64,000 nucleotides of DNA, taken from contig NZ_CAGY01000005.1 of assembly GCF_000308055.1 (NCBI RefSeq), positions 62,001 to 126,000 of the forward strand, in the 5' to 3' direction. Numbering within the stretch: position 1 is the stretch's first letter; each line of letters starts with the position of its first letter. The stretch is from Actinomyces sp. ph3 (GTDB taxonomy: Bacteria; Actinomycetota; Actinomycetes; Actinomycetales; Actinomycetaceae). A program made the translations under genes and the position numbers. Of this stretch, positions 1 through 64,000 are shown piece after piece. The notes under the pieces were generated by a model. That model ran no database searches, was not told where the DNA came from, and worked only from the letters and a program-made list of their open reading frames with translations.

Positions 1-140
1 GAAATATTGCGGAAAAACTGAAAATAGTTAATGTGATCTTTGACTTGAGTTCTTCAAATGAGCGTGCCTCGTGGGACACTAAAAGATGCGAAATAGAAGA
101 ATAACTCCCCCTACCCATCAGCAAGAGTGGTGAAAAATAT

Positions 141-3100
141 ATGAAGCAGCAGCATGGTGCATCCGCATCGCGCGTTAATCGACGCCGTCTTCCGGCTGCG
201 TTGGTTGCTGCATTTACTGTTACCGTCTCGACTCTTGCCATCCTTCACCAGGGCGTAACGACCGCTGAAGTCGATGTCGATGATGGCGGCATTTGGGTGA
301 CAAACTCTTCGAAACGGCTTGTTGGTCACCTGAACTACGATTCTCGGATTCTTGACGGTGCCCTGCGCACAAAAACAACCGAATTTGATATCGGTCAATC
401 GGGCAATGACGTCAGCTTCATGGATAAAACAAGCCACTCCGTTGCCCCCATTGACGTTGCTCAAGTTTCTGTAGGAGCTGCGACCTCTCTGCCTGAAAAT
501 GTGAAGGTAGTCCAAGGTGGGTCACGACTTGCTGTCATGGATGCTTCCCAAGGCCAGGTTTGGCTCGCTCAAGTGGCCAGTCCTTCCGGTACTGCCTATA
601 CAGATGAGGGTGCGCTGGCAAGCGATATGGAGCAGGGCGCTGTTGCTGTTTCCCAGAAGGGCACTCTTTTTGCGATTTCAGCCCAGGGTGGCCGCCGTAT
701 TACCGTCACGCGCGAAGGCCAATTGGACCGCCTGAAATCGCAAGATGTTGAGGGGCTTTCAGGCAACGCTGAACTGGTCATGACTGCAGTGGGAGAGCAG
801 CCCGTTGCTTTAGATAAGCGAAATCGTGTTCTGGTTCTTCCAGATGGAAAGCTTCGCAACCTTGCCGATGATGGCATCAGCGGAAATATCACTCTGCAAG
901 AATCTGGTCCCGAATCGTCTTCCGTGCTTCTTGCGACCGACCGTGAGTTGATCTCCATCCCTCTTAAGGGCGGAGCCGCCACGAAGATTCCGGCGTCAAA
1001 TGATGGTGCATCGGGTACACCTTCGCGCCCCGTTTTCCATAAGGGGTGCGCCTACGCCGCTTGGTCAAAATCCGGCGCATACCTGCGAAACTGTACTGAT
1101 CCCAGCCTCAACAAACAGATGACAGTTGACTCATTGAAGTCAGCTCAATCAATCGTTTTCAGAACAAACCGCACTCGAATTGTTCTCAATGACACCACTT
1201 CGGGATCGGTATGGATGCCCGAACACGACATGGTTTTGATGAACGACTGGGATCAGATCGAGTCTCAGCTTGAAAAGAAGGAAAAGCAAGAGGACTCTCC
1301 TCAGGTCACGGATCAGATCGCAGACCCAGAGCGAAAAGAGCAGAACACTCCTCCCGATGCGGTTAATGACGACTTCGGCATTCGCCCCGGTCGAACTACT
1401 ACGCTTCCGGTCCTGAACAATGATTCTGATGCGGATGGAGATGTCCTGACCGCTCGTCCAGTCACCGACCCTCAGTTTGGGAAGGTCACGCGTACCCGCG
1501 GCGGGCGAGCTCTTCAAATTACGGATGTTCCCGATAAACAGACCGGTAGTACCTCCTTCACCTATGAGGCATCCGACGGTAAAGCGGTTGCCACCGCTCG
1601 CGTGAATGTGACCGTGCACCCGTGGGAGATGAATTCGGGGCCAAAGCAGCTTCGCGATCCCGGCGTCACTCTGGGTAACCGTGCCCAAATCGAGTACAAC
1701 GTGTTGACCGACTGGCAAGACCCAGATGGTGACCCCATCTTCTTGGCGAATGCTCACGCGCCAGAGGGCATTGAACTTCAGTTCCGCGAAGAAGGAACAC
1801 TTCAAATCCGAGATCTCGGTGCCAGCGTGGGTGCACACACAATCACTCTTGAGGTCTCAGATGGCCGTCAGAGCACGACGGGCACCCTCACTGTTAATGT
1901 TCAGAACCCCGGAAACTTGCCTCCCGTAGCGAACGCAGACTTCTACGTCGCGCGTGCTGGTGAAGTAGCGACAATTTCCCCGCTAGCAAATGACACTGAC
2001 CCCAACGGAGACAACCTGTCCCTGGTTGCTCTTTCAGTTGCGCCCGCGGGAAGCCAAATTACACCCGATCTTGAACTGGGAACGGTAAATTTCGTTGCCC
2101 AAGCTCCGGGTTCCTACCAATTCACCTATACCGTTTCCGACGGTCCTTCGACCGCTCTGGGTGTTATTCGCGTTGACGTTGTCGAGGCCGATCAGCAGGC
2201 AGTCCCCGTCGCTGAAGATGACCTCGCCGTCCTGCCCGCAGGCGGTTCCGCGTTGCTTGCGCCCCTGAATAACGACTCAGATCCCGCGGGCGGTGTGCTA
2301 GTCATCCAAAGAATCGAAGTCCCTGCAAATCTCGGCTTGGAAGTGACTTTGGTCGACCGCCATCTGTTGCGCATTACAGCCCCCGGTGGTCTGGAGAGCT
2401 CGGTCTCCTTCGACTACGCCGTCTCCAATGGGACGAATACCGCTAAAGCACGAATAACCGTCGTCCCAACCAGTGCACAGGACACGAAGCAGCCTCCCGA
2501 GTTGCAGCCAGACCGCACGCGCGTACGTGTCGGCGATATCGCCTCGGTCCCAGTGCTTGCCAACGATCGTTCTCCTTCAGGCTTGACCCTGAAGGTTGAC
2601 CCGAACCTCCAATTCACCCCGAATGAGGCCGTGGGCACCCCCTTCGTGACGGGCAACTTGGTCCGCCTTGAAGCGGGGAACACCCCGGGCGTTATGCACG
2701 TTGCCTACACGGTGCGCGACAGCGCTGGAAACATGGCGACCTCGACCGTGACCTTTGAGGTTCTTCCCAAGAGCGGAACCAATGCACAGCCGCAGCCGAA
2801 GGCACTGACTGCTTGGGCTGTCAGCGGTGAAGCGACCCGTATTCCGGTGCCTTTGAATGGCATTGATCCCGACGGTGACTCAGTCACGCTGGTTGGTATC
2901 GAACAATCCCCGACCAAGGGTACTGTCGAGCTCGGCGTGGACTGGCTGGAATACACACCGGCGCCCAATACGACGGGTACCGATGTCTTTACCTACATCG
3001 TTGAGGATCGTCAGGGGAAGCAAGCTTCTGCACGTGTACGCGTGGGCATTGCCCAGCCTGCAACAGTCAATCAGCCTCCGACGGCGGTCCCAGATACCGT

Positions 3101-6100
3101 CCTGACCCGTCCGAACAGGCAATTGGGCGTCGCGGTGCTCCAAAACGATATTGATCCTGACGGTGATCCAATCTCGATCGTCCCCGGTTCTCTTCAGACT
3201 GCGACCGCAGAGCTAAAGCCTGAAATTCACGGAAATTCCATTGTTTTGACGACCCCTGCGCAGGATGGTTCCTACCTGGTGTCCTATGAAGTCACGGATA
3301 ACCGCGGTGGTATTTCACGTGGAACATTGACGATTAACGTCGCAAATGACGCGCTGCTCCAAGCTCCTATCGCGCGCGATGACGTTGTTGCGGCCTCGCA
3401 GCTGCCGGAAAAGGGCGGCACCGTGAAGGTCCCGGTCTTGGCAAACGATGAAGACCCGGATGGTGATGTCAACAATCTGCGTGTGTCTACGAAGGCCGCA
3501 GGCGTCGAAGTGAGCGGTTCCGACCTGATCATCACTCCACAAGAAGAGCGCATGATGATCGTCTACACGGTTACTGACGCCGACGGTTTGAGCTCTTCGG
3601 CAGTTGTTTCCGTGCCTGGACTTAAGCACAACCAGCCGACCATCGACACCACGAAGGTTCCCGTTAAGGTGCGCGCCGGTGAAGACGTCACCCTCGATAT
3701 TTCCGACTACGTCATCGTTCGTGAAGGACGCAGTCCGCGTATCACCAATGCCGCAACACTTCGTCCTTCTGCCGGTATTGATCAGGGAATGACCTTGAGC
3801 GATGAACGGCACGTGAGTTTCCACGTGAATTCGGAGTGGTCAGGGAAGTCATCCTTCTCCTTCGAAGTCTCTGACGGAGCTGCGGGCGATGACTCGGCCC
3901 TAACTGCGACCTTGACTCTGCCCCTGAAGGTAGAAGCCACGCAAAATCAGCCGGTTTCCTTCATTCCTACTGCCATTAGGGTTGCTGCCGGAGAGGAAGC
4001 AACTGCCGTGGACCTCGCGCAGATGGTGCGAGATCCAGAAGGTGCAGACCCAGCGGGCTTTAAGTACGACATTTCGAACCTTCCCGAGGGCGTTGCAATC
4101 AGCCTCGACGGGCATATCCTGCGAGTCCGAGCTGATGTGGACCGACCAAAGGGTTCTGTCGGTTCGGTAACCGTCAGCGTTGATGACGGTGCGGGTGCAG
4201 TGAGCGCTCAGATTCCGATCACTGTTGTCGCATCGACCCGACCGCTAATTCAGGTCTCGGATGCGCTTTTGGAAGCGGCACGTTCGGGTGGCCTTGAGGC
4301 CGTTGACCTGACGCGCTACACGATCAATCCCTTCCCTGAGACGCCAATCCGTATTGTCGGCGCTTCAATTCAGATCGGTGAAGGAACCGTTGACCCCCAG
4401 GGAACGAACCTTAATATCACTCCTGCGGTTGGCTTCCGCGGACAGATGACCGTCCGTTATCGCCTGATGGATGCAACGGGAGATCCTGACCGTATCGTTG
4501 AAGGCAAGGTGCGTTTGGTGGTCCGTGACCGTCCTGACGCTCCGACGAATGTCTCACTGACTGCGACCGGCCCGGGCAGCGCGCTGGTGACCTTCCAAGC
4601 GGGTGCCGATAACGGTGCGACCATTACCGGTTTCACTGCGACGGACCGCGCAACGGGTCGTAGCTACCCCTGCGAGTCCGGCTCATGTGAACTCAGGGGT
4701 CTTGAGAACGGTCTGCGTCACTCCTTCACCGTTGTTGCGCATAACGCGGTCGGTGCTTCAGATCCTTCCGCAGCCTCTCCCGAGGTCCTCATCGATATGC
4801 GTCCCGAAGCGCCCCTGGCGCCTAGAGTTGAGCCCGAAAACGGTGCAATTGTCGTGAAATGGACACCACCGACCAACCAGGGTTCCGCTATCAGGAACTA
4901 CACGCTTTACGTGTACGAGAACGGCGGTGCACGCCAGATTGAGGTCCCAGGCGACGTTACCGAATGGCGCGTCGATGGATTGCGTAATGGCCAGACCTAC
5001 TCTGTCGCAATCTCCGCAAAGAACGGTGCAGAAGAACCTTCACCGACCTCGCAGAACTCCGCGAAGGTGACACCCTTCGGTCCTCCGGATCGCACCGATG
5101 GAGTCCGCGTCGAAAACATCGGTGGACAGGGCAATACCGGACGCGTCCGTTTCACGTGGACAACACCGCGCACAAATGGCGCAGAAATTACTCGCTACAC
5201 CATCGATGTCAACGGTCGAACCGTTGGTGAAGCTGGTGGGGATCGCAATGACTACGCTACCGATCTGCCCGTGGGTGAGAACTATCGGGTGAAGATTCGC
5301 GCGTACAACTGGAAGAACGACAGTTCAGAATCCGACGAAGTCGCCTTCCAGGTCTTCACCTCGCCTCTCAACCCGAATGTTGGCTCCTTCTCCTCGACGC
5401 CGACCGGTGACCATGGAATGACGAAGGTCAGTGGCCTCTCTGTTAATCCTGGACAGGGCTTCAATAGCCGTAATCTTCACCTCGAGTGGTCGCACAGCGC
5501 TGGAGGCCCATGGAACTCCGTGACCAGTGGTGAAATCATCAATATTGGTTCCGATGGAGATGTCCAGATCTTCATTCGCCAAGTTGGCAACGTCAATGGT
5601 CAAGAGGTTGCTGGTGGAGCGGTTCCTGTGACTGCGAAGGCGCTTTCTGCCCCCACGAAGCCGACCTACACGGTTGCGGTTCACGAAGGAAGCGTGACAG
5701 TGAGCTGGAATGCGAACCCGCCTGCCGGATATCTTGCACCCGATCAAGTTCTTGTCTGGCAACGGGTTGGTGGCGTTGAGACAGAAGTTCCTCAGGGAGC
5801 AGTTCTCAATGGCAGCGCAACAATTACCGCAACTGCAGGTTCGGCAATTGAGGTCGGTGTGGGCGCACGTAACTCGCTTGGAACGACGTGGGGTAGCTTG
5901 GCCGGAACCGGAACCGACACCGCAAAGATTAACGTTCCCGGTACATTCAGCGGTTCAACATCTCAATGCACTGCCGCGAATGCTCGTGGGGCAGAGCTAG
6001 CGGAATGCCAGATGGTCAGCATTACATTGCCCTCGACATGGGCAAGCGATGCAGTGCCACTGCGATGCTCGATGTGGGATGACTTCTCGCAGAGCTACGC

Positions 6101-6221
6101 GACCTTCACTCCTCGAGGAGGACCAAATTCCACCTTCGAAACGGGCGTTCGACTCAGTAAGGCAAATTCGGGTAATCTTCCGATTCTGCTCGGCCGAGTC
6201 ACCTGCTCAGTTGCGAGGTAG
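141..6221 (+). CDS. Giant membrane-anchored/secreted protein with tandem Ig-like (DPDGD-type) and fibronectin III repeats
   Basis: This 2026-residue protein is probably surface-exposed. A short basic N-terminus is followed by one hydrophobic segment (about residues 20-40), which acts as signal anchor or signal peptide. Residues 40-380 have a beta-rich look without clear repeats. From about 400 to 1480 there are eight or more Ig-like tandem modules, each with a calcium-binding-like acidic turn such as NNDSDADGD, NDTDPNGD, NGIDPDGD or NDIDPDGD. About 1505-1780 holds three fibronectin type III modules, and a Cys-containing domain closes the protein. There is no LPxTG motif. It heads a tight row of MoxR, DUF58, transglutaminase-like and kinase genes. 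A similar FN3-containing protein is part of the Bifidobacterium PFNA cluster. Adhesion or a structural role is inferred. The ATG at 141 directly precedes the hydrophobic segment; its ribosome binding site is weak. Confidence 0.85.
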   Translation: MKQQHGASASRVNRRRLPAALVAAFTVTVSTLAILHQGVTTAEVDVDDGGIWVTNSSKRLVGHLNYDSRILDGALRTKTTEFDIGQSGNDVSFMDKTSHSVAPIDVAQVSVGAATSLPENVKVVQGGSRLAVMDASQGQVWLAQVASPSGTAYTDEGALASDMEQGAVAVSQKGTLFAISAQGGRRITVTREGQLDRLKSQDVEGLSGNAELVMTAVGEQPVALDKRNRVLVLPDGKLRNLADDGISGNITLQESGPESSSVLLATDRELISIPLKGGAATKIPASNDGASGTPSRPVFHKGCAYAAWSKSGAYLRNCTDPSLNKQMTVDSLKSAQSIVFRTNRTRIVLNDTTSGSVWMPEHDMVLMNDWDQIESQLEKKEKQEDSPQVTDQIADPERKEQNTPPDAVNDDFGIRPGRTTTLPVLNNDSDADGDVLTARPVTDPQFGKVTRTRGGRALQITDVPDKQTGSTSFTYEASDGKAVATARVNVTVHPWEMNSGPKQLRDPGVTLGNRAQIEYNVLTDWQDPDGDPIFLANAHAPEGIELQFREEGTLQIRDLGASVGAHTITLEVSDGRQSTTGTLTVNVQNPGNLPPVANADFYVARAGEVATISPLANDTDPNGDNLSLVALSVAPAGSQITPDLELGTVNFVAQAPGSYQFTYTVSDGPSTALGVIRVDVVEADQQAVPVAEDDLAVLPAGGSALLAPLNNDSDPAGGVLVIQRIEVPANLGLEVTLVDRHLLRITAPGGLESSVSFDYAVSNGTNTAKARITVVPTSAQDTKQPPELQPDRTRVRVGDIASVPVLANDRSPSGLTLKVDPNLQFTPNEAVGTPFVTGNLVRLEAGNTPGVMHVAYTVRDSAGNMATSTVTFEVLPKSGTNAQPQPKALTAWAVSGEATRIPVPLNGIDPDGDSVTLVGIEQSPTKGTVELGVDWLEYTPAPNTTGTDVFTYIVEDRQGKQASARVRVGIAQPATVNQPPTAVPDTVLTRPNRQLGVAVLQNDIDPDGDPISIVPGSLQTATAELKPEIHGNSIVLTTPAQDGSYLVSYEVTDNRGGISRGTLTINVANDALLQAPIARDDVVAASQLPEKGGTVKVPVLANDEDPDGDVNNLRVSTKAAGVEVSGSDLIITPQEERMMIVYTVTDADGLSSSAVVSVPGLKHNQPTIDTTKVPVKVRAGEDVTLDISDYVIVREGRSPRITNAATLRPSAGIDQGMTLSDERHVSFHVNSEWSGKSSFSFEVSDGAAGDDSALTATLTLPLKVEATQNQPVSFIPTAIRVAAGEEATAVDLAQMVRDPEGADPAGFKYDISNLPEGVAISLDGHILRVRADVDRPKGSVGSVTVSVDDGAGAVSAQIPITVVASTRPLIQVSDALLEAARSGGLEAVDLTRYTINPFPETPIRIVGASIQIGEGTVDPQGTNLNITPAVGFRGQMTVRYRLMDATGDPDRIVEGKVRLVVRDRPDAPTNVSLTATGPGSALVTFQAGADNGATITGFTATDRATGRSYPCESGSCELRGLENGLRHSFTVVAHNAVGASDPSAASPEVLIDMRPEAPLAPRVEPENGAIVVKWTPPTNQGSAIRNYTLYVYENGGARQIEVPGDVTEWRVDGLRNGQTYSVAISAKNGAEEPSPTSQNSAKVTPFGPPDRTDGVRVENIGGQGNTGRVRFTWTTPRTNGAEITRYTIDVNGRTVGEAGGDRNDYATDLPVGENYRVKIRAYNWKNDSSESDEVAFQVFTSPLNPNVGSFSSTPTGDHGMTKVSGLSVNPGQGFNSRNLHLEWSHSAGGPWNSVTSGEIINIGSDGDVQIFIRQVGNVNGQEVAGGAVPVTAKALSAPTKPTYTVAVHEGSVTVSWNANPPAGYLAPDQVLVWQRVGGVETEVPQGAVLNGSATITATAGSAIEVGVGARNSLGTTWGSLAGTGTDTAKINVPGTFSGSTSQCTAANARGAELAECQMVSITLPSTWASDAVPLRCSMWDDFSQSYATFTPRGGPNSTFETGVRLSKANSGNLPILLGRVTCSVAR

Positions 6222-6317
6222 CCGTGCCGCTTTTCGTTTCCAACTCATACGGGGGACTAACCCCCACCCCTCAACAAGCCAATCACTCGACACTGAAAGA
6301 TGAATGGAGTCCCTCCC

Positions 6318-7283
6318 ATGGCGCTTAGCTCGCAAGATGCCCAGCGTTTCGCCGAAACCTTCGCCGGTTTGGTCGGCGGTATCTCCCAGGCACTGCTGGA
6401 CAAAGAACCGGTTATTCGCCTGGCTCTGACGACTATGTTCGCCGGGGGACACCTTCTTCTTGAAGATGCTCCCGGTACGGGAAAGACCGCTCTTGCTCGC
6501 GCCATCGCAGCAACAATTGCGGGCACGCACTCGCGTATTCAGTTCACCCCCGATATGCTCCCCGCGGATATTACGGGCGTGAATGTCTACGACCAGAAGA
6601 ACAACGAGTGGCATTTCCGTTCCGGTCCGATCTTCGCCTCTATCGTCCTTGCCGATGAGATCAACCGTGCCTCGCCGAAGACTCAGTCTGCTCTCCTTGA
6701 GGTCATGGAAGAAGCGCAGGTGACGGTTGATGGCGTCACCCACGCCGCGCCTCGTCCCTTCATGGTTATTGCAACGCAGAACCCGGTGGAACAAGCTGGA
6801 ACCTACCCGCTGCCCGAAGCGCAGCTCGACCGCTTCTTGATGAAGGCCTCGGTCGGCTACCCCTCGCGCGCGGCGATGGCTGAAATTCTTGACGGTTCTG
6901 CGGCCCCCGACCGTTCTAAGCGCCTCAAGCCGCTTCTTGAGAGCGGACAGGTGGTTCGCCTTTCCGAACTCGCCGCGCAGACGCACACCGAGCGCGCAGT
7001 GTTGGATTACGTTGCCGCCCTTGCCGAGGCCACGCGCGACGATGATTCCGCTACCTTGGGTGTGTCGACCCGTGGTGCTATCGGTATGGTTCGCTGTGCA
7101 CGAGTATGGGCCGCAGCTCAGGGCCGTCACTTCGTGCTTCCCGATGACATCAAGGCCTTGGCAGCTCCCGTGTGGGCACACCGAATTGTTGTCGATCCCG
7201 ACGCGGCCTTCTCCGGTGCAACCGCTCAAGGCGTTATCGCGCGTGCTCTTTCCTCCGTCCCTGCCCCGGCGGTGAGCGCCTGA
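6318..7283 (+). CDS. MoxR-family AAA+ ATPase
   Basis: This is a MoxR-type AAA+ ATPase of 321 residues from the ATG at 6318, which has GGAG eight bases upstream. An in-frame ATG at 6300 would add six residues. Walker A is EDAPGTGKT (about 49-57), Walker B is IVLADEINRA (about 109-118), and a sensor-like IATQNPVEQ follows, as usual in the family. MoxR proteins act as chaperone-like ATPases, often paired with DUF58 and VWA proteins. Here the next gene encodes the DUF58 partner and the one after it a transglutaminase-like protein, which is a classical MoxR arrangement. Substrate unknown. The length and complete motifs suggest an active enzyme. Confidence 0.93.
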   Translation: MALSSQDAQRFAETFAGLVGGISQALLDKEPVIRLALTTMFAGGHLLLEDAPGTGKTALARAIAATIAGTHSRIQFTPDMLPADITGVNVYDQKNNEWHFRSGPIFASIVLADEINRASPKTQSALLEVMEEAQVTVDGVTHAAPRPFMVIATQNPVEQAGTYPLPEAQLDRFLMKASVGYPSRAAMAEILDGSAAPDRSKRLKPLLESGQVVRLSELAAQTHTERAVLDYVAALAEATRDDDSATLGVSTRGAIGMVRCARVWAAAQGRHFVLPDDIKALAAPVWAHRIVVDPDAAFSGATAQGVIARALSSVPAPAVSA

Positions 7284-7325
7284 ACATGCGCATCAAGGAA
7301 GTCCAAGGCGTGAAGGTGGGTGATC

Positions 7326-8765
7326 GTGGCTAAGCACTCGGCTCCGAAAGCTCCTGCCGCACCGCGCACCTCCGCTTCGCGTCGCGGCGCAAAACACCCC
7401 GGAGGAGAGCACCTCGACAGCGGAAAACGTCGTCAAGGAAAACGCTCCTCCGCCAAACGAGGCGCAGGTTCAAAGGACGCAAGCGCACGCTCGTCAAAGA
7501 GCTCAGTCTTCGCCTCGGCGCGCGCGAATGTGAAGACAAGCTTGGGCGGGCTTCGCCAGGGCATGTCGCGTTTCGCGCAATCTCTGGGGACTGTTCCGGG
7601 TGTGAAGTACCTGCGTCATGCAGCTCGCTCGGTGACCTCGGTTGGCTGGGTTGTGCTTTTCTCGGCACTCGTTGCGGCCGTTGTGTCTCGCGCTTTTGGT
7701 TGGGTTGAAGCATTCTTCGTCGCCTGCGCATGCCTTCTTGCCTTCCTCATCGCCGTTGTGTGGGTGATTGTTCCTTCCCCGCATAAGGTTTCAGTGCGAC
7801 TTCCGCGTCAACGTATTGTTGCTGGTCAAACCGCCGTTGGTGAAATCACCGCTGAAAATATGTCGGATCGTCGCGCGCGCTCGGGTCTTATCGAACTTCC
7901 AATCGCCTCATCTGCACTTCAGTTCTTGGTTCCTCCTCTTCCCGGAAGGGGAGTCTGGAGTGAAGTGTTCTCCGTCGTTACCCATCGCCGAGGCCTGGTG
8001 ACCGTTGGCCCAGCACGTGCACTTCGCGCTGACCCGCTGGGTCTGATTCGTCGAATTGGCACGTGGTCTCAGCCCGTGACCCTTTACGTCCATCCGAAGA
8101 CCATTCGCGTTCCTTTCGATGCGACAGGTATCCACGCCGATGTTGAGGGTGTCACTACGGCGAAATTGTCATCCTCTGATGTTTCATTCCACGCGCTTCG
8201 TGACTATGTTCCCGGTGATGATCGCCGAAATGTCCACTGGCCAATGACCGCTCATATCGGGCGCCTTGTTGTTCGCCAGTTTGAGGAAACGCGCCGTTCG
8301 CACCATCTGGTTGTTTTGGATACGCGACTGGGACAGTGGAATGACCGCGATTCTTTTGAAAATGCTGTTTCGATTGCGGCTTCTTTGGTCGTTGCCGACA
8401 TGGCTGCTTCTCGGACCGTGTCTTTGACGACCGCCACCGATTGGGTGACGACCAGCGCTGCAACGCGCATGCTCGATGCAATGTGCAAGATTCAAGACTC
8501 GGGTGAAGCCGATCTGATGGCGCGTCTTCGTGAGGCAATCGCAAAGCGTCCCGGTCTCTCGGTTGTCACGGTTATTGCCGCGCCAACGGTTGATGACGAT
8601 CAAGCTTCACACCTGTTGAACGCCATTCCGGTTGATGTGCGCAGTGCGGTGGTTCGAGTCCGCCCCGGCCATCCGAAGCTGCGTCGCCTGAGCCACGGAA
8701 CTTTGGCTGATTGCCCGACTCTTGAGGATCTTCCTCGCTTGGTTGCTGCGGGAGGTCTGGCCTGA
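7326..8765 (+). CDS. DUF58 domain-containing membrane protein
   Basis: The protein has about 479 residues. The first 95 are strongly basic and rich in Lys, Arg and Ser. Two adjacent membrane segments follow (about 105-150). The rest is a cytoplasmic or outer-face region ending in a DUF58 domain (about 285 onward) with the recognisable stretch LRDYVPGDDRRNVHWPMTA. DUF58 proteins are usual partners of MoxR ATPases, and the gene directly follows the MoxR gene. The GTG at 7326 was chosen because GAAGGTGG lies at a suitable distance; the GTG at 7320 sits too close to it. Its stop overlaps the next start in TGATG, so translation is coupled. Molecular function is unknown for the family. Confidence 0.88.
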   Translation: MAKHSAPKAPAAPRTSASRRGAKHPGGEHLDSGKRRQGKRSSAKRGAGSKDASARSSKSSVFASARANVKTSLGGLRQGMSRFAQSLGTVPGVKYLRHAARSVTSVGWVVLFSALVAAVVSRAFGWVEAFFVACACLLAFLIAVVWVIVPSPHKVSVRLPRQRIVAGQTAVGEITAENMSDRRARSGLIELPIASSALQFLVPPLPGRGVWSEVFSVVTHRRGLVTVGPARALRADPLGLIRRIGTWSQPVTLYVHPKTIRVPFDATGIHADVEGVTTAKLSSSDVSFHALRDYVPGDDRRNVHWPMTAHIGRLVVRQFEETRRSHHLVVLDTRLGQWNDRDSFENAVSIAASLVVADMAASRTVSLTTATDWVTTSAATRMLDAMCKIQDSGEADLMARLREAIAKRPGLSVVTVIAAPTVDDDQASHLLNAIPVDVRSAVVRVRPGHPKLRRLSHGTLADCPTLEDLPRLVAAGGLA

Positions 8766-11293
8766 TGTCTCAAACAACCACCGGTTTTCACCTGGGCGCT
8801 CGCGCCGGCTTCCAGGTCTCTCGTCGAGGCCTACCTTCCTGGTTCCTCATTGGTTTAGTTCTGCTTTTCCTTCCCACCATTTGGGTTCACGAGGCCGTTT
8901 TTGGGTCGTGGGTCGGCTTGCGTGCAGCTGCGGCTGGTGTCGCTGCGGGTCTTTTCGTCGCCTGGGCCTCGAGCTTCTGGCGCTGGGATTGGCTATCGAC
9001 TATTGCCGGGCTGATCGCGGCTCACTTCCTCATTGGCGGTGTTGCGGCGTACCCCTCAACAACTTTCTACGGGCTTCCTACCCCACGCACCCTGCAACTC
9101 TTGGTTTTGCAGGTGGTCTATGCGTGGAAGGATCTGCTGACAATCACCCCGCCGGCCTCGGCTTATGTCGGTCCAGCAATGGTTCCTTGGCTGAGCGGCC
9201 TGCTCTGCTCCTTCATCTCGGCGCTATTGGTCCTTCGCGCTGGGCGTGCAATTGCTGCGGTTATTCCCGTAGCCGTTATGGGAGTTATCGGCATTGCTTG
9301 GGGAAAGGGCGGTACCTTCCCGAATATTTGGCTGATCGCCGCATGGTGGGCGCTTGCCTTGGGTTGGTGTGCATGGGCAGATCAGTACCGTCGACTCGAG
9401 GCCGGCTTGGATGTTCGTGTCGGTGGGGCAGCCGCATCGGATACCTCCGCGACGCTGGGGGAGACCACTCAGGGCGGCTCTCAGGGCAGTATCCATCTGG
9501 GGCGCCAAATCGCAGGTGGCGCACTGGTCATTGCAGTTGTTGCAGCTGCCGCTATTCCGCTAACTAATGCCTATGGCCCGTGGTACACCCGCGTTGTGCT
9601 TCGCGATGTTGTCCAACCTCCGCTGGATGCGCGTCAGTATCCCTCTCCGCTGTCTGCTTTCCGTCACTACAACGTTGACTTGCAAGAGCAGAATTTGATC
9701 CACGTGGATGGTCTTCCAGAAGGCGCGCGCGTGCGTATCGGTGTCATGGATAGTTACGACGGAACGACCATGACAATGAGTGCTCCGGGAACTGGTCCCT
9801 CCAATGGCTTTATTCACGTGGGATCGACCTTGCCGCAGCAGCAGGCTCCCGAAGGTAGCTCGTCAGCCCATATGACCTTCACGACCTCGCAGCTCCTTGG
9901 CCCGTGGGTTCCAATCGTCGGTACGCCTTCGACCATGAATTTTGATCAATCTGCATCAGCTTCCGGTACCCAGGCGAACCAACAAGAGGGCAACCCGAAT
10001 GCCGCTGTGGTGAGCACCCTCTCTGATGGTCTCTACTACGACATGTGGGCGAACGCTGCACTTGCGACATCGAAGAACGTTCAGGGCGGAACCATGGTGT
10101 ATTCCATGGATTCAACGGTTGTTCCGATCTGGTCGGATGGCCAGCTGTCAGGAACCCGTGCTGTTCCCTATCGCGGCGGAGATAAGGGCGTTCCCGATTC
10201 GGTTCGTGATCTGGCAACTCAGACCTCAGCAGCCGAGCAGGGCGATCTTGCAAAGGCCCGCGCGATCGAGCGCTACCTCAAGGAAAAAGGCTTCTACTCG
10301 AATGAAGACAATGCTCAGTCGCGCCCGGGTAACCGAGCAGACCGCCTGAGCCGCATGCTTGAAAGCGAGCAGATGATCGGTGACGATGAGCAGTACTCCG
10401 TGCTCATGGCTCTGATGCTGCACAACCTCGGCATGAACGCCAGGGTCGTCATGGGCGCGTATCCGAATGAGTCGAAGGGCGGAGATGTCGATCTTCGCGG
10501 TTCGGATGTCCACGCGTGGGTTGAGGTTGAGTTCCAAGGAGTCGGTTGGGCGGTTTTCGACCCGACTCCGCCGCGCGACCAAAAGCCTCAAACCGATGTT
10601 CCCAAGCCGCGTTCTGTGCCGCGTCCTCAGGTTCTTCAACCGCCAGAGCCTCCCGAACAGCCCGCAGAACTTCCGCCGACAACTACCGATCGCGGTTCAG
10701 ATTCGAATGATGACTCGCGTCTGAAGATTCCGTGGCGAATCATTGCAACCGGTAGCGGAATTCTTGCGATCATCGCAATCCCGCTTCTGGCTATTCTTCT
10801 GGCGAAGAGTCGCCGTACCAAGAAACGTCGTTGGTCCGCGCCCCCGCAGGCGCTCACCGGTTCGTGGGACGAGGTCGTCGATCTCGCGCGCGATGCCGGC
10901 GTTGTCGTGCCGACCGACCTTACCCGTCAAGAGGCCGCGTGGATGCTGACGACATCACCTCTGTGGCCAGCAAGTGCTGCCAAGAGCAGTGCCTCAACCC
11001 CTCAGTGGTATGAATTTGGCGAGGAGCTCCCCAGGCCTGTTCGGGTTGCCCGTTGGGCAGATACGGCGGATTTCTCCGGTGATGAGGTCCAGCCCGAACA
11101 AGCGACTGATTCCTGGCAGATTGTTGATGAGCTGACTCAGGAGCTGCGCGAAAATGCAACTCGCTGGACCCGGATTCGCCGTGCGTTTTCCTTGTCCTCA
11201 CTGAGCGCACGCTACCGCCAAAAGCACGGTGCTTCACCGATCGGTGTACTTCGTCGCCGTCTTCGTCATCCCTTCAGAGGTAAGCAGTCATGA
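8765..11293 (+). CDS. Transglutaminase-like membrane protein with catalytic Cys replaced by Asp
   Basis: This 842-residue protein has about six hydrophobic segments in the first 265 residues, then an extracytoplasmic transglutaminase-like core, a Pro-rich linker, a further membrane segment (about 658-680) and a cytoplasmic tail. The core shows His583 in SDVHAW and Asp599 in FDPTPP, as expected for a papain-like transglutaminase fold. Where the nucleophile Cys is normally found (G-x-C-E-Q-Y/F) the sequence reads GDDEQYS (539-545), so Asp541 takes the Cys position. This suggests a non-catalytic, binding or structural role. It overlaps the DUF58 gene by one base and the kinase gene by four, so it belongs to the same transcription unit. 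Confidence 0.88.
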   Translation: MSQTTTGFHLGARAGFQVSRRGLPSWFLIGLVLLFLPTIWVHEAVFGSWVGLRAAAAGVAAGLFVAWASSFWRWDWLSTIAGLIAAHFLIGGVAAYPSTTFYGLPTPRTLQLLVLQVVYAWKDLLTITPPASAYVGPAMVPWLSGLLCSFISALLVLRAGRAIAAVIPVAVMGVIGIAWGKGGTFPNIWLIAAWWALALGWCAWADQYRRLEAGLDVRVGGAAASDTSATLGETTQGGSQGSIHLGRQIAGGALVIAVVAAAAIPLTNAYGPWYTRVVLRDVVQPPLDARQYPSPLSAFRHYNVDLQEQNLIHVDGLPEGARVRIGVMDSYDGTTMTMSAPGTGPSNGFIHVGSTLPQQQAPEGSSSAHMTFTTSQLLGPWVPIVGTPSTMNFDQSASASGTQANQQEGNPNAAVVSTLSDGLYYDMWANAALATSKNVQGGTMVYSMDSTVVPIWSDGQLSGTRAVPYRGGDKGVPDSVRDLATQTSAAEQGDLAKARAIERYLKEKGFYSNEDNAQSRPGNRADRLSRMLESEQMIGDDEQYSVLMALMLHNLGMNARVVMGAYPNESKGGDVDLRGSDVHAWVEVEFQGVGWAVFDPTPPRDQKPQTDVPKPRSVPRPQVLQPPEPPEQPAELPPTTTDRGSDSNDDSRLKIPWRIIATGSGILAIIAIPLLAILLAKSRRTKKRRWSAPPQALTGSWDEVVDLARDAGVVVPTDLTRQEAAWMLTTSPLWPASAAKSSASTPQWYEFGEELPRPVRVARWADTADFSGDEVQPEQATDSWQIVDELTQELRENATRWTRIRRAFSLSSLSARYRQKHGASPIGVLRRRLRHPFRGKQS

Positions 11294-13290
11294 CCCCTTC
11301 GGTTCCCTCTAGGCGTCTTCCTCCTCCCGAGCTTCCCGGTCACACCTGGCTGCGAGCCCTGGGTTCTGGAGGTTTCGCTGACGTTCACCTCTACCGCCAG
11401 GAGATTCCTGCGCGTGAAGTTGCGGTGAAGGTCGCACGCTCGGTGGGCGACCAGGTTGAATACGCGCAAATCCGTCACGAGGCCGACGTCATGACCTCCA
11501 TTGCCGGCCACCCCGCCGTGGTGGAGTTGTATTCGATTGGGACTTCACCCGATGGCCGTCCCTATTTGGAAATGGAGTTCTGTCCGGTCGCAAACGTTGC
11601 CGAGCAGGTACGCCGAATGCCGATGGCGGTCGATCGAGCACTTGATGTCGTGATTCGCCTGTGTGGAGGCGTTGAGATGCTCCACCGAAATGGCTATGTC
11701 CATCGCGATATTAAGCCAGCGAACGTCATGTTCGACTCCTACAACTACCCGGTTTTGGGAGACTTCGGCGTTGCCTCTCGCATTGGGGCTTTGGAAAAAG
11801 GAAGCCTGGATGGCTTCTCAGTGCTCTGGGCTCCGCCTGAACAACACAATCGCTCCACCCACGCACATCCGACTCAGGATGTGTGGGCGCTGGCAACAAC
11901 CTTGTGGACATTCCTCAGCGGGCGTAGCCCATTCGAGGATCCGGTTGGTGACAATAGTGCTGCCTCGGTGGCTGCTCGAGTCTATGAGGGGCGCATTCGT
12001 GGGCTTTCTCGCCCGGATGCCCCGAAGGAACTTGAGCGCGTTTTGCGCCACGCGATGCAGCTGGATCCCCGGAAGAGGACCGCGTCAGCGGCTGAACTAG
12101 GCCGTCAGCTTCAAGACATTCAGACCCTCATGGGGCGCCCGGTCACCAAGATGGAGTTGCGTGACGGTAATACCGTGGGCAGTTTCGGGGCTCACGGCTC
12201 TTCGGTTGGCGCCGCTGATGATGGAACGGCTGCGTGGGGTGCTGTCCAGGGCGAAAATTCCCCGAATGCAGCTCAAGATGAGGCAACCCGCCTGCGTGCG
12301 ATGCCTTCGATCGATGCCGAGCGAACGCGTTTGCGTGCGCCTTCCCTTGACCTGGGTCAGGCTGCCTCTTCTTCCGCTGCCGAGGCCGCAGCCCCTTCGC
12401 CTGCTTCCGTAACCAATCCGTTCGGCGCGAACGCGGCTCTCGAGAATGCTTCTAGCGGGATGCCGTCGCAGCCCACCGATGCCGCGCTTTCGGGTATGCA
12501 AGGCCCGGGTATGCAAGGTCCGACACCGACCTTGGAAAACCAGCAGGATTTCGCTGGTCTCCAACAACAGGATGCTTCAGCGGTTGGCGCGGGCAGCGAG
12601 CAATTTGGTGCCGGATATGCACCTGCCCCAGACTCGTGGCATGCCCCGGGGCATACCACTCAAAACACCTTCGATACCGGTCATCCCTTGGGTTATCTCC
12701 CATATGGTCGACGTTCAGGTCCGAAGAGGACCATCGCGATCATCGCGCTTGTTGTCATGGCAATGGTGGTCTTAGGCGCCGTCATTGTTGCAATGCTGAC
12801 GGGCGGAGGCAGCATCATCGGGGTGGGGAATCAGACTTCTTCCCCTACGGCCTCGGCAAGTAGTTCTTCAACGCAGGGATCGCAGGGTGAAGACCCGATT
12901 GCAGTTCCTCCGCCTGCGGTTGATCAACTGGTTGCGCGCGTGAATGGCGAGGATATCCAGTGGAGTTGGACTGACCCAGCGGTTGGGACCACATCGGCCG
13001 GACATCGGCGCTATGTCTATACCGTTTCAAAGCCGGGAGTGGATGATGCGGTTGCTGAGACGCGCCAGAATGCGGTGTCGGTAAAGGCAGTTCCCGGTGA
13101 AGTATGTATCGAGGTCGTGTCAGTGGCCGAAAATGGGCGCGCCTCGCAGCCCACGAAGAACTGCGTGAGCATCCCCGAAAATGGGAATGGCCAGAACCAA
13201 GAGGGCGATAAGAACCAGCAGGGTAATGGGCAGCAAGGTAATGGGCAGAGCCCACAGGGCGACGCAAATACGAATAAAGAGCAGCACTAA
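11290..13290 (+). CDS. Transmembrane serine/threonine protein kinase
   Basis: A complete Hanks-type kinase domain fills the first 285 residues: glycine loop LGSGGFADV, Lys47 in VAVKVA, HRDIKPANV (His138, Asp140), DFG at 158-160 and an APPE-like motif. A linker rich in Ala, Ser and Gln follows, with two copies of a GPGMQGP-like unit. One membrane segment lies at about 480-502. The external part is an FN3-like domain (about 540-630) and a Gly/Asn/Gln-rich tail. No PASTA repeats are present. The start overlaps the preceding stop by four bases (ATGA). The kinase resembles Pkb2-type kinases of the Bifidobacterium PFNA cluster. Likely substrates are the FHA proteins of this island (21701-23086 and 42960-44486); that is inferred from context. 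Confidence 0.93.
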   Translation: MTPSVPSRRLPPPELPGHTWLRALGSGGFADVHLYRQEIPAREVAVKVARSVGDQVEYAQIRHEADVMTSIAGHPAVVELYSIGTSPDGRPYLEMEFCPVANVAEQVRRMPMAVDRALDVVIRLCGGVEMLHRNGYVHRDIKPANVMFDSYNYPVLGDFGVASRIGALEKGSLDGFSVLWAPPEQHNRSTHAHPTQDVWALATTLWTFLSGRSPFEDPVGDNSAASVAARVYEGRIRGLSRPDAPKELERVLRHAMQLDPRKRTASAAELGRQLQDIQTLMGRPVTKMELRDGNTVGSFGAHGSSVGAADDGTAAWGAVQGENSPNAAQDEATRLRAMPSIDAERTRLRAPSLDLGQAASSSAAEAAAPSPASVTNPFGANAALENASSGMPSQPTDAALSGMQGPGMQGPTPTLENQQDFAGLQQQDASAVGAGSEQFGAGYAPAPDSWHAPGHTTQNTFDTGHPLGYLPYGRRSGPKRTIAIIALVVMAMVVLGAVIVAMLTGGGSIIGVGNQTSSPTASASSSSTQGSQGEDPIAVPPPAVDQLVARVNGEDIQWSWTDPAVGTTSAGHRRYVYTVSKPGVDDAVAETRQNAVSVKAVPGEVCIEVVSVAENGRASQPTKNCVSIPENGNGQNQEGDKNQQGNGQQGNGQSPQGDANTNKEQH

Positions 13291-13317
13291 CTACTCTGAA
13301 ATTCGGCATACGCCACT

Positions 13318-14601
13318 TCACGCCTCTTTACTGCGCAATCTACGAATCAAGAGCACTGCGACAACAATCGTGAGGCCCGCGCCAGAGATTCCCAATGCCC
13401 ACATTCGACGCGGAGTCGTCGTATCAACCGGAAGATCAGGTTTCACCATAACCGGATCTGCGGTCTTTTGAATCGGCGGATACAAGGGGTTTGTGGGTCC
13501 TGGCATCTTCCCGTCGTTGACGAAATTCAATGCGTTAAAGGGTGCGACGATTCCCCAGCCCTCTTCGGCAGTGCGCTGTGAAGGGGTTGGGCGAAGTGCA
13601 GTTGCCAGAAGTCGATACTTCCACTGATCGGGGGTCTCGTTCGGATACCTTGCAGCAATCAACGCAACAATTGCGCCCACGTATCCCGTCGCATACGAGG
13701 TAGAGGCTCCCTGCGTTGCGAACATGCAGTCACCGTTTGCAAAGAAGGTCGACGCAATTTGCGAACCGGGTGCAGCGATTTCTACGTGGGTTCCATGGAC
13801 GACGGACTGGCTGGGGTTACCTTGCGCATCGACCGCGGTGACGGCCAAGGCCTCGGGATATCCCGCGGGGAAGCGCACCGCAGTGTCTTGCGATCCCGAC
13901 TGGGTTTGTTCGACATTGCCTGCCGAGGCCACGACCAGCGCACCCTTGGAGTGCGCGTACTGGGTGGCTGTGCGCAGGGCAACATCGTCAGAGGTCAAGG
14001 ATTGCGGGACGATGATGACGCGAATTCCCTGATCCGCAGCCCAACGAATACCGTCGGCTGTTCGCGCGGCTGTCGGTCCTTTACCCGCGCGCTTGCTGTC
14101 ATCGGAATTATCGACATACACACGGACAGGGACAATGGTTGCCCGCGGGGCGAAGCCGACGACACCCGAACCTGAGACCTCGCGCGCGGCGATCTGCCCC
14201 GCGATTGCAGTGCCATGTCCAAAGGCGTCTTTTCGTCCGTCACCAGACTCAACCAGGTCGGTACCCGGCTCGACTGCGTCCTTGAAATGGGCATTTCCAG
14301 CGGCAACACCCGAATCGACGATCGCAACGCGCACTTGGCCCTGTGACAGTTTCAAGGCCTCTTTCATTCCGAGGAACGAGTAGGCCGAAGGTGGCTGAGT
14401 GATCCACTTATCGATACCGATTTGGCAGCCCTCTTCGGGCTGCTTTGTGGCGGATCCACGCTTTTGCTGCGAGTTCGTCTGGTCGTTTCCTTGAGTCTCA
14501 CCCGGTGTGGGTGTATCCGCATATGCGGAAGGAAGCGCAACTGCGCCACACAGCGCCAGTGCGGCAAGAGCGCTCAGCGTGCAATTTGTCAGTCGATTCA
14601 C
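13318..14601 (-). CDS. mycP: Type VII secretion-associated subtilisin-like protease (mycosin) MycP
   Basis: This S8-family protease has about 427 residues. The signal peptide is clear (leucine/alanine-rich core ending AYA). The catalytic triad is visible: Asp96 in VAIVDSGV, His129 in FGHGTAIAG and Ser302 in TSYATGYV, with an SAGN oxyanion motif. One C-terminal membrane segment (ALGISGAGLTIVVAVLLI) and a basic tail follow, the layout of mycosins. In mycobacterial ESX systems MycP is a stable part of the membrane complex. The GTG at 14601 was chosen because it overlaps the eccB stop as GTGA. A TTG at 14622 could add seven residues. It is the last gene of the eccD-eccB-mycP run. Confidence 0.94.
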   Translation of the reverse strand: MNRLTNCTLSALAALALCGAVALPSAYADTPTPGETQGNDQTNSQQKRGSATKQPEEGCQIGIDKWITQPPSAYSFLGMKEALKLSQGQVRVAIVDSGVAAGNAHFKDAVEPGTDLVESGDGRKDAFGHGTAIAGQIAAREVSGSGVVGFAPRATIVPVRVYVDNSDDSKRAGKGPTAARTADGIRWAADQGIRVIIVPQSLTSDDVALRTATQYAHSKGALVVASAGNVEQTQSGSQDTAVRFPAGYPEALAVTAVDAQGNPSQSVVHGTHVEIAAPGSQIASTFFANGDCMFATQGASTSYATGYVGAIVALIAARYPNETPDQWKYRLLATALRPTPSQRTAEEGWGIVAPFNALNFVNDGKMPGPTNPLYPPIQKTADPVMVKPDLPVDTTTPRRMWALGISGAGLTIVVAVLLIRRLRSKEA

Positions 14602-15941
14602 TGAGCACCAACCGTTTCCCAAGCAGCAGCGGAAGTGAGTTCTTGCCCCTCAGGAACGAGTGCAAGCCATGCTGCCGGAATGGGAGAGACCGCAGTTTCG
14701 GGCAGCCCCAAGCGTTGCAGTGAATCGCTGGGGTTATTTCCCAAACCGTGGACCTTCCCGATGTCAGAGACAAACACGATAGGACCGCTTGAACCGCCGG
14801 AGGAGGAACGGACCAGTGCACCTGAACCGCCTCGAACATTGACCTCGCGCGGGTGAAGCTGAGCGAGCTCGGAGGTGGGAATGGACTTAAGAACGGTCTC
14901 TGCCTTGGAGTGGTTCACAACGAGCTGAGCGCATGGCGCCGCATCGGCCCCCAGAACTTCACCGACCTGGCTGGGCCAATCCGAGGGGATAACGCCCTGG
15001 CTATTCACCGTCAGTGATGCCAGTTCTGAGAGGTCAATTATGAGGTTTTGCGGACTTCCGCGGTCTGCCCACGAGGCCTGGTAGAGCTTGTAGGAGAAGT
15101 CCGTCAGCGGAGTAATAGTTCCGTCGTCAGTGATGACGTAGCGACGCGGTGTTCCGGATTCGTCGACCTCGATGATGGTTCCGACCTGTGCTGCGGTGAT
15201 TCGCGGCGACATGCCTGAAACCGGGCGACCCAGGTTCGGGATATCGACGGGTGCCAAAGTTGACCCTTCGGTGAACAAGTTCAGCCAAGCTGCACTCACC
15301 GGGGTGATAGTGCGTCCGGACAGGTCGAGCACGTTAACAATGGCTTGTGCGTGCGCAATTTCGATGGGGTAGCGAACCCCACCTGTGACCAAGTAGAGCC
15401 TTCCTTCGTTGGAAACGAGGGCGCTGGTTGCGTTGCTGAGGCCCTCGGGGTTACCAGCGACCCAAGTTTTGATTCCTGACGAGGCCGCGCATGAGGTCCA
15501 GTCGTAGGAGTGCAGTTGGTCTGCAGTTGGGATGTCGTCGGGCACATCGCTCAGGCCGATCGCGCTTCCGCGGGGGATTCCCTCCAGCGAGGAGGTCGAC
15601 ACCGAGGAAGTCACAAGCTTTCCGCTTTCGCTGAGAAGCTTGGCGGAGGTGACGTTAGAAACGGGGCGAAGTGTTCCTTCGATCGAGTAGTAGCGTGCAC
15701 CTTCACCCTTCGTGATGATGAGGTGCGAGTCTTGCCAACCGCTGGGAAGCGTCGGCACGAACCTACCGACAGCAACTGCAATGAGAACTGCAAGTGCGGC
15801 AAGCGAGGCCCCGACGATTAGAGGGCGAGTGGTTGATTTTGATTCGAGTTCTTTTCCTCCGGGAGTACCAGAGGTGAAGGCTGTGACCAGGCGGCGACGA
15901 TTGAAGCGCTGTGCCTCAAGGATGTCCTTGTTTGATGGCAT
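14598..15941 (-). CDS. eccB: Type VII secretion core protein EccB
   Basis: EccB is a membrane-anchored core component of the ESX secretion complex with a large outer domain. The N-terminus carries the family's cytoplasmic stretch EAQRFNRRRLVTAF, then a single membrane segment (about 42-62 of the protein). The long extracytoplasmic region begins GWQDSHLIITKGEGARYY and has several conserved Cys. Length (447) is close to the usual 450-500. The ATG at 15941 overlaps the eccD stop in TAATG and has GGGGG nine bases upstream; an ATG at 15956 would add five residues. The gene is translationally coupled to eccD upstream and mycP downstream. Confidence 0.95.
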   Translation of the reverse strand: MPSNKDILEAQRFNRRRLVTAFTSGTPGGKELESKSTTRPLIVGASLAALAVLIAVAVGRFVPTLPSGWQDSHLIITKGEGARYYSIEGTLRPVSNVTSAKLLSESGKLVTSSVSTSSLEGIPRGSAIGLSDVPDDIPTADQLHSYDWTSCAASSGIKTWVAGNPEGLSNATSALVSNEGRLYLVTGGVRYPIEIAHAQAIVNVLDLSGRTITPVSAAWLNLFTEGSTLAPVDIPNLGRPVSGMSPRITAAQVGTIIEVDESGTPRRYVITDDGTITPLTDFSYKLYQASWADRGSPQNLIIDLSELASLTVNSQGVIPSDWPSQVGEVLGADAAPCAQLVVNHSKAETVLKSIPTSELAQLHPREVNVRGGSGALVRSSSGGSSGPIVFVSDIGKVHGLGNNPSDSLQRLGLPETAVSPIPAAWLALVPEGQELTSAAAWETVGAQ

Positions 15942-17251
15942 TACAGGATCCCCCATACCAGAGTCGTGATGGGCACCAGTGCCAGCAAGCTGATGAGCGA
16001 GAGTGTGTCAGCGATTCGAGTGACCCACGGGCGCATCTTTGGATCGATAACGGTCAGTGCCAAGACAAGGCCGGTTGCAGTGAAGAGCAATAGGACAATC
16101 GGAATGAGTGCCTGGGGCATGAGGATCGCGCTACCGATCGCGCTAACAAGGATCAGGATGATGCCTAGAATCGCGCCGATCAGGACCTCGACTCGCGAAC
16201 GCAAGGATCGCGTTGAAAGCAGAAGAGCAACGCCTCCGCAGATGAGAAGGAGTAGTGAATAGCGGGTATCAAGAAGGAGCGGAACACAGATCAAGATTCC
16301 CAGCGAAGCGCCAGTTTTAAGGGAGATGGTCAGGATATGACCGTCGTTTACCTTGCGAACAACCTGGTAGGCATCGATAGTTTCGGGGTTTCCTGTCACG
16401 CGAATAGGAATTCGGGCCATCGCAAACCAGGGGGCGATCAAAATAAGCACTATTAATAAGGTATAGATTGTACTTGCTGAGCGCTGGGTTGAAAGGTGCC
16501 CAAATCCCGTAAGCAAGCCAATTGTTGCGGCTGAAAAGCCATAGGTGAGGGGCGCAGCAATGGAGCCGTGCAGGTTCTTGGGAAGAATGATCAGCAGAAT
16601 TGCTGCGCTGACGATCGCTGCAATTCCAAAGCCGGCCAACGGAAGGGCTGACCAAGAGCCAGGGATTGCGCTCATGACTGCGCTACCGGCAAGGATCGGA
16701 ATTGAGTGCGCAAGAGAGAGGGGAGCAAGGCGCTGGGTTGAGCGTGAAATCAGCGCGCAGGCTAGAGAAGCCAGTAAAGTTCCGGCCAATCCGGTAATTA
16801 AACCAAGGTAGTTTCCTCGACCTCCGGTGAAGATCAGAACGGCTGCGGTGAGGACTAACAGCGCTGAAGCATGTGTGCTAAGATCTACCGAATTGTCAGA
16901 ATTCCATGGAGCCTGATCGTTTTCGACCGCGGTTCCCACGGCCTCGACCAAGTCGTCATAGCGCAAATCCTGTGTGCTGTCGCCGATTTTCGACAGAATC
17001 AGAACGGATCCGGCTTGGATTCCCTGGTTGATCAGGGTCTGGCTTTGATCAAGAACTTGGCCCTGAGAATTCGTAATTCGGTATCCCTGAGAGGCAGAAC
17101 TGGCCGATAATTGTGTGATTTGCGACACAATATTTGGGGCAAATTCGGCCAGTGCAACGTTCGTTGGGACCGACATGTCGACGGTGTGCTCACCCATGCG
17201 AATGCTAACGGGCATAAGGGCTGGAGGCCTGGATGCGGTAGTGCTTGCCAT
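15941..17251 (-). CDS. eccD: Type VII secretion core membrane protein EccD (first copy)
   Basis: EccD forms the membrane channel-like part of ESX complexes. This 436-residue protein has an N-terminal ubiquitin-like (YukD) domain of about 100 residues (starting around VSIRMGEHTVDMSVP) and a linker. Some eleven hydrophobic helices then extend from about 125 to the C-terminus, the EccD architecture. It is the first gene of a minus-strand unit with eccB and mycP and is divergent from the WXG100 gene at 17431. A second, more distant EccD-like protein is encoded at 23083-24474, so the two may pair in one complex (inference). Confidence 0.92.
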   Translation of the reverse strand: MASTTASRPPALMPVSIRMGEHTVDMSVPTNVALAEFAPNIVSQITQLSASSASQGYRITNSQGQVLDQSQTLINQGIQAGSVLILSKIGDSTQDLRYDDLVEAVGTAVENDQAPWNSDNSVDLSTHASALLVLTAAVLIFTGGRGNYLGLITGLAGTLLASLACALISRSTQRLAPLSLAHSIPILAGSAVMSAIPGSWSALPLAGFGIAAIVSAAILLIILPKNLHGSIAAPLTYGFSAATIGLLTGFGHLSTQRSASTIYTLLIVLILIAPWFAMARIPIRVTGNPETIDAYQVVRKVNDGHILTISLKTGASLGILICVPLLLDTRYSLLLLICGGVALLLSTRSLRSRVEVLIGAILGIILILVSAIGSAILMPQALIPIVLLLFTATGLVLALTVIDPKMRPWVTRIADTLSLISLLALVPITTLVWGIL

Positions 17252-17290
17252 GAGGTTCCTTTGCTCAATAGTGCTGCCTTAAGCCTAGCT

Positions 17291-17304
17291 GGTTTCATGA
17301 AACC
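17291..17304. promoter_or_regulatory. Perfect 14-bp palindrome in the divergent eccD / WXG100 promoter region
   Basis: GGTTTCATGAAACC is a perfect palindrome 40 bases upstream of eccD and 127 bases upstream of the WXG100 gene at 17431. Its position in the only divergent promoter region of the structural T7SS genes suggests an operator. No regulator gene was recognised nearby. Confidence 0.45.
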
Positions 17305-17430
17305 TGTATTTGCATTCCCAGATCGCTTCGATAATGTAATACCCGACATCGCGATTGTGCCCTCCGTTACAGAGGGTCGATCAATGCAAGACTTCGGGGG
17401 GACCCGAACGAAAAACTAGGAGGGTGGACC

Positions 17431-17751
17431 ATGAGCGGTGCAAATATTTCTGCGGAACAAGCCAGCTATGATGCCATTCGCACAGCTGTCACTAACCTGC
17501 AGGCCTACCTGCAGGGCCTGAACGCAAAGGTTAAGGGTGAGGTCGCTACCGCTATCGGTGGTTGGCAGGGTGGCGCCTCGCAGGCGTTCAACTCCGTCAT
17601 GGAGCAGTGGGATGCTGGCTCGACCAAGACCACTCAGGCACTGACCGATTTCGATAGCGCACTTGCCTCGGTCGGCGCTCAGACAATTCAGAACGAACAA
17701 GATGCCCAGCAGTCTGTCGCCAAGACCGGCGCTGCAATGCTGAACATCTGA
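17431..17751 (+). CDS. WXG100-family T7SS protein (EsxA/EsxB-like), first of pair
   Basis: This 106-residue helical-hairpin protein carries the WXG turn as Trp-Gln-Gly (GGWQGGASQAF, about residue 45), flanked by two long amphipathic helices as in EsxA/EsxB. WXG100 proteins are secreted substrates and form dimers with each other or with larger substrates. A strong ribosome binding site (AGGAGGG) precedes the ATG. The gene is followed after 17 bases by a second WXG100 gene, a typical heterodimer pair. It stands divergent to eccD-eccB-mycP. Which member corresponds to EsxA or EsxB cannot be decided from sequence alone. Confidence 0.93.
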   Translation: MSGANISAEQASYDAIRTAVTNLQAYLQGLNAKVKGEVATAIGGWQGGASQAFNSVMEQWDAGSTKTTQALTDFDSALASVGAQTIQNEQDAQQSVAKTGAAMLNI

Positions 17752-17768
17752 GCAGATTGGAGTAGGAA

Positions 17769-18080
17769 ATGAACGGTGGAGATTTTCGCGTAAGCCCGGA
17801 GCTGCTCCAGCAGGTCTCGGCTGATCTGCGCACGCAGGCAACCGATCTGCTCAGCCAGCTTGATCAGTTCAATAAGGACGTTGAAGCACGTAGCGCCACA
17901 TGGGAAGGTGCTGCGAAGGAATCCTACACCCAGAAGCATGGTGAGTGGACCGCTGGTATGCATCAGATGCAGCAGGCTCTTGATGCCTTCGCAGGTCTGG
18001 TTGATCAGCTTGCTGGCAACTACGTCGTGACCGATAACACGGGTGCGCGTACCTTCAATGGCCTGGCTACTGGCCGCTGA
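17769..18080 (+). CDS. WXG100-family T7SS protein, second of pair
   Basis: This 103-residue protein has WEG (ATWEGAAKESY, about residue 42) between two helices. It is the likely heterodimer partner of the WXG100 protein encoded 17 bases upstream. The C-terminal helix runs into a short tail with Val, Thr and Asn. Both genes probably share one promoter in the region 17252-17430. The pair sits beside the eccD, eccB and mycP genes, so these are the best candidates for the basic substrates of this system. Confidence 0.92.
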   Translation: MNGGDFRVSPELLQQVSADLRTQATDLLSQLDQFNKDVEARSATWEGAAKESYTQKHGEWTAGMHQMQQALDAFAGLVDQLAGNYVVTDNTGARTFNGLATGR

Positions 18081-18141
18081 TACAACTCATGCGTAGCGCT
18101 CGTGAGTGTTGCGCGTAAACGGCGTGTGGGTGAGTAGAGAA

Positions 18142-18196
18142 ATCTGCCCACCCACTGCCGTACCTACAACAACTTGATCGGCCAATGTGGGCAGAT
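18142..18196. promoter_or_regulatory. Inverted repeat ATCTGCCCAC ... GTGGGCAGAT between WXG100 pair and next gene
   Basis: Two perfect 10-base arms (18142-18151 and 18187-18196) enclose 35 bases. There is no T-tract, so a simple terminator is unlikely. It could be an RNA hairpin or a paired binding site between the WXG100 pair and the gene at 18232. Confidence 0.35.
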
Positions 18197-18231
18197 CGTT
18201 GAATTAGGCTTCCTTAGAGGGGAAATCAGCC

Positions 18232-18783
18232 GTGGTAATGATCGAGTTTGCTGGCGGAGAGTACAATGCAACCGCAAATACCTTGCAACAGGTTTCCGGT
18301 GAATTGCAAGGCGCAAAAATTGATGACTTGTCCGAGGCTGTAGAGTCTTCAATGAAGGGCGCCGATTCGATCGCGACGGCAACTAGGATAGAGGGCCGCT
18401 ACATATCTCTTCTTATCACGCATTCTAGGGCTCTCGAGGAGCTCGCTCGAGCTGCGCATGCAGCCGGTGTCAACCTTGCTCAGACCGAAGCTAGCAATAC
18501 CCAGCAGGCCAATGCTCAGGGCCAGGCCGCTCTTGCAGGGACAGTGGGAGCGACCCCAAGTCTGGCAAGATATGCTGAACAAGCATCGGCGCTCAATGGT
18601 TCTTCCAGAGGTCCGCTGCGTGATGGGTATCCGGGGCCAACCTTGCCGACGACTGCGGGTGGCGCTCAACCTGAAATGCCCGTTTATAGACCTGGGCAGG
18701 GAATGCCGCCTTATGCGCCATCTCCTGCTACGCAAGGTCCTGTTCCTCACCCATCGCCCTCACCTACTCCTGTCGCACAGTGA
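18232..18783 (+). CDS. Small helical T7SS-linked protein with Pro-rich tail, unknown function
   Basis: The 183-residue product is not a clear family member. Residues 1-110 look helical and resemble the size and pattern of WXG100-like proteins, but no WXG motif is present. The remainder is rich in Pro, Gly and Ala (PAPSPATQGPVPHPSPSPTP-like) and disordered. Location directly after the WXG100 pair suggests a substrate, chaperone or partner of the T7SS. The GTG at 18232 was chosen because a GAGGGG site lies about nine bases upstream; the ATG at 18238 is a possible alternative. No signal peptide. Confidence 0.7.
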   Translation: MVMIEFAGGEYNATANTLQQVSGELQGAKIDDLSEAVESSMKGADSIATATRIEGRYISLLITHSRALEELARAAHAAGVNLAQTEASNTQQANAQGQAALAGTVGATPSLARYAEQASALNGSSRGPLRDGYPGPTLPTTAGGAQPEMPVYRPGQGMPPYAPSPATQGPVPHPSPSPTPVAQ

Positions 18784-18883
18784 AGCTAGAGGCCTGAAGG
18801 CACAAAAATGGCGTTATCAGTTGTAAAGTCGCGGGCTCAAAACGGCTCGAACGCTCTCTATCGGCAGGTAGGTTGGGATTAAA

Positions 18884-19378
18884 ATGAATTACTGGGATGG
18901 AGAACTCCCGCTAGCGCAGCGCCAGTCAATTGAGGCGTTTCAGCGCGTTGAGGAGCCGAGGATTCTTGAGTTTCGTCGTCGTCTTGCCGAGGTTGGTGGC
19001 GGTGAGTGGGTTGCGCGTAGTTTCGGGTCGAGTATTTCGAAGTGGGATGATGATTCGGCTGGTTTTGCGCAGGATTCTTGGGAGTTGCAGGGGCAGATGA
19101 GTGCTGGTCCTTTTGTTGCTATTCCTGTGATTGAGAGGATTGGTCGGGAGGTCTTGTCTGAGATTTATCCCGATTATGAGTTGGGTTCTGATAAGGGTGG
19201 GGTTCGTCAGTTGTCGTGGAGTGACCCTCATAACGGTGGCTTCTTGTATGTGACTGTTCATGAGGGGAAGGCGACGTTGATGCGTTATCAGACGGGGTTG
19301 CGCCCTTCTGATGGGACGACTGAGAACCCTCGTGATTTCATTCCCGGCCGCGTCGAAATCGACATCCCAGAGGACTAA
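18884..19378 (+). CDS. Signal-less paralogue of the lipoprotein at 21075 (DUF4853-like), unknown function
   Basis: The 164-residue product matches the mature part of the lipoprotein encoded at 21075-21698 over almost its whole length. Shared blocks include YWDG-LP, QRQSI-AFQR, SDK-GVRQLSW and LMRYQTGLRPSDGTT. The copy lacks the signal peptide and lipobox; an in-frame TAG at 18869 shows that none can be added. Homology begins at the Tyr-Trp-Asp-Gly start of the mature domain. Codon use is odd: third positions in 18960-19330 are nearly all T or G, unlike neighbours rich in C. The gene stops two bases before the hydrolase gene. The product would be cytosolic, perhaps an immunity-type or vestigial copy. 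The DUF4853 name is from memory. Confidence 0.65.
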   Translation: MNYWDGELPLAQRQSIEAFQRVEEPRILEFRRRLAEVGGGEWVARSFGSSISKWDDDSAGFAQDSWELQGQMSAGPFVAIPVIERIGREVLSEIYPDYELGSDKGGVRQLSWSDPHNGGFLYVTVHEGKATLMRYQTGLRPSDGTTENPRDFIPGRVEIDIPED

Positions 19379-19380
19379 AG

Positions 19381-21075
19381 ATGTCTGTGCAATGGAGCCA
19401 AGTGAAGACCTGGTCGTCTTCCGGTTTGAGTGCCTATTCGGGGACCGTTTCCTCGAAGCGTGATCGCGTTCTTCAACAGGTAGCGTCGATTCAAAAGAAC
19501 ATTTCTGGTTTTCAGGGGCAGGGCGATACGGCAGACGCTCTGCGTACAGCCATGGGAACTGCGCATACAGCGCTCTCAACTCTGGCTGATGATTTGGCGG
19601 AAGTCTGCGATGCTTTAGACGCTGCAGTACCAAATATCGAGCAGGTAATGGAGGCAGTAAAGACAGCTGAGTCAACCGCCTCGTCGATGCAGTGCACGAT
19701 CGATGAAAATGGCAAACCGACCTGTCATTACTCTGGCCAAGAGTCGAATTCCTATCGGCAAGTTGCCGAGGCGTCAGTTGCAGGGAAGATTACTGAAGCA
19801 ATTGCACTTGCGAGCTATGCAGATGAGTCGCTCAACCGGGCATTAGGGAAAGTTGGTACACCTGGAAGTACTTCAAGTGCATCGGGTCAAGGCACTCATA
19901 AGCTGTCGAAGAGCGAGCAGGAGCGATTTAAGAATATGTCTCCTGAGGAACGCGCTGACTACTGGTCGAAACAGTCTTATGAACAGAAGCAATACCTGTG
20001 CGATCACTATCCAGAGATGGTTGGTAATGCTGATGGTGTCGAGGGGTGGGCAAGAGACCGCGCCAATCGGATTAATCTGAGCGAAAAGAAACTTGCGGCG
20101 GAAAAGGAAGTCGAAGCGCTCAAAGTAGCTGTTAATGACCCACAACAGGCATCATTGAAACAGAAGAATCAGGAAGCGCTGACCAAAGCCGAACACGCGG
20201 TTGAGGCATACAGCAAGATTAAATCGTCATTAGGTAACGGCATCAGTCTTGAGGACTATCAGCATGGGAAGAAGGGTGATCCGATTTCCCTGCTGACGCT
20301 GCAAGATGATGGACGTCGTGTGAAAGCTGCTGTTGCCCAGGGCGATGTTGATAATGCCAAACACGTCAGCACCTTTGTTCCTGGTATTGGGACGACCGTC
20401 GAGGGCAGCCTCCATAACTATATCCGTCAGGCAGGAAACCTGCGTCAGGCTGCAGCCGATCAAGGCAATATGCCTCTGAAGGACGTCGCGACGATCTCGT
20501 GGCTTGGCTACGACGCTCCCGGTGAACCCAAATTTGAGAATTTAGGCGATATTGCCTCACCTAATCTCGCGAAGGAGGGCTCGGATCGTTTGGCGGGCTT
20601 CCTGACCGGTATGCAGGCTTCTCGTGAACACGGCGCAGGCGACGCGCATATGTCTCTTGTTGGTCACTCCTACGGATCAACCACCTCTGGTATGGCGGCA
20701 ACGAAGGTTAAATCGGGTGTTATCGACGATTTGGTCCTTTTCGGTTCGCCGGGTATGGGAACCTTTAACCCCTCCGATCTTCACGTTGACGAGGGACATC
20801 GCTGGGTGTCAGGTGTCCCTAATGGAGACTGGGTTCAGGGCGTTGGTTCACGGTTTAGGAAGAAGATCGGCTTTGGGGGACTTGGTAAGAACCCCATGGA
20901 CGATGATTCGACCTTCACACACCTGTCCGGTGATGCGACAGGATACGAGGGGTATAACCATGACGCGAAACCTAATAGACTGCGGCGCTTCGATACCTCG
21001 AACCATAGCGTCTACCTGGAAAAGGGAACTGAGACCCTGCAAGATATTGGCCGAGTTGTCGCAGGGGTGAAGTAG
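19381..21075 (+). CDS. Alpha/beta hydrolase (DUF1023/Abhydrolase_8-like) with N-terminal helical T7SS-type domain
   Basis: The protein has 564 residues. About 1-150 form a helical region like the N-termini of T7SS substrates, with a central coiled region up to 320. The C-terminal part is an alpha/beta hydrolase of the DUF1023 type: SWLGYDAPGEP, then the nucleophile elbow GHSYGS (Ser430), DLVLFGSPG and a late His in NHSVYLE. There is no signal peptide, which fits export by T7SS. It lies between two related proteins of unknown function (18884 and 21075) with almost no spacing, so the three form one unit. The likely role is a secreted esterase/lipase effector with dedicated partners; that role is inferred from layout. 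Confidence 0.82.
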   Translation: MSVQWSQVKTWSSSGLSAYSGTVSSKRDRVLQQVASIQKNISGFQGQGDTADALRTAMGTAHTALSTLADDLAEVCDALDAAVPNIEQVMEAVKTAESTASSMQCTIDENGKPTCHYSGQESNSYRQVAEASVAGKITEAIALASYADESLNRALGKVGTPGSTSSASGQGTHKLSKSEQERFKNMSPEERADYWSKQSYEQKQYLCDHYPEMVGNADGVEGWARDRANRINLSEKKLAAEKEVEALKVAVNDPQQASLKQKNQEALTKAEHAVEAYSKIKSSLGNGISLEDYQHGKKGDPISLLTLQDDGRRVKAAVAQGDVDNAKHVSTFVPGIGTTVEGSLHNYIRQAGNLRQAAADQGNMPLKDVATISWLGYDAPGEPKFENLGDIASPNLAKEGSDRLAGFLTGMQASREHGAGDAHMSLVGHSYGSTTSGMAATKVKSGVIDDLVLFGSPGMGTFNPSDLHVDEGHRWVSGVPNGDWVQGVGSRFRKKIGFGGLGKNPMDDDSTFTHLSGDATGYEGYNHDAKPNRLRRFDTSNHSVYLEKGTETLQDIGRVVAGVK

Positions 21076-21698
21076 TGAGTAATCGGGGTATTGTCCGCGC
21101 GTGTGCGGTACTTGGAGTGGCAACGATTGCTTTGAGTGCATGCTCTATCGGAGGAACGGGCACTAACCAGTCCACTGCCACATCCACCCCGACTGTCAAG
21201 AAGGCTGTCTACTGGGATGGAAGCCTTCCCTTTGAGCAGCGACAGTCAATCCAGGCATTTCAGCGCGATGAAGAGCCTAAGATCCTTGAGTTCCGCAATC
21301 GCTTGGCAGAGGTTGGCGGAGGCCCCTGGGAAGCTCGCAGTTACGGTTCGGAAATCAACGGAGAGACGGACAAGTCTTCAGGTAGTGAGCAACCAGCATG
21401 GGAGCTTATTGGGCAGAGCACGGGAGGCCCCTACGTGCCTGTCGAGGAGGTTGAAAAGATCGGTCGTGAACTCTTGTCTGAAACGTATTCCGAGTACCAA
21501 TTAGGCTCGGATAAAGATGGGGTTCGGCAGCTTTCATGGAGTGATCCGGTTAATGGCGGGTTCCTCTACGTGACGGTTCATGAGGGCAAAGCCACCTTGA
21601 TGCGCTACCAGACGGGCTTGCGCCCTTCGGATGGGACGACTGCTAACCCTCGTGATTTCATCTCTGGGCGAGTCGATATCGATATCCCTGAGAAGTAG
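21075..21698 (+). CDS. Lipoprotein, DUF4853-like, unknown function
   Basis: The 207-residue protein has a lipoprotein signal with lipobox LSAC (Cys about 24), then a Ser/Thr-rich spacer and a compact domain of about 165 residues shared with the product of 18884-19378. The GTG start overlaps the stop of the hydrolase gene in TAGTG, so the two are translationally coupled. The domain has conserved features (QRQSIQAFQRDEEPKI, RQLSWSDPVNGGFLYVTVHE) but no recognisable active site. An envelope-side partner or protector against the neighbouring hydrolase would fit the arrangement; this is a guess from context. Confidence 0.75.
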   Translation: MSNRGIVRACAVLGVATIALSACSIGGTGTNQSTATSTPTVKKAVYWDGSLPFEQRQSIQAFQRDEEPKILEFRNRLAEVGGGPWEARSYGSEINGETDKSSGSEQPAWELIGQSTGGPYVPVEEVEKIGRELLSETYSEYQLGSDKDGVRQLSWSDPVNGGFLYVTVHEGKATLMRYQTGLRPSDGTTANPRDFISGRVDIDIPEK

Positions 21699-21700
21699 AT

Positions 21701-23086
21701 TTATCGACTAACCGACAACTTCCGCTCGCCCAGCAGAAGCACCGTACCCAGCGATACCTTGACGCGTTCACCGCGGGGGAGTCGCTGCGTGGTGCCATCG
21801 GGGGCCTGCAACCGCGTGCCATTCGCCGAGAAGGTGTCCTCGACCCACATCGCATCGCCATCGGCTGGTGCGACACGCAAGTGCGTGCGCGACAGGGAAC
21901 GCGTGGAATCAGCAATTGCTACTGCCCGTGCATCAGAATGCGTCTGTTCGGGAGCGCGTCCCAACACGATGGGAGCATTGACTTCGATTCGCTGTCCGTC
22001 ATCAACGATGATCGCCAGTGGCGCTGCCTGCGCAAATGCGGGGACAGAAGCCGGTGCGCTCGTTGCGGGAGCGGCCTGAGGGGCCACTGGCTGCGTATGA
22101 GTCCGCTGACCAGCGTTCTGCGGAGCGCTGCCGGCCTGCTGAGGTGTGCCAGCCTGGGGCATTGGCACCTGCGGAACTCGTGGCATTGCAGAGGCTGTGC
22201 TGTGGCGCGGGGGAGTGGGAACCTTGGGCGCGGCCGGAGTCTGTGCAGCTTGCTGCGTAGGCATGGGCGCGGGCATCTCGCTGAGGACCTGGCTGGGAGC
22301 CTCGGGCATCGGTGATGGTGCTGGTAGGTCGCCTACAGGAACTCCCGCTGGCGGAACACTCAAAACAGCAGGCTCGGAAGCAGGAACTTCGGGGGACGCA
22401 ACGCGCGGCCCTGCCCACTGATGTGCCGGGGCAAGTGCGGCGGGATCCATTCCCTGAGGCTGTGCAGGTGCGGCCCCAACCCCAGCCGAGGCCTCGGCAA
22501 ACGAGGGGGAAAGCTGCTGGGAATAAGCGGGAGCGCCGGCGTCTGTGCGGCCAGCGCGGACGTCAAGGTTCCCCATCCCGCAGACGCGGTCAACCCAGGT
22601 TTGGCCATCTCGGGCAATAACCCAAGTGACGGCCGGTCCAACGACAGTCGCGTGCAAGAGCAGCATGATCAGGCTGTGCGCGCTCTGGCGAGCCAAGCCG
22701 GGGGCGTGACCGGCCTCGGGACCTGCATCGGTGGCTACGGGTGCCATTGAAATTGCGGCCACTTGCATGACGAAAGCGCCGGGAGTCCGTCCCGAATGGG
22801 CGCGAATCAGAGTGCCAACGATCCATGTCTCAAGCGCAACGATCACTGCAATGGCGATCGAGGGATAGAACCACCATGAAAGCGCGGTAATTGCGACAAG
22901 ACATGCAAGGTCAATGAGGTAGGCGGTAACCAGAGCGCCACCGTTCGCGGGCGCTGAATATGTCACCCTGGGCTGGGGGAGGCCTCGCTGGACACTACCT
23001 TGTTGAGCAACGGCCAGATGAGCCGGGTCCACACCTTTTGCCTGAGAAACGGGGACCTGGACTGGGGTAATGCGAAGCTCACTCAT
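21701..23086 (-). CDS. RDD-family membrane protein with C-terminal FHA domain
   Basis: This 461-residue protein starts with an RDD-like membrane domain (about 45-180; helices AYLIDLACLVAITALSW, then IAIAVIVALETWIVGTLI). A long Pro/Ala/Gln-rich linker follows (about 180-350), then an FHA domain (about 355-461) with the expected Gly-Arg (VLGRAP), Ser-x-x-His (SRTH) and Asn-Gly (SANGT) motifs. FHA domains bind phosphothreonine, so the kinase at 11290 is a plausible partner. Its ATG overlaps the stop of the EccD-like gene by four bases, so the two belong together. It ends convergently, two bases from the lipoprotein gene. Confidence 0.85.
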   Translation of the reverse strand: MSELRITPVQVPVSQAKGVDPAHLAVAQQGSVQRGLPQPRVTYSAPANGGALVTAYLIDLACLVAITALSWWFYPSIAIAVIVALETWIVGTLIRAHSGRTPGAFVMQVAAISMAPVATDAGPEAGHAPGLARQSAHSLIMLLLHATVVGPAVTWVIARDGQTWVDRVCGMGNLDVRAGRTDAGAPAYSQQLSPSFAEASAGVGAAPAQPQGMDPAALAPAHQWAGPRVASPEVPASEPAVLSVPPAGVPVGDLPAPSPMPEAPSQVLSEMPAPMPTQQAAQTPAAPKVPTPPRHSTASAMPRVPQVPMPQAGTPQQAGSAPQNAGQRTHTQPVAPQAAPATSAPASVPAFAQAAPLAIIVDDGQRIEVNAPIVLGRAPEQTHSDARAVAIADSTRSLSRTHLRVAPADGDAMWVEDTFSANGTRLQAPDGTTQRLPRGERVKVSLGTVLLLGERKLSVSR

Positions 23087-24474
23087 GATGCCACCTGTCG
23101 AACGAGTTCAAAAAGATCCGCGGCGAAGAACGCGGCAGGGAAAACAACAGTCAATGACAGTGCTTGGAAAATATCGGTAAAGCGCCCAATAAGTGCGGAT
23201 TGTTCTTTGCCTGAACGCAGGCGAGTCCACAGAAGAGAAACGCAACCGATGAAGACAAGAACAGCTGCTGCAATGGGAGTGCCAAGAAGGGCTCGGGAAG
23301 CGGGGGAAATGAGCAGCGTTGCAAGCAAAATGACCGCTCCCACGCGGGGAACAACTCGCGAGGAAGCCCAGCGGCGCTCGCGGGGAACAACGACCAGCGC
23401 AATGACTGATGCACATACCAGCACCAGCGAGGCGATCTGCTGCCACGAATGAATCCCGATCATTGAGTAGATCACGGGAACCGCAACAATGATCAGGCCC
23501 AGACCAAGGTATTGGACCAATCGAGTACGTGAGGTCGCATCAGTGACGGTGCGGTTGACGCGGCGGCCGGTAATGCGCGAAGGAGAGGGAACCTCGGGTG
23601 CGCGGACAGTGGGCGCGGAGGTCGTCACTAGCGGCATATCCAGCAGCTGGGTCGCGGGTATCCGTACTGACAAGCTGGGCGAGGCGGTGATTGCGCATAC
23701 CGCGCAGGCGATTGCGAAGGGCGCAACTCTGGTGAGGGAAGCATTGAGATAGGTCAAGACAGTCGCGCTTGCCGTGAGAACGCCCCAACTGAGCGCGTGT
23801 GCGCTTGTGAGGGGAGTGGGACGCCAGAGCCAGAGTCCAAGTGCAACGCCGGTTGCTCCCCACAGAGGGAAGAGAAGTGCGGCGACCTGCGACATCGTGG
23901 AGATTTGCGAGGCCTCAAGATAGATTCCTGCGCTTCCCAGAGCGGGGAGGATACCAAGGAAAGAGAGCCCCGCGCCGAGTGTCCATCCGGACAACAATCC
24001 GGCGTTGGAGTGGACGCGTTTTTGGTAGAGGACGACAAGGCAAAGAGCAAGTGAGAGGACACCGATTGTCAAAGGCGCCCACCACGGCACGCCCGCAATG
24101 ATGGTCAATAGCTGAGCGAAAAGAGTGCAGAAGATCAGGACCGCGTCCATTGCAAATGCCAGCAGGGCGCAGATGCTCAGAGCAAGGGAAGGGCGGAACC
24201 AGGGGTCGGAAGCTCGCTCAATTGCGCGTTGTTCTTGACGCTGGCGCTCGCGGCCAGAGGTAATGGAGATGAGGACTCCCTGGGGAAGGTCAGTCCCCAA
24301 GACCGCGCCAAGATTAAGAGGACGGCCGTCGGCACCGGTGATTTGCAGGCTTGGATCGCTTGAATCGATATCAAGCATGGAGAGTAGGCCAGTGACCGTT
24401 GTTCCCAGCGGAACAACCAAATCTTTGACGCCGGAAGCGTCGGTGACGGTTACCGCTGCCTGTTTCTGGGTCAC
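23083..24474 (-). CDS. Second EccD-like T7SS membrane protein
   Basis: The 463-residue product has a ubiquitin-like N-terminus of about 80 residues (VTVTDASGVKDLVVPLGTT), a charged linker (ERQRQEQRAIERASDPWF) and then some eleven membrane helices. This is the EccD layout, though similarity to the EccD encoded at 15941-17251 is low by eye. The GTG start has a strong GGAGGAGG site. The gene is divergent from eccC and coupled to the RDD/FHA gene. A role as the partner of the first EccD in a heteromeric membrane complex is possible. A distinct YukD-fused transporter cannot be excluded. Confidence 0.78.
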   Translation of the reverse strand: MTQKQAAVTVTDASGVKDLVVPLGTTVTGLLSMLDIDSSDPSLQITGADGRPLNLGAVLGTDLPQGVLISITSGRERQRQEQRAIERASDPWFRPSLALSICALLAFAMDAVLIFCTLFAQLLTIIAGVPWWAPLTIGVLSLALCLVVLYQKRVHSNAGLLSGWTLGAGLSFLGILPALGSAGIYLEASQISTMSQVAALLFPLWGATGVALGLWLWRPTPLTSAHALSWGVLTASATVLTYLNASLTRVAPFAIACAVCAITASPSLSVRIPATQLLDMPLVTTSAPTVRAPEVPSPSRITGRRVNRTVTDATSRTRLVQYLGLGLIIVAVPVIYSMIGIHSWQQIASLVLVCASVIALVVVPRERRWASSRVVPRVGAVILLATLLISPASRALLGTPIAAAVLVFIGCVSLLWTRLRSGKEQSALIGRFTDIFQALSLTVVFPAAFFAADLFELVRQVAS

Positions 24475-24679
24475 GCCTCCTCCTTCATGCGGTTGTGCCG
24501 GGAATTGTCCTCGGTGCCGATCCGGCTATTGATCCGCTGAGGTTCTTTCACCGATTCTGTTCAAAAGTCATCATTCAGACTACCTGACCAGATCAGTGCC
24601 ATGCCACGACTGCTCGTGCTACAAGCTAGGATACATACAGAAATGAAGGAAAACGGGAGATTGCACTCCAGGAGACTGT

Positions 24680-27600
24680 ATGGCCGTCAATGAAATGGAA
24701 GCCCCCGAGCTCCCCAGCGGTGAAATCGCTGTAGAAAAGCCACCCAGCCAGGTTGAAGCCGGCGGTATGGGTTCGATCCTTGCTACCGCGATCCCCATGA
24801 TGGGCTCCATGGGTGTCATGGTCATCATGGCGCTGACTCAGGGGCAGAACACGCGAATGCTTCTGATGGCGGGCGGCATGGTCTTCATGATGCTCTCCAT
24901 GGTTGGTTTCAACATCTACCGCCAGGTCTCGCAGTACCGTAACAAGGTCAACTCCCAGCGTCGCGAATACCTCTCCTACCTGTCAGAGACTCGAACCAGC
25001 GTGCGTAATATTGCCGCGAAGCAGCGAATCTTCATGCAGTGGTACCTGCCTGAGCCGGACTCGCTGGTGCTTTTAGCCGAAGAAGGCTCGCGCCTGTGGG
25101 AACGCGAAGTGGGCGACGATACTTCTGTCTCCACTCGAATCGGAACGTCTGACCAGGAACTGGCCATGCGCTTGGTCGAACCCGATATTCCCCAGATGGC
25201 GAACCCCGATGTCGTCTGCCATTCGGCGATGCGCCGTTTCTTAGATGTCCACAAGACCGTTGAAGACCTTCCTTTCAGCCTGGACTTGGGTCAGTTCTCT
25301 CATGTCGAGGTCGCCGGTGATGGCGAGCGCGCTCGCGGAGAAGTCCGCTCGATGATCTGCCACCTTGCGGTTATGACGCCAGATTCGGCCCTGAAGATCG
25401 CGGTATTGACGACTCCCGAAAACCTCCCGAACTGGGAGTGGATGAAGTGGCTGCCTCATATCCGTTCCGCAGAGGTCACTGACGCTCTGGGTGGTGCGCG
25501 TATGGTGTGCACCAGCTACGCCGAGCTCGAGGATCTCTTGGGTGAGGAAATGACGACCCGAGGCCACTTCCAGCCTCGAAATGACGCAAGCCCCTGGCCG
25601 CATTTGATCGTGATTACCGACGGTGCCGAGCTTCCTCCCGATTCGCACCTGGGCTCTATTGAGGGCTGCGCAGGCGTGACGATCATGAAGGTCCTGACCT
25701 CGTGGGGCATGTTCATGAACCCCACCGGTGTTCGTCTGCTTTTGCATCCCGCGAACGATGAGCACACCCCCATGGAAGTTCTGCTTCTTGAGGCAAAGCC
25801 AGTGCTCGCCAACGCCGACTACATGGGAATTCCTCAGGCCGAGGCCGTGGCCCGTCGCCTGACCCGCTTCCTGACCGCCGGTGGCAGGGATGCGGCAACC
25901 CCCGTCGGTAAGCCCGACCCCAAGCGTTCTCAAGACCTCATGGAATTGCTCAATATCGGCGATATTCGTGACTTCGATGCGGAACGGCAGTGGAAGCGCC
26001 GCAATGGCCGCGATCGTCTGCGCGTTCCCTTCGCTGTCACCCCCGAGGGTATTCCGGTTGTTTTGGACATTAAGGAAGCCGCCCAGCAGGGCATGGGCCC
26101 GCACGGCCTGCTGATCGGTGCGACCGGTTCCGGTAAGTCCGAGGTGCTGCGTACCTTGGTGCTTGCACTTGCGCTCACGCACTCTCCCGAGCAGCTGAAC
26201 TTCGTTCTGGTTGACTTCAAGGGTGGTGCGACCTTCGCCGGTATGTCAGACCTGCCTCACGTCTCTGCGATGATTTCAAACCTGGAGTCGGAGCTGTCTC
26301 TGGTTGACCGTATGGAAGATGCTCTTCATGGTGAAATGGTCCGTCGCCAAGAGATCCTGCGTGATGCCGGTAACTATGCAAATGTCACGGATTATGAAGC
26401 GGATCGTATAGCTGGGAAGCATGACTTCCCAGTCCTTCCGGCGCTCTTCATCATCCTTGACGAATTCTCTGAACTTCTGACCGCCAAGCCTGACTTTGGT
26501 GAGCTCTTCGTGGCAATTGGTCGTCTGGGCCGATCCTTGTCGATCCACATTCTTCTGTCCTCGCAGCGCTTGGAGTCCGGAAAGCTCAAGGGCTTGGATT
26601 CGCACCTGTCATACCGCATTGGTTTGAAGACCTTCTCGGCTTCGGAATCACGCGAGGTTCTGGGCGTGACGGACGCCTACGACCTTCCTCCCTACCCGGG
26701 CTCTGGTTTCCTCCAGCCGGGTACGGATCAGTTGATCCGCTTCCGCGCCTCCTACGTCGCAGCTCCGCCGCCGCCTCGTAGTGTGTTGCCCAGTTCGGGT
26801 TCCGAGGCCTCGCAGATCCGACTGCTTCCCTTCTCTTTGGGGGAGGTACTGGACAACACTCCCGAGGAAGAGGCAATTCCCGAGGGCGGCCTGGTTGCGC
26901 CCGGCGATGAGCGCTGGGAGGGGATGACCGAGATTGATATCGCGGTCGCGCGCATGAAGGGCAAGGGTATGCCTGCCCACCAGGTGTGGCTGCCTCCTTT
27001 GGATGTTCCCGACACCATGGATTCGCTCATGCCCGACTTGGCTGTGGATCCCGAACTCGGCCTCATCTCGCACGAATGGCGTGCGAAGGGACCGCTGCAC
27101 ATCCCCATGGGTATCGTCGACCTTCCGCACGAACAGCGGCGCGAGGTTTTGGAATACGACTTCGCCGGTGCTGGCGGTCACATGTCGATCTTGGGCGGCC
27201 CGCTCTCCGGTAAGTCCACGGCATTGCGCTCGATTGTCATGGCTCTGTCGCTGACCCATACGCCGAAGGAAGTCCAGTTCTTCGTTATCGATTTCTCGGG
27301 TACTTTTGCCGCTTTCGAGGGTGCCGCTCACGTCGCGGGTGTTGCCTCTCGAGAGGATGAGGACATCTTGAACCGTATGGTGTCCGAAATTGAAGGCATC
27401 ATTGAGGACCGAGCTGCTTACTTCCGTGCGAACCGTATCGACTCCATGGCGACCTATCGCCGAGGCCGCGCTCAGGGACGCTTTGACGATGGCTATGGCG
27501 ATATCTTCCTTGTCGTCGACGGCTGGGGAACATTGCGAAGTGATTTCTCGGACGCAGAAGACCGTATCCGTCTGATGGCCGAACGCGCGCTGTCTTTTGG

Positions 27601-28657
27601 TGTTCACTTCATTGCCACGGCACTGCGCAAGATGGACTTCCGTATCCAGATGCAGGACATCTTCGGCTCCCGCATGGAGCTACGTATGGGTGATCCTTCG
27701 GATTCTGAGTTCCGTCGCGAGATCGGTAGCAAGGTCCCCGAGGGACGTCCGGGACGTGGTTTGTCTATGACCGGTCACCACATGCTGGTTGCCCTCCCGC
27801 GTGCTGATGGTGATCATGATCCGGCCACGATCGGTGAGGGTGTCGAAAAGACGCTTGCGCGCATTGCTTCTGCGACCGAACCCGGCCCGCGTCTGCGTTT
27901 GCTCCCAGAGAAGATCACCGTTTCCCAGATCGAGGCAACTCACGGCAAGCAGCAGAAGATTGTTCTTGGTTTGGAAGAACGCCGCTTGAGCCCGTGGACT
28001 TTCGATCCGGAAAACGAATCGCACATGTATGTCTACGGTGACGCGAAGTGTGGAAAGACCGCGTTCTTGCGCAACTTGGGCAACCAGGTGCTGGCAAAGC
28101 CAGGTTCGCGTCGCGCCATGCTGGTTGTCGTCGACGTGCGACGCTCCCTGCTGGGCGAGTGGGATGAATCGGAAATGCCGATGTACATCACCAACCGTGA
28201 TGAAATCCAGGGAAGCATGGAGGCAGTTGCCGAACAGCTGCGTATGCGTCTTCCGGGACCGGACGTGACGCCCGAGCAGTTGCGTAAGCGCAATTGGTGG
28301 AAGGGAGCCGAGGCCTGGGTTTTGGTTGACGACTACGACCTGATTTCCACCGGTGGTCTGAGTGGCTCACCTTTGGCTCCGCTTCAGCCTCTGTTGTCGC
28401 AGGCGCAAGACATCGGTTTCCACTTGGTGATTACTCGCCGTATGGGTGGGGCTTCGCGTGCGTCCTACGAGCAGATTTTGCAGTCCCTATCCGAGTTGTC
28501 GGCAACCGGCATCATGATGTCGGGTAATCCTTCCGAGGGCATGGTTATTGGCCGCGAGCGTCCGCGCATTCTTCCCAAGGGTCGAGGCTTGGTTGTCTCG
28601 CGTGATCAAGGAACCTTCTTGGCGCAGATGGCGTGGTCCGAGTCGCGGGTTAAGTAG
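24680..28657 (+). CDS. eccC: Type VII secretion ATPase EccC (FtsK/SpoIIIE family, three ATPase domains)
   Basis: EccC is the motor of ESX secretion. This 1325-residue protein is the single-chain form (EccCa plus EccCb fused). Two membrane helices lie at about 32-80. Three FtsK-like ATPase domains follow with P-loops GATGSGKS (480-487), GGPLSGKS (839-846) and GDAKCGKT (1120-1127). Domain 1 has Walker B-like FVLVDFKGG and a following ILDEFSE. All three P-loops are intact. The ATG at 24680 has CAGGAG at good spacing. The gene is transcribed away from the second EccD-like gene and lies directly upstream of the three substrate-like cassettes. Confidence 0.96.
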   Translation: MAVNEMEAPELPSGEIAVEKPPSQVEAGGMGSILATAIPMMGSMGVMVIMALTQGQNTRMLLMAGGMVFMMLSMVGFNIYRQVSQYRNKVNSQRREYLSYLSETRTSVRNIAAKQRIFMQWYLPEPDSLVLLAEEGSRLWEREVGDDTSVSTRIGTSDQELAMRLVEPDIPQMANPDVVCHSAMRRFLDVHKTVEDLPFSLDLGQFSHVEVAGDGERARGEVRSMICHLAVMTPDSALKIAVLTTPENLPNWEWMKWLPHIRSAEVTDALGGARMVCTSYAELEDLLGEEMTTRGHFQPRNDASPWPHLIVITDGAELPPDSHLGSIEGCAGVTIMKVLTSWGMFMNPTGVRLLLHPANDEHTPMEVLLLEAKPVLANADYMGIPQAEAVARRLTRFLTAGGRDAATPVGKPDPKRSQDLMELLNIGDIRDFDAERQWKRRNGRDRLRVPFAVTPEGIPVVLDIKEAAQQGMGPHGLLIGATGSGKSEVLRTLVLALALTHSPEQLNFVLVDFKGGATFAGMSDLPHVSAMISNLESELSLVDRMEDALHGEMVRRQEILRDAGNYANVTDYEADRIAGKHDFPVLPALFIILDEFSELLTAKPDFGELFVAIGRLGRSLSIHILLSSQRLESGKLKGLDSHLSYRIGLKTFSASESREVLGVTDAYDLPPYPGSGFLQPGTDQLIRFRASYVAAPPPPRSVLPSSGSEASQIRLLPFSLGEVLDNTPEEEAIPEGGLVAPGDERWEGMTEIDIAVARMKGKGMPAHQVWLPPLDVPDTMDSLMPDLAVDPELGLISHEWRAKGPLHIPMGIVDLPHEQRREVLEYDFAGAGGHMSILGGPLSGKSTALRSIVMALSLTHTPKEVQFFVIDFSGTFAAFEGAAHVAGVASREDEDILNRMVSEIEGIIEDRAAYFRANRIDSMATYRRGRAQGRFDDGYGDIFLVVDGWGTLRSDFSDAEDRIRLMAERALSFGVHFIATALRKMDFRIQMQDIFGSRMELRMGDPSDSEFRREIGSKVPEGRPGRGLSMTGHHMLVALPRADGDHDPATIGEGVEKTLARIASATEPGPRLRLLPEKITVSQIEATHGKQQKIVLGLEERRLSPWTFDPENESHMYVYGDAKCGKTAFLRNLGNQVLAKPGSRRAMLVVVDVRRSLLGEWDESEMPMYITNRDEIQGSMEAVAEQLRMRLPGPDVTPEQLRKRNWWKGAEAWVLVDDYDLISTGGLSGSPLAPLQPLLSQAQDIGFHLVITRRMGGASRASYEQILQSLSELSATGIMMSGNPSEGMVIGRERPRILPKGRGLVVSRDQGTFLAQMAWSESRVK

Positions 28658-28721
28658 ACGGGATGCGTTCATTTGGACCGCATTGAGTCTTGAAGCGTGA
28701 AACTCTCAGGGAGTTCGATGT

Positions 28722-28750
28722 TTGAGATGGTAACTTGTCGACTGGTAAGT
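28722..28750 (+). promoter_or_regulatory. Promoter-like sequence of cassette 1, shared pattern with cassettes 2 and 3
   Basis: TTGAGA, 17 bases, then GTAAGT. The spacer begins TGGTAAC. The same layout (TTGARA, then a G-x-TA-rich spacer start, then a TA-rich hexamer) recurs ahead of the other two cassettes at 32141 and 35477, which supports function. It lies about 70 bases upstream of the start at 28820. Confidence 0.5.
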
Positions 28751-28819
28751 TCCCTGACCAGGCTAGGTTCGTGCGTGTGGCGTACAGGTGTGGCCGGTCA
28801 CAACGGAAAGAATTGAACT

Positions 28820-29158
28820 GTGGCAGATAAGATCAGTTTCGACCGAGAAGCGGTTGGAGTTGTTGCGAAAGCTCAGTGGCAGGATGCTGAGTCTCTCGGG
28901 CGAATTGGTGCGTCAACGAAACGCATCTCAGCCGACCAAGTTGCGGAGCCTCTTCCTGGTCCCGGAGGTCCTGGCCCGCAGGCGTTGAAATCTGCAGTGA
29001 AGGCCTTTAACGAGGCGATGTCAATGGTCATCTACGAGTATTCAGATGCCGCATCGAACTTGGGATCGGCGACAGCTGGTGCGTCGGCAAACTTCGATGA
29101 GACTGAGTCCTACAACCGTGAACGTGCAGCTCAACTGGGAGTGGAGTGGAATAAATGA
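28820..29158 (+). CDS. Small T7SS-linked WxDAE protein, cassette 1
   Basis: This 112-residue helical protein belongs to a local three-member family (also 32234 and 35554). All three share Trp-x-Asp-Ala-Glu in the first helix (QWQDAESL here), a Pro/Gly-rich turn in the middle, and a second helix with a Ser-Asp-Ala block (EYSDAASNLGSAT). This member shares the C-terminal Tyr-Asn-Arg-Glu-Arg and LGVEWNK with the cassette 2 member. There is no WXG in the turn, but size and two-helix layout are those of WXG100 partners. The GTG start has GGAAAG upstream. The stop overlaps the next start as ATGA, so the pair is made together. Inferred role: dimer partner or chaperone for the large protein. Confidence 0.8.
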   Translation: MADKISFDREAVGVVAKAQWQDAESLGRIGASTKRISADQVAEPLPGPGGPGPQALKSAVKAFNEAMSMVIYEYSDAASNLGSATAGASANFDETESYNRERAAQLGVEWNK

Positions 29159-31958
29159 GTGCTGACCTTCGACCTGGCGCGGAGGCTCTTGAGTCGCCCA
29201 AGCCTGTTACTGGAGCATCCGAAGTTGCTTCGCATTGGAAAGCTATCGGTTCGGCAATCGGTCAAACACAGGCAGCTCAGCATTCCTCGGTTCCTGCTGA
29301 ATCTTGGACGGGAGCAGCAGCGGATGCGGCATCTGCTGAAATTCAAGCACTCGGCGGGAAGCTTTCGGGTCTATCAGGACAATTTGCTACTCCTGCAAGT
29401 GCACTCACCACCTGGGAAGCGCGCAATAGCCAGGGGATCAAAACCGTCGAGGGCCTGCAAACGCAGTGGGATGATGCGATTGCTGCCTACAAGAAGACAA
29501 TATCCGAAATCAATGCCCGAGCCGCGACGGATAAGGAATATAACCCGGCTTCGGATCTCCAAGCTGCCGAGAGTACCTTGGCTTCTGCTCAGGCTCCGCT
29601 GAAAAAGTCTTATGATGACGAGATTCATCAGCTGAGCGATGCTGCAAATACGGCTGCCACAGAAATTCAGAAGACTTCAAATGATACGATCCCTGCCGAT
29701 GTGGTGAAGGGTGGTCGCGCTGCGGTTGGTGCTGAACTTTTTGGTAAGGATATGCCTATCGCTGATGGTGCTGCTGAATGGGACTATGCTCGCACGAAGG
29801 CTCCCCAACTACGTGATGATCTTGAGAAGGCTGCGAATTCTGATAAGCCTTTGACCGAAGCGGAGGTCAAGAAACTTCAGGAAAAATGGGGCGATAAACT
29901 GCAGAATCCTTACTGGGTCCAAGCCCTAGCTGACTCCTACCGCGATAAGCATGGAAAAGATGCCAACTTTTCCGACATGCTAAATAGGCTGACTGTGAAT
30001 GCGGCTGGGTCATCAAACCTTCCTGCTGGTGAGGGTGAGACTCGAAATTCCTTTGTCAACAGTATTGGTAATGCCATGGTGCTCGCAACGGGCGGGTCAG
30101 ATGCTAGCAAAGATGGGATCGCCACGAGTGCCGAATATGCTCAGGTAAAGGCTGGATTGCGTGGTCATGACGGCAAGACGACAATTGAGCAGATTGAGCA
30201 TGCCAATATTGAGTCGTTTAAATCAACGGGGGATAAGGTATACGACCGCCAACGGGGCGATTCAAGCTTGGATGGTTATCAGATTTTCACCCAAGCGACC
30301 GGCTTTGCAGGGGTGAAGAATCCGGACTTGACTTTCGGGAAGGGAGTATACGAAGGTGGTGCAGATTCCTTAGCCGGAAAGATCGTTGAGTACGATCAGA
30401 AGCACCCGAGTATGAACGCAATGAATCCAGGCGCGGGAGTTGATCTTGCATCGATCGTGCATTCGACGGATGCTGATGATAAGGCTTGGAAGCTATCTCA
30501 TGATCCGCTTCAGTCGCTTTTCCAGCTTTCTGACACTCCCGAAAGGATTGCAGACGGAAGTGCTCCTTCCGCGCTGCAGAACGCTGAGGGAACGCGCCTT
30601 ATGCACCTGAGGGATTTCTTGAATTCAAACACCTCATTTGATGTGGATCTGCCTGAGGGGCGTGAAGACGGGAAGATTACTTTTGCGCGTTATCTAGCCG
30701 GAAATCGCCATGCAGATGATGTTGATCTACTGGGGAATATTGATGGTGGTGAGGCGCTTGGCGATATGTTAAATGACGCGTCTAACCCGAAGACAGCTGA
30801 TGTTCCTGAGCCTCCCGCGAGTGATAAGACGGCTCATAAGATTTGGGAGAATGATCGGCTTACGCGCGCGGCGATTGCTGCGAATACTATGGCTGGCTAT
30901 CAGGATGGTCTTGATTACTCGCATTCAGCAATACTTAGTGATCCGGATCATATTAAGGGTGAAGACGTCTTCGGCCATAAGAATTGGGCTCTGCGTTCGT
31001 GGATGGGATCTATTATTTCGCCGTATGTTGATGACTTAGCTTCCGAAATGCATAACAGCACCGGTGAAGGTAGCATGGAGGCATCTTCAGCCCCAGGCGA
31101 GGGGCATTCTGGTCACATGCAGTTCGGGCGCGATATTGTGACACGCTTCAAGCAAGAAGGCGGGCTGTTACAAGACCTTGCATTTGACCAGCCTGAGCTG
31201 GAAAGTGACGGTGGAACCAAGAAGAACCTCTTGGACGATACGTACAAGAGGGGCCGTATGCCTGCGCTCCAAGCGGTTCAAGTTGCTGCCTACACTGGAT
31301 ATATGGGTGATGTCTACGACGGGCTACAAAATCCTGATTATCATGTTCGCATGCAAAAGATTCAGGGCGCTAATAGCCGCTGGACGGAACTTATCATGAG
31401 ACTTTCGACGCGAATGCGGACCAGAGTACCGCGATTGGTAAGGCGCTTGACGCGTCCAATAGGAGGGCACGTCAAATTGTTGATTTTATTGTCGACAAGG
31501 GAACGGACTATGCAGCCAGTCAAGTGCCCGCTGGTGGGGCGCTTGCTGAAAAGGCAGCGCAAGCTGCAGCGGGGAAGGCCCTTGATCACTTTTTCCCGAC
31601 GGATAACGAGCTTAAGGGCTGGCAATCTCATTCGAAGATGGAAGCTAAATCGCATGATCTTATGCAAAATGGCTTAATTCGCGCGATGTATGATTCGGAT
31701 CATTGGACGGAAAATGCGGGAACGGTTGACGTTTCGCCAGGTACTCAGGCCTTCGCTGATAAGGACCTCCCGTTTGTTAATTCTGATGGTACGCGCGATT
31801 CTTATGATTCTCTTTCGAAAGTGCAAAGAGATTCTGTGCGCCAGTACTTTAGAGGGAAGAACAGTGATTTTCGGCCCTTGCTCGATGGTCAATATGACGC
31901 CCAGCAGAATGCGCAGAACGATGGTCGTGCGGAAAAACCATCGGGTGGCGGTAACTGA
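29155..31958 (+). pseudogene. Large T7SS substrate-like protein, cassette 1, interrupted by a frameshift
   Basis: The first frame runs 29155-31677 but loses similarity to its paralogues near 31395. A second frame, open from 31377, continues the family to 31958 (DFIVDKGTDYAAS, then LDHFFPTDNELKG). The span is 2804 bases, one short of a multiple of three. Restoring one base gives 934 residues, against 940 and 929 for the paralogues, so a one-base deletion between 31377 and about 31400 is the simplest reading. The N-terminus has a WXG-like motif (SWTGAAADAA, Trp51). Family blocks include LKKSYDDEIHQL, YQIFTQATG and AGYQDGLD. It may be a true pseudogene or a sequencing error. Function unknown; possibly a member of a large actinobacterial T7SS-linked family. 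Confidence 0.78.
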
Positions 31959-31994
31959 TGCTGTAGTCAACTTCGGTTAATCGGCGCTTTAAGG

Positions 31995-32031
31995 GGTGCT
32001 GCCTGCGGTTTTTCGCAGGCAGCACCTTTTT
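31995..32031 (+). terminator. Rho-independent terminator after cassette 1
   Basis: A perfect 13-bp stem (GGTGCTGCCTGCG / CGCAGGCAGCACC) with a six-base loop GTTTTT is followed by five T. It lies 37 bases after the end of cassette 1. Confidence 0.93.
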
Positions 32032-32140
32032 CTTGCCACAAATGTTCTAGCTGACTAATGTCCAACGTTTCTTCTCTGACAATCGAGTGATGAAAGTATT
32101 GTCGAGGTTTGGTGCACTGAAATTTCAGCAAACTTAATGG

Positions 32141-32169
32141 TTGAAACGGTAAATTTTCATTCGTAAATT
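32141..32169 (+). promoter_or_regulatory. Promoter-like sequence of cassette 2
   Basis: TTGAAA, 17-base spacer starting CGGTAAA, then TAAATT. It aligns with the regions ahead of cassettes 1 and 3 and lies just downstream of the cassette 1 terminator, so cassette 2 probably has its own transcript. Confidence 0.55.
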
Positions 32170-32233
32170 CGCAGGCCACAGAGGTGCTGACCGAAATCTT
32201 GTTGCCTCGCTGATGTACTGAAATGAGAAGTTT

Positions 32234-32578
32234 GTGGGAGAAAAAGTAGCAATTACCTTCGACTACGAAGCGGCGGGCATTCAAATGCAAGAAAACTGGA
32301 AGGATGCTGAGTCGCTTGGGCAGATCGGAGCCGCAATCGGGCGTATTTCGTCGGCTGGATCGGCTTATCCTCTTCCGAGTACTGATAGTCAAGGCCCATC
32401 TAAATTGATATCAGCGATTGATGCCTTTGATAAAGCAATGGCGTGGGTTGTTCTTGAGTGTTCAGATGCTGCAGCCAACCTTGGTTCTGGACTTGAAAAG
32501 GTGGCGCAGAACTTTGATAGTACCGAGCACTATAACCGTGAACGTGCGCTGAAACTTGGAGTGGAGTGGAATAAATGA
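32234..32578 (+). CDS. Small T7SS-linked WxDAE protein, cassette 2
   Basis: The 114-residue protein is the closest relative of the 28820 product: NWKDAESLGQIGAA, CSDAAANLGSG and an almost identical C-terminus (YNRERALKLGVEWNK). It forms two helices around a Pro/Ser turn. The GTG start follows GAGAAG. The stop overlaps the next start as ATGA, the same coupling as in cassette 1. The identical C-terminal LGVEWNK in two copies may be an interaction or export signal; this is inferred from conservation only. Confidence 0.8.
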   Translation: MGEKVAITFDYEAAGIQMQENWKDAESLGQIGAAIGRISSAGSAYPLPSTDSQGPSKLISAIDAFDKAMAWVVLECSDAAANLGSGLEKVAQNFDSTEHYNRERALKLGVEWNK

Positions 32579-35397
32579 GCATTAGTCTTAGGCCTGGGTC
32601 TGAAGCACTGGAGTTGCCAAAGTCTGTTTCTCACGCATCTGAAATTTCTTCTCATTGGAACGCGATCGGATCAGCCCTAACTCAGACTCAAGTTGTTCAG
32701 AATGGTAGTGGTGCCATCACTTCATTGGAAGGTGCAACTGCGGACGCTGTCAAAGTAGAGGTCGGGAAGCTTGGAGAGAAGATATCTGACCTCGCCACTG
32801 TTTTCCCGGGTCCAGCAAAAACCCTCACAGAATGGGAAGGCAAAGTAAATGAGGCAGTTCAGGTTGTAACTGGGCTGCAGCAGCGGTGGGATGAGGCGAT
32901 TGCTAACTACAATAAGGCAATGGGGGATATCGCCGCTCGCAGAGCAACTGACGACAACTTTACGGGGCAGGTCGAAGAGAAGAACGCTAGGGCGATACTT
33001 GACGGCGCACAGCGTCAACTTAAAAAATCCTATGACGACCAACTTCACCAGTTAAACGATGCCGCAAGTCAGGCTGCAGATGCGATTAGGGCTGCGGCTG
33101 ACAGTAAAATTTCTCCCGATGCTGTGAAACGTGGGCGTAATGCTGTTGGCGCGGAGTTTTTTGGCCCTGAGATGCCCTTGGTTAGTGGTGCCGAGCGATG
33201 GGCTTATGCGCAGGCAGAAGTACCGCGGATGGCGGCTGATTTTGAGGAAGCAGCGAACTCCAATCGGCCTCTTAATGAAGAAGAAGTTAAGGCCTTGATG
33301 GGTAAATGGGGAGATAAACTGAACGACCCCTTTTTTGTCCAAGCATTAGCAGAATACTGGCGCAGTAAGCATGGTGGTAAGGGCGATTACTCTGACCTGC
33401 TGAATAGACTGGCAATCAAAAGTGCAAGAGCCGGCATTGTGCCCGAAGGTGAGGTAACAACTCGAAATGCATTCATCAGCCGCATTGGTACTGCAATGGT
33501 ACTTTCCACAGGTGGTGTCAATGCAGATCAAGATCACTTAGCAGATTCAGCGGTATACGAAAAGGTGAAGAATTATCTTCGTGGCACTGATGGAAGAACG
33601 ACGATCGCTGAAACTGAGCAGGCAAATATTGAGTCTTTTAAAGAGACGGGCGATCGAGACTATGCATTCGGCGCGCCCTCTAGCAGGCTGAAAGGTTTTC
33701 AGATCTTTACTCAAGCGACTGCGCTTGCTGCGGTTAATAATCCAGATCTGGCGTTTGGTAAGGGGGTGTATGAGGGCGAAGCTACTTCGCTTGCAGCCAA
33801 AATTGTTGACTTTGACCATACGACCACGAGTTATGAAAATGTAAATAATGATGGCACTAACTCAATCGTTCAATTCACAGGAATGAACCCGGTTGCTTCT
33901 GCAAGTGCTCATGATCCACTGCAATCACTGTATTTGTTATCTGATACACCAGATAGCATGCAGACTCCCGACTTCGTCTCGAAGTATCATGAGCTTGCGA
34001 GAGCTGAACAAGGGCGTTTAGATGCGCTTCGGGGATTTCTAATGCAAGACACGTCGTTTGACGTTGAGAACGACTGGGATCGTAACGGAGAGAAATCCTC
34101 GGAGAAGATTCCGATGACTCGTTATCTGACGGGGAATCGCAACCATGGTCTCTTCCCCCCAAGAGGCTTTGTTGACGCTGGTGACGCGTTCGGATCCATG
34201 ATTGAGGATGCAACCCGTCCTTTGGGCGATGCTGAGAAGAGTATTTTAGGGGACAACTGGAAGGGAGCTTCTAATCAACAGGCGCGTATTGTCGGTAACT
34301 TCACTGCAGGGTATCAAGATGGCCTTGACCACGATGGTGACAAGATTGGTTCGCAAGACGCGTTTGGTGCTACGAATTCGAAGTTGCGTTCGCACGCTGG
34401 TGTGATCCTAGCGAACTGGGTTGAGAGTCTGGCGCAGATGGATACGGACGACGCCGGAGATACTGTAAAGAGCGCGCATGATGCTGTTGATGAAGGTTCC
34501 ATAAGCGCGACGACCGGGCAGGCGCAATTTGTGCTCTCTCCTAAGCTGCGTGATGCGTTATACGGTAAGGAAGGGCTCTTTGCTGATCTTGCCTTCGATA
34601 ATCCGATGCAGGTGAGTGGGCAAAATACTCCAAATAATCCATTTGACGATACTTTTGAAGGCGGCCGTCCCCCTGCTCTTAGCACTATTCAAGCGGCTGC
34701 TTATGCGGGGTATAAGCATGATCTGACTCAGGCTATGGCTTCCGAGTATCGCGTTGATCCAACCAAAACAACGGAAAGCGCTGAGTGGAGTTCAGCTGTT
34801 AATAGTGGAGTCAAGAAATGGGGCGGGCTCTTTGAACATATTGAATCTGCAGTTTCAGATCAGGAAGTCGCTGAGCATAGGGCTATCGCGGATAGAAATA
34901 AGCTAATCAGGAAGGGGATTGACGTAGTAGCGAGTACGGTTCCTTTTAGTCAAGTGCCTGGTCCAAAGATTCTGGAGTCTTTGGTTTCGGCAGTGACGAA
35001 TGATGGTAAAAATGCGGTATTGGATTCCATTCTTCCTACCGATTTTAATCGAGAGGAATTTTTAAAAAGGCTTGGCCGGGAATATGCGGCGACTCAGGCA
35101 GTCTCGGATACTCTCGCGAGCACCTATGTGGATCTTGATGAATGGCCTAATTCGCACGGAACGCCTAAACAGGAGCTAGTGGCTGAATTCTTGAGAAAAG
35201 AGGAAGAAGGGCACTACTCTAAGCCTGTTAAAGCGGATGAGCATGGAGGTTTACCTCCATATAACGAGATGACTGATGCGCAGCAGGGCCGTTTGAGGGA
35301 ATTTCTGAAAGAGCGAACTTATTTGAAAACGCCGCTTGAGACAGCAAAGGATACCACTTGGGCTGCTTTCTCAAAGCAAGAGGTGTATCGTCACTGA
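32575..35397 (+). CDS. Large T7SS substrate-like protein, cassette 2 (intact)
   Basis: The 940-residue protein has no signal peptide. The N-terminal 160 residues are helical like an LXG/WXG substrate domain, but the Trp of the WXG motif is replaced (SLEGATADA, Leu51). Family blocks follow: LKKSYDDQLHQLNDAA (about 145), WGDKLNDPFF, FQIFTQATALAAV (about 385), TSFDVENDW, RYLTGN, AGYQDGLDHDG (about 580) and FGATNSKLRSH. The C-terminal 200 residues are helical with a Gly/Val/Pro-containing stretch (RKGIDVVASTVPFSQVPG). The gene is AT-richer than the eccC gene. No catalytic motif was recognised. It may belong to the family annotated as DUF6571 in other actinobacteria; that name is uncertain. Confidence 0.82.
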   Translation: MSISLRPGSEALELPKSVSHASEISSHWNAIGSALTQTQVVQNGSGAITSLEGATADAVKVEVGKLGEKISDLATVFPGPAKTLTEWEGKVNEAVQVVTGLQQRWDEAIANYNKAMGDIAARRATDDNFTGQVEEKNARAILDGAQRQLKKSYDDQLHQLNDAASQAADAIRAAADSKISPDAVKRGRNAVGAEFFGPEMPLVSGAERWAYAQAEVPRMAADFEEAANSNRPLNEEEVKALMGKWGDKLNDPFFVQALAEYWRSKHGGKGDYSDLLNRLAIKSARAGIVPEGEVTTRNAFISRIGTAMVLSTGGVNADQDHLADSAVYEKVKNYLRGTDGRTTIAETEQANIESFKETGDRDYAFGAPSSRLKGFQIFTQATALAAVNNPDLAFGKGVYEGEATSLAAKIVDFDHTTTSYENVNNDGTNSIVQFTGMNPVASASAHDPLQSLYLLSDTPDSMQTPDFVSKYHELARAEQGRLDALRGFLMQDTSFDVENDWDRNGEKSSEKIPMTRYLTGNRNHGLFPPRGFVDAGDAFGSMIEDATRPLGDAEKSILGDNWKGASNQQARIVGNFTAGYQDGLDHDGDKIGSQDAFGATNSKLRSHAGVILANWVESLAQMDTDDAGDTVKSAHDAVDEGSISATTGQAQFVLSPKLRDALYGKEGLFADLAFDNPMQVSGQNTPNNPFDDTFEGGRPPALSTIQAAAYAGYKHDLTQAMASEYRVDPTKTTESAEWSSAVNSGVKKWGGLFEHIESAVSDQEVAEHRAIADRNKLIRKGIDVVASTVPFSQVPGPKILESLVSAVTNDGKNAVLDSILPTDFNREEFLKRLGREYAATQAVSDTLASTYVDLDEWPNSHGTPKQELVAEFLRKEEEGHYSKPVKADEHGGLPPYNEMTDAQQGRLREFLKERTYLKTPLETAKDTTWAAFSKQEVYRH

Positions 35398-35436
35398 TCG
35401 CTCACGTGTTTTGCGCATCGACTATTTCAATAAGGT

Positions 35437-35463
35437 GGGTTGCCTGCAGGCAACCCCCTTTTT
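35437..35463 (+). terminator. Rho-independent terminator after cassette 2
   Basis: An 8-bp GC-rich stem (GGGTTGCC / GGCAACCC) with a TGCA loop is followed by CC and five T. It lies 40 bases past the stop of cassette 2. Confidence 0.9.
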
Positions 35464-35476
35464 GTATCTGTTAAGC

Positions 35477-35505
35477 TTGAAATGTTACAGTTTCTACGGT
35501 TATAC
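35477..35505 (+). promoter_or_regulatory. Promoter-like sequence of cassette 3
   Basis: TTGAAA, 17-base spacer starting TGTTACA, then TTATAC. It matches the pattern ahead of cassettes 1 and 2 and follows immediately after the cassette 2 terminator. Confidence 0.55.
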
Positions 35506-35553
35506 GGTCGACGGTGATCCGCGCTGCGCGTGTCCGAACGTTGAGAGGTTCAA

Positions 35554-35901
35554 ATGGCGAATATTAGCTTCGATCGCTATGCATTAGGTATTGCGATGAA
35601 AGATCAATGGACTGATGCGGAGGACCTCGCTCAGGTTGGTGTTGCGGTTACAAAACTTGGGGACTATCGCGTAGCGGAAGACTTCCCTCAAGGAGATTGT
35701 TCAGGTGTGGTTGCGTTGAGAAATGCAATGACGAATTTTGCGACCTACTTGGGGTGGGCGACTCAAGAATATTCTGATGCCTGCGCGCTGTTGGGTTCCG
35801 GTATGTCGGAGTATTCGCAAAATGCGGATAGTACCGAGCAGTATAACGAAGCAAAGACACGGGCTGCCGCTGCGCGTCTGGGTGTTGGAGAGGAACTCTG
35901 A
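35554..35901 (+). CDS. Small T7SS-linked WxDAE protein, cassette 3
   Basis: This 115-residue third member of the small-protein family has QWTDAEDLAQVGVAV, EYSDACALLGSG and a more diverged C-terminus (ARLGVGEEL) that lacks the VEWNK ending of the other two. The ATG has GAGAGG upstream. Its stop lies one base before the ATG of the large partner, so coupling is kept but without the four-base overlap. The divergence of both members of this cassette together suggests that partner and large protein co-evolve. Confidence 0.78.
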   Translation: MANISFDRYALGIAMKDQWTDAEDLAQVGVAVTKLGDYRVAEDFPQGDCSGVVALRNAMTNFATYLGWATQEYSDACALLGSGMSEYSQNADSTEQYNEAKTRAAAARLGVGEEL

Positions 35902-35902
35902 G

Positions 35903-38692
35903 ATGGCGGTTGATCTTAAAAGCAGTGGTGCGGAAGCCCTTCCGCAGATCCCTGGCTCAGTGGACGTGGACGCAACTGCGGCGGGGACTGAGGCTGAACG
36001 CTTGGGTACGGCAATCGGGAATACCCAGGTCGCGAAAAATAAGGACGCCGTCCCAGAGGAATGGACGGGTGCAGCTGCAGATGCTGCTTCGACGGAGATT
36101 CAAGCCCTTGGGGTGAAGGTTAAAACACTGTCTGAGGCGTTTCCTACCGCTGGGAAAGCTCTCAAAGACTGGGACTATCAGTTGAGGGGGATCCGAGGGA
36201 AAATTTCTCTCCTCCAGCACTCTTGGGATACCTATTTGTCTGAATATAACGCGGCAGTTGCGGATGCAGGGCAGCAAGAGGTTAATGACCCAACGATTGA
36301 TAAAGAGAGTCTGATTACCAAGGCGCGTTCAACTTTGCGTACGCATCAGGAGACGTTGCGAGGAAAATATGATGGGCATATCTCATTCCTCAATGAGACG
36401 GCTCAAAGTACTGCGAATACCATTGACGAAGCCCGCAGGAACATTGTTTCTGATGAGGCTGGTTCCAGGGGGCGGAGTGGTGTTGGTGCCGCGCTTTTTG
36501 GTTCAGATACTCCCATTCTGAGTGGCGCTATGCAATGGGCCGATGCACAAGAAAAAGCGCCTTGGATTGCGGCGGCATTAAAGACAGAGCCGATGACGCC
36601 GGAAAAGGTTAAGGAGATTAACGAAAAGTACGGCCAGTACCTGTCGAATCCCTTCTACGCTAATGCTATTGCTCAATACATGACTGTAGATGAATTGAAT
36701 AATGCTGCACTTCGAATTCGAATGACCGCATATGACAACCACGGTCTCTTTGCTAACAGCGACTTTGAGGATCTAAACAAGAACCTCGGTACACTGATGG
36801 TTTTAGCAACGGGTGGAAGTAATCTTTCTGATGAAATGCTAGGTTCTCAAAAGTCTTTTGATCTGGTATCAGATGTCTTGATTGGGAAAGACGGACAGCA
36901 TATTGCTGACATTCAGAATACGAAGCTCCAAGAGCTACAAGAAACGGGACGGAAGACTTATTCGATCCCTGCAGGACCTGGAGGCCGTAATGTTGGGCCG
37001 TTGGAAGGGTATTCAATATTTACTCAGTTGGCTGGAGTAGCTGCGCGAGAAAATGCCTCTTTGGCCCTTGGTGCAGCTTTTTATGCGCCGCCGAGCGGTA
37101 AATCTGTCTTCGCCGATATCCTTGAATGGGATCATGAAAAGGCTGGGAATGGATACCCGCCCGGGGAAACATATCAGCTATGCGGTTTGGACAAGGAAAC
37201 TAGAGCGCATCCATGGACGGCTACGAATGAGCAACTCCTTGACCCAGTTCAAACTTTGCTTAACCTGTCCGATACACCGGATTATCTGGAGACCTCTGGG
37301 GATGCAGAGCTTTGGAAAGCGGAAAATGAACGTCTCGGCGCACTACGTAAGGTTTTAGATTCAGACACCTCATTTGATGTTACGACTTACGATGTTCACA
37401 ACGGTGAGAAGTTGTCGAACTCGGGCAAAATGAGCATCGCGAGGTACTTGACGGGCTCGCGTCCTAATTCTTGGTCGTTAGACTTCGGATATCTCGATGG
37501 TGGTGACGCGCTCGGCGAGGTGATGAACGACGCATCAAAGCATGACTCCGGTGCTGCTCCGATGGTCCCGCCTAGTTCAAGTGACTACCCATTGGGCGTC
37601 GAAGACCCAGACTACAAGAAAGCCGAAGCCGCATATAACGCCTGGAGAGACGACGATAAAAGACGTGCGAGAATTGCGCAAGGCTTTTTGCTTGGCTACC
37701 AAGACGGATTAGATCAGAACGATAAAGTTACTGACCAGGGCGAAGACATATTCGGTCATAATAATTCGGGTATGCGCTCATGGGTTGCAGAAGTTGCTGC
37801 TTCGCGGGCTGATGATCTGGCGAAGATTTTGGATACTGCAGGGACAGGTCTTGCGGACGGTAGTAATAACCGTGGCGATGGAGGCTATGCACAGATGAAT
37901 ATGACCAAGCAAGAGGTGCAAGAATTAGTTGCAAAGAATGGCTTGTTTAGTGATATTGCGCGTGACTCATCTGCGTTGACAAGGCTTCGTGAGGCAGCAT
38001 GGACAGGTTACGAGTACACGGCGCAAGAGACTGTTCAGAATTCTAGCTTTGATACGAATTGGCAGAGTAACCTTCAAAGTAACCTAAGAGGGTGGGACCG
38101 TCTCATTGCAGGTCTTGATGCTGGAGAGGTTAACGCTGGTCTTGCCACTGCCGAGGAAGTGGCAGAGTACAATGAAAAGAAGCGGGCATTAGTTGACTAT
38201 GTGATCGGCAAGATTCCGACGGATAAAGTTCCGTTGGCTGATCTTCTTCAGAAAGGTACTGATGCGCTGATTAAAGATCCTCTGTACGAGAAGTTTTGGC
38301 CGACGGGAGTGCCTGAAGAGACTATCGCCCAACGCGTTGCGATAGAACAGAAGACTGAAACTAAGATTAATGACGCGGTGATCTCTGCCTTTATTGCGCG
38401 TGATAACTGGCCAAATGCCTCGGGGCTGACAAAGGACGAACTTATTTCCGATTTTCTCGAGACTAAGGGATTAGATTGCGGATTATCGCCCACTCAAGCT
38501 ATGCCCGACTTTGGTGCTATGACTGCTGAGCAACGAAGCGCACTCATCGGCTATCTCACGGGAAAAGTCGATGGCGATGATGACCGAAAGACTGATTTTG
38601 GCCATGTGGTGACTGCTGTGGATGGTAACCTAGACGAGGCTAAAGCATGGGTTAAAGACTGTAACAGTGAGGTTAACGAACCCCTTAAATAG
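35903..38692 (+). CDS. Large T7SS substrate-like protein, cassette 3 (intact)
   Basis: The 929-residue protein starts at the ATG 35903 (GAGAGGAA upstream). The open frame extends 165 bases further 5', but that stretch overlaps the small partner gene and has no homology. The N-terminal helical domain has an intact WXG-like motif (EEWTGAAADAA, Trp54). Family blocks are YSIFTQLAG, TSFDVTTYD, RYLTGSRP, LGYQDGLDQND and FGHNNSGMRSW. It ends in helices (LVDYVIGKIPTDKVPLADLL). No signal peptide or known catalytic motif. It is the most diverged of the three large proteins. Confidence 0.82.
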   Translation: MAVDLKSSGAEALPQIPGSVDVDATAAGTEAERLGTAIGNTQVAKNKDAVPEEWTGAAADAASTEIQALGVKVKTLSEAFPTAGKALKDWDYQLRGIRGKISLLQHSWDTYLSEYNAAVADAGQQEVNDPTIDKESLITKARSTLRTHQETLRGKYDGHISFLNETAQSTANTIDEARRNIVSDEAGSRGRSGVGAALFGSDTPILSGAMQWADAQEKAPWIAAALKTEPMTPEKVKEINEKYGQYLSNPFYANAIAQYMTVDELNNAALRIRMTAYDNHGLFANSDFEDLNKNLGTLMVLATGGSNLSDEMLGSQKSFDLVSDVLIGKDGQHIADIQNTKLQELQETGRKTYSIPAGPGGRNVGPLEGYSIFTQLAGVAARENASLALGAAFYAPPSGKSVFADILEWDHEKAGNGYPPGETYQLCGLDKETRAHPWTATNEQLLDPVQTLLNLSDTPDYLETSGDAELWKAENERLGALRKVLDSDTSFDVTTYDVHNGEKLSNSGKMSIARYLTGSRPNSWSLDFGYLDGGDALGEVMNDASKHDSGAAPMVPPSSSDYPLGVEDPDYKKAEAAYNAWRDDDKRRARIAQGFLLGYQDGLDQNDKVTDQGEDIFGHNNSGMRSWVAEVAASRADDLAKILDTAGTGLADGSNNRGDGGYAQMNMTKQEVQELVAKNGLFSDIARDSSALTRLREAAWTGYEYTAQETVQNSSFDTNWQSNLQSNLRGWDRLIAGLDAGEVNAGLATAEEVAEYNEKKRALVDYVIGKIPTDKVPLADLLQKGTDALIKDPLYEKFWPTGVPEETIAQRVAIEQKTETKINDAVISAFIARDNWPNASGLTKDELISDFLETKGLDCGLSPTQAMPDFGAMTAEQRSALIGYLTGKVDGDDDRKTDFGHVVTAVDGNLDEAKAWVKDCNSEVNEPLK

Positions 38693-38742
38693 GGGACGCA
38701 ATAACCTGTTTGGATCGATGACGGATACATGTCAATAGATTG

Positions 38743-38777
38743 GTGGGGGCGGAAGGTCTTAGACCCCCCGCCTCCAC
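38743..38777. terminator. GC-rich hairpin between convergent genes
   Basis: GTGGGGGCGG pairs with CCGCCTCCAC (one G-T pair) around an inner GGTC-TTA-GACC hairpin. There is no T-tract on either strand. It separates cassette 3 from the convergent YciI-like gene and may act as a bidirectional, weak terminator. Confidence 0.45.
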
Positions 38778-38828
38778 AGCTTCTAGCCCGAACGCTGAGT
38801 GAATAGCCCTAGCCCTGCTACTCCTGTT

Positions 38829-39119
38829 TCAGTCTTCCGCGGGAATGCTTCCGATCACCGGGTTCCACTCGCGGGGGATACGCTCGGCAATGAAGCCTGC
38901 CTGATTGAACGGGTCGGCTTCAAGGAGCTCCAAAGCTCCCGCAGCATCTTCAGCGCGCACAATAATCAGTGCATTGTGAGTGCCGGTGTAGGGACCCGCC
39001 GCGATCAGACGGCCCTGCGCCGCAAGGTCGCCATTAAAGGCGCGGTGCGTGGGGCGCACCTCAGCCATTTCCTCGTCGCGATCGGTGACGTAGTGGTACT
39101 CGACAGTGAAAACCTTCAT
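38829..39119 (-). CDS. YciI-like (YCII-related) protein
   Basis: The protein of 96 residues has the ferredoxin-like YciI pattern: beta strand MKVFTVEYHYV, RPTHRAFNGDLAAQGRLIAAGPY (conserved His, with the Gly-Arg-Leu turn) and ALIIVRAEDAAGALELLEADPF. YciI proteins are small enzymes or subunits with poorly known substrates. A strong AAGGAGGAAG site precedes the ATG. It stands alone between T7SS cassettes on the opposite strand and is probably not part of the secretion system. Confidence 0.88.
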   Translation of the reverse strand: MKVFTVEYHYVTDRDEEMAEVRPTHRAFNGDLAAQGRLIAAGPYTGTHNALIIVRAEDAAGALELLEADPFNQAGFIAERIPREWNPVIGSIPAED

Positions 39120-39208
39120 TCTTCCTCCTTGAATAGGACAACATCTTCACGATATACCGGTTGCCCAGCCTCCGGCACATCCGGAGGAAAGTAGAAGAGA
39201 AGGCAAGC

Positions 39209-39247
39209 GGAAAATTAAAAGAGGCGCGGAGCCAAGCTCCGCGCCTC
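39209..39247 (-). terminator. Rho-independent terminator of the Ala/Ser-rich gene
   Basis: A perfect 12-bp stem (GAGGCGCGGAGC / GCTCCGCGCCTC, loop CAA) is followed on the minus strand by TTTTAATTTT. It lies 18 bases past the stop of the gene at 39265-41169. Confidence 0.92.
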
Positions 39248-39264
39248 TTCACACTTTCAGAAGC

Positions 39265-41169
39265 TCACCAGCGATCATCCTGATCAGCAGCTGCAACCGG
39301 CTTCAGGGACTCTGCGTTACCGGCGGAAAGACCCGCGGCAGCCGGAGCCTTCTCCTCAACGCCATCAACGCGAACAGCCTTAAGGCCGCTCAGCGCGCGA
39401 CGCTTCGCCTTGTCCTTTTCTTCCTTTGACGCTGCACCAGCAACCGCTCCCGCACCGATAGGACCGCGGGCAGCTGCAGCCGAAGCGCCACGAGCTGCTG
39501 CGGAGGAAGCACCTCCTGACACGCTGCCATTCGAGGAAGCGCCACGAGCTGCCCCTGTGCCTGCTGAAGAAGCCTTGGCAGACGATGCAGCCTTAGCTGA
39601 AGCTCCCTTGGTAGCGCTGCCCTTAGCGGTCGAGCTCGAACTCGACGCTGTGCCGGCAGTCGTTCCCATAACACCAGGCCGTGCGCCCACACCTGCGCGA
39701 GCAGCAGAAGCTGAAGCCGAACGAGCCGAAGCGGCAGTGGACTGTGAGCCTGTTCCTGCCTTAACAGAAGCTGAGCCCTTTGCTGCGCTCGACGCGGTGC
39801 CGCGTGCCCCGGCGGCTGCTCCGTTCGCAGGTGCTCCGGTGGCCGTAGTGCCACTAACGCCTGCCGGGCGAATGCTAGCAGCCGCACGTGCACGTGCTGA
39901 CATAGTCGACGCATTACTTGCCGTCGATGAGGTGCCTGCTCCAGTTCCAGCGGTTGCGCCGCTGCCGTAAGCTCCGGGGGCTCCCATACCGCGCGGGAAT
40001 CCACCTGCGCGAGCAGCTGTCGAGGCCGGGGTGCCCGGGTTTGCCATACGAGCCGCATTGCCCCAGTTACCAGCCTGAGCAGTTCCACGAGGAGTCAAAG
40101 CACCACGCTCAAGGTCATTCATCGCGCTAGAAATTGCGTTCGAGGACGACAAACGCGCGCTGGTCGAAGGTGCGAGTGCGCCACCGGCCGGCACAGTTCC
40201 AAATTGAGAAGTAGCAGCACGTGATGCGAAGCCACCCATTGAACCTGCAATAGAGGTCGCGGAAGTTGCCATGCGGCCAAGACCAGCCAAAGTGCCACCG
40301 GTTGTGAGTGCGCCACCGGCAATGGCCAAATCCTTGGAGTGTGATGACGTCGAGAAGGGGTTGTAATCAGGCTTCCAACGGGGATCATCCGCATCGGTAA
40401 CAGGAGCGGGAATATGGCCACCAGCGGGGCCATCAGGGGTCATGTAACCGCCGACCGGCATGGTCGTGACATCAACACCTGCCAGAACGGAAGATGAAGG
40501 GGAAACAGAAGGAAGGACCTCAAGTCCAGCGATCGGGGCGTTTGCGGCAGCACCTGCATGAGCAGCATGGCTACCGCCTGTTGCCGCAAGAAACAACTGT
40601 CCACCAAGACTTGAACCAACGACAACAGAAGGCCTGCCACCGCTTGAGTCTCCACTACCATCGCTAGACTCTGCGGAGAACCCTGCAGCAGCACTGGTCA
40701 CTTGGCCATTCATGGCATCAAGGGCTGCTTTTGCCTTAGCTTCCCTTTGGGCATTGCGCTGAGCGATCATATTCTGGATGTACTCATTTTGAAGCGCAGC
40801 TTCATTTGGCTGCCCTTGGAACATCACTTGCGCAGCAGCCTGGTCTGAGGGATGCGAGAGTTGTGTGCTGAGAGTCCCTTGAACAGACTTAGCTTCTTGC
40901 ATAGCTTGACGAGCCTGAGTATGGGCGGTTTCCATGGTCTCGACTCGACCCTCTAAGTTAGCGATCGAAGCCTCGAAATCGCTGACTTTTGATGTCATTG
41001 CCGCATGTGTTGCACCTTCAACACCAGTGTTTCCGGAGAAGCTTGCGCATGCGGTCTTTAGAGAAGCCAGCTGAGCTTTCAAGTCATCCAGAAGCGATGC
41101 ATCCTGGTCTGAATAGTCAAGGCGAGCAACTTTGGTGAGTCGATCATAGTTCTCTGTGGAGAGTGCCAT
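39265..41169 (-). CDS. T7SS-linked protein with helical N-terminus and long Ala/Ser/Gly/Thr-rich region
   Basis: The 634-residue protein has a helical, coiled-coil-like N-terminal domain (about 1-165) that resembles T7SS substrate heads and has no signal peptide. Residues 170-360 are mixed low complexity. Residues 360-590 are almost entirely Ala, Ser, Gly and Thr with scattered Arg and Lys, and a short acidic C-terminus follows. No WXG motif was seen. It is 60 bases downstream of the helical gene at 41230-41931, so the two form one minus-strand unit. A secreted or cell-wall-spanning structural protein is possible; no family was recognised. Confidence 0.75.
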   Translation of the reverse strand: MALSTENYDRLTKVARLDYSDQDASLLDDLKAQLASLKTACASFSGNTGVEGATHAAMTSKVSDFEASIANLEGRVETMETAHTQARQAMQEAKSVQGTLSTQLSHPSDQAAAQVMFQGQPNEAALQNEYIQNMIAQRNAQREAKAKAALDAMNGQVTSAAAGFSAESSDGSGDSSGGRPSVVVGSSLGGQLFLAATGGSHAAHAGAAANAPIAGLEVLPSVSPSSSVLAGVDVTTMPVGGYMTPDGPAGGHIPAPVTDADDPRWKPDYNPFSTSSHSKDLAIAGGALTTGGTLAGLGRMATSATSIAGSMGGFASRAATSQFGTVPAGGALAPSTSARLSSSNAISSAMNDLERGALTPRGTAQAGNWGNAARMANPGTPASTAARAGGFPRGMGAPGAYGSGATAGTGAGTSSTASNASTMSARARAAASIRPAGVSGTTATGAPANGAAAGARGTASSAAKGSASVKAGTGSQSTAASARSASASAARAGVGARPGVMGTTAGTASSSSSTAKGSATKGASAKAASSAKASSAGTGAARGASSNGSVSGGASSAAARGASAAAARGPIGAGAVAGAASKEEKDKAKRRALSGLKAVRVDGVEEKAPAAAGLSAGNAESLKPVAAADQDDRW

Positions 41170-41229
41170 AAGAGGTCTTTCTTCAATCCTAGGTATTACT
41201 GAGAAGCGTCTCGATATTCGATGTCGCTA

Positions 41230-41931
41230 TCAGTCTCGTCCAAAGCCGTAAGGGGAGTTCCAGGTGGGAAGTCCCGAAGTGGGTTTGCTTGGCGCTCTAC
41301 TAGCCGCAGCGAATAGGTCGGATGCCCCAGAATCCTGTCCAAGTCCACCCAAGAATGTTGGAGGAAGTTGAAGTTGCGGAGTAGAGGAGGAAGTGTTGTT
41401 TGCAGCAACTGGGCCAGGTTGTTGGGCACCTCCTTCTGCCGAAGTCCGAGCAACCCAACCCGGTTGGGTTGCGCCCCCGACAAGATCTGATGCCTGAACT
41501 TTTGCTATATCTATAGCCTCGGCCACCTTTGAAGCTGAATTTCCAGCTATCGCGCTGTTCTTTTCCTTCTCGGCTTGGGCTAGGGACCGCTCTTGCGCCT
41601 CAAGCGATGCATTCGCTAAGGCCTGAGCCGCATTGATACCGTTTTGCTCATTTTCGCCCATCAGCGCTTGGGTCTTAGCGGCAGCACTCAAGAAAGCAAT
41701 GACCTCTGCATTTAGAGAGGTAATTGCGTCCTGGATTTCTTGAAGGGCAGTCGTATATTGCTGTCGAGCTGCGACGGGGCCCGACTCTACGCCCCACTTG
41801 CCTGCTGTTTGGGCTGCTGTCAGCGATGCGACCTTAGAGGTCGCCTCTCCCGCGAATTCGCCACGCGAGCTGTCTAGAGCTGATTGTGCGGCAGTAAATG
41901 CGTCGTTATTAACGCCAACTTCTCCGCTCAT
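41230..41931 (-). CDS. Helical T7SS-linked protein, unknown function
   Basis: The product has 233 residues. About 1-150 are helical with heptad-like Ala/Leu/Gln pattern (TALQEIQDAITSLNAEVIAF, then LAQAEKEKNSAIAG), a WXG100-like region lacking an exact WXG. The C-terminal 80 residues are rich in Gly, Pro, Ser and Gln and probably disordered. The design (helical head plus flexible tail) matches the 18232 product in kind, not in sequence. It is the first gene of the unit with 39265-41169 and is divergent to the PP2C gene. Confidence 0.72.
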   Translation of the reverse strand: MSGEVGVNNDAFTAAQSALDSSRGEFAGEATSKVASLTAAQTAGKWGVESGPVAARQQYTTALQEIQDAITSLNAEVIAFLSAAAKTQALMGENEQNGINAAQALANASLEAQERSLAQAEKEKNSAIAGNSASKVAEAIDIAKVQASDLVGGATQPGWVARTSAEGGAQQPGPVAANNTSSSTPQLQLPPTFLGGLGQDSGASDLFAAASRAPSKPTSGLPTWNSPYGFGRD

Positions 41932-41992
41932 GCCGTCTCTCTTTCCGCCTCTTGCCCGTTAAAAACAGACAAAAACTACCTGCTCGTACATA

Positions 41993-42016
41993 TTGAAAAT
42001 ACAAGATCGTTTTCAA
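41993..42016. promoter_or_regulatory. Inverted repeat TTGAAAA ... TTTTCAA in divergent region
   Basis: Two 7-base perfect arms enclose ten bases between the helical gene (minus) and the PP2C gene (plus). It could be an operator for either. A TAAAAT hexamer at about 42056 may be the -10 of the PP2C gene. Confidence 0.3.
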
Positions 42017-42088
42017 AGGTGCACGAGCCCTTCAATATATGGGATTATTCTCGCGTAAAATAGAACGTACGTCAAAGGTGGTTGAGCT

Positions 42089-42943
42089 GTGGATCTTCCT
42101 CTGTGTGGGACTGTGATCCGCACCCAGTGGGGTGCGACCAGTGACATCGGTCCTGTTCGCTCATCAAACCAAGACTCTTGGCTTGCCCAAGACCCTCTCT
42201 TCGCAGTTGCCGACGGGATGGGCGGGAACGCAGAAGGCGAACTGGCCTCGACAACCGCTCTTGAAGTGCTCTCTAACGCCCTCAGCCCCGAGGCCTTGGA
42301 TGCAATTGACCCGAACCCGGCCGAGCTGGTCGGTGCGATCCGCGCGGCCGCAGAGGCAGTGGCCTCGTTAGGGGAGAAGGAGGACCCGGCTGCCCCGGGA
42401 ACCACGCTGTGCGGAACCCTGACCATTGACCAAGATGGTCCGCAGTGGCTGACCTTTAATATCGGTGATTCTCGTGCCTATCTCATTGCCGCCGGCAGCA
42501 TCCTTCAGCTGACGACCGACCATTCAGCAGTCCAAGAAGCCAAAGAATTCGCCAAGCGGACCGGTGCGGAACTGGTTCTTCCACCCTCGAATGTCATCAC
42601 TCGCGCGCTCGGCGCAGCAATGCCGGAACTTCCCCAGGCTGACTACGTCCTGACCCCAATGTGCGAGGGGGATGTCGTCGTCCTGTGCTCGGATGGTGTT
42701 CACGGCGCACTTTCAGAACAAGACCTCATCGATATCGCCAGCCAGGATTCATCTGCGCAAGAAATTGCCAATGCTCTGGTTGACCGAGCAATCGAGGGCG
42801 GTACACGTGATAACGCAACTGCCCTTGTAATCCGTGCACAATCGGTTGTGGGAAGCCGCTACGATGGGGACATACGCGCGAGCGTGCGTCCACGTATCCC
42901 AGTGCGACCCCTTCCGGTCACAACGGCGCGCCGCGCCCGATAG
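42089..42943 (+). CDS. PP2C-family Ser/Thr protein phosphatase
   Basis: This 284-residue metal-dependent phosphatase has the PP2C motifs: SDIGPVRSSNQDSW near the start, VADGMGGNAEGELAS (metal ligands Asp and Gly), FNIGDSRAYLI, LCSDGVHGAL and GTRDNATALVI at the end. It is cytosolic and has no membrane segment. It is the expected counterpart of the kinase at 11290, and the next gene encodes an FHA protein. In the Bifidobacterium PFNA cluster a PP2C (prpC) sits next to the kinase set; here the whole T7SS lies between. The GTG at 42089 was chosen as the first in-frame start. Confidence 0.94.
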   Translation: MDLPLCGTVIRTQWGATSDIGPVRSSNQDSWLAQDPLFAVADGMGGNAEGELASTTALEVLSNALSPEALDAIDPNPAELVGAIRAAAEAVASLGEKEDPAAPGTTLCGTLTIDQDGPQWLTFNIGDSRAYLIAAGSILQLTTDHSAVQEAKEFAKRTGAELVLPPSNVITRALGAAMPELPQADYVLTPMCEGDVVVLCSDGVHGALSEQDLIDIASQDSSAQEIANALVDRAIEGGTRDNATALVIRAQSVVGSRYDGDIRASVRPRIPVRPLPVTTARRAR

Positions 42944-42959
42944 AGAAAAGAGTTTTCGA

Positions 42960-44486
42960 ATGCTGCAATTGGGCCGCCATGCAGTTCGCGGTAACGGTGG
43001 GTTCATCGTCGCCGGCCCCCTGGGCTTTGCCCTGGTCCCCGCTGACCTCGCTGACTCCGCACAGCGCGTTGTCACCGATACCAACGAAGATCTGACAACC
43101 TGGGTTAATTCCGCTACAGCCAGCGGTTTGCCTTTCGCGCATATGGACCTGCGCGGCCCCGTTCCCCTTCTTTCCTTGGGTGGCAGTGCGAATGTTCGCG
43201 CCATTGCTCCCGGCTATGACACCCCCTTCACCTGGGGTGGCCCGCTGTCGATGTGGGAATTTGTGCCGGGCGAGTGGACGCTCATGGATATCGCATTGAG
43301 CGAGTTCGACGATGCTCAGCCGTGGGCACACTTCGCGACCTCTGAGGCCGAGGCCTCCCAGGTCCGCATCGGCTACCCCGTAGAGCCCGAACTTCCCTCG
43401 GCCCCCGCGCTGGTGGAAGAAGAGAAGCCCGCTCAGGTCCAGGAAGAGCACGTTGAGGATGCCCCCTCCGCTGAAGAGTCCGCACCCGCGCCTGAGCCCG
43501 AGGCCTCGCACACTGTGTGGGGAGTACTTGAGGAAGAACCCCAGCCCCAGGAGGAAGCCGCAGAGCCTCAGGCCACTGAAGAGCCCGCGCCGAAGTATTT
43601 GTGGGCACCCGAGCCAGAGGCGGAAGCAAGTGCGTCCGAAGAAACTCCTGATATTTATGCTGCGGGCGCTCAAGTTGCCGCGGCTCAGGCAGCAGTGACG
43701 CCGACCGCCGCCCCCGTTTACACCAGCCCCGAGGCCTTGGAAGAAACCATCACCTCTGAGGCCTTCGCGGCAATGCAGCAGGCTGCTTCGCAAGATGCGC
43801 CGCAGAATACCGCTGAGCCGCAGGCTAGCGTTGAATTGGACGCTCCCTCAGGCGAGCAAATCTTTGAACCCAATGCGTTCGTCGAAGAAGAAGCTTCCAT
43901 CGAAGTTCCCGCCGATGAACCCGCAGAGGTAGAGGCACAGGTCTCGCAAGAGCCGGTCGAGCAGGAAAGCCAGCCTGAAGCTGAAGAGTCCGCCCCGGCC
44001 TCGGAAATCGAAGAAACCCCGGCGCATGGGGAGACCCCGGCTGCGGAAACCCCAGCTGCAGGCGTGGCTCCCGCTTTCGAAATCGATAACTCCGATAGTG
44101 GCGCAACGGTACTGCGACGCGTGACCGATGACTCGCAGCACACCCAGGCCGGCTACCTGGTCTATGCGGGCGCTGCTCCCGTTGAACTTACTCACGACGT
44201 GATCTTGGGACGTGACCCCAATGCTCGCGTTCTGACGGGACGTCCCTCGGCAACCGTCATGCGTGTGCCCAGCCCGGCAAACGAGATTTCGCGTTCGCAC
44301 GCAGCTGTTATTCCCAGCGGTTTTGGTTCCTGGATGCTCATGGATCTGGGAAGTGCGAATGGAACCCTGCTGCGCAGCTCGAATGGCAATGTTCAGGAAG
44401 TTCCTCCGCGCGTTACCGTGCCGCTGAGCGACGGCGACGTTATTGATCTGGGAGAAAACGTCCTGGTCGAATTTATTGTTCGATAA
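42960..44486 (+). CDS. FHA domain protein with long acidic Pro/Glu-rich region
   Basis: The 508-residue protein starts at ATG 42960, 17 bases after the phosphatase stop; a longer frame back to 42834 overlaps that gene and is not supported. About 1-140 form an uncharacterised domain (MLQLGRHAVRGNGGFIVAG). A Glu/Pro/Ala-rich acidic linker covers 140-370. The C-terminus (about 390-508) is an FHA domain with VILGRDP, ISRSHAAV and GSANGTLL. It is probably a phosphothreonine reader for the kinase/phosphatase pair in this island. No membrane segment was seen. Confidence 0.87.
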   Translation: MLQLGRHAVRGNGGFIVAGPLGFALVPADLADSAQRVVTDTNEDLTTWVNSATASGLPFAHMDLRGPVPLLSLGGSANVRAIAPGYDTPFTWGGPLSMWEFVPGEWTLMDIALSEFDDAQPWAHFATSEAEASQVRIGYPVEPELPSAPALVEEEKPAQVQEEHVEDAPSAEESAPAPEPEASHTVWGVLEEEPQPQEEAAEPQATEEPAPKYLWAPEPEAEASASEETPDIYAAGAQVAAAQAAVTPTAAPVYTSPEALEETITSEAFAAMQQAASQDAPQNTAEPQASVELDAPSGEQIFEPNAFVEEEASIEVPADEPAEVEAQVSQEPVEQESQPEAEESAPASEIEETPAHGETPAAETPAAGVAPAFEIDNSDSGATVLRRVTDDSQHTQAGYLVYAGAAPVELTHDVILGRDPNARVLTGRPSATVMRVPSPANEISRSHAAVIPSGFGSWMLMDLGSANGTLLRSSNGNVQEVPPRVTVPLSDGDVIDLGENVLVEFIVR

Positions 44487-44507
44487 AACAGTGACCATAT
44501 GGTGAAC

Positions 44508-44538
44508 GGGCCACCCGCGTAATTTCGCGGCGTGGCCC
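44508..44538 (+). terminator. Hairpin after the FHA gene
   Basis: GGGCCAC-CCGCG pairs with CGCGG-C-GTGGCCC around a TAATTT loop, with one bulge. No T-tract follows, so it is a weak terminator candidate. It marks the right end of the T7SS-linked region. Confidence 0.5.
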
Positions 44539-44635
44539 GCATCATTTGGCCGGTACTTTTTCCATTGGTTAGTATGTCAATACACAGGGTCCCGATGACG
44601 GGTACCCCCCGAAACAACGGAAGTTGAGGGACCAG

Positions 44636-47353
44636 ATGGTCAAGTATGTATACGACTTCTCCGAGGGCGACAAGTCAATGAAAGACTTGCTCGGAGGTAA
44701 GGGTGCGAACCTGGCAGAGATGACGAAGCTCGGCCTGCCTGTTCCTCCCGGATTCACAATTACCACCGAAGCGTGCCGCGTCTACCTGCACGACGGCAAG
44801 GCCCCTGAAAGTCTTGATACTGAAGTGACCGTCGCACTTCGCAAGGTCGAAGAAGAAATGGGTCGCAAGCTGGGCGATCCCAAGGATCCGCTGCTTGTCT
44901 CGGTCCGCTCGGGCGCAAAGTTCTCCATGCCCGGCATGATGGAAACCGTCCTCAACATCGGTCTGAACGACGAGTCCGTCCACGGTCTTGCCGCTGTCAG
45001 TGGCAACGAGCGTTTCGCATGGGACTCCTACCGTCGACTGGTCCAGATGTTCGGCAAGACCGTTCTGGATATCGAAGGCGATCTCTTCTCTGACGCTCTG
45101 GACAACATGAAGAAGGAACGCGGCGTTAAGGGCGATACTGAGCTCACCGCCGAAGACCTCAAGAGCCTGGTTGATATCTTCAAGACCATCGTCTATGAGC
45201 AGACCGGTGAAGAATTCCCGCAGGATCCTCGCACCCAGATGGACATGGCCATCGAGGCCGTTTTCCGTTCCTGGAACACCGAACGTGCCCGCATCTACCG
45301 TCGCCGTGAGCGCATCCCCCACGACCTGGGCACCGCAGTCAACATCTGCACCATGGTCTTTGGCAACATGGGTGAAAACTCCGGCACCGGCGTGTGCTTC
45401 ACCCGCGACCCCTCCACCGGTCACTCCGGTGTGTACGGTGACTACCTTGAGAACGCACAGGGCGAAGACGTCGTTGCAGGTATCCGCAACACCCTGTCCC
45501 TGGCTGATCTTGAGAAGATCAACAAGCCGGTCTACGACGAGCTGCGCGGAATCATGCACAAGCTCGAAACCCACTACCGCGACCTGTGCGACATCGAATT
45601 CACCATCGAGCGCGGCAAGCTGTGGATGCTCCAGACCCGCGTCGGCAAGCGTACCGCTGCCGCAGCCTTCCGCGTTGCCGTCCAGCTGGTCGATGAAAAG
45701 CTCATCACCCGCGACGAGGCCCTGGGCCGCGTGACCGGTGACCAGCTCACCCAGCTGATGTTCCCGCAGTTCGATGCGTCTGCATCCAAGGAACTCATTG
45801 CTCGCGGTATGGCCGCCTCCCCGGGTGCAGCCGTTGGCCGCATCGTCTTCAACAATGCTCAGGCCGAGGCCTCGGCAGCAGCAGGCGTCAAGTGCGTGCT
45901 GGTCCGCCGCGAAACCAACCCCGACGACCTACCCGGTATGGTCGCAGCCGAGGGCGTTCTGACCGCCCGCGGTGGCAAGACCTCGCACGCCGCAGTGGTT
46001 GCGCGCGGCATGGGTAAGACTTGTGTCTGCGGTGCTGAAGCTCTTGAGATCGACGCCGAGGCCGGAACCGTCACCGTCGCAGGCCGCGTCCTGACCGGCG
46101 AAGACACCATCGCAATCGACGGCCAGACCGGTGAGATCTTCCTGGGTGAGGTCCCCGTGACCGACTCCCCGGTGACCACCTACCTGAGCCACGGCCTCGA
46201 AGCTGGCCTGGCTGCAGCAGCTGGCGATCCCGGTACCTCCGAACTGATCGAGGCCGTCCACCGCATCCTTACCCACGCCGACGAGGTTCGTCGCCTGCAG
46301 GTGCGCGCCAACGCCGATACCCCCGAGGACTCGCAGCGCGCACTGGAGTTTGGTGCACAGGGCATCGGCCTGTGCCGTACCGAGCACATGTTCCTGGGTT
46401 CGCGTCGTCCGCTGGTTGAGCGCGTCATCCTGTCCGAAGAAGGCTCCGCTGAGCGTCAGGAAGCATTCGATGCCCTGGAGAAGCTGCAGAAGGAAGACTT
46501 CCTGGCAATGCTCGAGGTCATGGACGGTAAGTCGATGACCGTGCGCTTGATCGACCCGCCGCTGCACGAGTTCCTGCCCCAGCTCACCGAGCTCGAGGTC
46601 AAGGTTGCACTCGCCAAGGCTGCTGGCACCGTTGATCCCGCGGACGAGGAAATGCTGGTCACCGTGCGTCGCTTCCACGAGCAGAACCCCATGCTGGGCC
46701 TGCGTGGCGTGCGTCTGGGCATCTACCTGCCCGGCCTCTTCGCCCTGCAGATGCGCGCACTGTGCGAGGCTGCTGCTGAGCTGGTTGCCCGTGGTAAGGA
46801 TCCGCGCCCCGAAATCATGGTTCCGCTGGTTGGTTCCGTGCGTGAGCTGCAGCTGATCCGCGAGGAAGGCGAAGGCATTATCGCTGCGGTTGCTGCTGAC
46901 AAGGGCGTTGACCTCTCCGGCGTCACCATCGGTGCGATGATTGAGCTGCCGCGTGCGGCCATGACCGCCGAGGACCTTGCTGAGGAAGCCGACTTCTTCA
47001 GCTTCGGTACGAACGACCTGACCCAGACTGTGTGGGGCTTCTCACGTGATGACGTTGAGGGTGTGTTCTTCCCGCAGTACATCGAGGGTGGCATCTTTGG
47101 TGTCTCTCCCTTTGAGTCGATCGATGTTCACGGCGTCGGTACAGTTGTAGCCGAGGGCGTGCGTCGCGCACGTTCTACCAAGCCGAACATCAAGCTCGGT
47201 GTCTGTGGTGAGCACGGTGGCGATCCCGCATCGATCCACTTCTTCCACAAGGTCGGACTCGACTACGTGTCCTGCTCGCCCTTCCGCGTGCCCGTGGCGC
47301 GCCTGGAGGCCGGACGTGCAGCCGTTGAGGATCACACGGATATGACCGCGTGA
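44636..47353 (+). CDS. ppdK: Pyruvate, phosphate dikinase
   Basis: PPDK interconverts pyruvate, ATP and phosphate with PEP, AMP and pyrophosphate. The 905-residue length is typical. The N-terminal nucleotide-binding part begins VYDFSEGDKSMKDLLGGKG. The swivelling domain has GGKTSHAAVVARG with phospho-His451. The C-terminal PEP-binding domain has GLCRTEHMF and FGTNDLTQTVWGFSRDD. ATG 44636 was chosen, with GAGGG ahead; an upstream TTG at 44624 is less likely. Codon use is strongly biased to C-ending codons, the mark of high expression. A strong terminator follows. No PPDK regulatory protein gene is nearby. Confidence 0.97.
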   Translation: MVKYVYDFSEGDKSMKDLLGGKGANLAEMTKLGLPVPPGFTITTEACRVYLHDGKAPESLDTEVTVALRKVEEEMGRKLGDPKDPLLVSVRSGAKFSMPGMMETVLNIGLNDESVHGLAAVSGNERFAWDSYRRLVQMFGKTVLDIEGDLFSDALDNMKKERGVKGDTELTAEDLKSLVDIFKTIVYEQTGEEFPQDPRTQMDMAIEAVFRSWNTERARIYRRRERIPHDLGTAVNICTMVFGNMGENSGTGVCFTRDPSTGHSGVYGDYLENAQGEDVVAGIRNTLSLADLEKINKPVYDELRGIMHKLETHYRDLCDIEFTIERGKLWMLQTRVGKRTAAAAFRVAVQLVDEKLITRDEALGRVTGDQLTQLMFPQFDASASKELIARGMAASPGAAVGRIVFNNAQAEASAAAGVKCVLVRRETNPDDLPGMVAAEGVLTARGGKTSHAAVVARGMGKTCVCGAEALEIDAEAGTVTVAGRVLTGEDTIAIDGQTGEIFLGEVPVTDSPVTTYLSHGLEAGLAAAAGDPGTSELIEAVHRILTHADEVRRLQVRANADTPEDSQRALEFGAQGIGLCRTEHMFLGSRRPLVERVILSEEGSAERQEAFDALEKLQKEDFLAMLEVMDGKSMTVRLIDPPLHEFLPQLTELEVKVALAKAAGTVDPADEEMLVTVRRFHEQNPMLGLRGVRLGIYLPGLFALQMRALCEAAAELVARGKDPRPEIMVPLVGSVRELQLIREEGEGIIAAVAADKGVDLSGVTIGAMIELPRAAMTAEDLAEEADFFSFGTNDLTQTVWGFSRDDVEGVFFPQYIEGGIFGVSPFESIDVHGVGTVVAEGVRRARSTKPNIKLGVCGEHGGDPASIHFFHKVGLDYVSCSPFRVPVARLEAGRAAVEDHTDMTA

Positions 47354-47389
47354 GTGTCTGCAAGGACCGTCTAGCGCTGATATAGCGCG

Positions 47390-47419
47390 GTGCCCCGCCA
47401 GCTTCGGCTGGCGGGGCAC
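47390..47419 (+). terminator. Rho-independent-type terminator of ppdK
   Basis: A perfect 13-bp stem (GTGCCCCGCCAGC / GCTGGCGGGGCAC) with a TTCG tetraloop is followed by a short TTGCGTTT run. Confidence 0.88.
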
Positions 47420-47463
47420 TTGCGTTTCTAGGCACTTGCGTTTCAGAGTACTTGCGTTTCCCG
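47416..47463. repeat. Three tandem 16-bp repeats
   Basis: Three units of 16 bases share the core ACTTGCGTTTC (47416, 47432, 47448), and a decayed fourth begins at 47464. They overlap the descending arm of the ppdK terminator. Each copy adds a T-run, and the origin may be slippage from the terminator tail. Confidence 0.8.
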
Positions 47464-47519
47464 GGGCGCTTGCGGCGAATTCTTATGACACCCTATGGAG
47501 CCAAGAGGTCGCCCGAGCG

Positions 47520-48179
47520 TCAGTAATTCTTGAATCCGCCTTTACCGGGTGGCGGTGGGAAAGCACCGGGCGCCGACGTAGGCGGAGTTGCTGGTGGCGA
47601 ATACGGTGACACGGGCGGCGTATACGATGCCGCTGACGGTGTATACGGTGACATGGGCGTAGTGCTGCTGCTCTCCACAACCATCACATTGCCGTTGGTG
47701 AGCACGATGTTCGTGGGGGAGTACAGCTGGGCCATAGTTGTTTGCCGTTTGCGCCATGCAAAAACGGCAATGATGAGGGCAAGCACAATATAGATAGCGT
47801 GTTTGATGGTTGGATCATCTGCAAGGTTGGGTGCGAATTCTTCCAAGAACATCAGAACAACAGTCAGCATGAGGAACAGGCTAGATATAACCACGATTGG
47901 GAAACTGACAATCGCATAGATGCGGCGAGAGACCGAGTACAGCAGGTTATTGAGCTTGTGATAGGCGAATCCGACAATAACCATTGCAACAACAGCCCAA
48001 ATGAAGTGGGCCGTTTCTGAGGATGTCAGCCATGCCATGTGGTCCATCGTGAAAATGCCGGCAAACCCTATTGCAAGTACGTAGTCAGGAGAGAAGAGCA
48101 TCCACAGCAGTAATCGCATGTAGAAAAAGAGGAAGGCGATGATGATCGCGAAAATTAGCAGTATGAACAGCAAGGCCAT
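47520..48179 (-). CDS. Membrane protein with Pro-rich C-terminus, unknown function
   Basis: The product has 219 residues with five hydrophobic segments in the first 145 (LLFILLIFAIIIAFLFFYM first, then four more up to the segment ending VFAWRKRQ). A cytoplasmic or external tail rich in Pro, Ser and Thr follows (SPYTPSAASYTPPVSPYSPP-like). No family was recognised. The tail has a tandem SPYxP pattern. The gene stands alone, convergent to ppdK, with a 457-base region upstream that it shares with the glycerophosphodiesterase gene. Confidence 0.75.
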   Translation of the reverse strand: MALLFILLIFAIIIAFLFFYMRLLLWMLFSPDYVLAIGFAGIFTMDHMAWLTSSETAHFIWAVVAMVIVGFAYHKLNNLLYSVSRRIYAIVSFPIVVISSLFLMLTVVLMFLEEFAPNLADDPTIKHAIYIVLALIIAVFAWRKRQTTMAQLYSPTNIVLTNGNVMVVESSSTTPMSPYTPSAASYTPPVSPYSPPATPPTSAPGAFPPPPGKGGFKNY

Positions 48180-48370
48180 GCCTTCATCCTAACAATGTGA
48201 AAGTTGTGCTAGCTGATACCTTGCTGAGCGCAAAAATTGGTGCTTAAACAATATTAATTCTGTTGAATTTGGCGCTCTTTGGTGGCGCCTGTTCCAATCT
48301 TTAATCGAGAAAATAAGACCTGACGGGTTGTCTGCTTCTCTAGAGTGGCGAATGATACAACTATGTATCC

Positions 48371-48405
48371 GCACATAGGTGCAGATGCCACTGCACATAA
48401 GTGCA
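48371..48405. promoter_or_regulatory. Paired palindromic sites, 22 bp apart
   Basis: GCACATAGGTGCA and GCACATAAGTGCA start 22 bases apart, two helical turns. The second extends to the perfect palindrome TGCACATAAGTGCA apart from its centre. This is typical of a dimeric regulator binding side by side. Confidence 0.5.
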
Positions 48406-48568
48406 CAATGCTGGGTAAACCCTGCGCAATTTCTTTATAATAGCTTCTGACCTGCGAAAATGTAGTTAAGTTATTGATGTTCGCGTTTAGCAAATATGCA
48501 AATATGTGAGTGGGAACACATTTATAAGCATGAAACTCGAACACACCAGTCACATAATTAACAGCGGA

Positions 48569-48593
48569 GATCGGAGACTATTAGTCCCTGATC
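48569..48593. promoter_or_regulatory. Imperfect 25-bp palindrome upstream of the glycerophosphodiesterase gene
   Basis: GATCGGAGACTA, T, TAGTCCCTGATC: ten of twelve arm positions pair. It lies 43 bases before the start at 48637 and is an operator candidate, or a hairpin in the leader. Confidence 0.45.
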
Positions 48594-48636
48594 TTTAGGT
48601 TTTGTCCATCCTCGACAAGGAAGTCAGTGAACTTCT

Positions 48637-49371
48637 ATGGAACGTCGCATTTTTGCACACCGCGGTTTGAACCGTGTCGCACCCGAGAACAGCCTTGCAG
48701 CTTTTGAAAAGACTGCAGATGCTGGTCTCACCTGGATTGAGACTGACGTCGACATCCTTGGTGACGGTACGCCAATCGTCATCCACGACACGTCGCTTGA
48801 TCGTACGACCAATCGCAGCGGGTCGTACTACGGCCTCGAGAAGGCAGATCTGGCATCGATCGATGCCGGTTCATGGTTCTCTCCGGAATTCACCGGACAG
48901 CCTCTGCCCACCCTTGAGCAGCTGATCGAGCTCCTCAACCGCCGTGGACTGAATGCCAACATTGAGATCAAGTCGAATGAGGCCGGTGGCGCCATGTCCA
49001 TGCGTCTCATTGATTCGATTCTTGATGCGCTGACTGGACTCGACCCCGAACGAGAGGTTTTCTTCTCCTCCTTTAATCACGTGTTGCTGGCGAAGATTAA
49101 GGAACGCGCACCTCAGTACGAAGTGGGCTGCCTGTACGAGACTTGTGCTCTCTACGACGACTGGAAGTCCATGCTCGAGCTGGTTGGCGCGTCATACATT
49201 CACCCCGAGGACCGCGGTCTGACCAAGTCCAAGGTTGAGGCCTTCCGTGAGGCAGGCTTCGGTGTCAACGTGTGGACCGTGAACTCGATTGACCGAGCAC
49301 ATGAGCTCTTCAATTGGGGCGCAACCGGTGTCTTTACCGATGTTGCGGACTCTTTTGCCCATCTTCAGTGA
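48637..49371 (+). CDS. Glycerophosphodiester phosphodiesterase (GDPD family)
   Basis: This 244-residue TIM-barrel enzyme hydrolyses glycerophosphodiesters to glycerol 3-phosphate and an alcohol. The family motif is present: HRG (His8) with PENS, then ETD (Glu35, Asp37) and HD (His50). Later blocks NIEIKS and VNVWTVNS complete the barrel. No signal peptide, so it acts inside the cell on imported substrates. It is followed after 28 bases by an MFS transporter gene, which fits uptake and cleavage of glycerophosphodiesters. The upstream palindromes suggest regulation by a substrate-responsive factor. Confidence 0.93.
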   Translation: MERRIFAHRGLNRVAPENSLAAFEKTADAGLTWIETDVDILGDGTPIVIHDTSLDRTTNRSGSYYGLEKADLASIDAGSWFSPEFTGQPLPTLEQLIELLNRRGLNANIEIKSNEAGGAMSMRLIDSILDALTGLDPEREVFFSSFNHVLLAKIKERAPQYEVGCLYETCALYDDWKSMLELVGASYIHPEDRGLTKSKVEAFREAGFGVNVWTVNSIDRAHELFNWGATGVFTDVADSFAHLQ

Positions 49372-49399
49372 GTGAATCTCGAAAGGTAAATTCAACAAC

Positions 49400-50734
49400 A
49401 TGTCTGAAACCTCAGTAGGCACAAAGTCGCGCCTTCCTAAGTTCTTGCAGAAGGGCCGCATCGGCGGCTTCCTCACTGTCGTGCTGACCGGCCAGCTGGT
49501 CTACGTCTCCTTCGAGGCGTTCAAGGGATCTCTGCTGATCCCCGTGACCAATGCTCTTGGCATCACGGTCGCCGACTTCGGTACCATCATGGGCTGGCTC
49601 GGCATTGCCATGTTCATGTACGTGCCCGCCGGCTGGGTGAACAACCGTTTCCCCATCCGTAACATTCTGATCTGCTTCGCCTCGTGGCGACTGCTGACCT
49701 TCCTGTTCCTGTGGCTCTCCCCGGTCTTGGGCTACCACCTGAACATCAAGATGCTTGTTGGCATTGCAATTACGTGGGCAATTTGGGACGCCATCGGTTG
49801 GCCCGCCGTCGTCAACGGCGTTGCCTTCATGGCATCTGACTCTGACTCCAAGGGCCGTGGCCTTGCAATGGGCCTCCTCGAGTCCATCCGTCGTGGCGTT
49901 GAGTTCTGCATGAACCTCATCATCATCGGCTGCATGGCCATTTTCCCGACCCACGCAAACGGCATCATGATTGGTTTCGGCCTGGGCTACTCCCTGCTGC
50001 TGATCCCGAACATCATCGCCATCCTGCGCTTCGTTCCCGCCAACGCTGTTGCCGAGTCCGAAGGCCACACCAAGAACACCGCAGCTCTCATGGGTCTGCT
50101 CAAGGTTCTGGCACAGCCCGGTGTTTGGTTCGCAGGTATCGCCGGCATGTGTGTTTACTGGTGCTACGTCAACCTGATCTACTCCTCGGCTCCTTACTTG
50201 AAGCTGGTCTTCCACGCATCTGACGCTGCCTCTGGTGCATTCGGTATCTTCTCCACCGGTTTCGTTGGCATCATCGCCGGCCTCGTTGCAGGGATGCTCG
50301 CTGACTACGTCTTCAAGTCCTCGACCACCATGGTTGCAGTCGCTCTGACCGTTATCGCCATCGGCGTTGGCCTGGTCTACCTGCTGCCCGCATCCGACTC
50401 GATGATGTGGCCTGCAATGATCCTGCTGGTCGTCATGGCATTCGGTGTCTTCCTTGGTAAGTCCGTGCTGCTTGCTCCTATCGCTGAGCTGCACCTGCCC
50501 GAGGAAATCAACGGCTCCGCAATGTCGGTCGGTTCCTTCCTGGTCTACGCTTCCATCCTTTGGGGCAACCCGACCACCGCTGGAATCATCACCGCTCACG
50601 AGGCCAACCCCTACGATGGCTACCGCATCATCTTCCTGATCACGCTCTGCGTGGCAGTTGTTGGTGCTGCTTGCGCCTACGCACTGGTGTTCTCGAACCG
50701 TCGCAAGAAGGCTCTGAGCGCTGAGGTTGAGTGA
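49400..50734 (+). CDS. MFS transporter, probably for glycerophosphodiester or phosphorylated substrate
   Basis: This 444-residue protein has twelve hydrophobic segments and an MFS-type layout (MGWLGIAMFMYVPAGWVNN near helix 2). Codon use is strongly biased to C-ending codons, so expression is likely high. It shares a unit with the glycerophosphodiesterase gene, and a substrate of that enzyme or its product is the best guess. No single family motif fixes the substrate. A strong terminator follows at 50797. Confidence 0.87.
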   Translation: MSETSVGTKSRLPKFLQKGRIGGFLTVVLTGQLVYVSFEAFKGSLLIPVTNALGITVADFGTIMGWLGIAMFMYVPAGWVNNRFPIRNILICFASWRLLTFLFLWLSPVLGYHLNIKMLVGIAITWAIWDAIGWPAVVNGVAFMASDSDSKGRGLAMGLLESIRRGVEFCMNLIIIGCMAIFPTHANGIMIGFGLGYSLLLIPNIIAILRFVPANAVAESEGHTKNTAALMGLLKVLAQPGVWFAGIAGMCVYWCYVNLIYSSAPYLKLVFHASDAASGAFGIFSTGFVGIIAGLVAGMLADYVFKSSTTMVAVALTVIAIGVGLVYLLPASDSMMWPAMILLVVMAFGVFLGKSVLLAPIAELHLPEEINGSAMSVGSFLVYASILWGNPTTAGIITAHEANPYDGYRIIFLITLCVAVVGAACAYALVFSNRRKKALSAEVE

Positions 50735-50796
50735 TCCTTTCACGGATACTCTCCACTGAATCCAAACCAGTTGGCCTCTCGAGGCTGAACTGACTG

Positions 50797-50859
50797 AGGC
50801 GGGTCCTCATCGTCCCAGGTACTTCGGTACCGGACCGAGACGATGCGGACCCGCCTTTT
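50797..50859 (+). terminator. Long rho-independent terminator
   Basis: A long imperfect stem has AGGCGGGTCC-CATCGTC on one side and GACGATG-GGACCCGCC on the other. An inner GGTAC-TTCG-GTACC hairpin caps it and TTTT follows. It ends the glycerophosphodiesterase/MFS unit. Confidence 0.92.
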
Positions 50860-51011
50860 ACATGTCTTCAAGCCCCTGCTTCCCCGTCATCACTCTCAAC
50901 TTCTCCGGCCCGTCTTCGTCCACGCCTCGGCGTGATTGTGGAACAATAAGACCAGATCGCATCTACCATTCATCAACACATCTAGCATCAGCGCGAGGGG
51001 TTGGAAGCTTC

Positions 51012-52259
51012 ATGGCTCTCTTTGAATTCGACGAGGGGCGTTTGATCCCTGCCCAATTCGGCCGCTCAGTATCCGACGGTTTGACCCCCGAAATCGTTGA
51101 TGCCGTGTGTAATCAGGTGCTCGAGATCGTTTCGCGCCCACTTTTCCCCATCACGTGGCGAGATATTTCCCCCTTTGAAGGTTCGGCCTTTGTTGATGGC
51201 TCCGCAGAAGACGAGGCTCCTCGGCTGACTGCCCTTGATCCTTCTGGCCAAGTTGTTTCGGTCGAGATTCTTGACTTCCTGGACTCAGATACGCTGATTC
51301 AGTCCCTTTCGCGCCTCGCTGGAACCGCCGCACTGTCGTGGTCGGATCTGGCCCGTGAATATCCCGGAGGCGTCGCAGCTTTCAAATCCGGCTGGATTCA
51401 TTTCCGCGATTCAATGCCTCCCTCGCCCGGTGCAGGTCCGCGTCTGGTCATGGTGGTTGGCCGCATTGATCCCGCGGTTCGTCCGGCGCTTGAGGTTCTC
51501 GCTGCCTCCGGCGTTGAAGTTCATGAAATGAGCCTGCGCGAGATGAGCAATGGGCGTTCTTTCCTTGAAGTTCACGCTGTTGGTCCGCGTACCTACGCGC
51601 ACGCCCCCCACCTGCTTGCTGGGCGCTCCGACGACGTCCCCGCGATCGCCTCGTCAATTCGTGACGTGGCCGCTCCGGTGACCATTGAGCCCTCCGCGCG
51701 CGTTGACTTTGTTTCCCCCGAACCGGCTACCGAGGCCGAGGCCTTGGTTCCCGAGGAGGACGACTACCTTCCCGAGGATGAAGAGTTCGTTCAACAGGCC
51801 GCCCACGCTGAAGCCGTAGAGCCGGAAGTTCCTGAAACGGAAAGCGAACACACCTTCGACGGAAACGATGCGCATCATCATGCCGCTCCAGTCGAGATGG
51901 AAGACAGTGATGGCGAGTTAGAAGAAGAGGAAAGCGAAGAGGTCCGCGCTGCCCGTGAGGCGGGGATCCCCGTCCTCTCGCGTGATGCGGCTGCCCTTCG
52001 TGTTCTTGGGCAGATTATTGCCGAGGATGTTCCCGCAATTATCGTTGACGTGCCTGAGGCAGAGTGTGAATTCACGGCCGATGGCCTGTTCCGCTCGGGC
52101 GAGGAGAGCTGGGATAACCCGCAGGATGCGCTTTCCTACTTTGGTGTTTCCGGTAACGGCTGGACGCTGTGGCATCTGGGTGGGGAAGAAGGCCCGACCT
52201 TGGGTGAATCCTTGGCAGAGGTCAACCGAGAAATCATTCGCGAGTACTCACGCGATTAG
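51012..52259 (+). CDS. Acidic hypothetical protein
   Basis: The product has 415 residues from the ATG at 51012; a longer frame from 50862 includes terminator-side sequence and no likely start. Residues 1-240 look folded (ALFEFDEGRLIPAQFGRSV, then LVMVVGRIDPAVRPALEVLAASG). Residues 255-350 are very acidic, rich in Glu, Asp, Ala and Val. A third part has VPAIIVDVPEAECEF and a C-terminal WTLWHLGGEEGPTLGESL. No signal peptide, membrane segment or known motif was found. It overlaps the convergent hydrolase gene by four bases. Confidence 0.8.
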   Translation: MALFEFDEGRLIPAQFGRSVSDGLTPEIVDAVCNQVLEIVSRPLFPITWRDISPFEGSAFVDGSAEDEAPRLTALDPSGQVVSVEILDFLDSDTLIQSLSRLAGTAALSWSDLAREYPGGVAAFKSGWIHFRDSMPPSPGAGPRLVMVVGRIDPAVRPALEVLAASGVEVHEMSLREMSNGRSFLEVHAVGPRTYAHAPHLLAGRSDDVPAIASSIRDVAAPVTIEPSARVDFVSPEPATEAEALVPEEDDYLPEDEEFVQQAAHAEAVEPEVPETESEHTFDGNDAHHHAAPVEMEDSDGELEEEESEEVRAAREAGIPVLSRDAAALRVLGQIIAEDVPAIIVDVPEAECEFTADGLFRSGEESWDNPQDALSYFGVSGNGWTLWHLGGEEGPTLGESLAEVNREIIREYSRD

Positions 52260-53407
52260 ATAAAGGCCTTAATCCAGCGATTCATCGTTTCATAGACCTG
52301 CGCGCGCACCTGCGGGTCAGAGAGCAGTAGGTCGTGCTTGCCCGGGAAACTGGCGATGGTGACCAGCGGTCCTAAGCGTGACGAACGCTCCAAGATGACC
52401 TCGCGATCTAAGACGACGTCACTTGAAAAAGTTTCTGGAGTGAATTCTTCGCTGAAGAAGCTAGACGTCGACATCATCGAAAGTACGGGAATATCCAGCT
52501 TGACTGAAGTCGCAACGGAGTCGTGGCCTTCAAGGATCGCCTCGAGCCAGGCCGCGTAAACGGGGTAGGAGCCTGGCCGCTTCCACTCCAGCGCATAGTC
52601 CCATCCCTGAACAGCGGGATCATCGGCGTAGGCCTCGAGAGACTCCGGTAGGGGCGCCTCCAGTGAATTCCATCCCTCGTGAAGCGAACGCGCATAGTTA
52701 TCTGGACCGCTGCCGCCTCCCGGAACCGCCCACATCGGATTTCGAGACGCAATGCGTTCAAGAATCGGAGCCATGGTTGAACGCATGGAAGCCATTGTCT
52801 GCATTTCAAGCCACGCAGAATTCAAGATGAGGCCGTCGATCGCGCCGGGATGGCGATTTGCCCACAGCGTTGCAAGCAGTCCGCCCGTTGAGTGACCCAT
52901 CAGAACAAGTGGAAGATCGGGGTAATCATTGCGGATCAGATCCAGAGCTTCTCCGAGTTCCTCATCGTACAGACTGAGGTTCGAAATGAATCCCATGCGT
53001 TGGCCAGGGCGTAGCGAACGACCATACCTGCGTAGATCGATCGCGTAGAAGGCCCCTGCACAATCGGCGATATTTTGGGCCAACTCGCGCTGGAAGAAAT
53101 AGTCGTTGCGGCCGTGAATGTACAGGGCAACAAAACGCGGGGATTGGGAAGAAGCTCTGTGGCCTTGGTAGCGAACCAAGGTCGCAACAACAGACCCTGC
53201 GTCATCATCCATAAGGGGGATGGTGCGCGATTCGTAGCCCTCACCCAAAACGTCGCGCCGCCACTGGCCAACGGGGGCTGGGCCTTCTTCTCCCCAGGGG
53301 GCCAGCACGGCCTCGTCGACGAGGCCATTGAAGCCATCGGTGCTGCTTGGGGATTCGGGGAGCTCGGTTTCGTCCACTGTACTCACTCCTGTGTTTGGGA
53401 TCTGCAT
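52256..53407 (-). CDS. Alpha/beta hydrolase, serine aminopeptidase S33-like
   Basis: The product has 383 residues with a monoacylglycerol-lipase-like hydrolase fold. ALYIHGRNDYF gives the oxyanion His-Gly, IDLRRYGRS the following turn, and GHSTGG the nucleophile Ser at about 172. The final His is in FPGKHDLL. A helical lid insertion is present between them. No signal peptide, so it is probably cytosolic. The N-terminal 60 residues are poorly conserved-looking, and a later start is possible. Substrate not defined. Confidence 0.88.
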   Translation of the reverse strand: MQIPNTGVSTVDETELPESPSSTDGFNGLVDEAVLAPWGEEGPAPVGQWRRDVLGEGYESRTIPLMDDDAGSVVATLVRYQGHRASSQSPRFVALYIHGRNDYFFQRELAQNIADCAGAFYAIDLRRYGRSLRPGQRMGFISNLSLYDEELGEALDLIRNDYPDLPLVLMGHSTGGLLATLWANRHPGAIDGLILNSAWLEMQTMASMRSTMAPILERIASRNPMWAVPGGGSGPDNYARSLHEGWNSLEAPLPESLEAYADDPAVQGWDYALEWKRPGSYPVYAAWLEAILEGHDSVATSVKLDIPVLSMMSTSSFFSEEFTPETFSSDVVLDREVILERSSRLGPLVTIASFPGKHDLLLSDPQVRAQVYETMNRWIKAFI

Positions 53408-53590
53408 TGATTTTATGTGGATTTTCGCGTGAAAGATATCGTTATTTGGGGCAAATGTTACAAATGTTGCGATCGTGATTTGTGTGGCTTCGGTTAAACG
53501 TTGTTGCGAATGTTGCCTAAGTGAACTACTCTCGAATGCTGTATATGACGACGCACGCCCTTATCCCGGCGTACAACGACAGGTGGACCA

Positions 53591-54886
53591 GTGAGACGTG
53601 AGACAAAGCGCCGCGGTATTCGCGCAATCAGCGTGACCGCGCTATTTGCATCACTCGCTGCAGCAACTCCCGGTATCGCTCTTGCAGCTCCCAGTGACGA
53701 AGAGATCGCACGAGCCCGCGAAGCCGAAAATGCGGCAAAGATGTCAGTCGCTCAGATCGAAGTAGAACTTGCAAGCGTGAAGAGCGAAGCTGAAGTCGCA
53801 CTTCAGAAGGCCATGAGTGCTGCGGAAGAACTGAACGGTGCCCGCTACTCGCTTGAACAGGCGACCCAGACCGCGCGTCAAGCGCAGGCGGATGCTGATA
53901 AAGCGAAGGCTGATTACGAGGCTGGCAAGCAAGAGATTGCCTCGATCGCACAGACGGCGTACCGCGATGGTGGTTCATCCCTCGACTCCATCGCCCCCTA
54001 CCTTTCCGCCGACGGACTGCGCACGGTTGAAACCAAGCAGGCCACGCTCAACTCCTTCTCGGCCTCGGCAAACGTCAAAATGCAAAAGGTCGCCGCGCTT
54101 GAGCAGGTCGCAAACGTCATGAACGACGCTGCGATCCAGGCACAGGCCAAGCAGGCAGAGGCAACCGCACAGGTTGAAACTCGTTCCGCTGCGGCCCAGA
54201 GCGCTGCAAACAACGCACGCAACGCGCAGGCCATGACTGCCGCTCGCCGTGATGCTCTGGTTGCGGAGCTTGCGCGCAAGCAGAACACAACCGTTGAGCT
54301 GATTAATCAGCGCGAGGCCGAGCTTGAGGCGCAGCGTCAGGCGGCAGCCGCCGAAGCTGCACGCCAGGCTGCTGCAGCAGAGGCCGCACGCCAGCAGGCA
54401 GCTGCCGAAGCCGCGCGTCGCGCACGCGAACAGCAGAACTCCTACACGCCGGCTCCTGCCCCCGCAGCCAGCTATGACGACGACGATGACACTCCATCGT
54501 GGGGCGGCGGTGGCGGCGGTAATTCCGATGCCGCTGCAGGTGCCATCGCTTGGGCGAAGAGCAAGCTCGGCGCACAATACGTGTGGGCGGGCGAAGGCCC
54601 CGGCTATGACTGCTCCGGTTTGGTCACCATGGCTTACCGTTCGCAGGGTATCTACCTGACCCACTGGTCACAGGCACAGTACTCGGAAGGCACTCGCGTG
54701 CCGGTCAGCCAAGCTCAACCCGGCGATCTGATTTTCTGGAACTGGGACGGTGGCAACATCGACCACGTTGCGATCTACTTGGGCAACAACCAGATCATCG
54801 AGGCGCCGACCTTTGGTGTTCCGGTTCGAATCACCTCGATCTACGGATGGAGCGCGGTTCTGCCCTACGCAGTGCGTGTGGTGTGA
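53591..54886 (+). CDS. Secreted NlpC/P60 (C40) peptidoglycan peptidase, RipA-like layout
   Basis: A signal peptide (about 1-32, ending ALAAP) is followed by a coiled-coil region (about 35-260) and a linker rich in Ala, Glu, Gln and Arg. A Gly-rich spacer leads to the NlpC/P60 domain (about 318-431) with Cys341 in YDCSGLV, His392 in IDHVAIYLG and Glu404 in IEAPT. Such enzymes cut peptide stems of peptidoglycan during division and are held inactive by the coiled coil. The GTG at 53591 has AGGTGG ahead. The upstream 183 bases show no ydaO-like riboswitch that could be recognised. Confidence 0.93.
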   Translation: MRRETKRRGIRAISVTALFASLAAATPGIALAAPSDEEIARAREAENAAKMSVAQIEVELASVKSEAEVALQKAMSAAEELNGARYSLEQATQTARQAQADADKAKADYEAGKQEIASIAQTAYRDGGSSLDSIAPYLSADGLRTVETKQATLNSFSASANVKMQKVAALEQVANVMNDAAIQAQAKQAEATAQVETRSAAAQSAANNARNAQAMTAARRDALVAELARKQNTTVELINQREAELEAQRQAAAAEAARQAAAAEAARQQAAAEAARRAREQQNSYTPAPAPAASYDDDDDTPSWGGGGGGNSDAAAGAIAWAKSKLGAQYVWAGEGPGYDCSGLVTMAYRSQGIYLTHWSQAQYSEGTRVPVSQAQPGDLIFWNWDGGNIDHVAIYLGNNQIIEAPTFGVPVRITSIYGWSAVLPYAVRVV

Positions 54887-54940
54887 TGGCGTGAGTCGCG
54901 GGGGCGGGCTTCGGCTCTGCTCTCCGGTCCTCTGATTTGT

Positions 54941-54998
54941 CACACGAAGTCGGTGAATGTCATGCGTTATAGCCTGTGACATTTGGCGACAACGTGTG
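54941..54998. repeat. 58-nt palindromic intergenic element, copy 1
   Basis: Starts CACACGAAGTCGGTGAATGTCA and ends TGACATTTGGCGACAACGTGTG in inverted relation; 22-base arms, about 14-base centre (TGCGTTATAGCC region). It is nearly identical to copy 2 at 58536 and has the same length as copies 2 and 3. It lies in the 3' flank of the NlpC/P60 gene. Confidence 0.85.
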
Positions 54999-55015
54999 GA
55001 GGTGGCTGTGCAACA

Positions 55016-55046
55016 GGCCCGGGCGTTTGGGGAAGACGCCCGGGCC
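55016..55046 (+). terminator. GC-rich hairpin after the NlpC/P60 gene
   Basis: An 11-bp perfect stem (GGCCCGGGCGT / ACGCCCGGGCC) with a nine-base loop is followed by TCGTTATAT. The T-tract is poor but stem strength is high. Confidence 0.75.
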
Positions 55047-55241
55047 TCGTTATATCTGCCTTTGCTGCGTTGTTCTCAGCCGAAGAGCTGAGATGTTTAT
55101 GTTGAAGGCGATATATCCGTTTGTGAGTTGGCTCAACTTAGGGCAAAAAAGAAATAAGTTCCCGTGAATGGTCGTTTTCTCTGGTGACGCCACAAATTGG
55201 CAACGACGCACAAGCGTTTCGTCATTGCAAAGAGGAATGCC

Positions 55242-56066
55242 ATGATCACCTTCGACCACGTGTCGAAAACATATTCACCCGATACGAAAGCGGTTGAAGA
55301 TTTCTCTTTAACGATTGCCCCGCACACAACAACAGTGTTCCTAGGGACTTCAGGCTGCGGTAAGACGACACTCATGCGGATGGTCAACCGTATGGTGACT
55401 CCCACCTCCGGAACTGTTACAGTCCGTGGCCGCGATGTCGCGCATGAAGATCCTGTCGCCCTTCGCCGCTCGATCGGCTACGTCCTTCAAGACGGGGGCC
55501 TCTTCCCGCACCGAACTATCGTTGACAATATTGCGACCGTTCCAGTTCTCGAAGGTGTCTCAAAGGCAAGTGCGCGTGCCGATGCTCTCAAACTTATGGA
55601 ACTCGTCGGCCTCGATCCTTCAATGGCAAAGCGCTATCCCGCGCAGCTTTCCGGCGGCCAGCGTCAACGCGTTGGCGTTGCGCGAGCCTTGGCAAACCGT
55701 GCCGACATCCTCCTCATGGATGAACCCTTCGGCGCCCTGGACCCTCTGGTCCGCGCTGACCTCCAGCGCCAGCTTCGTCGTATTCAAAAGTCCTTGGGCA
55801 CCACGATCCTCTTCGTCACCCACGACATTGACGAGGCCATCTTGCTGGGTGACCGCATTGTCCTCCTTCGCGAGGGGGCTCAGATTGCCCAAGAAGGTAC
55901 TCCGCGCGATCTTCTCCTGAACCCGGCCAATGACTTTGTTCGCGAGTTCCTTGGAACCTCCGCAATCAGCGAGCGTGAACGAATTTTGGAGGGCACACCT
56001 GACGGATCTCAAGCGGGCAAACCCGTTACGCCCTCGGCAAATGACGCGCAGGGGGAGCGCGCGTGA
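55242..56066 (+). CDS. OpuC-type osmoprotectant ABC transporter ATP-binding protein
   Basis: The 274-residue ATPase drives uptake of quaternary amines such as glycine betaine or carnitine. Motifs: Walker A GTSGCGKTT (about 35), LSGGQRQRVGVARALA, Walker B ILLMDEPFGALDP and the H-loop VTHDIDEA. ATG 55242 has AGAGGA at good spacing; an upstream TTG at 55197 is unlikely. The stop overlaps the permease start by four bases. No CBS domains are present at the C-terminus, unlike OpuCA. Confidence 0.92.
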   Translation: MITFDHVSKTYSPDTKAVEDFSLTIAPHTTTVFLGTSGCGKTTLMRMVNRMVTPTSGTVTVRGRDVAHEDPVALRRSIGYVLQDGGLFPHRTIVDNIATVPVLEGVSKASARADALKLMELVGLDPSMAKRYPAQLSGGQRQRVGVARALANRADILLMDEPFGALDPLVRADLQRQLRRIQKSLGTTILFVTHDIDEAILLGDRIVLLREGAQIAQEGTPRDLLLNPANDFVREFLGTSAISERERILEGTPDGSQAGKPVTPSANDAQGERA

Positions 56067-56698
56067 ATTGGCTCTCCGGTTCCTGGGCACTCATCGGTGA
56101 GCTCACCCTCACCCATCTCACCATCGCGGTGCCCGCGATTATTGCCTCGGTGCTGATTGCAGTTCCCATAGGGGCGTGGGCGCAGCGTTCAAAAGGCGTC
56201 GGGGGCGTAGTTCTCTCTTTCCTGACTGTTCTTTACGCGGTGCCTTCGTTGCCCCTCCTGATTGTTATTCCGGTTCTGTCAGGGATTGCTCTTCGCTCGC
56301 GGGTCAACATGGTTGTTGTGCTAACGATTTACGGAATCGCCGTGCTGATCCGTCAATGCGCCGAGGCTTTCGCCGCTGTTCCTGCCGACGTCCTCGAGTC
56401 CGCCGATGCACTGGGAATGTCACGTTTCCGCCGATTCTGTACGGTTGAGCTTCCTTTGGCTATTCCCGTGATCGTTTCTGGGACACGAGTGGTCATTACC
56501 TCGACGGTTTCTTTGGTAACGATTGGTGCGTTCATTGGTGTGCGCTCGCTGGGAACTCTGTTTACCGATGGCTTCCAGCGTGGATTAACCGTTGAAGTCT
56601 TGGCCGGGCTGGTGATGACGATTGCCTTGGCTCTGCTTTTGGACGCACTTGCAGTCGGCCTGGGGGCGCTAGTGACACCGTGGAGGCGAAAGCGATGA
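56063..56698 (+). CDS. Osmoprotectant ABC transporter permease, first
   Basis: This 211-residue permease has five to six membrane helices and the EAA-type loop ADALGMSRFRRFCTVELPLA. It belongs to the BPD (MetI-like) fold used by OpuC/ProW transporters. The GTG start overlaps the ATPase stop and the stop overlaps the next permease start, so all are translated in series. It pairs with the second permease to form the channel. Confidence 0.92.
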   Translation: MNWLSGSWALIGELTLTHLTIAVPAIIASVLIAVPIGAWAQRSKGVGGVVLSFLTVLYAVPSLPLLIVIPVLSGIALRSRVNMVVVLTIYGIAVLIRQCAEAFAAVPADVLESADALGMSRFRRFCTVELPLAIPVIVSGTRVVITSTVSLVTIGAFIGVRSLGTLFTDGFQRGLTVEVLAGLVMTIALALLLDALAVGLGALVTPWRRKR

Positions 56699-57366
56699 AC
56701 CTCCTATTTGAAGCCTTTCAATGGCTGGCGGATGGAGACAACTGGCTAGGGCCATCCGGGATTCTCGAACGAGTGGGTCAACACCTGTTTTTCGTTGCAG
56801 CTGTTGTTTCTATTTCGACACTCATCGCATTGCCAATCGGACTGTATATAGGGCACACCGGACGTTGGAAGAACCTCGTCATGATCGGGACCGGTGCCGC
56901 GCGTGCGGTGCCTACTCTTGGCCTCCTCACCCTGGTTGGCTTGTGGCTTGGAATCGGTTGGCAAGCGCCTCTTATTGCTCTTGTTGCGTTGGCAATGCCA
57001 CCGATTCTCGCAGGTGCCTATTCCGGTGTGATCTCTTCTCAAGAATCATCCGATGCGGCGCGAGCGATCGGTCTGACTGAAGGTCAGATCCTCACACAGC
57101 TTGAGATTCCAGCGGGTGCACCACTGATTCTTGCGGGTGTGCGCTCAGCGGTACTCCAGGTGATCGCGACGGCCACACTGGCTGCATACACAGCGAACCT
57201 TGGATTGGGACGTTTCCTCTACACGGGGCTGAAGACGCGTGATTATGGACAGATGATCGGAGGCGCAATCGTTGTCGTTGCGCTGGCACTCGTCACCGAC
57301 GCCATACTTGCAGGGCTCACGCGTCTTCTGCGCTCCAGAACCCATTCGGATTCACAAGCTTTATAA
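56695..57366 (+). CDS. Osmoprotectant ABC transporter permease, second
   Basis: The 223-residue permease has the loop ARAIGLTEGQILTQLEIPAG and about five helices. The ATG at 56695 overlaps the preceding stop as ATGA and has TGGAGG ahead; a GTG at 56680 would add five residues. It is the partner of the permease encoded just before. The order ATPase, permease, permease, binding protein differs from the Bacillus opuC order. Confidence 0.91.
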   Translation: MNLLFEAFQWLADGDNWLGPSGILERVGQHLFFVAAVVSISTLIALPIGLYIGHTGRWKNLVMIGTGAARAVPTLGLLTLVGLWLGIGWQAPLIALVALAMPPILAGAYSGVISSQESSDAARAIGLTEGQILTQLEIPAGAPLILAGVRSAVLQVIATATLAAYTANLGLGRFLYTGLKTRDYGQMIGGAIVVVALALVTDAILAGLTRLLRSRTHSDSQAL

Positions 57367-57426
57367 CTTCATCACATTCGCTTACAGACTTTTCTGCACT
57401 CAGAAGACAAAACCAAAGGAGAGATA

Positions 57427-58344
57427 ATGAAACGCTCTGCTCTCGCCGCCGTTGTAGCGGCATTTACTGCCGTTGTACTCACCGCATGCAGCACAGGGAA
57501 GTCCCTAGAAGGCGGCGAAAAAGCAGAGGAAGGTGCGGCCTCGTCAAAGATCGTGGTTGGCTCCCAAGACTACTACTCGAATGAAATCCTGGCCGAGGTC
57601 TATGCCCAGGCGCTCGAAGGATCAGGTTTCACGGTCGAGCGTCAGCTGCGTATTGGTCAGCGCGAGGTCTACATGCCCGAGCTGGAATCCGGTTCGATCG
57701 ATGTCTTCCCGGAGTACACGGGCAACTTGCTCCAGTACTTCGATAAAGATGCGAGTGCTCGTACGGATGCTGAGGTTTACCAAGCACTGGGCGCAGCCCT
57801 GCCCAAGGGGTTGCGCGTATTGGACGAAGCCCCCGCAACCGACCAAGACTCCTATGTTGTCACCACTTCTTTCGCTTCCGAGCACTCTCTAAGCTCAATT
57901 GGTGACCTGGCGAACGCTGGACAGATCACTCTTGGCGGCAACTCTGAGCTTGCCACGCGTCCGTATGGGCCGAAGGGACTGGAATCGGAATACGGTGTGA
58001 AGGTTGGTTTCACGCCGATTGAAGACTCGGGCGGGCCGCTGACGGTAAAGGCGCTGAACGATGGTTCGATTCAGCTGGCGAACATCTACTCTTCTGACCC
58101 CGTGCTTGCAGACGGAAGCCTGACGGTCCTCAAGGATCCGAAGGGTCTCTTCTTGGCATCGCACGTTGTGCCAGTTGTTTCCACGAAGATCAACCAGGAT
58201 GCAGCCGCTGTTATCAACAAGGTCAGTGCAGCTATGGACGCCAAGGACTTGATTGAGATGAACCGCCAGTCAACTGTCGAGGCTCAGTCTGCCTCCGCGA
58301 TTGCGTCGAAGTGGCTTGAATCGAAGGGCTTGCCGCACAAGTAA
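57427..58344 (+). CDS. Osmoprotectant-binding lipoprotein (OpuAC/QAT family)
   Basis: The 305-residue protein is the lipid-anchored substrate-binding part. Lipobox LTAC (Cys about 22). The QAT-type binding domain starts SKIVVGSQDYYSNEILAEVYA and has SIDVFPEYTGNLLQYFD, typical of betaine/choline binders. A strong AAGGAGAG site precedes the ATG. The last codons (GLPHK and TAA) are part of the first unit of a 20-bp tandem repeat that runs on for 80 bases, so the gene's end has been shaped by the repeat. Confidence 0.92.
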   Translation: MKRSALAAVVAAFTAVVLTACSTGKSLEGGEKAEEGAASSKIVVGSQDYYSNEILAEVYAQALEGSGFTVERQLRIGQREVYMPELESGSIDVFPEYTGNLLQYFDKDASARTDAEVYQALGAALPKGLRVLDEAPATDQDSYVVTTSFASEHSLSSIGDLANAGQITLGGNSELATRPYGPKGLESEYGVKVGFTPIEDSGGPLTVKALNDGSIQLANIYSSDPVLADGSLTVLKDPKGLFLASHVVPVVSTKINQDAAAVINKVSAAMDAKDLIEMNRQSTVEAQSASAIASKWLESKGLPHK

Positions 58345-58420
58345 AAGGCTTGATGCGCAAGTAAAGGGCTTGATGCGCAAGTAAGGCACTTGCTGCACAA
58401 GTAAGGCACTTGTTGCACAA
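58326..58420. repeat. 20-bp tandem array overlapping the 3' end of the binding-protein gene
   Basis: A partial unit at 58326-58340 is followed by four 20-bp units at 58341, 58361, 58381 and 58401 with pattern GTAAnnGnnCTTGnnGCnCAA. Each unit holds a small inverted repeat CTTG-N5-CAAG. A decayed unit follows at 58421. There are no variable spacers, so it is not CRISPR. Confidence 0.85.
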
Positions 58421-58535
58421 GTGAAGCGGGCGCTTCGCGCTTGCTGTGGTTGTTCGGGGGGCGCTTGTGTGGTGTCAGGTGCCGCCAGCTCATCCCTAAA
58501 TGCCACATGATCCTGGCATGCCTCTCCTCTAATTG

Positions 58536-58593
58536 CACACGAAGTTGGTGAATGTCATGCGTTATAACCTGTGACATTTGGCGACAACGTGTG
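58536..58593. repeat. 58-nt palindromic intergenic element, copy 2
   Basis: It differs from copy 1 at only a few positions and has the same inverted arms (CACACGAAGTTGGTGAATGTCA / TGACATTTGGCGACAACGTGTG). Confidence 0.87.
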
Positions 58594-58690
58594 GAGGTTG
58601 GGTGAGCGCAGAGCTTTCATGTGGAGGTAGTTGGGGTGCTGCTCGTGATGCTCTCGCCGCTTTCTCAACAGGGCGTTCGTTCTCCGCTGC

Positions 58691-58713
58691 CACACGAAGT
58701 TGGTGAAAGACAC
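58691..58713. repeat. Half copy of the 58-nt element
   Basis: CACACGAAGTTGGTGAAAGACAC matches only the left arm of copy 2. It ends eight bases before the DUF559-like gene end and suggests a deletion or insertion boundary. Confidence 0.6.
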
Positions 58714-58720
58714 TGGATAC

Positions 58721-59767
58721 TCAATCGATATACCCCTTGTCCCACAGCTGGCTAGAAGTCGTTGGTATGGCCTCGAGCAAGTCGAGTCGTTGGGCAAGAT
58801 CGATCTGAAGACGAGGCAGGTTCTTTAGCTGCTCCCACGAGTATCGAATGACATTCCATCCGCAGTCGCGCAGGTCCTGTTCTCGACGAATCCACTGTTG
58901 TTTTGCGCGGTAGAGGTCTTCATTCGTACTTCCCAGTTTGCTCATCCCATCGAATTCGATCGCGACGTCTTTCTCTGGAAGAGTGAAATCAATGAAATAC
59001 CTCCCTGTACTGCCATTAATTTCGAACTGAGTCAGCACAGGACCGCTGTAGATGCTTCGAATCGCGTAGAGCATTGCTGCTTCGGCGGGGTTGTCGCATC
59101 CTGCATCTGCGTTCTTCACAATGAGCTTCGCGGTAGAGATTCCATATTTCCAGCCGTTTTCCTGAGCAATAGACAATCGTCGAGTAAGTTCCTCGCGTAG
59201 GTTGTTTTCACGCTTCCTTGAGTCCCCGATGCGCTGTAGCGAAAAATTAGATTCGGTGTGCAGTGTCATGCACATGGCGACAAAAGCCTCAAAGTGTTGC
59301 GACCCCATCGCAAGACGAAGAGCTGCATCCAATTTGTCTTCTACTTGAACACCATTCTCTGTTAACCGGTGATCTGTCAGCGGAGGTCTGCGCAGTTTCC
59401 TCACCTTCACAGGTGGAATGGTGAAACCTGAGTAGCGCACCGATGGGAGAGTGGAATTTGGATAGGGCTGAGGACACCAAAAGGTGATGTCATGGTTTGC
59501 TGACCACAGTGGAACTCCCTGGACACAAAGCGAGCTGGTTCCAACGAATACAATCCGCGGATCTCGTGATTGTGCGAGAGAAGCAATACGTGCACGATCA
59601 ATGTATTGATTAACTTCCCATCGAGGTAATCCCGACGAAATAGTCAGCATAAATCCGCGTTTCACCCTGACTTGTGAGTGAGAGCTTCCGTCTATTGGTG
59701 TTAAATGAACTTCTCGTGTCGATCGGGAGAGCACACTCCCTTCTGTCTCTTCCTCTTCTTCGTTCAT
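58721..59767 (-). CDS. DUF559/Vsr-like domain protein (AbiEi-like layout)
   Basis: The 348-residue protein has an N-terminal region with no clear family and a C-terminal endonuclease-like domain of the DUF559/very-short-patch-repair type: STGRYFIDFTLPEKDVAIEFDG, then DLYRAKQQWIRREQDLRDCGW. The Asp and Glu of DF...EFDG fit a PD-(D/E)xK core. Similar actinobacterial proteins are often annotated as AbiEi-like or DUF559. Rare codons and lower GC distinguish it from its neighbours. It is bracketed by copies of the 58-nt element and may be accessory. The start is the ATG at 59767; a later start is possible. Confidence 0.75.
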   Translation of the reverse strand: MNEEEEETEGSVLSRSTREVHLTPIDGSSHSQVRVKRGFMLTISSGLPRWEVNQYIDRARIASLAQSRDPRIVFVGTSSLCVQGVPLWSANHDITFWCPQPYPNSTLPSVRYSGFTIPPVKVRKLRRPPLTDHRLTENGVQVEDKLDAALRLAMGSQHFEAFVAMCMTLHTESNFSLQRIGDSRKRENNLREELTRRLSIAQENGWKYGISTAKLIVKNADAGCDNPAEAAMLYAIRSIYSGPVLTQFEINGSTGRYFIDFTLPEKDVAIEFDGMSKLGSTNEDLYRAKQQWIRREQDLRDCGWNVIRYSWEQLKNLPRLQIDLAQRLDLLEAIPTTSSQLWDKGYID

Positions 59768-59921
59768 CTATTCAGTGTTTAATAGCGGCGTCCAAACGTG
59801 CGAGCTTTGGAAAAATCTGTGGAAAACGCCGATTGTGTGTACACCCTATGGATAAGTCTTGGCTGCTTGGTGTGAGTAGCGCTGATGGCTCAGCTGCTCC
59901 CGTTCGTTATCTCAGAAAAGC

Positions 59922-59979
59922 CACATGAAATCGCTAAATATCATGGGTTATGGCTTGTGTCATTTGCCGACTTCGTGTG
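59922..59979. repeat. 58-nt palindromic intergenic element, copy 3 (diverged)
   Basis: Same length and arm structure as copies 1 and 2. The right arm (TGTCATTTGCCGACTTCGTGTG) matches the inverted left arm of copy 1 well, while its own left arm has mutated. Confidence 0.75.
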
Positions 59980-60010
59980 TCTTTTTGCAAACAAGGATAA
60001 GAACAAGAAC

Positions 60011-60045
60011 AGGAAAAGGGCTGGTGTTCGTGAGAACACCAGCCC
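60011..60045 (-). terminator. Terminator of ppa (minus strand)
   Basis: A perfect 12-bp stem GGGCTGGTGTTC / GAACACCAGCCC with loop GTGA lies at 60018-60045. On the minus strand TTTTCCTGTT follows. It is 25 bases past the ppa stop. Confidence 0.88.
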
Positions 60046-60070
60046 GATCTTGTTAAAAGTGTTTGAGTGA

Positions 60071-60568
60071 TCAGTGCGCGTTGAAACCGTGCTCTTCTGC
60101 GCGCTGGTAGGAACGACGAATTTCTTCCTCGGCCTCTTCACGTCCAACCCAGTGTGCACCCTCAACGCTCTTGCCGGGCTCCAGGTCCTTGTAGACCTCG
60201 AAGAAGTGCTGGATTTCAAGACGGTGGAATTCAGAGACGTCTTCGATCTCGGTACGCCATGCTGCACGCTGGTCGGACGCGGGAACGCACAGGACCTTAT
60301 CATCACCGCCCTTTTCGTCGCGCATGCGGAACATGCCCAGTGCGCGGCAGCGGATCACGCAGCCCGGGAAGGTCGGTTCTTCAAGCAGAACCAGTGCATC
60401 CAAGGGGTCGCCGTCTTCACCCAAGGTATCGTCGATGAAGCCGTAGTCATCGGGATAGCGAGTCGAGGTGAAGAGCATACGATCCAAACGGATGCGTCCC
60501 GTTTCGTGGTCGATCTCGTACTTGTTTCGGTTTCCCTTAGGAATCTCGATGGTCACGTCGAATTCCAT
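60071..60568 (-). CDS. ppa: Inorganic pyrophosphatase
   Basis: This 165-residue family I pyrophosphatase hydrolyses PPi to phosphate. It starts [18 protein letters not shown], has the active-site block [10 protein letters not shown] (Asp52, Asp54, Asp57) and YPDDYGF, and ends with a helical region. ATG 60568 was chosen: GGAGAGG stands six bases upstream. A longer frame to 60607 adds 13 residues unlike the family. It diverges from dacB. Since PPDK and many biosynthetic enzymes make or use PPi, the enzyme pulls these reactions. Confidence 0.96.
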
Positions 60569-60685
60569 TAGAGCCTCTCCTGACTGGTTGAGTCGTTGAT
60601 CCACCACGTGGATGTCGATTACGTATTACTACCCCTCGAAGCATTAGGGTTGTTCCTAGACCATTGATGGAAGGACAATCCCCAC

Positions 60686-62065
60686 ATGCGACGCGGGACT
60701 ACTGCTGCGATTGTAGGCGCTACTAGCGCCGCGGTGCTGATCGCAGCCTATTTTGTGGCAGATGTGCATGATATCGCACCTGGCATCTTCACACTTTCTC
60801 AAGCATCTGCGCCATCTGCAGCCCCCACAGCTTCTGCTGTGCCCGCTCCTACATTGAATGTTTCACAGTCGCAGAGGGATAGTCAAGCTCCCACCGCCCA
60901 ACAACTCCAAGAGGCGTGGGCTCCCGCGGCCTCGGCAGCCGAAGAAGGCGGTTGGAATGCATGGGCGCTTGTCGTTGATGCGAACAACGGTCAGACGCTC
61001 TTTCAAAGTAATGCGGAAAGTGCCCACACTCCCGCTTCGATCACCAAGATCCTCACGGCCTATACCGCTCTCAGTCACCTGGACCCCAATGCGCACCTGA
61101 CGACCTCGGTTGCGCAAAGCGACGATGACATCTACCTCGAAGGGGAAGGCGACCTTCTCTTAGGTGAGGGAACCAACTCCCTTGATGTCAGTGGGCGTGC
61201 AGGACTTGAAACCCTTGCGAAAGACACGGCAAATGCCTTGACTTCTAAGGGAATTTCTCACGTCGAACTTCACGCGGCTCCCGCGCTTTTTGCCGACACC
61301 AAGCGCCCCGCCTCGTGGAGCGAGCAGCAGGTTGCCGGCTACGAAGGTCAGCTTGCTCCCTATGCGATCGATGCGGGTCGCACCTACCCGAAGTCCAATG
61401 AGTTCTACCCCGATTCAATCTCCAATGTCGCGGAGGTTTTCGCGCAAAAACTCAGCGAACAGGGGATCTCCGTTGATTTTGGCGTCCGAGGCGCGGCCCC
61501 GCAGGGCGCGAACCGGATCGCATCCGTTCAGTCCGCAAGCCTCGATGAGCAGATTCGTTGGATGCTCTACCACTCAGATAACACCCTTGCAGACCAGTAT
61601 TGTCACTTTGCAGCGCGCCAGGCTGGGGCTGAAGTGACATTCGATGGCGCGGTCAAGAATCTTGAAAAGACCTTGGCGGATCGCGGAATTCCCACGGATC
61701 AGCTCTCGCTGGAGGATTGCTCTGGCCTGTCCTCGAATGACCGGATTGCGCCCAAGACCTTGGCGGCAATTCTTTCCCAGGGCTTCGAGGCCTCGCAGCC
61801 CGTTGCGCCACGAGTGGTCCGAAACCTGCCCTGGGCGGGCGTGCAGGGAACCCTCGCACATCGCTTGAATGACGAGGTTGTGGCTGGCAATGCACAGGCA
61901 AAAACGGGGTCTTTGGCGGAAGTGTCCTCACTCGCCGGCGTGGTGTCGACCTCGAAGGGGCACCCGGTGATCTTCGTCATCGGTTTCGACAAGGTTCCCA
62001 ATGATGGCGCCTATGCAACTCGCGGTTATCTGGACAATTTTGTCACTGCCATTGCGAAGATGTGA
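60686..62065 (+). CDS. dacB: D-alanyl-D-alanine carboxypeptidase/endopeptidase (PBP4, S13 family)
   Basis: This 459-residue penicillin-binding protein has an N-terminal signal anchor (about 5-25) and an Ala/Pro/Ser-rich spacer. The transpeptidase fold has all three motifs: SITK (Ser118, Lys121), SDN (297-299) and KTG (406-408). The S13 family removes terminal D-Ala and cuts cross-links in peptidoglycan. The ATG at 60686 follows GAAGGA. The gene is separated from ppa by a short divergent region. Confidence 0.94.
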   Translation: MRRGTTAAIVGATSAAVLIAAYFVADVHDIAPGIFTLSQASAPSAAPTASAVPAPTLNVSQSQRDSQAPTAQQLQEAWAPAASAAEEGGWNAWALVVDANNGQTLFQSNAESAHTPASITKILTAYTALSHLDPNAHLTTSVAQSDDDIYLEGEGDLLLGEGTNSLDVSGRAGLETLAKDTANALTSKGISHVELHAAPALFADTKRPASWSEQQVAGYEGQLAPYAIDAGRTYPKSNEFYPDSISNVAEVFAQKLSEQGISVDFGVRGAAPQGANRIASVQSASLDEQIRWMLYHSDNTLADQYCHFAARQAGAEVTFDGAVKNLEKTLADRGIPTDQLSLEDCSGLSSNDRIAPKTLAAILSQGFEASQPVAPRVVRNLPWAGVQGTLAHRLNDEVVAGNAQAKTGSLAEVSSLAGVVSTSKGHPVIFVIGFDKVPNDGAYATRGYLDNFVTAIAKM

Positions 62066-62160
62066 GTGCTGCCAAGTATTCGCTGAGCAGTGCCGGTTCA
62101 GCCGCGAGTTCAGTCGAAAAGGCTGCATACAAGCGCAGAGCAATTCGATAGCATAGAGAC

Positions 62161-62988
62161 ATGCCGTTGTATCCCTCACTCACACAGATCGCGCGCCTGA
62201 GCGCGATGGGCATGTTTTCTGGACCTCAGGCTTCAGCCTCATCGGCGCAGGCCATTGTCTCGCGTCTTCGTCGCGGGCAAGAATGGGCTTCTGGGCGGTT
62301 GCCTTTTCTGATCACTCGCTTCGCTGAGTTTTCCTCTTCTGATGTGCAGGATGGCGTGCACGTGGATCTGCCGATCATTGAGCGTCGCAGCGCAATGATT
62401 CAGTGGGCAGATTTCGCCGATGAATGGGGTGTGCACGCACGTAGCCTTCCCAGCGCAGCCACCCTGTGCACAGCTTTAGGAGTGCTGGCAAAACATTCCC
62501 TGAGTGTGAGCGGACCCAGCGGAGCTGCTGCCTATCTTGTCGCCCCGAATGTTTTAGAGGCGGGTGTGCGCGCCAAGTTCGATCTGGGAGATTGGGCAAA
62601 GTGGGTGTCTTTGCGCGCGGGGGTTGATACCTGGCTGTCCATGCGAACGCCTTTTTATCGGGAGTATTGCCGCGAACTTGTCGCCGCTGCGCCGATTGAT
62701 GCGATTGATGCTGAAGAGCTTGCGCGTCAGCTGCTTCTTCGCGAGTGCATCATCGATGTTTTTATGGATTCATTGACTCCGAAGGATCTGTCTTCGGTCA
62801 ATTGGATTACTGCGCATCGGCCTGCAGATTTTATGGTCGATGGGGCTCTGATTAGTCTGCTCGGGGGAGTGGCTCCCGCAGGAATCACTCAGCTTCGCCG
62901 TGAGATGGCCAATGAAGTCCATCAGATCTTGACCGGCCCCGGTCTTGAATCGATTCTTAACAACCGGATGTGGCCGAGCTTCCAGTGA
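62161..62988 (+). CDS. DUF2342-like protein lacking the zinc-binding HExxH motif
   Basis: The 275-residue product is placed where actinobacteria usually carry a zinc-dependent metalloprotease of the DUF2342 type, between dacB and tilS. Flanking blocks fit that family: AYLVAPNVLEAGVRAKFDL, then DWAKWVSLRAGVDTWLSMRT and PFYREYC. At the place of HExxH it reads RAGVD, so the zinc ligands and catalytic Glu are gone. It is also shorter than the usual 340-450. It overlaps tilS by four bases. It may be a pseudoenzyme kept for a binding role, or a decaying copy. The family assignment is by alignment from memory. Confidence 0.7.
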   Translation: MPLYPSLTQIARLSAMGMFSGPQASASSAQAIVSRLRRGQEWASGRLPFLITRFAEFSSSDVQDGVHVDLPIIERRSAMIQWADFADEWGVHARSLPSAATLCTALGVLAKHSLSVSGPSGAAAYLVAPNVLEAGVRAKFDLGDWAKWVSLRAGVDTWLSMRTPFYREYCRELVAAAPIDAIDAEELARQLLLRECIIDVFMDSLTPKDLSSVNWITAHRPADFMVDGALISLLGGVAPAGITQLRREMANEVHQILTGPGLESILNNRMWPSFQ

Positions 62989-64000
62989 TCACAATTCCCG
63001 CTAATCCCAAGGGAGATCTACGTAAGCTCTCGCTGGAAGTGCGTCCGCACGTTCAGTGGGCCATCCAGCACTGCGATGCGCTTCTTATTGCCGTATCCGG
63101 TGGCGCGGACTCAACTGCGCTCGCGGCGGTCATTATTGATCACTGCCTGCGCGCGGGCTGTACTCCCCACACCTTGACTGTTGATCACGGAATCCGAGCG
63201 GGATCGGATATTGAGGCGCGTGAGGTGTGTGAGCGTATGGCTTCGCTCGGTGCCCGTGCCGAATGGGTGAGCGTCACACTTGCGGCAGAAGGGGGGCCCG
63301 AGGCCTCGGCTCGCGATGCGCGTCGGCGCGCTCTTGTGGACCATGCAAGATCTTTGGGAGGGCGCGTCGCGGTCTTCCTTGGGCACACGATGGATGATCA
63401 GGCTGAAACCGTGCTTTTGCGTTTAGCGCGTGGCTCGGGAGTCGGGTCATTGAAAGCGATGAGCTCATGTGATGACGCGGGAGAGATCGTCTGGATTCGA
63501 CCAATTATAAAATGTCGACGCATTGAGACTATTGGTGTATGTCGCGAACTTGGGCTTCCCTGGGTTGATGATCCTTCGAACGCGATGGATGGCCCTTGGA
63601 GGGCCGCTGATGGAAGTGCGCTACGTCGAAGCGCGATCCGAGAATGTGCACTTCCCAGTTTGCGCGACAGCTTGGGGATCGACCCCGTTCCCGCCCTTGC
63701 ACGCACCGCGGAGCTTTCCGCAGCCGATGACGAGGCTCTGGATCAGTGGGCGAACCAGGTGTGGACATGCGCATGGGAAGCGATGCCGCCAAGGGAGGAT
63801 ACGACCTCGGGAATGGGAATCCTCAAAATTGAGCATCTGCAGCAGATTCCCGAGGCGGTGCAGATGCGCGTCCTTCACCGCTACCTGAGCGCACTTGGAG
63901 CACCGAGCTACGTGCATCTTCAAGAGGCGCGCGCACTAATCAACCACTGGACGGGACAAGGGCCCATCTCGGTTCCAGGGGGAACGCTCTTACGCAAGGG
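62985..64000 (+). CDS. tilS: tRNA(Ile)-lysidine synthase, 3' end beyond window
   Basis: TilS makes lysidine at C34 of tRNA-Ile(CAU) so that it reads AUA. The N-terminal PP-loop is clear: AVSGGADSTALAAV (Ser38-Gly-Gly-Ala-Asp42), then HTLTVDHGIRAGS, LGHTMDDQAETVLLRLARG and the WVDDPSN block. 338 codons are seen before the window ends, in the linker and C-terminal region. The GTG at 62985 overlaps the preceding stop as GTGA. The frame is open to the end. Confidence 0.95.
   Translation, partial: MITIPANPKGDLRKLSLEVRPHVQWAIQHCDALLIAVSGGADSTALAAVIIDHCLRAGCTPHTLTVDHGIRAGSDIEAREVCERMASLGARAEWVSVTLAAEGGPEASARDARRRALVDHARSLGGRVAVFLGHTMDDQAETVLLRLARGSGVGSLKAMSSCDDAGEIVWIRPIIKCRRIETIGVCRELGLPWVDDPSNAMDGPWRAADGSALRRSAIRECALPSLRDSLGIDPVPALARTAELSAADDEALDQWANQVWTCAWEAMPPREDTTSGMGILKIEHLQQIPEAVQMRVLHRYLSALGAPSYVHLQEARALINHWTGQGPISVPGGTLLRK

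What the first reader, a model, noticed from the sequence alone, without database searches (positions are those of the whole stretch)
28820..38692. Three tandem two-gene T7SS cassettes: small WxDAE protein plus ~930-residue WXG-headed protein
Seen: three repeats of the same layout. Small helical proteins of 112-115 residues share WxDAE and a Ser-Asp-Ala block. Each is coupled to a large protein (934 restored, 940, 929 residues) with LKKSYDD-, YQIFTQ-, TSFDV- and AGYQDGLD-type blocks. Two of three large proteins keep the WTG motif; the second has Leu in place of Trp. Known: T7SS substrates often pair a small helical partner with a large helical-headed protein. Inferred: these are secreted, dimer-dependent substrates of the EccC encoded directly upstream. 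The family has no recognised function or toxin domain, so it may be an undescribed effector or surface system.
Basis: partly seen in the sequence, partly recalled or inferred. Interest (0 to 1): 0.75.

Follow-up and report, generated by a model that had tools for sequence, protein, structure and literature searches.

The report
Partner-guided T7SS effector cassettes, DUF6571-like
Three neighbouring gene pairs beside a type VII secretion machine each make a small guide protein and a large protein that is probably exported with it; the large proteins belong to a little-studied family that, in related bacteria, usually comes with a membrane lipoprotein that might be an antidote.

Summary
Three small/large pairs (112/broken, 114/940, 115/929 aa) lie at 28820-38692, directly downstream of eccC in a locus with eccB, eccD, mycosin and WXG100 genes. 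Copy 1's large gene is split between two frames; a close relative has one open 934-aa frame.

Most likely the pairs are T7SS substrates exported as heterodimers. In 26 selected pairs the large head keeps WxG (W 25, G 26) and the small ends in [F/Y]DxxE (F/Y 21, D and E 26), the halves of the known bipartite export signal. A small gene precedes 36 of 39 headed large genes and none of 7 headless or partial ones.

"No recognised family" is wrong in part: residues 201-650 are a remote DUF6571 relative (hhalign 98.8%; reversed control 0.2%), and an orthologue of copy 3 passes Pfam T7SS_signal.

Outside this clade, 17 of 23 loci carry a lipoprotein gene abutting the large gene, up to five in tandem, recalling LXG effector/immunity clusters. 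The window's clade has none.

I read it as an effector family (antagonism about 45%), a new variant of a known kind. No toxicity, complex or secretion was shown.

The parts
28820..29158 (+). small partner, copy 1 (112 aa); carries FDETE near its end
29155..31677 (+). large protein, copy 1, first frame (head, trunk, first part of tip); frame broken near its 3' part
31524..31958 (+). large protein, copy 1, remaining C-terminal part in another frame
   Evidence: row G000:C6:93395-93937; for the open frame in L004
32234..32578 (+). small partner, copy 2 (114 aa); FDSTE
32575..35397 (+). large protein, copy 2 (940 aa); LEG in place of WxG
35554..35901 (+). small partner, copy 3 (115 aa); ADSTE (Ala at the aromatic position)
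35903..38692 (+). large protein, copy 3 (929 aa), WTG intact
   Evidence: AlphaFold2 model pLDDT 79.4, pTM 0.71
35903..36502 (+). copy 3 head (residues 1-200): helical T7SS signal-type domain; WTG (54-56) lies just before the long helix 57-128
   Evidence: (orthologue L005 28.8 bits, cut-off 27)
36503..37852 (+). copy 3 trunk (residues 201-650): remote DUF6571 relative, mostly helical
37853..38692 (+). copy 3 tip (residues 651-929): mostly helical, no relative found, least conserved part
24680..28657 (+). EccC ATPase of the T7SS (EccCa 845 bits, EccCb 744 bits)
13318..17251 (-). mycosin-type S8 protease, EccB, EccD
17431..18080 (+). two WXG100 proteins
21701..24474 (-). FHA-like protein (17.4 bits, below the cut-off of 20.7) and second EccD-like protein (37.1 bits, cut-off 30)

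Best explanation
Each cassette encodes a T7SS substrate and its dedicated export partner. The small helical protein pairs with the WxG-bearing head (residues 1-200) of the large protein; WxG on one chain and [F/Y]DxxE near the end of the other make the composite signal, which the neighbouring EccC machine recognises. The exported part is a long, mostly helical body: a DUF6571-type trunk (201-650) and a faster-evolving tip (651-929). In the family at large the body acts outside the membrane, most likely on the envelope of competing bacteria, and the lipoprotein encoded next to it shields the producer. The window's clade lacks that lipoprotein. Shown: gene order, motifs, homology, co-occurrence, the exchange of the head for a lipoprotein signal. 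Inferred: pairing, export, antagonism, immunity.
For: Location downstream of eccC in a locus with eccB, eccD, mycosin and WXG100 genes. Large vs EccCa: 20 of 24 against 61 of 213, Fisher 4e-9; all 20 genomes with the small have the large. A small lies within 500 nt upstream of 36 of 39 headed large places and of 0 of 7 whose match starts past profile position 45. Motifs in 26 selected pairs: W 25, G 26; F/Y 21, D 26, E 26, and no other column above 4 of 26 for [FY]xxx[DE]. Distances of small and head correlate at r 0.81 (0 of 2000 permutations as high); small and body 0.72, head and body 0.76. Three headless bodies in G174 bear a lipobox; the two put in the tree group with a secreted large protein of their own genome, 100/99. 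Trunk vs DUF6571: prob 98.8, E 7e-17, reversed control 0.2. One of 10 DUF6571-type proteins scanned, L058, ends in a nuclease domain over its cut-off. A lipoprotein abuts the large gene in 17 of 23 loci outside the clade, up to five tandem copies, and two genomes (G007, G035) have it without a large gene nearby.
Confidence: 0.5

Rival explanations
1. Surface scaffold: the large proteins are exported by the T7SS with their partner but are not toxins; they build or decorate the cell surface, and the lipoprotein of the relatives is a docking anchor, not an antidote.
For: The body is long, mostly helical and solenoid-like with no enzyme fold found. In G174 (contig C10) the slot behind the large gene holds three lipoprotein-anchored bodies, 73-76% alike, and G036 has a body with a hydrophobic N-terminus in place of the head. 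Residues conserved in 17 other members are nearly all kept in the lipoprotein-free clade.
Against: Tandem lipoprotein arrays and lipoprotein genes without a large gene nearby in G007 and G035 look like immunity repertoires; large genes are split or interrupted in several genomes (window copy 1, G079, G178, G153), unlike a core surface part.
Confidence: 0.33
2. Host- or non-kin-directed effector: the window's clade uses the same export route but its targets do not exist in the producer, so no lipoprotein is kept.
For: The clade without the lipoprotein is one branch (100/99); none of 10 cassettes in window, L004, L005 and L006 has it, nor the whole window genome at E up to 0.01; conserved body residues are retained.
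Against: Absence of one family does not exclude another antidote; no host-interaction evidence; the tree is unrooted, so loss rather than primitive absence is inferred.
Confidence: 0.12
3. PE/PPE-like pair of mycobacterial type (EspG-dependent, surface or outer-membrane role).
For: Small partner plus WxG head; weak EspB_PPE match of copy 1 (17.1 bits, cut-off 27.7).
Against: No PE or PPE family match over a cut-off among the members scanned; no EspG found, though that search had no positive control.
Confidence: 0.03

Closest known systems
LXG effector clusters of T7SSb with Lap partners (TelC/TelD; PMC9600955, passages seen)
   Same: Small helical partner gene 5' of the effector; aromatic-xxx-acid motif on the partner and an x-x-G motif on the effector; in the relatives a further gene 3' of the effector.
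   Different: Actinobacterial EccC machine; one partner, not two; no LXG match; no recognised C-terminal toxin domain.
TslA/TilA lipase and its tandem immunity lipoproteins (PMC10730906, abstract and passages seen)
   Same: Effector next to lipoprotein genes in variable tandem number.
   Different: TslA has a reversed order and a lipase domain; the two lipoprotein families were not compared; the window's clade lacks the lipoprotein.
DUF6571 (PF20211) proteins of other Actinomycetota
   Same: Trunk homology over 318 (trunk alone) to 517 (whole protein) aligned columns; some have WxG-type heads.
   Different: No member of this family that I scanned reaches Pfam's DUF6571 cut-off; the tip (651-929) has no DUF6571 counterpart.
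Mycobacterial PE/PPE and Esx heterodimers (recalled, and as described in passages of PMC9600955)
   Same: Bipartite WxG plus YxxxD/E logic.
   Different: No sequence-family match over a cut-off.

Membership tests
T7SS substrate with T7SS_signal head (PF21725) | Pfam gathering score of 27 bits | tested here: inconclusive
   Met by one of 10 A3 members, the L005 orthologue of copy 3 (28.8 bits); below it in L006 (14.7) and L060 (17.4); the window's own proteins not listed at E up to 1
T7SS substrate with T7SS_signal head (PF21725) | genetic association with T7SS | tested here: met
   20 of 24 vs 61 of 213; next to eccC in the window
T7SS substrate with T7SS_signal head (PF21725) | secretion dependent on EccC | not testable with these tools
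   needs a deletion strain
DUF6571 (PF20211) | Pfam gathering score of 27 bits | tested here: not met
   no listing at E up to 1 for window proteins or the 10 A3 members
DUF6571 (PF20211) | homology of the trunk by profile-profile comparison | tested here: met
   prob 98.8, E 7.2e-17 for residues 201-650; reversed control 0.2; whole protein 99.3, reversed 1.1; with six DUF6571 rows only, 92.0 over 87 columns
LXG polymorphic toxin | LXG domain by Pfam | tested here: not met
   no LXG listing (at E up to 1, at 0.2)
LXG polymorphic toxin | exchangeable C-terminal toxin domain | tested here: not met
   tip alignable across the family though least conserved (24.7% at 651-800, 18.5% at 801-929); no toxin family over a cut-off (one ptaRNA1_toxin listing at 12.7 bits, cut-off 27)
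LXG polymorphic toxin | partner (Lap-like) gene beside the effector | tested here: met
   36 of 39 headed large places
WXG100 / EsxA-EsxB | Pfam PF06013 over 27.3 bits in small or head | tested here: not met
   (best 15.3 bits)
PE/PPE pair | PE or PPE family match over a cut-off | tested here: not met
PE/PPE pair | EspG chaperone in the genome | tested here: inconclusive
   no match, but no control rang either

The most novel reading that the evidence does not exclude
An actinobacterial EccC-type T7SS serves interbacterial antagonism with a three-part cassette (guide, helical DUF6571-type effector, lipoprotein antidote) parallel to LXG clusters. The effector body has in at least one genome been recast as membrane lipoproteins by exchanging its T7SS head for a lipoprotein signal, with loss of the guide. 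The window's clade lost the antidote and kept, and multiplied, the effector, implying a target that the producer does not have.
Probability: 0.25. Interest if true: 0.75.

Novelty: new variant of a known kind. Interest (0 to 1): 0.55.

Why it matters
The papers on T7SS antagonism that my searches listed are mostly on Bacillota; a passage of PMC11217815 does say that Rhs toxins have been linked with T7SSa. This family would give a testable case for antagonism by an actinobacterial EccC-type T7SS: guide, effector and candidate antidote in one gene cluster, and a clade without the antidote as a natural contrast. The headless, lipoprotein-anchored bodies show which part of the protein goes with T7SS export and with the guide.

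Tried and rejected

Considered and rejected: enzyme toxin (no fold or family found), mobile element (no viral-contig or plasmid relative), recent tandem duplication (the copies split deep in the tree).

Limits. The 26 pairs were chosen for having both genes and include near-copies of the window's own (L004). Outside them are headed large places without an adjacent small (G178:C22, G177 at 1275338, G140:C178) and the Arachnia loci L008 and L009; L008 has a small about 1.3 kb behind the large gene. Seven of 43 small places have no large place listed downstream: one (G079 at 150899) is followed by a split large gene, one is a piece of a split match, five are unresolved, as only four candidates a genome were scored for the large. 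A7 was built from lipoproteins of 11 of the 23 loci counted; of the 12 not used, 7 have it abutting on the same strand. Several of the 23 come from one genome (four from G079, three from G151, two from G174, two from G090). Of five genomes with a lipoprotein match but no large match, G007 and G035 are clear, G080's ends at a contig end where the large gene could be missing, and G124 and G173 are partial or weak. In one search rows G177 and G111 were left out and the 17 others include two without the A7 neighbour. One row of the DUF6571 alignment (L058) was first found with our own profile. First-look caps make genome counts lower bounds.

Full report
The window (56.3% G+C) lies in an unnamed 1.86-Mb genome. 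Its closest named match is L004, 98.4% identical over 18.8 kb and labelled Trueperella pyogenes 331_TPYO, which the tree tool lists under Actinomycetaceae. Three small/large pairs follow eccC at 24680-28657, which passes both EccCa and EccCb cut-offs. The locus also holds mycosin-type S8 protease, EccB and EccD genes, two WXG100 proteins, and PP2C, FHA and protein kinase genes.

Copy 1 of the large gene is broken: 29155-31677 runs off frame near its end and the remaining C-terminal part is read at 31524-31958. In L004 the same gene is one open frame of 934 residues.

Distribution. In 213 genomes of the family, the large protein matched in 24, the small in 20 and EccCa over its cut-off in 61. 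All 20 genomes with the small have the large; 20 of the 24 with the large have EccCa over the cut-off (Fisher 4e-9). The other four are a genome with EccC in two contig pieces (G172), a 57% complete one (G140), a weak hit (G189) and one whose large gene is interrupted (G153, L076). In 394 genomes of the class, weak and mostly head matches appear in 7 of 393 others. Arachnia propionica contigs also carry the family.

The pair. Counted over the places, a small lies within 500 nt upstream of 36 of 39 large places that include the head, and of 0 of 7 whose match begins past profile position 45. Of these 7, G036 and two in G174 are headless, one in G090 has its head in another piece, and three (G128, G140, G189) are weak. 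The third headless body of G174 was seen only in the locus, and it too has no small. In 26 selected pairs the large head keeps W in 25 and G in 26, and the small ends in [F/Y]-D-x-x-E (F/Y 21, D 26, E 26); no other column of the small reaches more than 4 of 26 for [FY]xxx[DE]. In LXG clusters an FxxxD motif on Lap1 is needed for export and resembles the YxxxD/E arm of mycobacterial substrates (PMC9600955, passages). Distances of small and head correlate at r 0.81, small and body 0.72, head and body 0.76.

Headless bodies. Three, in G174, carry a lipobox and are 73-76% alike; one, in G036, has a hydrophobic N-terminus. The two of G174 that I put in the tree group with that genome's secreted large protein (100/99). 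Thus the small goes with the head and not with the body, and the body can be exported by either route (inference).

What the large protein is. AlphaFold2 on copy 3, with an alignment of 12 sequences, gave pLDDT 79.4 and pTM 0.71, mostly helix; WTG at 54-56 lies just before a helix of 72 residues. Pfam does not name the window's proteins, but the L005 orthologue of copy 3 passes PF21725 T7SS_signal (28.8 bits, cut-off 27). Profile comparison with 25 DUF6571-type proteins gave 99.3% and E 3e-20 over 517 columns, reversed control 1.1%; by parts, residues 201-650 gave 98.8%, the head alone 13.5% and residues 651-929 1.3%, reversed controls 2.2% or less. With only six DUF6571 rows the match was 92% over 87 columns. 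So the trunk is a remote DUF6571 relative, outside Pfam's cut-off. One of 10 DUF6571-type proteins scanned, L058, ends in an Endonuclea_NS_2 domain over its cut-off, so this trunk can carry a toxin. Here no toxin domain is recognised; the tip is mostly helical and least conserved (mean pairwise identity 18.5% at 801-929 against 35.1% at 451-650). No paper of the library holds the word DUF6571.

The third gene. Outside the window's clade, 17 of 23 loci have a lipoprotein of one family (A7) whose match starts within -10 to +39 nt of the large gene's stop (one of them, L068, a partial match at a contig end); one more at +526 behind a split large gene; two have it convergent; three have none. Of these three, one is followed by the lipoprotein-anchored bodies and one by another lipobox protein. 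There are up to five tandem copies (L081). The family matched in 19 of 213 genomes, 14 of them with the large protein; of the other five, two (G007, G035) clearly have it without a large gene nearby, one stops at a contig end and two are partial or weak. TilA and related immunity lipoproteins show such tandem variation (PMC10730906, passages). Against this, A7 was built from 11 of those loci, and function is untested.

The window's clade. Neither the window (3 cassettes) nor L004 (3), L005 (2) or L006 (2) has the lipoprotein, nor does the window genome at E up to 0.01. The seven distinct large proteins of this clade form one branch (100/99). Of positions conserved in at least 90% of 17 others, only two are lost in it, one of them a Tyr in the head. 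I therefore infer one change, probably loss, of the lipoprotein in this clade, with the direction resting on an unrooted tree.

Mechanism. Shown by sequence: pair, motifs, domain plan, T7SS link, joint absence of head and partner, lipoprotein neighbour. Inferred: heterodimer, EccC-dependent export, action at the envelope of other cells, protection by the lipoprotein. A non-toxic surface scaffold remains a serious rival because the body is solenoid-like (background-level Z) and exists in anchored form.

Novelty. Small WXG100-like partners and candidate immunity genes beside T7SS substrates are a known pattern (PMC11217815, passages). What my searches (listings only, open-licence papers only) did not show is this family and its actinobacterial three-gene cassette, its tie to DUF6571, the exchange of the T7SS head for a lipoprotein signal, and the clade without the lipoprotein.

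Noticed in passing
window 18884-21698: An Abhydrolase_8 protein (564 aa, weak WXG100-type match below its cut-off) is flanked by two DUF4853 paralogues, one with a lipobox: another effector/lipoprotein-like arrangement at the same T7SS locus.
   Followed up: partly
window 39265-41931 (-): A 634-aa and a 233-aa protein, without family match, form a second pair that recurs at the T7SS loci of L005 and L006 and, by similar N-termini only, of L059, L060 and L062.
   Followed up: partly
L081, L074, L076: Large genes are also split in G079 and G178, and interrupted by a transposase-like ORF (by eye, no family scan) in G153; with window copy 1, breakage recurs in this family.
   Followed up: no
L061:1-6310 (-): Three tandem lipobox proteins resemble the body of the neighbouring large protein without its head; the two put in the tree group with that protein (100/99).
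   Followed up: yes
L079 and L080: A7-type proteins without a large gene nearby lie behind tandem lipobox proteins that by eye resemble DUF4853 and small membrane proteins; L080 has a WxG-type 434-aa protein further on.
   Followed up: no
L007 (= L017, G172:C258): A 4,060-base contig labelled Propionibacterium sp. MAG appears to be the same contig as one filed in the window's own genus, so the label is probably wrong.
   Followed up: partly
L058: DUF6571 trunk with a C-terminal Endonuclea_NS_2 domain, both over Pfam cut-offs.
   Followed up: partly
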